DNA of 21,676 nt from a virus, in the IMG/VR virus record IMGVR_UViG_3300027816_000454, positions 1-21,676 of that record, one strand, 5' to 3'. The first letter of the stretch is position 1, and every line of letters starts with the position of its first letter. The position numbers and the translations under genes are program-made. The notes beneath the pieces are model-generated. The model did no database searches and was not told the origin of the DNA. It worked only from the letters and a program-made list of their open reading frames with translations. Shown here piece by piece: positions 1-21,676 of the stretch.

Positions 1-13
1 TATACACGTCAAC

Positions 14-103
14 CTTACACGAAACTTACAAGATTTGTTGCATTACTGCAACGCCGCTTGGTTGCCCTCCATTATCTACAGAATACTTACACGAACCTTA
101 CAA
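14..103 (+). repeat. Two 18-bp near-identical direct repeats
   Basis: CTTACACGAAACTTACAA (14-31) recurs as CTTACACGAACCTTACAA (86-103), differing at one base, with start points 72 bp apart. The repeats could be protein-binding sites or the remains of a terminal or recombination repeat. Confidence 0.6.
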
Positions 104-169
104 CTAAAATGAATACTTAATGATTAGTTGGGTAGGCTGGAAACCCTATAAGAGCCATTATGAGTACCT

Positions 170-222
170 TAGTACGTACCTAAAACGCCCCTATATATAG
201 AGGGTAAGTAGTGTAGTACGTA
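170..222 (+). repeat. TAGTACGTA direct repeat flanking a small hairpin
   Basis: TAGTACGTA occurs at 170-178 and again at 214-222. The first copy overlaps the palindrome GTACGTAC (172-179). Between the copies lies CCC-CTATATATAG-AGGG (about 188-204), a self-complementary core with C and G flanks that could form a cruciform. The arrangement suggests a small regulatory site, but no binding protein is known. Confidence 0.4.
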
Positions 223-388
223 TGTATTCAATTATTATCAATATATTATAGGTATATTCAATATAATATTACTAGTAATAATATATAAATAATAGGTAAA
301 TACTTGATATATATAATAATATATAATATATTAACTATTAATAATATATAATATGGGGGTATATATAATATATAAACTGTTATATACT

Positions 389-453
389 AATATACTATAT
401 ATACATGTAATACTAAAGTAATAATATACTATATATATATAATACTATAGTAT
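389..453 (+). repeat. 15-bp direct repeat and a 12-bp palindrome in the AT tract
   Basis: AATATACTATATATA occurs at 389-403 and 423-437 with start points 34 bp apart, followed by the perfect palindrome ATACTATAGTAT at 442-453. In so AT-rich a region some repetition is expected by chance, but a 15-base exact match is longer than I would expect. Confidence 0.4.
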
Positions 454-468
454 ATATATTAATATATG

Positions 469-516
469 CTTATATAATTATATTCTTATATAAATATATA
501 CTTATATAAATATATA
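469..516 (+). repeat. Three tandem 16-bp AT-rich iterons
   Basis: Three abutting 16-bp units lie at 469-484 (CTTATATAATTATATT), 485-500 and 501-516 (both CTTATATAAATATATA). The last two are identical. The first shares the first nine bases and diverges after that. Exactly spaced tandem units next to an AT-rich, easily melted tract are a common origin architecture (iterons plus unwinding element). No initiator gene is in the window to support this. Confidence 0.6.
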
Positions 517-536
517 ACCATGTTCAATTTCAAAAA

Positions 537-554
537 GGGGGGTTGGGGGGTTGG
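537..554 (+). other. G-block on the + strand, possible quadruplex
   Basis: The sequence reads G6-TT-G6-TT-GG in an otherwise AT-rich region. It has enough G runs for a two-layer intramolecular quadruplex, or for stronger intermolecular ones. It is the first of three such blocks within about 170 bp. Confidence 0.5.
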
Positions 555-626
555 TTTTATATTGCACTAACCCTTAAAACTATCTCATAATAATTAACTG
601 TTCCAGAACATTTCATTAAAAAGATT

Positions 627-640
627 CCCACCCACCCACC
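627..640 (-). other. Quadruplex motif on the minus strand
   Basis: The + strand is CCCACCCACCCACC, so the minus strand reads GGTGGGTGGGTGGG: four G runs separated by single T loops. This closely resembles very stable parallel quadruplexes, except that the first run has only two G. It lies between two G-blocks of opposite polarity. Confidence 0.55.
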
Positions 641-685
641 ACTATCGTGTTTAAATTGATTTTAAAAGGGTTTTAACAGCTTTTT

Positions 686-705
686 AGGGGGTAGGTAAGG
701 GGGTA
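686..705 (+). other. Second + strand G-block
   Basis: AGGGGGTAGGTAAGGGGGTA has G5, G2 and G5 runs with short loops; the next G pair is missing, so folding would be less complete than at the other two blocks. It is reported because of its spacing and shared character with the blocks at 537-554 and 627-640. Confidence 0.35.
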
Positions 706-773
706 GTAGCCTAACAGCCACAAAACGCCGTAAAACTCGTTTAAATGCGTTTACGTAAATTACTCAATATGAT

Positions 774-856
774 GACCTTTGTATATATATAAGGTCTAAG
801 CATCTCATTAACTAACTATCACCCCTTTGCGGGTACATTACTAATAAGTTTATTAG
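774..856 (+). promoter_or_regulatory. Structured leader of the tailspike gene
   Basis: Three inverted repeats precede the first gene: GACCTT (774-779) with AAGGTC (791-796) around an 11-nt TA-rich loop; ACCC (821-824) with GGGT (831-834); and CTAATAA (841-847) with TTATTAG (850-856). The last overlaps the Shine-Dalgarno AGGA (855-858) of the ATG at 865, so folding could limit ribosome access. None is followed by a T-run, so they are unlikely to be terminators. Confidence 0.45.
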
Positions 857-864
857 GACTATTA

Positions 865-2517
865 ATGGCAAAACTAACACTGAACACTATTGGGAGTAGA
901 TATGGGTCTATTGATGCGCTGAATGATAATTCAGACCTCATCGAAGCCGCATTTGAAAACACTCTCAGCCGAGATGGTACTGGCCCAAATAACATGCTGG
1001 CCAACCTAGACATGGATGACAATTCAATTTTGAATGTGGATCAATTCTATGCAAGTAAACTTTACCTTAATGGTGAAGTAGTAGTTCTTTCAGATTTAGC
1101 AATACTAAATAGGGTGAGTGTTAAAGACTTTGATGCTGTGGGTGATGGGGTAGCAGACGACACATTTGCAATTCAAGCCGCCGTTGATGCATGTTTTACA
1201 AGTGGTAAAACTGTGTATGTGGATGCAGGGACATACGCCGTAACCAGTATTAAGATTTATCCAAACACCATTCTTCAGTTTGATGCTAATGCAACATTTA
1301 AGCAAACAGCAAACGGGTTTGCCATTCGCACATCAACCAGCCCCTCTGTAACTGTCCCAACCACTTCTGTTCTTTATGCAAAGATTTTCAATGCACGAAT
1401 CAACATGAACAACTGCACTGGTGCAGGGATATTTTTAGAAGGTGCTCAATCATGTGTTGTTGACAATGCGATTATTACCAACGTAGGTAGCGGAACATTT
1501 ACGTACAACGATGGCGTAACTAACAACGCAAACTACCGCACATCAGCAATTATGATTAAGGGCATCACTGGTGTGGCTGGCCCTTACTACAACCAGATCA
1601 ACCATTGCCGAGCTAATGGAGGCGGTAGCTCAAACACTAACAGCGGTATTTGGCTCGGCACAACCATTGGTAGTACAGACAATCAACGAGCTAACCTAAA
1701 CCAAGTTAACCACTGCGTTTTTTCTTCGTTTGGTGAAGGCATCTCAATGTGGATAGGTAGCGACAATAGATTTATCCAACCAGAAGTTTCTAGCTGTGGA
1801 ACAGGCATTGTTGTTGGAAATCCAACCTTGTACACTTTGAATTCTAACGGAAATAGTTTTCACCAAGTTTATGCAGAAGCATGTACTTTAGGGATGAATC
1901 TAACGACCAGAAGTTTAGACTCCACTGTTTTTGGTTTTGCTTCGTTGTCTAGCACTACAACTGGTCTTGTAGACAGTGGTGAACGCACTTACGTTGCTGA
2001 ATTAAGGGCCACCTCTCAAATTGCAAATACACCACGGTCTTATCCGGGAGGGTTTATTCTTCCAAACCCCGGAACAGCAACTGCTGGAACATTAGTAAGC
2101 GAGTTGCTAGGATATTACGAAACTGGAACTTTTACCCCAATATTAGCAGATGACCAATCAGCGGGTAATGTTGCAACCATTGGTACTGCCAGTGGCTTGT
2201 ACACAAGAATTGGCAACCGAGTATTTGTGACCATCTCTCTTACAAACATAACCACCACAGGTATGACTGCTGGTAATCAAACATTTATTCGGGGACTACC
2301 TTGGAATGTAAATTCTACCACTGACCTTCGTTCGGCTGGTGCTGTTTCATTTGCGTTAATTACAACAGCCACTGGTAGCATTACTACTCGTGCAATTGCT
2401 GGAACTGATTACATCAGTCTATTTGAGCAAACAACCACAGGACAGGCAACACTTTTAGTTTCAAAGTACACCAGTGGCAGCGCAGACTTGTACATTGAAC
2501 TTTCTTACCAAGTGTAA
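865..2517 (+). CDS. Tailspike with pectate-lyase-type beta-helix
   Basis: This 550-aa protein is the probable receptor-binding tailspike, possibly a polysaccharide depolymerase. Residues 1-80 form a short N-terminal region (MAKLTLNTIGSRYGSIDALN...) of a kind I recall from many podovirus tail proteins, where it anchors the spike to the tail. Residues 86-100 (VKDFDAVGDGVADDT) are the classic entry motif of the pectate-lyase superfamily, followed by N-, G- and S-rich repeating strands typical of a right-handed beta-helix. From about residue 410, the sequence YYETGTFTPIL starts a beta-rich C-terminal domain of the type that trimerises or caps spikes. The start is supported by AGGA six bases upstream. 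No catalytic residues can be assigned by eye, so enzymatic activity is inference. GC content and codon choice look higher than in the lysis genes downstream. Confidence 0.85.
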   Translation: MAKLTLNTIGSRYGSIDALNDNSDLIEAAFENTLSRDGTGPNNMLANLDMDDNSILNVDQFYASKLYLNGEVVVLSDLAILNRVSVKDFDAVGDGVADDTFAIQAAVDACFTSGKTVYVDAGTYAVTSIKIYPNTILQFDANATFKQTANGFAIRTSTSPSVTVPTTSVLYAKIFNARINMNNCTGAGIFLEGAQSCVVDNAIITNVGSGTFTYNDGVTNNANYRTSAIMIKGITGVAGPYYNQINHCRANGGGSSNTNSGIWLGTTIGSTDNQRANLNQVNHCVFSSFGEGISMWIGSDNRFIQPEVSSCGTGIVVGNPTLYTLNSNGNSFHQVYAEACTLGMNLTTRSLDSTVFGFASLSSTTTGLVDSGERTYVAELRATSQIANTPRSYPGGFILPNPGTATAGTLVSELLGYYETGTFTPILADDQSAGNVATIGTASGLYTRIGNRVFVTISLTNITTTGMTAGNQTFIRGLPWNVNSTTDLRSAGAVSFALITTATGSITTRAIAGTDYISLFEQTTTGQATLLVSKYTSGSADLYIELSYQV

Positions 2518-2532
2518 TTACGAAAGCAGTAC

Positions 2533-2703
2533 ATGATAAAAATTGATTTTACTATTAATGGGTTTACAGATGCTTTGCATTTAGCTGACGATCACGGCTT
2601 GACTGATGTTGAAATTGAAGCCATGAAGCAAGCTAGATATGACAAGTGGGATGCTTTTGTCAAGAATCCCCCCATTGTAGTTGACGAGTCTGTTGAGGAG
2701 TAA
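2533..2703 (+). CDS. Small protein following the tailspike (56 aa)
   Basis: The reading frame encodes 56 aa, MIKIDFTINGFTDALHLADD then a charged segment (TDVEIEAMKQARYDKWDAFV) and an acidic end (ESVEE). It begins 15 bases after the spike stop and ends 2 bases before the next start, so it is part of the receptor-binding transcript. Its middle resembles small proteins often seen after phage tail fibre genes, some of which are fibre assembly helpers, but I do not recognise a family. The ribosome site is weak (GAAAG), suggesting translational coupling. No transmembrane segment is present. Confidence 0.65.
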   Translation: MIKIDFTINGFTDALHLADDHGLTDVEIEAMKQARYDKWDAFVKNPPIVVDESVEE

Positions 2704-2705
2704 TT

Positions 2706-4223
2706 ATGGCAAACAGATATTGGGTTGGTGGAACGGGGACATGGAATACTTCATCTACAACTAACTGGTCAGCATCTTCTGGCGGAGCTAGTGGGGCATC
2801 CGTTCCCACTGCTGCTGATTCTGTATTTTTTGACCAAGCTAGTACGTATACAGTTACACTAACTGGAGCATTAACTTGCTTAGATATTACAGTGTCCGCA
2901 GGTACAGTAACATTTTCTGGAAGTGGAACACCTACTATTAGTGGTTCTATGTCTTTAGTTGCAGCAACTGTTTGGAATGCTACAGGTTTAATTACATTTA
3001 ATGCTACAACAACTGGCAACACAATCACTACTAATGGCGTTAGTCTTTCAGCATCTATTACCTTTAACGGTGTAGGTGGTAGTTGGCAACTTGGAAGTGC
3101 ACTAACTACTGGTGCTACCCGTGTAACCACACTAACCGCTGGCACATTAGATTTGGCAAGCTATACGTTAACTAGTGGTTTGTTTACTTCTTCCAATACT
3201 AACACTAGGGTAATGGCTTTTGGTACTGGTAAGATGGTTATAACGGGCTTAAACGCATCGGTTTGGACAACATCCATATCGACAGGTTTGACCATGACCG
3301 GAACAAGGACGGTTGAATTCACCGGGGTTGGCACAGCCGGACAAACTCGCACTATAACCGGAGGGTCTACTACCACTGACGGAACTGCTGCAAATGCAGT
3401 TAATATGTATTTTAAAGCTGGTGTGGATATTATTTCACTTGGTACTGGAAACCGTGTGTACGGAACACTGGATTTCACTGGGTTTTCTGGTTCAACAATT
3501 GCTAACATTGCGCCGCAAATTTATGGTGATTTAGTGCTTTCTACGGGTATGACTGTTACTAGCGGCACTAACATATGGACTTTTGTTGCAACCACATCAC
3601 AAACTATTACCACTAACGGAAAAACTATTGACAACCCAATTAGGTTCAATGGTATTGGCGGCACTTGGGCAATGCAAGATGCACTGACGCTTGGTTCAAC
3701 TCGCAACTTGACAATGACTAACGGCACGTTGCAACTCAAATCTGGCACAACAAATACAGTCGGAGCACTTCTCACCGCAGGTACAAACCAAAAGTTTCTT
3801 CAATCCACAACGCCGGGAACGCAAGCTACTTTATCCGACTCAAGCGATACAAACAGTGTCAACTATTTGACCATCCGAGACATTAACGCTACAGGCGGTG
3901 CAATATTTGAAGCTTATGTTACTAATAATAACGTAAATGCTGGCAATAATACAGGTTGGGATTTTTATCCAGTTACAAATTCTATTTATGATAGTTTACA
4001 GTTACGTGGTTACACAGGAACAGTAACTGATATGTTGTTACAATATTATAAAGCAAATGGTGCTACTAGTAATAGTTTACAAGATGCAGAGTCTCAGTTT
4101 TTAATTATTAAAGGTTATACTTTAGGTAGTAATACCGATAAGTGGTATGCTTATTTACGTAGTTTAAGTTTTACTGGAACTGTTACTGACATGTTATTTG
4201 ACTATTGGAAAGACCCTGTATAA
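2706..4223 (+). CDS. Beta-rich fibre-like protein with twin C-terminal motifs
   Basis: This is a 505-aa protein rich in T, S, G, N and V with few charges, as expected for a repetitive beta-structure exposed on the virion. The N-terminus MANRYWVGGTGTWN is familiar from phage structural proteins. A repeat unit appears twice: near residues 100-155 (TITTNGVSLSASITFNGVGG...) and near 296-350 (TITTNGKTIDNPIRFNGIGG...). The C-terminus holds two copies of another motif, LQLRGYTGTVTDMLLQYYK near residues 429-447 and LRSLSFTGTVTDMLFDYWK near 484-502. Strong GAGGAG lies five bases before the ATG. It probably works with the spike in host binding. Base usage changes along the gene: a GC-richer patch near 3240-3380 and an AT-richer end after about 3960. 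Function is inferred from composition and position. Confidence 0.75.
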   Translation: MANRYWVGGTGTWNTSSTTNWSASSGGASGASVPTAADSVFFDQASTYTVTLTGALTCLDITVSAGTVTFSGSGTPTISGSMSLVAATVWNATGLITFNATTTGNTITTNGVSLSASITFNGVGGSWQLGSALTTGATRVTTLTAGTLDLASYTLTSGLFTSSNTNTRVMAFGTGKMVITGLNASVWTTSISTGLTMTGTRTVEFTGVGTAGQTRTITGGSTTTDGTAANAVNMYFKAGVDIISLGTGNRVYGTLDFTGFSGSTIANIAPQIYGDLVLSTGMTVTSGTNIWTFVATTSQTITTNGKTIDNPIRFNGIGGTWAMQDALTLGSTRNLTMTNGTLQLKSGTTNTVGALLTAGTNQKFLQSTTPGTQATLSDSSDTNSVNYLTIRDINATGGAIFEAYVTNNNVNAGNNTGWDFYPVTNSIYDSLQLRGYTGTVTDMLLQYYKANGATSNSLQDAESQFLIIKGYTLGSNTDKWYAYLRSLSFTGTVTDMLFDYWKDPV

Positions 4224-4438
4224 TGTCTGAAATAAGCCACAAAGAAATTTATGAGCGACTTATTGCTGTTGAAAACAAAGTTGATACAGTTGCACAAAAT
4301 ACTAAAGATGTAGTAAACGCTTTTCATGCAGCACAAGGGGCATTTGTTGTTTTAGAATGGATTTCTAAAATAGCTAAACCTTTATTATTTATTGTTGGTC
4401 TTTCTACTGTTTGTGTAACGTGGTGGAATAACAGATGA
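4223..4438 (+). CDS. Small membrane protein, holin-like
   Basis: The protein has 71 aa. An N-terminal amphipathic segment (EIYERLIAVENKVDTVAQNT, residues 8-27) looks like a short coiled coil, and one hydrophobic segment spans about residues 41-66, ending in WWNNR. The start at 4223 overlaps the previous stop (TAATG); an ATG 18 bases upstream in the same frame is less likely because it lies inside the fibre gene without need. This layout matches small phage membrane proteins often annotated as holins. As it lies three genes upstream of the endolysin beside a better holin candidate, its role could be holin, antiholin or structural. Confidence 0.7.
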   Translation: MSEISHKEIYERLIAVENKVDTVAQNTKDVVNAFHAAQGAFVVLEWISKIAKPLLFIVGLSTVCVTWWNNR

Positions 4439-4890
4439 TTGCTGAACTTGCTGCTGCTAATGCAGCTTTTCAAGTTATTAAAACTGCATTAAACAACGGT
4501 AAAGAACTATCAGCTATTGGTGGTAAAGTTTTTGATTATTTTGATAATAAAGCAAAAATACAAGAAAAAGCTACTAAGAAAACAAATAAAAATGGTGATC
4601 GTTCGGATATGGAAGAATTTATGGCTCTTGAGCAGCTTAATGCCCAAGAGACTGAGTTACGTGAACGTATGATATATGCAGGTCGCCCCGGTCTTTGGGA
4701 AGATTGGATAAAGTTTCAAGCACAAGCTGCTAGCCGTAGACGTAGAAATAAAGAAATTGCTGCACGAAATGCACTAATTCGCAAACAAAAAATAAGTGAT
4801 TTGATTGACGTTATAGTTCTATCTGTAGCATTTATTATTTTGGCTATACTAATATTGTATGGTATTTATATTTACGTTGTATATTTTTAA
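4435..4890 (+). CDS. Tail-anchored membrane protein of the lysis region
   Basis: The protein has 151 aa: an alanine-rich N-terminus (MIAELAAANAAFQVIKTALN), a charged central stretch with the recognisable phrase MIYAGRPGLWEDWIKFQ (residues 79-95), an arginine/lysine-rich helix (100-118), and a single C-terminal transmembrane segment (about 122-151) ending in aromatic residues. Similar proteins occur beside lysis and tail genes in aquatic phages, from memory, without known function. The Lys/Arg belt just before the membrane segment favours a cytoplasmic N-terminus. It overlaps the upstream gene by ATGA. It may be a lysis regulator or a spanin-like factor, but no lipobox or classic Rz pattern is visible. 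Confidence 0.65.
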   Translation: MIAELAAANAAFQVIKTALNNGKELSAIGGKVFDYFDNKAKIQEKATKKTNKNGDRSDMEEFMALEQLNAQETELRERMIYAGRPGLWEDWIKFQAQAASRRRRNKEIAARNALIRKQKISDLIDVIVLSVAFIILAILILYGIYIYVVYF

Positions 4891-4902
4891 TAGGAAGAGT
4901 AT

Positions 4903-5313
4903 ATGTTTCCATTAGCTGCAATATTAGATGTTGGTACTAAACTTATAGATAAACTTATTCCTGATCCGCAAGCTAAAGCACAAGCACAACTTGATTTAGC
5001 TAAAATGGCACAGGATGGTGAGTTAGCTAGATTAACTAACGACACTAAACTATATGAGATAGAACAAACTGCTGTATCAAATAGGTGGCAAGCTGACATG
5101 GGGTCAGATTCTTGGTTGTCTAAAAACATTCGACCAATGGCCCTTATTGCAATTTTTGTAGCATACTTTGTATTTACAATGATGAGTGCTTATGGATATA
5201 ACGCACAAGAATCATACGTACAGTTACTAGGTCAATGGGGACAAATTATTTTCTTAGCTTATTTTGGCGGTAGAACTGTTGAAAAATTAGCAGATATGCG
5301 GAGTAATAAATGA
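4903..5313 (+). CDS. Holin candidate, GTA 3TM-type
   Basis: This 136-aa protein resembles the three-transmembrane holin family first described in gene transfer agents. The N-terminus FPLAAILDVGTKLIDKLIPD is followed by an Ala/Gln-rich helical segment (PQAKAQAQLDLAKMAQDGEL), then NRWQADMGSDSWLSKNIRP, which marks the approach to the membrane. Two clear hydrophobic segments follow at about residues 79-97 and 107-123, with the N-terminal amphipathic helix as the possible third. It is directly upstream of the endolysin and overlaps it by ATGA, the expected holin-endolysin pair. AGGAAGAG lies before the ATG. Family assignment is from motif memory; holin activity is inference. Confidence 0.75.
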   Translation: MFPLAAILDVGTKLIDKLIPDPQAKAQAQLDLAKMAQDGELARLTNDTKLYEIEQTAVSNRWQADMGSDSWLSKNIRPMALIAIFVAYFVFTMMSAYGYNAQESYVQLLGQWGQIIFLAYFGGRTVEKLADMRSNK

Positions 5314-5765
5314 AACTATCCAATAACTTTACACTTGAAGAATTAATTAAATCAGAGACAGCAATACGCCGTGGCATTAATAATACTCCTTCCTCTAGTG
5401 TCGTTGAAAATTTACAACAACTGGTTACTAACGTGCTGCAACCCATACGGGATAAGTTTGGCCCCATTACTGTAACTAGTGGTTATCGTTCAGCACAGTT
5501 AAATGTAGCTATAGGTGGTAGTGCTACTAGTGACCATGTATTAGGCATGGCAGCAGACATTGAAGTTCTTGGATTAGACAACAAAGTTTTAGCGCAATAT
5601 GTCCAAAATAATATTAAATTTACGCAATTAATATTAGAATTTTACACTGAGGGTGATCCTCACAGTGGTTGGGTACATATTAGTTATGATAAAGATGATT
5701 TAAAACAAGAAGTATTAACCGCCGTTAAACGTAACGGTAAAACAGTTTATTTAAAAGGAATCTAA
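5310..5765 (+). CDS. Endolysin, M15-family zinc peptidase
   Basis: This 151-aa protein is a probable peptidoglycan-cleaving peptidase (D-Ala-D-Ala carboxypeptidase or L-Ala-D-Glu endopeptidase type) that degrades the cell wall at lysis. The zinc signature is visible: SDHVLGMAAD gives H76 and D83, WVHIS gives H123, and E110 in LILE fits the catalytic acid. The upstream VTSGYRS at 55-61 is the conserved arginine-bearing block of the family. The length is typical of a single-domain M15 enzyme, with no separate cell-wall-binding domain and no signal peptide, so it needs a holin to reach its substrate. It overlaps the holin gene by four bases. Confidence 0.88.
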   Translation: MKLSNNFTLEELIKSETAIRRGINNTPSSSVVENLQQLVTNVLQPIRDKFGPITVTSGYRSAQLNVAIGGSATSDHVLGMAADIEVLGLDNKVLAQYVQNNIKFTQLILEFYTEGDPHSGWVHISYDKDDLKQEVLTAVKRNGKTVYLKGI

Positions 5766-5766
5766 A

Positions 5767-5934
5767 ATGCCATTAAAAGAAGGTAAAAGTAAATCAGCTA
5801 TTTCTAAAAACATTAAAAAAGAAATGGATAGTGGTAAAAGTCAAAAGCAAGCTGTAGCAATTGCTATGTCTAAAGCAGGTAAAAGTCTGCCAAAACGAGG
5901 CGAACGAACTGCTAAAAATAAAGCTAAAAAATGA
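5767..5934 (+). CDS. Tiny lysine-rich protein (55 aa)
   Basis: The sequence begins MPLKEGKSKSAISKNIKKEM and continues DSGKSQKQAVAIAMSKAGKS before a Lys/Arg-rich tail. It is strongly basic, with no membrane segment. The phrase QKQAVAIAMSKAG occurs in small proteins found widely in phages and bacteria of unknown function. It begins one base after the endolysin stop and overlaps the next gene by ATGA. It is first in a run of very small basic genes and might bind nucleic acid, but this is inferred from charge only. Confidence 0.7.
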   Translation: MPLKEGKSKSAISKNIKKEMDSGKSQKQAVAIAMSKAGKSLPKRGERTAKNKAKK

Positions 5935-6197
5935 AGCTCGCTTACATAATTTGGGAAGATGCATCTGAATTAGATGTAACTGCATGGACATTTCAAGACG
6001 AAGGATTTGTGTATGTGCCAGTGTTATGTAAGCAAGTAGGGTGGGTTGTTTATGATGGCCCCGAAGGTATTATTCTTACGCAAGCAGTTACTAGTAATGG
6101 TGAAATAGCTAGACGTAATCAAATACCTAAACAAATGATTAGGAGTATCGAATGGTTGACCGAACCAAGTTCCTTGATGGCAGCGGCAAGCGAGTAA
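5931..6197 (+). CDS. Conserved small beta-rich protein (88 aa)
   Basis: The 88-aa product MKLAYIIWEDASELDVTAWT continues with alternating hydrophobic strands (FVYVPVLCKQVGWVVYDG, IILTQAV) and IPKQMIRSIEWL near the end. This strand order (VGWVVYDGPEGIILTQAV then IPKQMI) recurs in small phage proteins that I recall only as hypothetical; it suggests a small beta-barrel. Its end overlaps the start of the next gene by 46 bases in another frame, and the Shine-Dalgarno of that gene lies inside it, so the two are translated together. Confidence 0.7.
   Translation: MKLAYIIWEDASELDVTAWTFQDEGFVYVPVLCKQVGWVVYDGPEGIILTQAVTSNGEIARRNQIPKQMIRSIEWLTEPSSLMAAASE
6141..6145 (+). promoter_or_regulatory. Ribosome binding site fixing the small terminase start
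   Basis: AGGAG lies six bases before the ATG at 6152, inside the upstream gene. It supports the 46-base overlap as genuine rather than choosing a later start. Confidence 0.7.
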
Positions 6198-6631
6198 TAT
6201 TACAACTCTTTAAAGAGTTTGCTCGTCCTGATGTTAAGTTTAAACCTGTATATACATTACAAGAATGGAAAGATGTATTTCTTGATTGTCGTGATCCTTC
6301 AGAATACCAACCTGCACAACTATTGCTTGGGGATTGGGAACACTGGCTTGAAGTACGTAACCATGCTTTAATTAAACCACATGTAGATAAGTGGCAAGCC
6401 GAACTAGAAGTAAAGTTGCGTTCAGAAGCAATTAATCAAATGAAGAGTCATGCTAAACAACCGGGAGGCACTGCTGCTGCTAAGTGGTTGGCTGATAAAG
6501 GATATGCCTCAGAAGCCGTTAAAAAGCCCGTAGGAAGGCCTAAAAAGGAAGAGGTAGAACTACCCCCTATCCCTAGTCGTATTGCAGGTGATATGGCTCG
6601 TTTAGGAATTGTAATTGGAGGTAAACGATAA
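6152..6631 (+). CDS. Probable terminase small subunit
   Basis: The product has 159 aa, predicted mostly helical, with a D/E/W-rich middle (LLLGDWEHWLEVRNHALIKP). Near the end, AAKWLADKGYA (109-119) is followed by the AT-hook-like GRPKK (128-132) and an acidic-proline linker. The phrase AKWLADKG followed by GRPKKEE is typical of phage small terminase subunits, which recognise the packaging site and hand DNA to the large subunit. Position in the cluster just before the large terminase fits, although five small genes intervene. T7 places gene 18 (small) before 19 (large) with 18.5 between. The start is set by the AGGAG at 6141. Assignment is from motif and order, not a confirmed homology. Confidence 0.65.
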   Translation: MVDRTKFLDGSGKRVILQLFKEFARPDVKFKPVYTLQEWKDVFLDCRDPSEYQPAQLLLGDWEHWLEVRNHALIKPHVDKWQAELEVKLRSEAINQMKSHAKQPGGTAAAKWLADKGYASEAVKKPVGRPKKEEVELPPIPSRIAGDMARLGIVIGGKR

Positions 6632-6900
6632 TGCCATTTATGACCAACGGTAAACGTGATTATAAAAAACAATACGAAAAGTATGATGGTAAAGAGGATG
6701 TAAAAAAAGATCGGGCTAAACGTAATGGTGCACGCCGTATGTTGGAGCGTGAAGGTAAGGTTAGCAAAGGTGACGGTAAAGATGTAGACCACAAAAAGCC
6801 ACTAAGTAAAGGTGGCAGTGCTAGTCGTGGTAATTTACGTGTTACTAGTAAGAGTGCTAATCGTAGTTTTGCCCGTAAGAAGAATGGAACAATGAAATGA
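6631..6900 (+). CDS. HNH-like small basic protein
   Basis: This 89-aa, highly basic protein has an N-terminal Lys/Arg/Asp-rich helix and the C-terminal block DVDHKKPLSKGGSASRGNLR (51-70), then SANRSF. DH at 53-54, GG at 61-62 and N68-L69 match the beta-beta-alpha core of HNH nucleases. The usual third histidine appears as N77, and no zinc-binding cysteine pairs are present, so activity is uncertain. HNH proteins beside terminases are known packaging partners in some tailed phages. The start overlaps the upstream stop (TAATG); a second in-frame ATG at 6640 is possible. Confidence 0.65.
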   Translation: MPFMTNGKRDYKKQYEKYDGKEDVKKDRAKRNGARRMLEREGKVSKGDGKDVDHKKPLSKGGSASRGNLRVTSKSANRSFARKKNGTMK

Positions 6901-7076
6901 AACCCAAATCAAAAGTTAATTCTGCTAATGTTTATACAAAACCAACTATGCGTAAAGAGTTGTTTAAAAAAATTAAAGCTGGCACTAAAGGTGGTGATCC
7001 CGGTGAGTGGTCAGCACGTAAAGCACAGTTGTTAGCTAAAGAATACAAAGCTAAAGGTGGAGGGTATAAATCATGA
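6897..7076 (+). CDS. Small basic protein, WSARKAQLLAKEYKAKGGGY module (59 aa)
   Basis: The sequence runs MKPKSKVNSANVYTKPTMRK, then ELFKKIKAGTKGGDPGEW and the motif SARKAQLLAKEYKAKGGGY at the end. From memory, this module (R-x-x-L/I-x-x-x-I-K-x-G-x-K-G-G...WSARKAQ) occurs at the start of longer small proteins that continue with a segment like the gene at 7216-7446. It overlaps both neighbours by four bases. The function is unknown and the charge is strongly positive. Confidence 0.7.
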   Translation: MKPKSKVNSANVYTKPTMRKELFKKIKAGTKGGDPGEWSARKAQLLAKEYKAKGGGYKS

Positions 7077-7219
7077 GTAAAACTGCTAAACACTATTTAC
7101 CAAGTGGCAAAGAATATAAAGGCCCAATTCATAAGATGGGCAGCCAGTTACATACTGGAGCAAAACACTCTGAAAAGAGTCAAAAACTTAGCCATACACC
7201 GCCTAAGAAAAAGAAATGA
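7073..7219 (+). CDS. Tiny Lys/His-rich protein (48 aa)
   Basis: The sequence is MSKTAKHYLPSGKEYKGPIH, then KMGSQLHTGAKHSEKSQKLS and HTPPKKKK. The composition is very basic, with five histidines and a poly-lysine end. The pattern LPSGKEYKGPIHKM...LHTGA...HS is reminiscent of small phage proteins known only as hypothetical. It sits between the two genes that look like separated halves of one protein and overlaps each by ATGA. Too short to model by eye. Confidence 0.65.
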   Translation: MSKTAKHYLPSGKEYKGPIHKMGSQLHTGAKHSEKSQKLSHTPPKKKK

Positions 7220-7446
7220 AAAATCCACAACAATCTTTAAAGGAGTGGACAGCACAAAAGTGGCGAACATCTGATGGTAAACCATCTAAAGGTAAAAAAC
7301 GATATTTACCTGATGCTGCTTGGGATGCACTTTCTTCTTCTGAAAAAGCTGCTACTAATAAAGCTAAAGCTAAAGGAAATGCTAAAGGCAAACAGTTTGT
7401 AGCACAACCTAAAAAAATTGCTTCTAAAACATCTAAATATCGTTAA
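7216..7446 (+). CDS. Small basic protein, KEWTAQKWRT...KRYLP module (76 aa)
   Basis: The protein has MKNPQQSLKEWTAQKWRTSD, then GKPSKGKKRYLPDAAWDALS, an Ala/Lys-rich stretch and the end QPKKIASKTSKYR. It matches, from memory, the second half of small bacterial and viral proteins whose first half looks like the gene at 6897-7076. Here the halves are separate genes with another gene between. Strongly positive charge and no membrane segment. The overlap with the upstream gene is ATGA. Confidence 0.7.
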   Translation: MKNPQQSLKEWTAQKWRTSDGKPSKGKKRYLPDAAWDALSSSEKAATNKAKAKGNAKGKQFVAQPKKIASKTSKYR

Positions 7447-7455
7447 AGGATATAC

Positions 7456-7716
7456 ATGGCTAAAGACCCAAGATTAGAACGTGCTGGTGTATCTGGTTTT
7501 AATAAACCTAAACGCACACCTAGTCATGCTACTAAATCACACGTAGTAGTTGCTAAAGAAGGCGACAAAGTAAAAACTATTCGTTTTGGTCAACAAGGTG
7601 TGACTGGTGATAAACAACCTACAGCACGACAAAAAAGTTTTAAAGCACGACATGCTAGTAACATTGCCAAAGGCAAGATGAGTGCTGCATATTGGGCAGA
7701 TAAAGTTAAATGGTAA
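7456..7716 (+). CDS. Conserved basic phage protein (86 aa)
   Basis: The sequence MAKDPRLERAGVSGFNKPKR continues with TPSHATKSHVVVAKEGDKVK and IRFGQQGV, then the phrase RQKSFKARHASNIAKGKMSAAYWADKVKW at the C-terminus. I recall very similar small proteins beside terminase genes in phages, annotated as hypothetical. The central strands (SHVVVAKEGDKVKTIRFGQQG) suggest a small beta-hairpin with a basic helical tail. AAAGGA stands before the ATG. It ends with TAATG, coupled to the large terminase. Confidence 0.75.
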   Translation: MAKDPRLERAGVSGFNKPKRTPSHATKSHVVVAKEGDKVKTIRFGQQGVTGDKQPTARQKSFKARHASNIAKGKMSAAYWADKVKW

Positions 7717-9239
7717 TGACTGAAAAAGAACTAGTAAAGCAAGCGGCAGAAGCTGACTTGCTTACATTTATTCGTCTTGTTGCACCCCATCGTGTGTTGG
7801 GTTCAGTGCATGAGGAGTTGTGTGCTTGGTGGCAACGTCAAGATGCTAAGGATAACCAACTTGTGTTGCTTCCTCGTGACCACCAAAAGAGTGCAATGAT
7901 TGCCTATCGTGTGGCACACCACATTACTAAGCATCCTGAAGCTACAGTGTTATATGTATCTGCTACAGCTAACTTGGCTGAAAAACAATTAAAAGCTGTT
8001 AAAGACATTCTATTATCTGATATTTACCGTTTCTATTGGCCTGAGATGGTTAATGAAATGGAAGGTAAACGAGAGCGTTGGGCTGCGGATGAGATTAGTG
8101 TTGACCACCCTAAGCGTAGAGCAGAGGGTATTCGTGATGCAACTATTAAAGCAGCAGGTATTACAGCTAACGTAACAGGGTTGCATTGTTCTGTTGCTGT
8201 GTTAGATGACGTAGTAGTCCCTGATAATGCCTATTCTCAAATTGGACGTGACCAAGTAAGGGCATTCTATTCACAATTATCCTCCATTGAATCTACTGGT
8301 GCTAAAGAGTGGGCTGTAGGTACACGTTACCATCCCGGTGACTTGTACAAAGATATGATGGAAATGAATGAGTCCTACTATGATGAGGATAAGGACGAAG
8401 AAGTCGAGTTGGAAGTGTACGAAACATTCGAACGTGTTGTCGAGACTAATGGTGAATTCCTATGGCCTAAACAACGGCGTACAGATGGTAAGACTTTTGG
8501 TTTTGACCAAAAAGAATTAGCCCGTAAAAAAGCAAAGTATTTGGATATTACTCAGTTTTATGCCCAATACTACAATAACCCTAATGCTGTGGAAACACAG
8601 CTTATTGACCGTAGTAGGTTTAACTACTATGAAAGGGATAAGATTGAAAACTTTAGCGGTGCTTGGTACTTTGGTGATAAGCTTCTCCATGTGTATGCAG
8701 CTATGGACTTTGCTTACACAGTCAGTAACAACTCAGACTATACTGTTATTGCTGTGGTAGGTGTAGACGAAGATAATAACTATTATGTCCTTGATATTGA
8801 CAGATTTAAAACAAACAAGATTTCTGTTATGTACGATAGGGCTGAATCAGTGTTTAGGAAGTGGCGATTTAAAAAGATGCGTTGTGAGATTGTAGCTGCA
8901 CAGCGACTCATTGTAAGCCAGTTCCGTGACTACATGCGTAGTCAAAACATTGTGTTTACCATTGATGAGTATAACCCCCCTAAGACTATGAACAAAGCAG
9001 AGCGCATTGCTTCTATCTTAGAACCCCGTTATACCAACAATCAAATCTGGCACTACAAAGGCGGTAACTGCCAAGTGCTAGAAGAAGAACTCATTATGAA
9101 TAACCCTGAGCATGATGACGTTAAAGATGCTTTAGCGGCTTGTGTTGAGATTTGTAAATCCCCAGTATCTAGCAGGTCATGGGGTAAGAAATCAAACATC
9201 ATTGCATTTAATTCTAAATTTGGTGGCGTAGCCTACTAA
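7716..9239 (+). CDS. terL: Terminase large subunit, T7 gp19-like
   Basis: This 507-aa protein is the packaging motor ATPase and nuclease. The ATPase domain shows Walker A LPRDHQKSAM (52-61), Walker B VAVLDD (160-165), and a coupling motif VGTRYHPGDLY (201-211). The C-terminal RNase H-like nuclease shows D331 in AAMDFAYT, a DxD-like pair D360/D362 and acidic residues in HDDVKDALA (466-474), fitting the three-acid active site. The length is close to that of T7-type large subunits. ATG at 7716 overlaps the previous stop (TAATG), preferred over an in-frame ATG at 7710. The Walker A has D and Q where glycines are usual. Confidence 0.95.
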   Translation: MTEKELVKQAAEADLLTFIRLVAPHRVLGSVHEELCAWWQRQDAKDNQLVLLPRDHQKSAMIAYRVAHHITKHPEATVLYVSATANLAEKQLKAVKDILLSDIYRFYWPEMVNEMEGKRERWAADEISVDHPKRRAEGIRDATIKAAGITANVTGLHCSVAVLDDVVVPDNAYSQIGRDQVRAFYSQLSSIESTGAKEWAVGTRYHPGDLYKDMMEMNESYYDEDKDEEVELEVYETFERVVETNGEFLWPKQRRTDGKTFGFDQKELARKKAKYLDITQFYAQYYNNPNAVETQLIDRSRFNYYERDKIENFSGAWYFGDKLLHVYAAMDFAYTVSNNSDYTVIAVVGVDEDNNYYVLDIDRFKTNKISVMYDRAESVFRKWRFKKMRCEIVAAQRLIVSQFRDYMRSQNIVFTIDEYNPPKTMNKAERIASILEPRYTNNQIWHYKGGNCQVLEEELIMNNPEHDDVKDALAACVEICKSPVSSRSWGKKSNIIAFNSKFGGVAY

Positions 9240-9248
9240 GAGGACAAT

Positions 9249-11006
9249 ATGAACGAAAACGTACAAGTAAGTTTTGATAACGATAGCCTAGCAAATAAAA
9301 TTGCTGATATGTGGGTTAAGTGGGACACTAACCGTTCGGTATGGAAATCAGACCAACAAGAGTTACGTAACTACTTGTTTGCCACTGATACACGTAAAAC
9401 TAGTAATAGTAAACTCCCTTGGAAAAACTCTACAGTAACTCCTAAACTAACTCAGATTAGGGACAACTTACATGCCAACTACATGGCTGCGTTGTTCCCA
9501 TCTGAGACTTGGTTTTTTTGGGAAGCCACTGATAAAAGTGAAGAGTTAACTAAAAAGCGTTATGCCATTACTAACTACATGAAACAGAAGCTAAAAGCTT
9601 CTAACTTTCAACTTCTTGTTTCTCAACTAGTTTACGACTACATTGATTTTGGTAACGTAGTTGTCACATATGATTATATACGTGATGTTATTAGTGACGC
9701 TACAGGTAATGTAGTTAGTCGCTACATTGGCCCTAAAGCCTATCGCATTAATCCTACAGACATTGTGTTTAATCCGTTGGCTGAAACCTTTGATAAGACC
9801 CCTGTAGTGCGCCGTATGCTTAAATCACTAGGCGACTTGATGACTGACATTGAGACTAAGCCAGCACTAAACTACAGCAAAGAAGTGTTAAACAAAGCTT
9901 TACAGTTCCGTCAAAACTATCGTGATGATCCAGAGTTCAAGAAAGAATTGAACATGGCTATTGATGGCTTTGGTAGTGCTGACGAATACCTAGAAAGTGA
10001 CATGGTTGAGTTGCTAGAGTTTTGGGGAGACATTTATGATCCTGAAAAGAAGCTGCTTTTACGCAACCAGTTAATTACAGTTATTGATCGTAAGTGGATT
10101 TTACGTAAACAACCTAATCCAATGTGGACAGGTAGCAAACCCATGTTCCATTGTGGTTGGAGATTACGTACAGATAACCTTTGGGCACAAGGGCCACTAG
10201 ACCAGTTGGTTGGTATGCAATACCGAATTGACCATTTGGAAAACTTGAAGGCAGACGTATTTGACCTCATTGCCTACCCTGTTATGGTGGTCGGTGGTAA
10301 CACTGTGGAAGAGTTTGAATACGAACCCGGAGCCACTGTGTTCGTTGGTGACGAAGGTAGTTTAACTTTCTTACGTCCTGATGCTACAGCATTACAGGCT
10401 GACATGCAGATTAATGAGCTTATGAACCGTATGGAAGAGCTTGCAGGAGCGCCTAAACAGGCTATGGGTATCCGTACCCCCGGTGAGAAGACAAAGTACG
10501 AAGTACAAAGCTTAGAGAACGCTGCTGGACGTATTTTTCAAAGCAAGGTGAGTTGGTTTGAACGAAACATCCTAGAACCTCTACTAAACGGCATGTTAGC
10601 TGAAGCTGTACGTAACTTTGAAGGTGTTGAGCGTATTCGTTCAATTGACGAAGATTATGGTACTGAATCCTTTGTAGACGTTACAAAAGATGACCTAATG
10701 GCTGCTGGTAAAATCTATCCTTTAGGTGCTCGTCATTATGGTGAACAAGCAAGATTCATTCAAGAATTGTCACAAACTATGGCTGCTGTACAAGCTATGC
10801 CAACTGTGGCTGCTCATATCAGTGGTAAAGCTATTGCTAAAGCTTTGGAAGAGAATTTAGGTTGGCAGAACTATCGTATTGTTCAAGACAATGCTATGAT
10901 TTTTGAACAAGCTGAAACACAACGACTAATGAATCAGGTATCTGAAGACATTCAAACTGAGGCCACAATTAGCCCTGAAGGGCCAGATGTTGACATGCCT
11001 CAGTAA
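9249..11006 (+). CDS. Portal (head-tail connector) protein
   Basis: This 585-aa protein is the likely portal ring through which DNA enters and leaves the head, T7 gp8-like. Diagnostic features are the N-terminal KIADMWVKWDTNRSVWKSDQ, then HANYMAALFPSETWFFWE (75-92), common to podovirus portals, a central helical region around 325-350 (LENLKADVFDLIAYPVMV), and a Q/A-rich C-terminal part (RFIQELSQTMAAVQAMPT) resembling the barrel and crown helices. The length fits T7-like portals (about 500-600 aa). AGAGGA precedes the ATG. It follows the large terminase directly, which docks on it during packaging. Confidence 0.93.
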   Translation: MNENVQVSFDNDSLANKIADMWVKWDTNRSVWKSDQQELRNYLFATDTRKTSNSKLPWKNSTVTPKLTQIRDNLHANYMAALFPSETWFFWEATDKSEELTKKRYAITNYMKQKLKASNFQLLVSQLVYDYIDFGNVVVTYDYIRDVISDATGNVVSRYIGPKAYRINPTDIVFNPLAETFDKTPVVRRMLKSLGDLMTDIETKPALNYSKEVLNKALQFRQNYRDDPEFKKELNMAIDGFGSADEYLESDMVELLEFWGDIYDPEKKLLLRNQLITVIDRKWILRKQPNPMWTGSKPMFHCGWRLRTDNLWAQGPLDQLVGMQYRIDHLENLKADVFDLIAYPVMVVGGNTVEEFEYEPGATVFVGDEGSLTFLRPDATALQADMQINELMNRMEELAGAPKQAMGIRTPGEKTKYEVQSLENAAGRIFQSKVSWFERNILEPLLNGMLAEAVRNFEGVERIRSIDEDYGTESFVDVTKDDLMAAGKIYPLGARHYGEQARFIQELSQTMAAVQAMPTVAAHISGKAIAKALEENLGWQNYRIVQDNAMIFEQAETQRLMNQVSEDIQTEATISPEGPDVDMPQ

Positions 11007-11049
11007 TTGTGGTAGTATATTATATATAAACTAATATAAGGAATATATA

Positions 11050-11301
11050 ATGAATAAAGTATTATTAAATAATAAACCTAAAGATAGTAGTAATGAAGAG
11101 TTTATTAAAGCTTGGAATAATAGTAGTTATACATTAGAAGCTTTATATAAAACACTATTATCTTTAAAAGAAGATATTAGTAATATTAAAAAAGATGACT
11201 TTGATTGTCCTAACCATTATGCTAAACTAGCGTACAACTTAGGACAAATTAAAGCATATGAGTTTATCATGTCAATGTTACCAGATACAGCTAAAAGGTG
11301 A
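11050..11301 (+). CDS. Small protein of unknown function between portal and scaffold
   Basis: The sequence MNKVLLNNKPKDSSNEEFIK continues as a mostly helical, K/N/S-rich 83-aa protein. No motif is recognised. It is preceded by AAGGAATATA at a suitable distance and by an AT-rich 43-base gap. Its codons (AGT, AAT, TTA repeated) are more A/T-biased than those of the portal and capsid, so it may be a later insertion. T7 has no counterpart at this position. The ORF is coherent with a good ribosome site, so it is probably real. Confidence 0.65.
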   Translation: MNKVLLNNKPKDSSNEEFIKAWNNSSYTLEALYKTLLSLKEDISNIKKDDFDCPNHYAKLAYNLGQIKAYEFIMSMLPDTAKR

Positions 11302-11312
11302 CATTTTTTAAT

Positions 11313-11339
11313 TAGCCTACTCTAAGGCTACCAATTTTT
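11313..11339 (+). terminator. Weak hairpin before the scaffold gene
   Basis: TAGCCT (11313-11318) pairs with AGGCTA (11325-11330) around a six-base loop, followed after four bases by TTTTT (11335-11339). The stem is short, so it may be a weak terminator or a 5' leader structure. It ends just before the AGGAG of the scaffold gene. Confidence 0.35.
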
Positions 11340-11352
11340 AGGAGAACTTCGC

Positions 11353-12087
11353 ATGACCAATGCAACAATTTTTAGTGGTGAGACAGACAATTCTTCCACT
11401 AACCAACCAGCAGCGACAACTGATGGATCGCTTTTCACTGCACTTGTGGGTGAAACGCAAAAATACAAAACTCCAGACGAGTTAGCTAAAGCTTATAATA
11501 ACGCTGACCAGTTTATTGAAACCTTAAAAGAGGAAAATCGTAAACTACGTGAGCAAGCTGCTTCAGCTAAAACTATTGATGAAGTTTTGGAACGTATGTC
11601 AAAGCAAAGTGGTGCACCAGAGGCCGACAATCCTCCTGTACAGGGTCTAACCCCTGATGTTGTGCAACAGCTTGTAGAGAAGACGTTAGAGGGTCGTAAA
11701 CAGCAAGATACTAAGACAGGCAATTTGCTTAAAGCTGATGCTCTTATGAAAGAGAAGTTTGGTGATAAAGCAGAACAGATGTTTAAGCATAAAGCTTCAA
11801 CTCCTGATAAAGCCCGTATCCTTATGGAACTAGCTGCGACTGATCCGACTGAGTTTGTATCTTTGTTCGGTGGTGGGTCATTCCTTCCAGCAAATAACTT
11901 TGATAACAATTCAGTAAATACCACTTCCGTAACTTCAAATGGCGGTGATCGTAGTAAGATAGAAGGAACAAAAGAATGGGCTACTAAAGTCCGTAAAGAT
12001 GATCCTAACACTTACTGGTCACAAGAGTTTCAATATAAGTTACAACAAACTGTTTCTAAAAACCCGACCTTATATTTTGGTCAATAA
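11353..12087 (+). CDS. Capsid scaffolding protein
   Basis: The product has 244 aa and is acidic, hydrophilic and Ala/Gln/Glu-rich, with an N-terminal segment carrying VGETQKYKTPDELAKAYNNA. The Y-x-T-x-D-E-L-A-K-A-Y pattern is typical of phage scaffolds. A coiled-coil-like stretch (about 50-85) follows, as does a C-terminal stretch near the capsid-binding end. It sits between portal and major capsid, as in T7 (gp9). Scaffold directs assembly of the procapsid and is removed before packaging is complete. AGGAG eight bases before the ATG fixes the start. Identity rests on motif and order. Confidence 0.85.
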   Translation: MTNATIFSGETDNSSTNQPAATTDGSLFTALVGETQKYKTPDELAKAYNNADQFIETLKEENRKLREQAASAKTIDEVLERMSKQSGAPEADNPPVQGLTPDVVQQLVEKTLEGRKQQDTKTGNLLKADALMKEKFGDKAEQMFKHKASTPDKARILMELAATDPTEFVSLFGGGSFLPANNFDNNSVNTTSVTSNGGDRSKIEGTKEWATKVRKDDPNTYWSQEFQYKLQQTVSKNPTLYFGQ

Positions 12088-12097
12088 GGAGAATTAA

Positions 12098-13069
12098 ATG
12101 GCTGGTGTTGATTACGCAAAGGTTAATGAAAACCTCGTTCGTGCAGAACTTTGGTCTGCTGAACTAAAAGACGTTCTACAAGAACAACTCATGGGCACAC
12201 GCTACGTGCGTATGCTAAATGGTTTCCCTGATGGCAACCAATTCACAATTCCTTCTGTTGGTGAACTACCAATGCGGGAAACTGCTGAACTAACCCCCGT
12301 TGTGTATGACGCAATGGATACTGGTGAGTTCAACTTCACTATTGATCGTTACGTTGAATCTGCTACCTATATCACTGATAAGGCTAAGCAAGACAGCTAT
12401 TACGCTCAACAATTAATTGGTATGTTTCCTACCAAGATGCGCCGAGCTTTAGATGAGAACTTAGAAACTTCTGTTTTCTCTTTAGCTAACACACAAACTG
12501 CTAACAACGCCAACTCAATTAACGGTGCTTCACACCGCTTCATTGCTTCTGGTAGTTCTAACACTGTGTTGTCTTTAGATGACTTTGCTAAAGCTAAGTT
12601 TGCTTTAGATAAAGCACAAGCTGGTGGTAGCCGTGTTGCTATTATTGATCCATCACAAGAGTATGTGTTTAACCAACTAGTTGGTGCACAAGCTTTCATT
12701 AACAACCCACAATTCGGTGGTATTGTTAACGGTGGTTTCGTGAACGAAGTTACTGGTATGCGTTTCGTTAAAAACATTTTCGGCTTTGACGTTTATGTTT
12801 CTAACTTCCTAGCTACTCCTACTGACACAGCTATTAACGCTGATGGTCGTGGTAGTGTTAACACCCCTGCATCCCCTGTGACTAACGTGTTTATGTCTGT
12901 TGGTGGCGATCTAACTCCTTTCGTTGGTGCTTATCGTCAAATGCCTCGTGTTGAATACGAGCGTAACAAAGACCTACGCCGTGACGAGTATGTGATGAAC
13001 GCACGTTTTGGACTCAAGCTATATCGCCCTGAGTGCTTAGTGTCAGTCATCTCTAAGTCTACCATCTAA
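12098..13069 (+). CDS. Major capsid protein
   Basis: This 323-aa protein is the HK97-fold shell protein. An N-terminal arm (AKVNENLVRAELWSAELKDV) is followed by the ENLVRAELWSAEL and ITDKAKQDSYYAQQ regions seen in podovirus capsid proteins, a long spine-like helix (residues about 100-125), and the C-terminal end KDLRRDEYVMNARFGLKLYR, typical of this group's A-domain tail. AAGGAG six bases before the ATG is the strongest ribosome site in this part, as expected for the most abundant virion protein. A clear intrinsic terminator follows. I find no frameshift site for an extended minor form such as T7 gp10B. Confidence 0.92.
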   Translation: MAGVDYAKVNENLVRAELWSAELKDVLQEQLMGTRYVRMLNGFPDGNQFTIPSVGELPMRETAELTPVVYDAMDTGEFNFTIDRYVESATYITDKAKQDSYYAQQLIGMFPTKMRRALDENLETSVFSLANTQTANNANSINGASHRFIASGSSNTVLSLDDFAKAKFALDKAQAGGSRVAIIDPSQEYVFNQLVGAQAFINNPQFGGIVNGGFVNEVTGMRFVKNIFGFDVYVSNFLATPTDTAINADGRGSVNTPASPVTNVFMSVGGDLTPFVGAYRQMPRVEYERNKDLRRDEYVMNARFGLKLYRPECLVSVISKSTI

Positions 13070-13076
13070 ACTAACT

Positions 13077-13106
13077 AACACTAGGGGATTTCTCCTAGTG
13101 TTTTTT
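13077..13106 (+). terminator. Intrinsic terminator after the capsid gene
   Basis: AACACTAGG (13077-13085) pairs with CCTAGTGTT (13094-13102), and the T-run ending the hairpin is TTTTTT (13101-13106). The stem is nine base pairs with an eight-base loop. It lies seven bases past the capsid stop. T7 has its main terminator T-phi at exactly this place, just after gene 10. Confidence 0.85.
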
Positions 13107-13130
13107 ATCTAACATATAAAGGAATTTAAA

Positions 13131-13589
13131 ATGACTCGTCAATCTACTTGGACTAACGCCGATGGCTTAGTTGTCGGTTTCGGCCCTAACCTCCCTGAAC
13201 GTAACGTTGCAGGTGATTATTCAACTGATGGTGCTTTTAAAGAAGCAGTGTTACAGATTACATTTCAATCATCTGGCGCAGTGATTCCAGTCCCTGCTGG
13301 CAGTGCTGTTGTGGATGTTAACCTATTAGTTGGTACAGCATGGGTAGGCGGTACTAAAGTTGAAATTGGTGATGCAACTGATCCTGATGGCTGGATTTCA
13401 GCTACTCAAGGTGCTACTGCTAACCTAACTGCTGGTGCTGATATTGTTGCTGGTGGTTCTTATGCTATTGGTGACGCTGCTACTAACCGTGGCTTAGCTA
13501 AGGTGTATGCTACTGCAACTAACCTAACTGCAACCATCACTGGTACATTCACTGCTGGTACAGCTACTGTCGTAGTACGTTACATTTAA
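13131..13589 (+). CDS. Putative capsid decoration or minor head protein
   Basis: The product has 152 aa, beginning MTRQSTWTNADGLVVGFGPN, followed by a repetitive, A/G/T/V-rich beta-sheet sequence and ending in strands (ATVVVRYI). I recall similar proteins right after the capsid gene of T7-like aquatic phages, annotated as structural. A decoration or minor head role fits its place, but I cannot show it. AAAGGA precedes the ATG. The gene begins 24 bases after the strong terminator, so it depends on read-through. Confidence 0.7.
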   Translation: MTRQSTWTNADGLVVGFGPNLPERNVAGDYSTDGAFKEAVLQITFQSSGAVIPVPAGSAVVDVNLLVGTAWVGGTKVEIGDATDPDGWISATQGATANLTAGADIVAGGSYAIGDAATNRGLAKVYATATNLTATITGTFTAGTATVVVRYI

Positions 13590-13597
13590 TGTAAATT

Positions 13598-13644
13598 AAC
13601 GGGGAAACTCTCATAAGGGGTTTCTCCGTTTCCTTTTGGAGAAA
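13598..13644 (+). promoter_or_regulatory. Two mutually exclusive hairpins covering a ribosome site
   Basis: Hairpin A pairs AACGGGGAAAC (13598-13608) with GTTTCTCCGTT (13620-13630), eleven pairs with one G-U. Hairpin B pairs TTTCTCC (13621-13627) with GGAGAAA (13638-13644), seven perfect pairs with a ten-base loop. They share 13621-13627 and cannot coexist. Hairpin B hides the Shine-Dalgarno GGAG of the next gene (ATG at 13648); hairpin A frees it. Hairpin A could also be a weak terminator (T-rich follow-on is interrupted). Confidence 0.5.
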
Positions 13645-13647
13645 TAG

Positions 13648-14229
13648 ATGGCTAATATTCAGCACTCAGCACTTACTGACCCTCAACTACATGAACCTAA
13701 AGGGGCATCTACTGCCGCCAGTGGTAAAGTGTATGTAGCTAATGGTAGTGGTAGTGGAACATGGCAGTTTATTGCTGGACACGCATACGGTGATTTATAT
13801 ATTACTGCTAGCAGTGTTTCTCAAACATTATCTGCTTCTAGTGCTTTAGCTAAATTAAATCCAACTGGTGCATGGGTTGCTAACGGATACCAGAACATTA
13901 CACCTTCCGCAGCTAATGGACAGTTTACAATTACACAAGCAGGTATTTACCAACTTGATTTTTGGATTGTATTTGAAACTGCTGCAATTGCTAGCGGTGC
14001 AGCGTATAACTTTCATTATGCTGTAAACGGCACTGCATCTACACGTAAAGTGTATGTTAAAAAAACAACCAATGGTGTGGATACATTACACTTAGCTTCT
14101 AATGGGTATGTTACTTTAGCTGCTAATGACATTGTTACAATACAAGTAGGTGGTGATGGTACTTCTTCATCTACTGCTATTATTGCTAAAGAAGCTGGTT
14201 TAAGTTGTTTACTAATTGATCCCTCATAA
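13648..14229 (+). CDS. Head fibre or decoration candidate, C1q/TNF-like fold
   Basis: This 193-aa protein begins MANIQHSALTDPQLHEPKGA, a pattern I recall at the start of phage head-surface proteins, and carries TAASGKVYVANGSGSG. The rest (residues about 80-190) is a beta-rich module with FTITQAGIYQLDFWIVF and NDIVTIQVGG, which looks like the jelly-roll of C1q/TNF-like proteins: the phrase G-x-Y-x-L/V-x-x-x-x-V/I-x-F is typical. The module would be displayed outside on the head or tail. Its ribosome site is GGAG, subject to the hairpin arrangement upstream. Confidence 0.7.
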   Translation: MANIQHSALTDPQLHEPKGASTAASGKVYVANGSGSGTWQFIAGHAYGDLYITASSVSQTLSASSALAKLNPTGAWVANGYQNITPSAANGQFTITQAGIYQLDFWIVFETAAIASGAAYNFHYAVNGTASTRKVYVKKTTNGVDTLHLASNGYVTLAANDIVTIQVGGDGTSSSTAIIAKEAGLSCLLIDPS

Positions 14230-14237
14230 GGAAGTGT

Positions 14238-14942
14238 ATGGCTAAACTTTCTTTACTAGACATGACGCAGAACATTCTTTCTGCATTAGATTCAGACCCC
14301 GTAAGTAGTATAGATGAAACAGTAGAAGCTGTACAAGTTGCAGAACTTGTTAAAGAGGCTTACTTTGAATTACTAAGCCAGCGTGACTGGCCTTTTCTGT
14401 TTCAACTTGCACCATTACAAGCATTAGGTGATACTAATAACCCTACTAAAATGAAAATTCCAGATACATGGAATAAAGTTAAATGGGTCAAATATAATAA
14501 AAAAGAAGTAACGTGGGTAGACCCTCAAACATTTAACGACATTATTACTAACCGTGTTGCACAAAGTGGTGTTATTAATGCTAATGGATATGTCATTAAC
14601 CAAGACCCTCAATACTGGACTAGTTATGACGATCAGTTTTTAATTTTTGATGGTTATAATAGTAGTGTAGATAATACGTTACAGGCTAATAAAAGTAGTG
14701 CCTATGGCACACAACAAGCTAGTTGGACACACATGGATAATTTTGTTCCAGCTATTCCCGAAAAGTTTTTTCCTACATTGTTAGCTGAAGCAAAGAGTCA
14801 AGCATTCGTTAACTTAAAGCAACAAAGTAATGCTAGAGAAGAACGCAAAGCAACTAGAGGACGAATGGCAATGCGTAACGATAGTTGGAAAAATGAAAAC
14901 GGTGAAGTTAAATACAACACACGAGTTAATTACGGGAGATAA
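14238..14942 (+). CDS. Tail tubular protein A (T7 gp11-like adaptor)
   Basis: This 234-aa protein fits the gp11-type gatekeeper that sits under the portal. It starts with helical residues (LLDMTQNILSALDSDPVSSI), followed by AELVKEAYFELLSQRDWPFL, the best known signature of this family, and a C-terminal stretch with LLAEAKSQAFVNLKQQSN ahead of arginine-rich residues. Length and place (after capsid and head-surface genes, before tail tubular B) agree with T7-like phages. AAGGAAG precedes the ATG. Three tiny genes separate it from tubular B. Confidence 0.9.
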   Translation: MAKLSLLDMTQNILSALDSDPVSSIDETVEAVQVAELVKEAYFELLSQRDWPFLFQLAPLQALGDTNNPTKMKIPDTWNKVKWVKYNKKEVTWVDPQTFNDIITNRVAQSGVINANGYVINQDPQYWTSYDDQFLIFDGYNSSVDNTLQANKSSAYGTQQASWTHMDNFVPAIPEKFFPTLLAEAKSQAFVNLKQQSNAREERKATRGRMAMRNDSWKNENGEVKYNTRVNYGR

Positions 14943-14943
14943 C

Positions 14944-15096
14944 ATGGCTACTAAACAAAAAAGTGTTGATAAACAAGTTAAAGAAGTATTAAATCAGTCT
15001 CCTAAAGTTGAAGAAGTAGAAGTAAAACTTAAGTATGAAATGCCTGAAGAACTTGAAGATGTTAACAAACACAAATGGAAAGGCGAAATGAAATGA
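14944..15096 (+). CDS. Tiny protein ending in NKHKWKGEMK (50 aa)
   Basis: The frame starts at ATG 14944 with GGGAG nearby, just after the tubular A stop. The sequence MATKQKSVDKQVKEVLNQSP is followed by charged Glu/Lys/Val-rich residues and the end DVNKHKWKGEMK. A longer in-frame upstream extension from 14830 would lie inside tubular A and lacks support. The C-terminal motif is shared with the gene at 15361. It overlaps the next gene by ATGA. Function unknown; possibly a small internal or tail assembly factor. Confidence 0.65.
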   Translation: MATKQKSVDKQVKEVLNQSPKVEEVEVKLKYEMPEELEDVNKHKWKGEMK

Positions 15097-15350
15097 CCAC
15101 TGCCTACGATAAAGTCATGGAAAAACACCAAGAAAAAAAGTTAGTAGCTAAAGAACGTAAAGAAGAACGTGAAGAGTCAGGCATTGTAAATAAACTTGCT
15201 ATTGATCGTACTCCAATGGGTTTATATCAGGCACGTTATTCAATGCGTGGCCCTGTACCTGATGAACTCAAAGGTTTGTTCACACGTAAAGAACGTATCT
15301 TAGCAATTGCAAAACAACGAGGTATCGAAGTTGAAGAAGTCACTACGTAA
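15093..15350 (+). CDS. Small charged protein between tail genes (85 aa)
   Basis: The product has 85 aa. A highly charged N-terminal half (KVMEKHQEKKLVAKERKEER) of coiled-coil type is followed by LYQARYSMRGPVPDELKGLF (about 50-69) and TRKERILAIAKQRGI. The second half resembles sequences I recall from small phage proteins in this position, without known function. The ATG at 15093 gives the ATGA overlap with the previous gene; the in-frame ATG 18 bases upstream is less likely. Confidence 0.65.
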   Translation: MTTAYDKVMEKHQEKKLVAKERKEEREESGIVNKLAIDRTPMGLYQARYSMRGPVPDELKGLFTRKERILAIAKQRGIEVEEVTT

Positions 15351-15360
15351 AGAAGACGCT

Positions 15361-15486
15361 ATGCAACGTCAACAACGTCTTGCTAAATTAGTAGAAGTTG
15401 GTGAAAAAGCTAAGCGTGAATTAGGTATTGAAGAACAACCAAAAAAAGATGACGTAAATCGTCATAAGTGGAAAGGTGTAATGTAA
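15361..15486 (+). CDS. Tiny protein ending in NRHKWKGVM (41 aa)
   Basis: The 41-aa frame MQRQQRLAKLVEVGEKAKRE continues LGIEEQPKKDDVNRHKWKGVM. A TTG start at 15331 would give 51 aa (MKKSLRKEDAMQ...) and has GAGG eight bases before it, inside the previous gene; the ATG at 15361 has a weak ribosome site. The choice is open. Its end DVNRHKWKGVM repeats the C-terminal motif of the gene at 14944. It ends in TAATG, coupled to tubular B. Confidence 0.55.
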   Translation: MQRQQRLAKLVEVGEKAKRELGIEEQPKKDDVNRHKWKGVM

Positions 15487-17708
15487 TGTCAGCACAAGCT
15501 TCAGTAAAGGATTCGTTTACGTTTGTAGGTGGTCTAGTCACTGAAGGCGGCTATTTTCTTACGCCTGAAAACAGCTACAAAGAAGGTGTTAACGTAATCC
15601 CACAAGTTGACGGTACTATTGAACGCCGTAATGGTTTGGATTATGAAACTGGATATAACTTACATGCTGCTGCCATTACTGCTGACAGTAAAGATTTATG
15701 GGCCTTTACCACAGGTACATGGTCTACTGTAGCTGGTAGTGGCAATAGGGATTTTATTGTAACGCAGACAGGTCGTTATTTAAACTTCTATAATGCTGCT
15801 ACTGGTAGTGTTAGTGCGTCACGCAATACAGTGTTTCGTATTGATTTAGAAACCTACAAAGTTCCCGGTAACCCCAACACTGTTGGTTCAGGAATTTGTA
15901 GTTTTGCTCCTACTTATGGGCGACTTATTGTTACTAGTGCAGACACGTTACCATTATTAGTAAGTTATGCACCAGTTGAAGGTAATGAAAATACATGGGG
16001 AACTTTTACAGTTAAAACACTAGATTTAGAAATTCGTGATTTTAAAGGTGTTGCACTTATTGATAATAGTGGTAATAGTGTTCCAATTAATGCTGAATAC
16101 GATGATGCAGGATGGGCAGCATTAGGTGTAGATGTTACTGATGTTAAATATAACTTGTATAACCAAGGTTGGACAGATACACAAATTAATTCTTATAAAG
16201 GTGCTAACTCAAACAAATACCCAGCTAATACTAAAAGTTGGATTTATGGTAAAGATAGTAATGATGATTTCAGCCCCGGATTCTTAAACAAACAAGATTT
16301 TGGTAATTCTCCTGCTCCTAAAGGACACTTTATTATTGATCCTTTTGAAGACATTGTATATCGTCCTAAAGTATGTGCTTTTTTTGCAGGGCGTACATGG
16401 TATGCAGGTATGCCAACATCTGACTTATTAGGAACTGTATTTTTTAGTCAAGTATTAGATAATATTGATAAAGTAGGTAATTGCTATCAAACTAACGATC
16501 CAACATCTGAAGTTATTAGTGATTTAGAAGATGATGATGGTGGTACTATTGAAATTCCTGAAGCTGGTGAAATTGTCTCATTACAACCACTAGGTCGTGG
16601 TATTATGGTATTTGCCACTAACGGCGTGTGGTTTATTTCTGGTGTAGACCAAGGTTTTAAAGCATCTAACTACGCAGTTGATAGGGTATCGGCTGTAGGT
16701 TGTTTAGCAGGTAAAAGTGTTGTAGCTGTAGAAGACACAGTGCTTTATTGGAGCACTAGTGGTATTTATGTTGTTAGTGCAACTAATTCTGTAGAATATA
16801 CAGCTACTAATATTAGTGAAAAAAACATTAAAACTTTTTATCAAGACATTCCAATTTTAGGTAAATTGTATGCTGAAGGCTCGTATAATGCTACAAATAA
16901 AACTATTTATTGGTTATATTCAAACTCAAGTAATACATCTACTAGTAGTGGTAGATTCAATAAAAACACTATTCTTGCCTTTGATGCCCGTTTAAATAGT
17001 TGGTATTGGTTTTCCATTAATACCTCTATTGGTGTTATTCCTGTATCTATTGAGGTTACTAAAGAAACAACTACTATTACTAACGAGTACGAAGTTATTG
17101 CTGGTGTAGATGATGTAATAGCTAATACAGATAATGTAATTGCTAACGTAGCTAACGTGTCTGGTACAAATAAAGCATATAAAATACTAATATTACATCC
17201 AGTTAACAGTAACAATTATTCTGTAACGTTTGCTGATTTTGATAATACACGAGATAGTTCTACTAAGTTTAAAGACTGGTATTCCTTCAACAGCGTTGGT
17301 GTTGAGCAACCTGCCTATTTTATTACTGGATATAACATGGGTGGTAATGGCCCTGCTAGGATTAAATCGGGGCAATATCTAACTGTCTTTATGAAGCGCA
17401 CTGAAACAACATTTGATAGTAATACTATTCCACTCAATCAAAGTAGTTGTAAAATGCAAAGTCTTTGGGATTTTACTGACAATAATTACCCCGGTAAGTG
17501 GGCTGCTGAAGTAGAAGTATATCGTCAACTACGTCCTTACTTTGCTAATCCTAGTACTACATTTGATGATGGTTATCCACTAGTTATTTCAAAAAATAAA
17601 TTACGTGGTAGAGGTAAAGCAGTGCAGTTTAAGTTTACTGCACAAGCTGGTAAAGATATGAAGATTGTAGGTTGGACAGGAACATTTGTGGGGAATACTA
17701 ATGTTTGA
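15486..17708 (+). CDS. Tail tubular protein B (T7 gp12-like nozzle)
   Basis: This 740-aa protein fits the gp12-type nozzle of the short tail. The N-terminal SVKDSFTFVGGLVTEGGYFL and ENSYKEGVNVIPQVDGTIERRNG are the standard opening of the family. The rest is beta-propeller-like with repeated strand and turn patterns (GIMVFATNGVWFISG, DTVLYWSTSGIYVVSAT). The length is close to the T7 protein (about 790 aa). The start at 15486 is coupled to the previous stop by TAATG; an in-frame ATG at 15468 lies in the previous gene. Confidence 0.93.
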   Translation: MSAQASVKDSFTFVGGLVTEGGYFLTPENSYKEGVNVIPQVDGTIERRNGLDYETGYNLHAAAITADSKDLWAFTTGTWSTVAGSGNRDFIVTQTGRYLNFYNAATGSVSASRNTVFRIDLETYKVPGNPNTVGSGICSFAPTYGRLIVTSADTLPLLVSYAPVEGNENTWGTFTVKTLDLEIRDFKGVALIDNSGNSVPINAEYDDAGWAALGVDVTDVKYNLYNQGWTDTQINSYKGANSNKYPANTKSWIYGKDSNDDFSPGFLNKQDFGNSPAPKGHFIIDPFEDIVYRPKVCAFFAGRTWYAGMPTSDLLGTVFFSQVLDNIDKVGNCYQTNDPTSEVISDLEDDDGGTIEIPEAGEIVSLQPLGRGIMVFATNGVWFISGVDQGFKASNYAVDRVSAVGCLAGKSVVAVEDTVLYWSTSGIYVVSATNSVEYTATNISEKNIKTFYQDIPILGKLYAEGSYNATNKTIYWLYSNSSNTSTSSGRFNKNTILAFDARLNSWYWFSINTSIGVIPVSIEVTKETTTITNEYEVIAGVDDVIANTDNVIANVANVSGTNKAYKILILHPVNSNNYSVTFADFDNTRDSSTKFKDWYSFNSVGVEQPAYFITGYNMGGNGPARIKSGQYLTVFMKRTETTFDSNTIPLNQSSCKMQSLWDFTDNNYPGKWAAEVEVYRQLRPYFANPSTTFDDGYPLVISKNKLRGRGKAVQFKFTAQAGKDMKIVGWTGTFVGNTNV

Positions 17709-17991
17709 TGTATTTTGGGAAGATGAAGATGGGACATTAAAGTTTCAACATCACATGGGGCGTGTTTACGCACATGCCGTTACTAATAAGTGGAATAAAC
17801 GTGTGTACATGAAATGTCTAGACGTATGGCATGTTGCAAAAGAAGAACTAAGAGAAGCAGGGCATAACGAAGTGTTTGTACTTATTCCTGCTGACAATCA
17901 AACGTTAATTAGGTTTGAAACAATTTTTGGCTTTAAACCTGTTAAACAAATTAACAATGCTCTTTTAATGGTTTGTTCAACGGAGAAATAA
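17701..17991 (+). CDS. Small protein with GNAT-like C-terminus (T7 gp13 position)
   Basis: The product has 96 aa. The stretch VWHVAKEELREAGHNEVFVL followed by PADNQTLIRFETIFGFKPVK resembles the end of GNAT acetyltransferases, where a residue pair N-x-x-x-I-R-F/Y-x-x-x-x-G-F closes the fold. The acetyl-CoA P-loop (Q/R-x-x-G-x-G/A) is not visible, so it would be a degenerate or partial fold. In T7-like phages a small gene of similar size (gp13) sits here. The start at 17701 overlaps the tubular B stop by eight bases; an upstream TTG at 17686 is possible but less likely. Confidence 0.7.
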   Translation: MFDVFWEDEDGTLKFQHHMGRVYAHAVTNKWNKRVYMKCLDVWHVAKEELREAGHNEVFVLIPADNQTLIRFETIFGFKPVKQINNALLMVCSTEK

Positions 17992-17992
17992 A

Positions 17993-18445
17993 ATGGGAAT
18001 GGATCCAATTACTATAGCATATATTGCTCTTGGCGCATCAGCCGTAAGTAATATTTCTAGTGCTAATCAACAAAAAAAAGCAGCACAAGCATCACAGCGT
18101 CAGTATGAAGCGGAAGGACGTAAAGCTGAAATACAAAATATTCGCTCTATGCGTCAGCAAATTCGTGAAGCTCGTATGGCACAAGCATCTATGACTAACG
18201 TAGCTGCACAAACAGGTGGTATGGGTGGTAGTGGTTTAGCTGGTGGAACAGCTAGTGTTGGTTCTCAACTAGCTGGTAACTTAGGTTATATGGCACAAAT
18301 TGCAGAACAAAATACTGCTATTACTAATGCAGCAATTAGTGCTTCTAATTTCCAAACTGCGGGTACTATTTTTGGTACTATTGGTAATCTAGCTGGTACA
18401 TATGCTAAAATAAATACTCCTACTAAACCTACTACACAAGGTTAA
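17993..18445 (+). CDS. Internal virion protein, gp14-like
   Basis: This 150-aa protein has a hydrophobic N-terminal helix (ITIAYIALGASAVSNI, residues 6-21), followed by an A/Q/R-rich helical body (NQQKKAAQASQRQYEAEGRK) and a glycine-rich segment (TGGMGGSGLAGGTASVGSQL). This arrangement is typical of gp14-type ejection proteins, which leave the virion first and form the outer-membrane channel. It is in the right place after tubular B. Strong GGAG seven bases before ATG supports this start over the second ATG. Confidence 0.85.
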   Translation: MGMDPITIAYIALGASAVSNISSANQQKKAAQASQRQYEAEGRKAEIQNIRSMRQQIREARMAQASMTNVAAQTGGMGGSGLAGGTASVGSQLAGNLGYMAQIAEQNTAITNAAISASNFQTAGTIFGTIGNLAGTYAKINTPTKPTTQG

Positions 18446-18447
18446 TA

Positions 18448-21400
18448 ATGATGTTATACGAAGAAGATGGTGCAGCACAACCTGAACAAAGCTTATACAC
18501 TGCTGAAGACACTGTAGCTGCTCCTGACACTAGTGTGGGAAACTATTCAGTTGTTAAAGGCATTGTAGCAACGGCTACTGGAAATACAGATATTTCAGAT
18601 GAGATTAATTTTGACCAGTTTGTAGATGGTAATTGGCGTACCACTGTACCTGAACAGAATAACATTGACCGTGATATTGCGGTTAAAGCTGCTTCTGAAG
18701 GTAACGTAAATATTGTACAACAAACACTAGATAGTGTTGCTGCACGTAATCGCATGTACGGTGAAGTTAGTATTAATAACGTTAATGATGTTCGTGCTAA
18801 ATTAAAAGAACTTACAACACAAGCTGTAGAAACAACTGCTGTACGTAATCCTTCTGTTTTATTTAATAACACTCCTGCTGAAATTAACGAGTCTACTACT
18901 CGCATGTCTAAGCGTTTAAGTGCTGCTGCAACACTAGACAAAGCTATACAAGATGGTAAAAGTTGGTCTACTATTGGCTTAGGATTTTTATATGAGTTTA
19001 CTCCAATGGCTGCTGAACAAGGTGCAGCTATTGATAGAGTAGCAGTTAAATATGGCGTCCCTGCGGATGCCATTAGTCGTACTTCTGGTAGATCACAAAC
19101 TAAAAGTTATTTACAAGCTGCATTTAATGCACAACCTGAAGAGTTAAAAGGTGAGTGGTTATCTGGTTTGTATAACGATTTAAAAGATAGTTGGTTGATT
19201 ACTGATTGGCAAGCTGCGTTACTAATACAAGAGGTTGCTACTGGTGAAGAACAAACGTGGGATGGTTTATCAGATTGGTTAGATAGACTAGGTGTAGTAG
19301 GTGCTGCTCTAGCAGGTGGTGGTGCTGTTATTAAATCAGCAAAACTATTTAAAAATGCTAGTGCATTACAAAGTGTAGAACGATCACTAACTGCTGCTGG
19401 TGGTAAGAATGCTATTATGGCTGCCGAAGCTGCTAAAATTGCGTCACAAGTGGCTAACAAACAACGCTTACAAGCTGTAGGTGTAGTTGCTGGTGAACTA
19501 ACAGGTATTAGTACAGCCATTGACTTAGGTAAACTAGTCAGCATGAATGCTGCTAAAATACTACCTGATGCCATTACAACGGCTGCTGATGATTTACAAA
19601 AAACTATTCGTGCACCTGTTGAGAAACTAATTGCCGAACTACAAGATGTAGTTGCGTCTAAAGGTGTTCGTGCATCTGAAGCTGCTGCTGAACTTACAGA
19701 CTTACAGCGCATCTATTCTAAAACAAACAACCCTAACGTACACTCAGTAGACCCATTCACTCTATCTGAGAATGGTTTAGTTATTACTGGTAAAGTATTT
19801 TATAAACCAGATACAGCGTCTAGTTTCTTAACTAAAGAGGCGGCTGAGTCCTACATTAAAGTTGCCGATCCAACAGGGTCTATTGGCATGAAGGTTGTAC
19901 CTGACACTACTAACACAGGCTTTTTGGTTGAAGAGAGTGTTAAGAAAGATTTACAACTACGTAAATCTGCACTAGAAGCATTGGTATTAGAAGAACTAAA
20001 TAAGAGTAAACCTAAGCGTGGTAAGAAAGCACCTACTGTAGAAACACCCCCAGTAGAACGTGCTCCAGCACCTAAAGCTCTAACAGATAGTAAGCCTCGT
20101 TACAAAACATCACAACTTACATTTGAAGACGATGTAGATAAAGCTGCCTATCAAATTGGTAGTAAAACTGCTACTAGTAAGAGTGATAAAGAAATTAAGA
20201 CTTGGTTACAGAATACAACTGGTTGGGATGATGCCACCATTGCTGGTCATGCACAAACTGTACGTGACTACATCAAGGCTAACGAAGGCATGGTAGATGA
20301 TGCAGGTAACATTGTGGTTGCTAGTCAAGTACCAGTAGGTCGCCCTTCTTCAATTGCACAAGTTGATGCTAATATTTTATTTGCTAACTTACAAGTTGCC
20401 TCCGGTACTACCACTGTTGGCAACATCACTATGTCTGCTGGTGTTAAGAAGGCATTTGTTGTAGAGTTTGTTAGCAAGCTAGGTAAAGCACTAGGCATGG
20501 ACAACCGTAAACTTGTAGTTATGGACTACGAAGATATGGTTAAGAGTAAAGACCCAACAGTACGTGCACGTGTAACAGACATAAAACAAAACCACGGTAG
20601 TGCTGGTGCTATACATTATGACTACGGTAATGGTCAATCGTTAATCGTAATGCGCCGAGGTACAAATAAAAATCCTTTATCACTACGTCAATACATGGAA
20701 AACTTTGCCCATGAATATGGTCACGCTTTTGAAGCAGAGTTTTCTACAAAGTATTTTGGCATTATTAATAGTAGTTTTAACAAGTGGTTGCGTGCTAAAG
20801 GCATTAAGTTTACAGGTGAGGGGGACACTAAGTCTGTTCTAGATGTGTTCCCCCCTGAAGCATTATTAGAATATCGTTCCATTACCAACGCAGAAGACAT
20901 TGCTGTCAACTGGATTGATAAGTGGGCTGGTGGTGACTACGGTAAGTATCAGGCATACGAATCTCAGATTCACAAGTGGGCATCTAGCTACAGTGAATTC
21001 TTTGCTGAGAACTTTGCTAAATGGGCCTTCAGTGATGAAATACCTACCACGGTATTAGGACAGGCATTTAAGCGCCTTGTAGACGGTTTTAAGCTAATTG
21101 CTAGCGATGTTATGGATAGGCTAGCTAAGCTAGGTATCGTAGCTGATGTTGGTAAAGTAGACAAGAACATTGCCGCTATGCTCAATACCCATGTTAAGCA
21201 ACTACAAGAACAAGCTGTTCAAGTAAATGCCAACATGACAATGATTGCATCTGAAAGCAAAAAGATTAAACCAACACTTGCCTCTCTACAAAAAGAGTTG
21301 GACGAAGTGATGGATGAACTCAACGCAATTGAAGATGCTGAAAAAGGATTGAAGACAGGGTGGCTAGTTGAGCAACCTATTAACCGTACGCTAGATTATT

Positions 21401-21676
21401 CCATTGTTGGTAAATATTCTGATGATGATATTAATAGCGCAGCACGATTTGCTATGGGCGATTGGGCATTTGCTACATCCAGTGAACTATATTCACAACG
21501 TCTTGTAGGTATTAATCAAGGTAGCCGTTATCAGAAGTTGTTGACTAACTTTGTACGACCATCCATTGAGAAGCTAAGTAAAGCAGATATGGTGGCACTG
21601 AATGATGCATTAGTCATCGGTGATAAAGAGGGTAAACTATTCTCAGCACATGAACTAGCTGGTCAAGGTCTGTCAT
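18448..21676 (+). CDS. Giant internal virion protein with HEXXH metallopeptidase, incomplete
   Basis: The frame is open from 18448 to the right edge, at least 1,076 codons, and has no stop in the window. AAGG stands six bases upstream; an adjacent ATG at 18451 is a possible start. The N-terminus (LYEEDGAAQPEQSLYTAEDT) and extended Ala/Ser-rich helical regions are like ejection proteins (T7 gp15/gp16 places). A hydrophobic GVVGAALAGGGAVIK stretch is near residue 285. HEYGH at 755-759 with SEFFAE (849-854) gives a zinc metallopeptidase core: two histidines, the catalytic glutamate and a downstream glutamate ligand as in gluzincins. A Lys/Pro-rich linker is near 525-560. No lytic transglycosylase motif is seen in the visible part. 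Confidence 0.85.
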   Translation, partial: MMLYEEDGAAQPEQSLYTAEDTVAAPDTSVGNYSVVKGIVATATGNTDISDEINFDQFVDGNWRTTVPEQNNIDRDIAVKAASEGNVNIVQQTLDSVAARNRMYGEVSINNVNDVRAKLKELTTQAVETTAVRNPSVLFNNTPAEINESTTRMSKRLSAAATLDKAIQDGKSWSTIGLGFLYEFTPMAAEQGAAIDRVAVKYGVPADAISRTSGRSQTKSYLQAAFNAQPEELKGEWLSGLYNDLKDSWLITDWQAALLIQEVATGEEQTWDGLSDWLDRLGVVGAALAGGGAVIKSAKLFKNASALQSVERSLTAAGGKNAIMAAEAAKIASQVANKQRLQAVGVVAGELTGISTAIDLGKLVSMNAAKILPDAITTAADDLQKTIRAPVEKLIAELQDVVASKGVRASEAAAELTDLQRIYSKTNNPNVHSVDPFTLSENGLVITGKVFYKPDTASSFLTKEAAESYIKVADPTGSIGMKVVPDTTNTGFLVEESVKKDLQLRKSALEALVLEELNKSKPKRGKKAPTVETPPVERAPAPKALTDSKPRYKTSQLTFEDDVDKAAYQIGSKTATSKSDKEIKTWLQNTTGWDDATIAGHAQTVRDYIKANEGMVDDAGNIVVASQVPVGRPSSIAQVDANILFANLQVASGTTTVGNITMSAGVKKAFVVEFVSKLGKALGMDNRKLVVMDYEDMVKSKDPTVRARVTDIKQNHGSAGAIHYDYGNGQSLIVMRRGTNKNPLSLRQYMENFAHEYGHAFEAEFSTKYFGIINSSFNKWLRAKGIKFTGEGDTKSVLDVFPPEALLEYRSITNAEDIAVNWIDKWAGGDYGKYQAYESQIHKWASSYSEFFAENFAKWAFSDEIPTTVLGQAFKRLVDGFKLIASDVMDRLAKLGIVADVGKVDKNIAAMLNTHVKQLQEQAVQVNANMTMIASESKKIKPTLASLQKELDEVMDELNAIEDAEKGLKTGWLVEQPINRTLDYSIVGKYSDDDINSAARFAMGDWAFATSSELYSQRLVGINQGSRYQKLLTNFVRPSIEKLSKADMVALNDALVIGDKEGKLFSAHELAGQGLS

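Follow-up and report, generated by a model that had tools for sequence, protein, structure and literature searches.

The question raised by this locus is what a zinc-peptidase motif does inside a giant protein of a phage particle. The window is the whole stretch analysed here, 21,676 bases of the virus record IMGVR_UViG_3300027816_000454, and the gene in question is still open at its end (Table 1). The first-pass annotation expected the frame to exceed 1,076 aa, and extension to the stop bears this out: in contigs L003 and L004, whose proteins are 100% identical to the window protein over residues 1–1076, the full-length product has 1,969 aa. Close relatives occur in 11 viral contigs, including these two, L005 (91% identical, 1,969 aa) and L009 (69% identical, 1,965 aa). 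The 1,969-aa protein has no hydrophobic 19-residue segment above 1.4, and its whole window part has no match among named phages.

Table 1. Features of the window that bear on the giant protein, with their positions in the window and the evidence for each.
Feature	Position	Strand	Evidence
Tail protein (T7 gp11-like position)	14238..14942	+	phrog_7592 2.9e-59
Tail appendage (T7 gp12-like position)	15468..17708	+	phrog_8094 1.9e-142
Short ORF in the GNAT acetyltransferase place of Zobellviridae	17686..17991	+	phrog_4470 E 0.027, weak; gene position
T7 gp14-like internal virion protein, 150 aa	17993..18445	+	T7_gp14 E 0.0062 (under Pfam cut-off); phrog_8168 1.3e-17
Predicted giant internal virion (ejection) protein, 5' 1,076 codons	18448..21676	+	ORF open at window end
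N-terminal scaffold segment, residues 371–500	19558..19947	+	Profile-search segments in distant relatives
Variable segment before zincin, residues 501–654	19948..20409	+	Profile matches, region comparison
Predicted zincin (metallopeptidase) domain, residues ~655–900	20410..21147	+	AlphaFold2 model, fold searches
His723, second core strand of model	20614..20616	+	His in 29/31 rows; strand at model residues 82–86
HEYGH, residues 755–759, predicted zinc ligands and general base	20710..20724	+	H, E, H invariant 32/32; model helix 107–125
SEFFAE, residues 849–854, third zinc ligand predicted among E850/E854	20992..21009	+	Both invariant 32/32; model helix 209–221
Start of C-terminal ejection scaffold, residues ~950 to 1969, mostly past window	21295..21676	+	phrog_12003 match, profile alignment

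We compared the C-terminal part of the protein with known phage families. Residues 1025–1777 of the L004 protein match phrog_12003, 'internal virion protein' (1.3e-45), and a translated search with residues 1001–1969 matched 55 named phage records (best E 7e-28). Ten of these records were fetched, and all ten are classed as Zobellviridae. The internal virion protein of this family (phrog_12003; ICP2 gp6, SIO1 gp26, VpV262 ORFU) is homologous in the C-terminal half, whereas the ten fetched proteins are shorter than the window protein (1,414–1,674 aa) and lack the HExxH motif (0/10), so the ejection core works without a zincin. Gene order is also alike. In the ten Zobellviridae it runs tail protein, tail appendage, small proteins, giant protein and another large protein, and in the window lineage it is tail protein, tail appendage, GNAT, gp14-like protein, giant protein and a 600–900-aa protein, with a weakly matching 101-aa ORF in the GNAT place. 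In related phages, according to the available text of the Cobavirus paper, internal virion proteins B and D adjoin a GNAT acetyltransferase (PMC6775973). The first-pass placement of the protein at the position of T7 gp15/gp16 is thus supported by gene order and the phrog_12003 match. On these grounds the giant protein is probably of the ejection (internal virion) type and would be packaged and ejected with the DNA, as has been described for T7 gp16 (PMC8954989) and N4 gp50 (PMC12633501). The window virus would be a podovirus related to the Zobellviridae, and the ~1,000 C-terminal residues a scaffold common to that family; this forms part of the overall explanation given below and shares its standing.

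A fusion of several ejection proteins, which the first-pass annotation had considered, is rejected, since the genes for the gp14-like protein, the 711–755-aa protein and the small SLT/lysozyme-like proteins are all separate. In L004, the giant gene is followed by a gene for a 711-aa protein and by a separate SLT transglycosylase gene (6.3e-15); the match in L005 (1.5e-5) is to a different SLT-type gene. T7 gp16 carries a lytic transglycosylase (SLT) domain, whereas domain and family profile scans found no SLT or transglycosylase domain in the 1,969-aa protein. Because the SLT enzyme has its own gene, the cell-wall enzyme is not fused into the giant protein. When the scaffold was compared by profile with T7 gp16, T7 gp15, the gp16-like protein of phage KiKu and the C-terminal region of the N4 virion RNA polymerase, nothing emerged (best probability 0.4%), the T7 and KiKu comparisons being of low power because those sides are single sequences. 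The 711-aa protein likewise showed nothing against T7 gp15 (1.3%).

Both motifs reported by the first-pass annotation, HEYGH and SEFFAE, are at the residues it gave. Successive searches with widening alignments recovered 34 loci, down to 35% identity, two of which are the window's own sequence. H755, E756, H759, E850 and E854 are invariant in the 32 others; this set is partly motif-selected, since the search patterns held one motif or the other, and a locus found by one motif is a free test only of the other. Searched against named phages, the zincin region gave just four hits, all to Gordonia records with E between 2 and 8. In bacterial and archaeal genome contigs, 450 pattern matches for the zincin and 64 for the scaffold included no relative. 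Sequence searches of the PDB gave nothing meaningful, and none of the Pfam peptidase models reaches its cut-off; weak matches below the cut-off fit the motif, with Reprolysin_5 in 8 and SprT-like in 7 of 31 members.

The zincin domain was modelled with AlphaFold2 over residues 640–925 (20365–21222) from a 31-sequence alignment. The model is confident (pLDDT 86.1, pTM 0.89); an earlier, poor model (pLDDT 44.9) was built on 9 close sequences and set aside. The confident model consists of a helix (model residues 29–42), three strands (49–54, 82–86 and 91–96), the HEYGH helix (107–125) and a later helix (209–221) that carries SEFFAE. In model and alignment alike, HExxH lies on a helix and the candidate third-ligand glutamate on a later helix, which is the arrangement of the zincin fold. 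Foldseek found nothing in the PDB at E <= 0.001. A second aligner placed lethal factor (Z 8.2), Certhrax (7.6) and PPEP-3 (7.4) at the top of the PDB, scores that the tool itself rates as borderline; the lethal factor match covers chain residues 559–776 with Z up to 8.2, an rmsd of 4.5 and 169 aligned residues. The M34-type metallopeptidases of the lethal-factor/PPEP kind are therefore the best structural matches to the window zincin, although identity is ~14%, Z is borderline and there is no Pfam or PDB-sequence match. Among predicted viral proteins, five fold matches reach E <= 0.001; the first has 89% identity, and the second is annotated with a large polyvalent protein associated domain. 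The model suggests that residues ~655–900 form a zincin-type zinc peptidase that would bind zinc and be catalytic. The first-pass annotation had proposed an ejection protein with an embedded zincin, to be abandoned if the predicted structure had no metallopeptidase fold or if HEXXH was not conserved; the model has a zincin core, and HExxH and the glutamates are kept among relatives.

The presence of zincins in phage 'polyvalent proteins' that are injected, and the resemblance of these zincins to lethal factor, were published in 2017 (Iyer et al., PMC5512222). In the available text of that paper, the polyvalent MPTase belongs, like the window zincin, to very large and probably injected proteins, and its core is the same as in our model, with an N-terminal helix, three strands, two helices, HExxH and a distant Glu. 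The clade described there has a conserved His ending strand 2, which His723 of the window family (29/31) resembles. Three residues after the motif, that clade has Asp, whereas the window family mostly has Glu (position 762: Glu 24, Asp 6 and Ala 1 in 31 rows; acidic in 30/31). The surrounding proteins also differ. Polyvalent proteins as described have two or more unrelated enzymatic domains, whereas only the zincin is recognized in the window type, an internal virion protein of the Zobellviridae type. The available text of PMC5512222 does not name Zobellviridae phages (SIO1, Vibrio phage: 0 mentions). Among the matches listed in the open-access literature, none places a metallopeptidase in an internal virion protein of the Zobellviridae, subscription papers being mostly outside this scope. 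Within that scope, what appears to be new is that an ejection protein of the Zobellviridae type carries zincins as exchangeable cargo, with none in the ten relatives examined.

To avoid selecting by motif, relatives were collected with scaffold residues 1340–1710, giving 56 loci. Of these, 11 are fragments that start after the zincin slot and 45 cover it. HExxH is present in all 45, in 44 within the ORF and in L097 in an upstream ORF past an apparent frameshift. The 17 loci L106–L122 (11 at 95% identity), never selected by a zincin motif, all carry it (17/17). A chance motif is rejected: 34 slot-covering proteins (95% identity representatives, 64,235 aa) contain 35 HExxH, against 0.60 expected from composition; yet a lone HExxH can be meaningless, as in the control T7 gp16, which has HERLH at 559. 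The window-group profile aligns to distant proteins mainly at ~370–500 and 950–1940, with the middle unaligned in several. The segment ~370–500 is still detected by hmmsearch in L108, L110, L111, L114, L117, L119 and L122, and in L100 the profile match jumps residues ~560–640, inside the variable segment.

The zincins in this slot are not all of one kind. In profile comparison, the window group joins L108, L110 and L111 (99.0%, E 4.9e-18) and reaches at most 3% with L106/L107, L109/L112 and L114–L122. L109/L112 (97%) and the L114 group (95%) instead match the zincin of the N4 virion RNA polymerase, the latter also matching KiKu/Axy21 (99%). The slot is shared by two zincin groups that profile comparison joins poorly. 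L101 carries two HExxH domains; the 99.8% probability between the window group and its first zincin is discounted as an artefact, since it arises from segments that overlap. In L110, L111 and, by eye, L106, an ADP-ribosyltransferase-like segment lies directly before the zincin; ART-PolyVal matches are weak and under the cut-off (L111 0.0054, L110 0.12). The slot regions of L110 and L106 found nothing among named phages, and the L112 slot has weak matches to nine named phage records. On the scaffold tree, the zincin-bearing proteins are split from the ten zincin-less Zobellviridae by one branch with support 100, and the first zincin group is paraphyletic to the second. This paraphyly implies at least one zincin replacement, and two on the best tree; we give the count as a minimum of one, since the tree is quick, with SH-aLRT only, and the program warned of long branches meeting. 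With different zincins in the slot and none in the fetched Zobellviridae, a single ejection scaffold carries exchangeable zincins. It is very improbable, in our estimate, that the zincin is instead a maturation protease for other virion proteins such as scaffold or capsid. No other protease was recognized among the head-gene products given to family searches (a subset of the window ORFs), as such a role would suggest, but the ten Zobellviridae proteins have the same scaffold and no motif, and the presence of the zincin tracks the ejection protein and not the head genes.

Two cultured systems allow a closer comparison. First, the C1 domain of the N4 virion RNA polymerase is, like that of the window protein, an HExxH zincin in a giant ejected protein (PMC12633501), and HExxH is present in 8/8 Schitoviridae checked. 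The slot alone matches phrog_2206, the N4 polymerase, in L109 (8.9e-9), L114 (6.1e-6) and L119 (4.7e-4). Whole-protein scans of L109 and L114 lack this match, and L112 and L106 show none with either the slot or the whole protein; we keep the link because the profile comparison agrees. By these sequence comparisons, the slots of some distant relatives hold a different zincin, related to that of the N4 virion RNA polymerase. The window-group zincin itself is weakly matched to the eight Schitoviridae (probability 45%, E 2.2e-4), and the C-terminal region of the N4 polymerase has no detectable homology to the window scaffold (best probability 0.4%). Second, among cultured T7-like phages, KiKu and Axy21 (which infect Pseudomonas putida and Achromobacter) have gp16-like proteins that contain an HExxH domain (in this set, HEITH at 512 of 1,525 aa and HELAH at 413 of 1,281 aa). 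These ejection proteins likewise hold a second-group zincin inside an internal virion protein, but the scaffold is another one, with no homology found, and the zincin group is unlike that of the window.

The N4 protein also bears on whether the domain is a protease in vivo. The zincin could be a structural or DNA-handling module that keeps its zinc site without proteolysis, for instance to allow packaging or to shape the ejected assembly. This would fit the finding that the zincin-containing region is required to package the N4 virion RNA polymerase (PMC5512222), and the available text of a 2025 N4 preprint assigns no role to the C-terminal part of that polymerase, leaving its function open. 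However, the general base and metal ligands are invariant and HExxH survives a swap to another zincin group; these two features favour catalysis over a mere fold, and we regard the structural role as improbable.

The substrate is a harder question. We compared the conservation of the zincin with that of other regions of the protein. The zincin is less conserved than scaffold residues 1451–1720 in 10/10 comparisons; its identity is below that of residues 1–370 in 6/9 and of 1721–1969 in 7/9. In the alternative of self-processing, the zincin would cleave the polypeptide that contains it, either ahead of packaging or once ejected, and free the N-terminal part and cargo from the scaffold. Iyer et al. 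put this idea first for the polyvalent-protein zincins and cite DdrB of phage P1, whose processing precedes packaging (PMC5512222). The zincin lies between two parts of the protein, a position that also suits self-cleavage; the segment ahead of it is variable, and in distant relatives the candidate ADP-ribosyltransferase adjoins it. Nonetheless, the zincin-bearing N4 virion RNA polymerase is packaged uncut (PMC5512222), and the window type has no recognized second enzyme that would need release. We consider self-processing somewhat unlikely, though a serious competitor.

We favour a host protein over the polypeptide itself as the substrate, and this is the least certain part of our explanation. 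It draws on the working of the core without a zincin, the persistence of HExxH through domain replacement, the lower conservation of the zincin relative to residues 1451–1720 and the presence of other possible effectors in the slot. Against host targeting, the zincin does not evolve faster than the N-terminal region in 3/9 comparisons. In the mechanism that we propose, the zincin at ~655–900 would be held as cargo in an exchangeable slot of the 1,969-aa protein, which would be packaged in the head and pass through the tail with the first DNA. Zinc would be bound by His755, His759 and one SEFFAE glutamate, with Glu756 as the general base, and early in infection the enzyme would cut periplasmic or cytoplasmic proteins of the host. 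Taken as a whole, this slot-borne zincin, ejected with DNA to cut host proteins, is the best explanation, and we hold it with moderate confidence. More tentatively, the protein may resemble a loaded syringe, in which a fixed C-terminal scaffold bears a slot that exchanges zinc proteases under selection, sometimes doubled or joined to an ADP-ribosyltransferase-like segment, and a lethal-factor-like protease disables a host protein, perhaps one of defence.

Phages are known to inject enzymes as parts of very large proteins, and the zincins among them may serve self-processing or attack on the host. The scaffold family described here offers a natural comparison, with relatives that have no zincin, a zincin of the first group, one of the second group and, in one case, two. 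That zincin-less, swapped and doubled relatives share one scaffold points to selection for protease activity at the slot. The question can be tested in culturable phages, among them N4 in E. coli and, in P. putida, phages like KiKu. Should the zincin act on a host defence protein, counter-defence would arrive with the first DNA.

The gp16-like ejection proteins of the cultured T7-like phages KiKu (Pseudomonas putida) and Axy21 (Achromobacter) carry a HExxH domain. The slot of the distant relative L114, which holds a zincin of the second group, has matches in 42 phage records. T7 gp16, the control, contains a single HExxH, HERLH at residue 559, which we take as a chance occurrence.

The zincin is doubled in the relative L101, which is the same contig as L069: a single protein has two HExxH domains, at residues 587 and 810. 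The first pairs HEFAH with EELMADGLAF, and the second pairs HEYAH with EEFFAENFAKWAF. In three distant relatives (L110, L111 and L113), an ADP-ribosyltransferase-like segment lies N-terminal to the zincin, at residues of about 475–620; the ART-PolyVal match is 0.0054 in L111 and 0.12 in L110, both below the cut-off. A likeness to ADP-ribosyltransferase before the zincin of L106 (about 530–660) was judged by eye only.

Features of the window and of the cultured phages
Sequence	Positions	Feature	Basis
Window	5310-5765	Peptidase M15-type endolysin	Peptidase_M15_3 2.8e-21; phrog_894 2.9e-44
Window	6631-6900	Small ORF with HNH-type endonuclease-like residues	By eye only
KiKu (L123)	4657-9231	gp16-like protein gene with HExxH domain	
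Axy21 (L124)	4837-8679	gp16-like protein gene with HExxH domain	

In L097, an apparent frameshift downstream of the zincin splits the giant gene into 2–1876 and 1828–4503, reflecting either a sequencing error or a genuine split. In the near-identical contig L004, the major capsid gene (3767–4255) reads as only 162 aa, its window counterpart spanning 12098–13069, and the spacing between the capsid gene and the ORF that follows is reduced by 116 bases relative to the window. These differences are possibly an assembly error.

Finally, the small cell-wall enzyme gene 3′ of the ejection genes is unlike between the close relatives L004 (17909–18514) and L005 (12468–13016). Its SLT match is 6.3e-15 in L004 versus 1.5e-5 in L005, and the best PHROGs are 342 and 4067, respectively. 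The gene looks as if it had been replaced.
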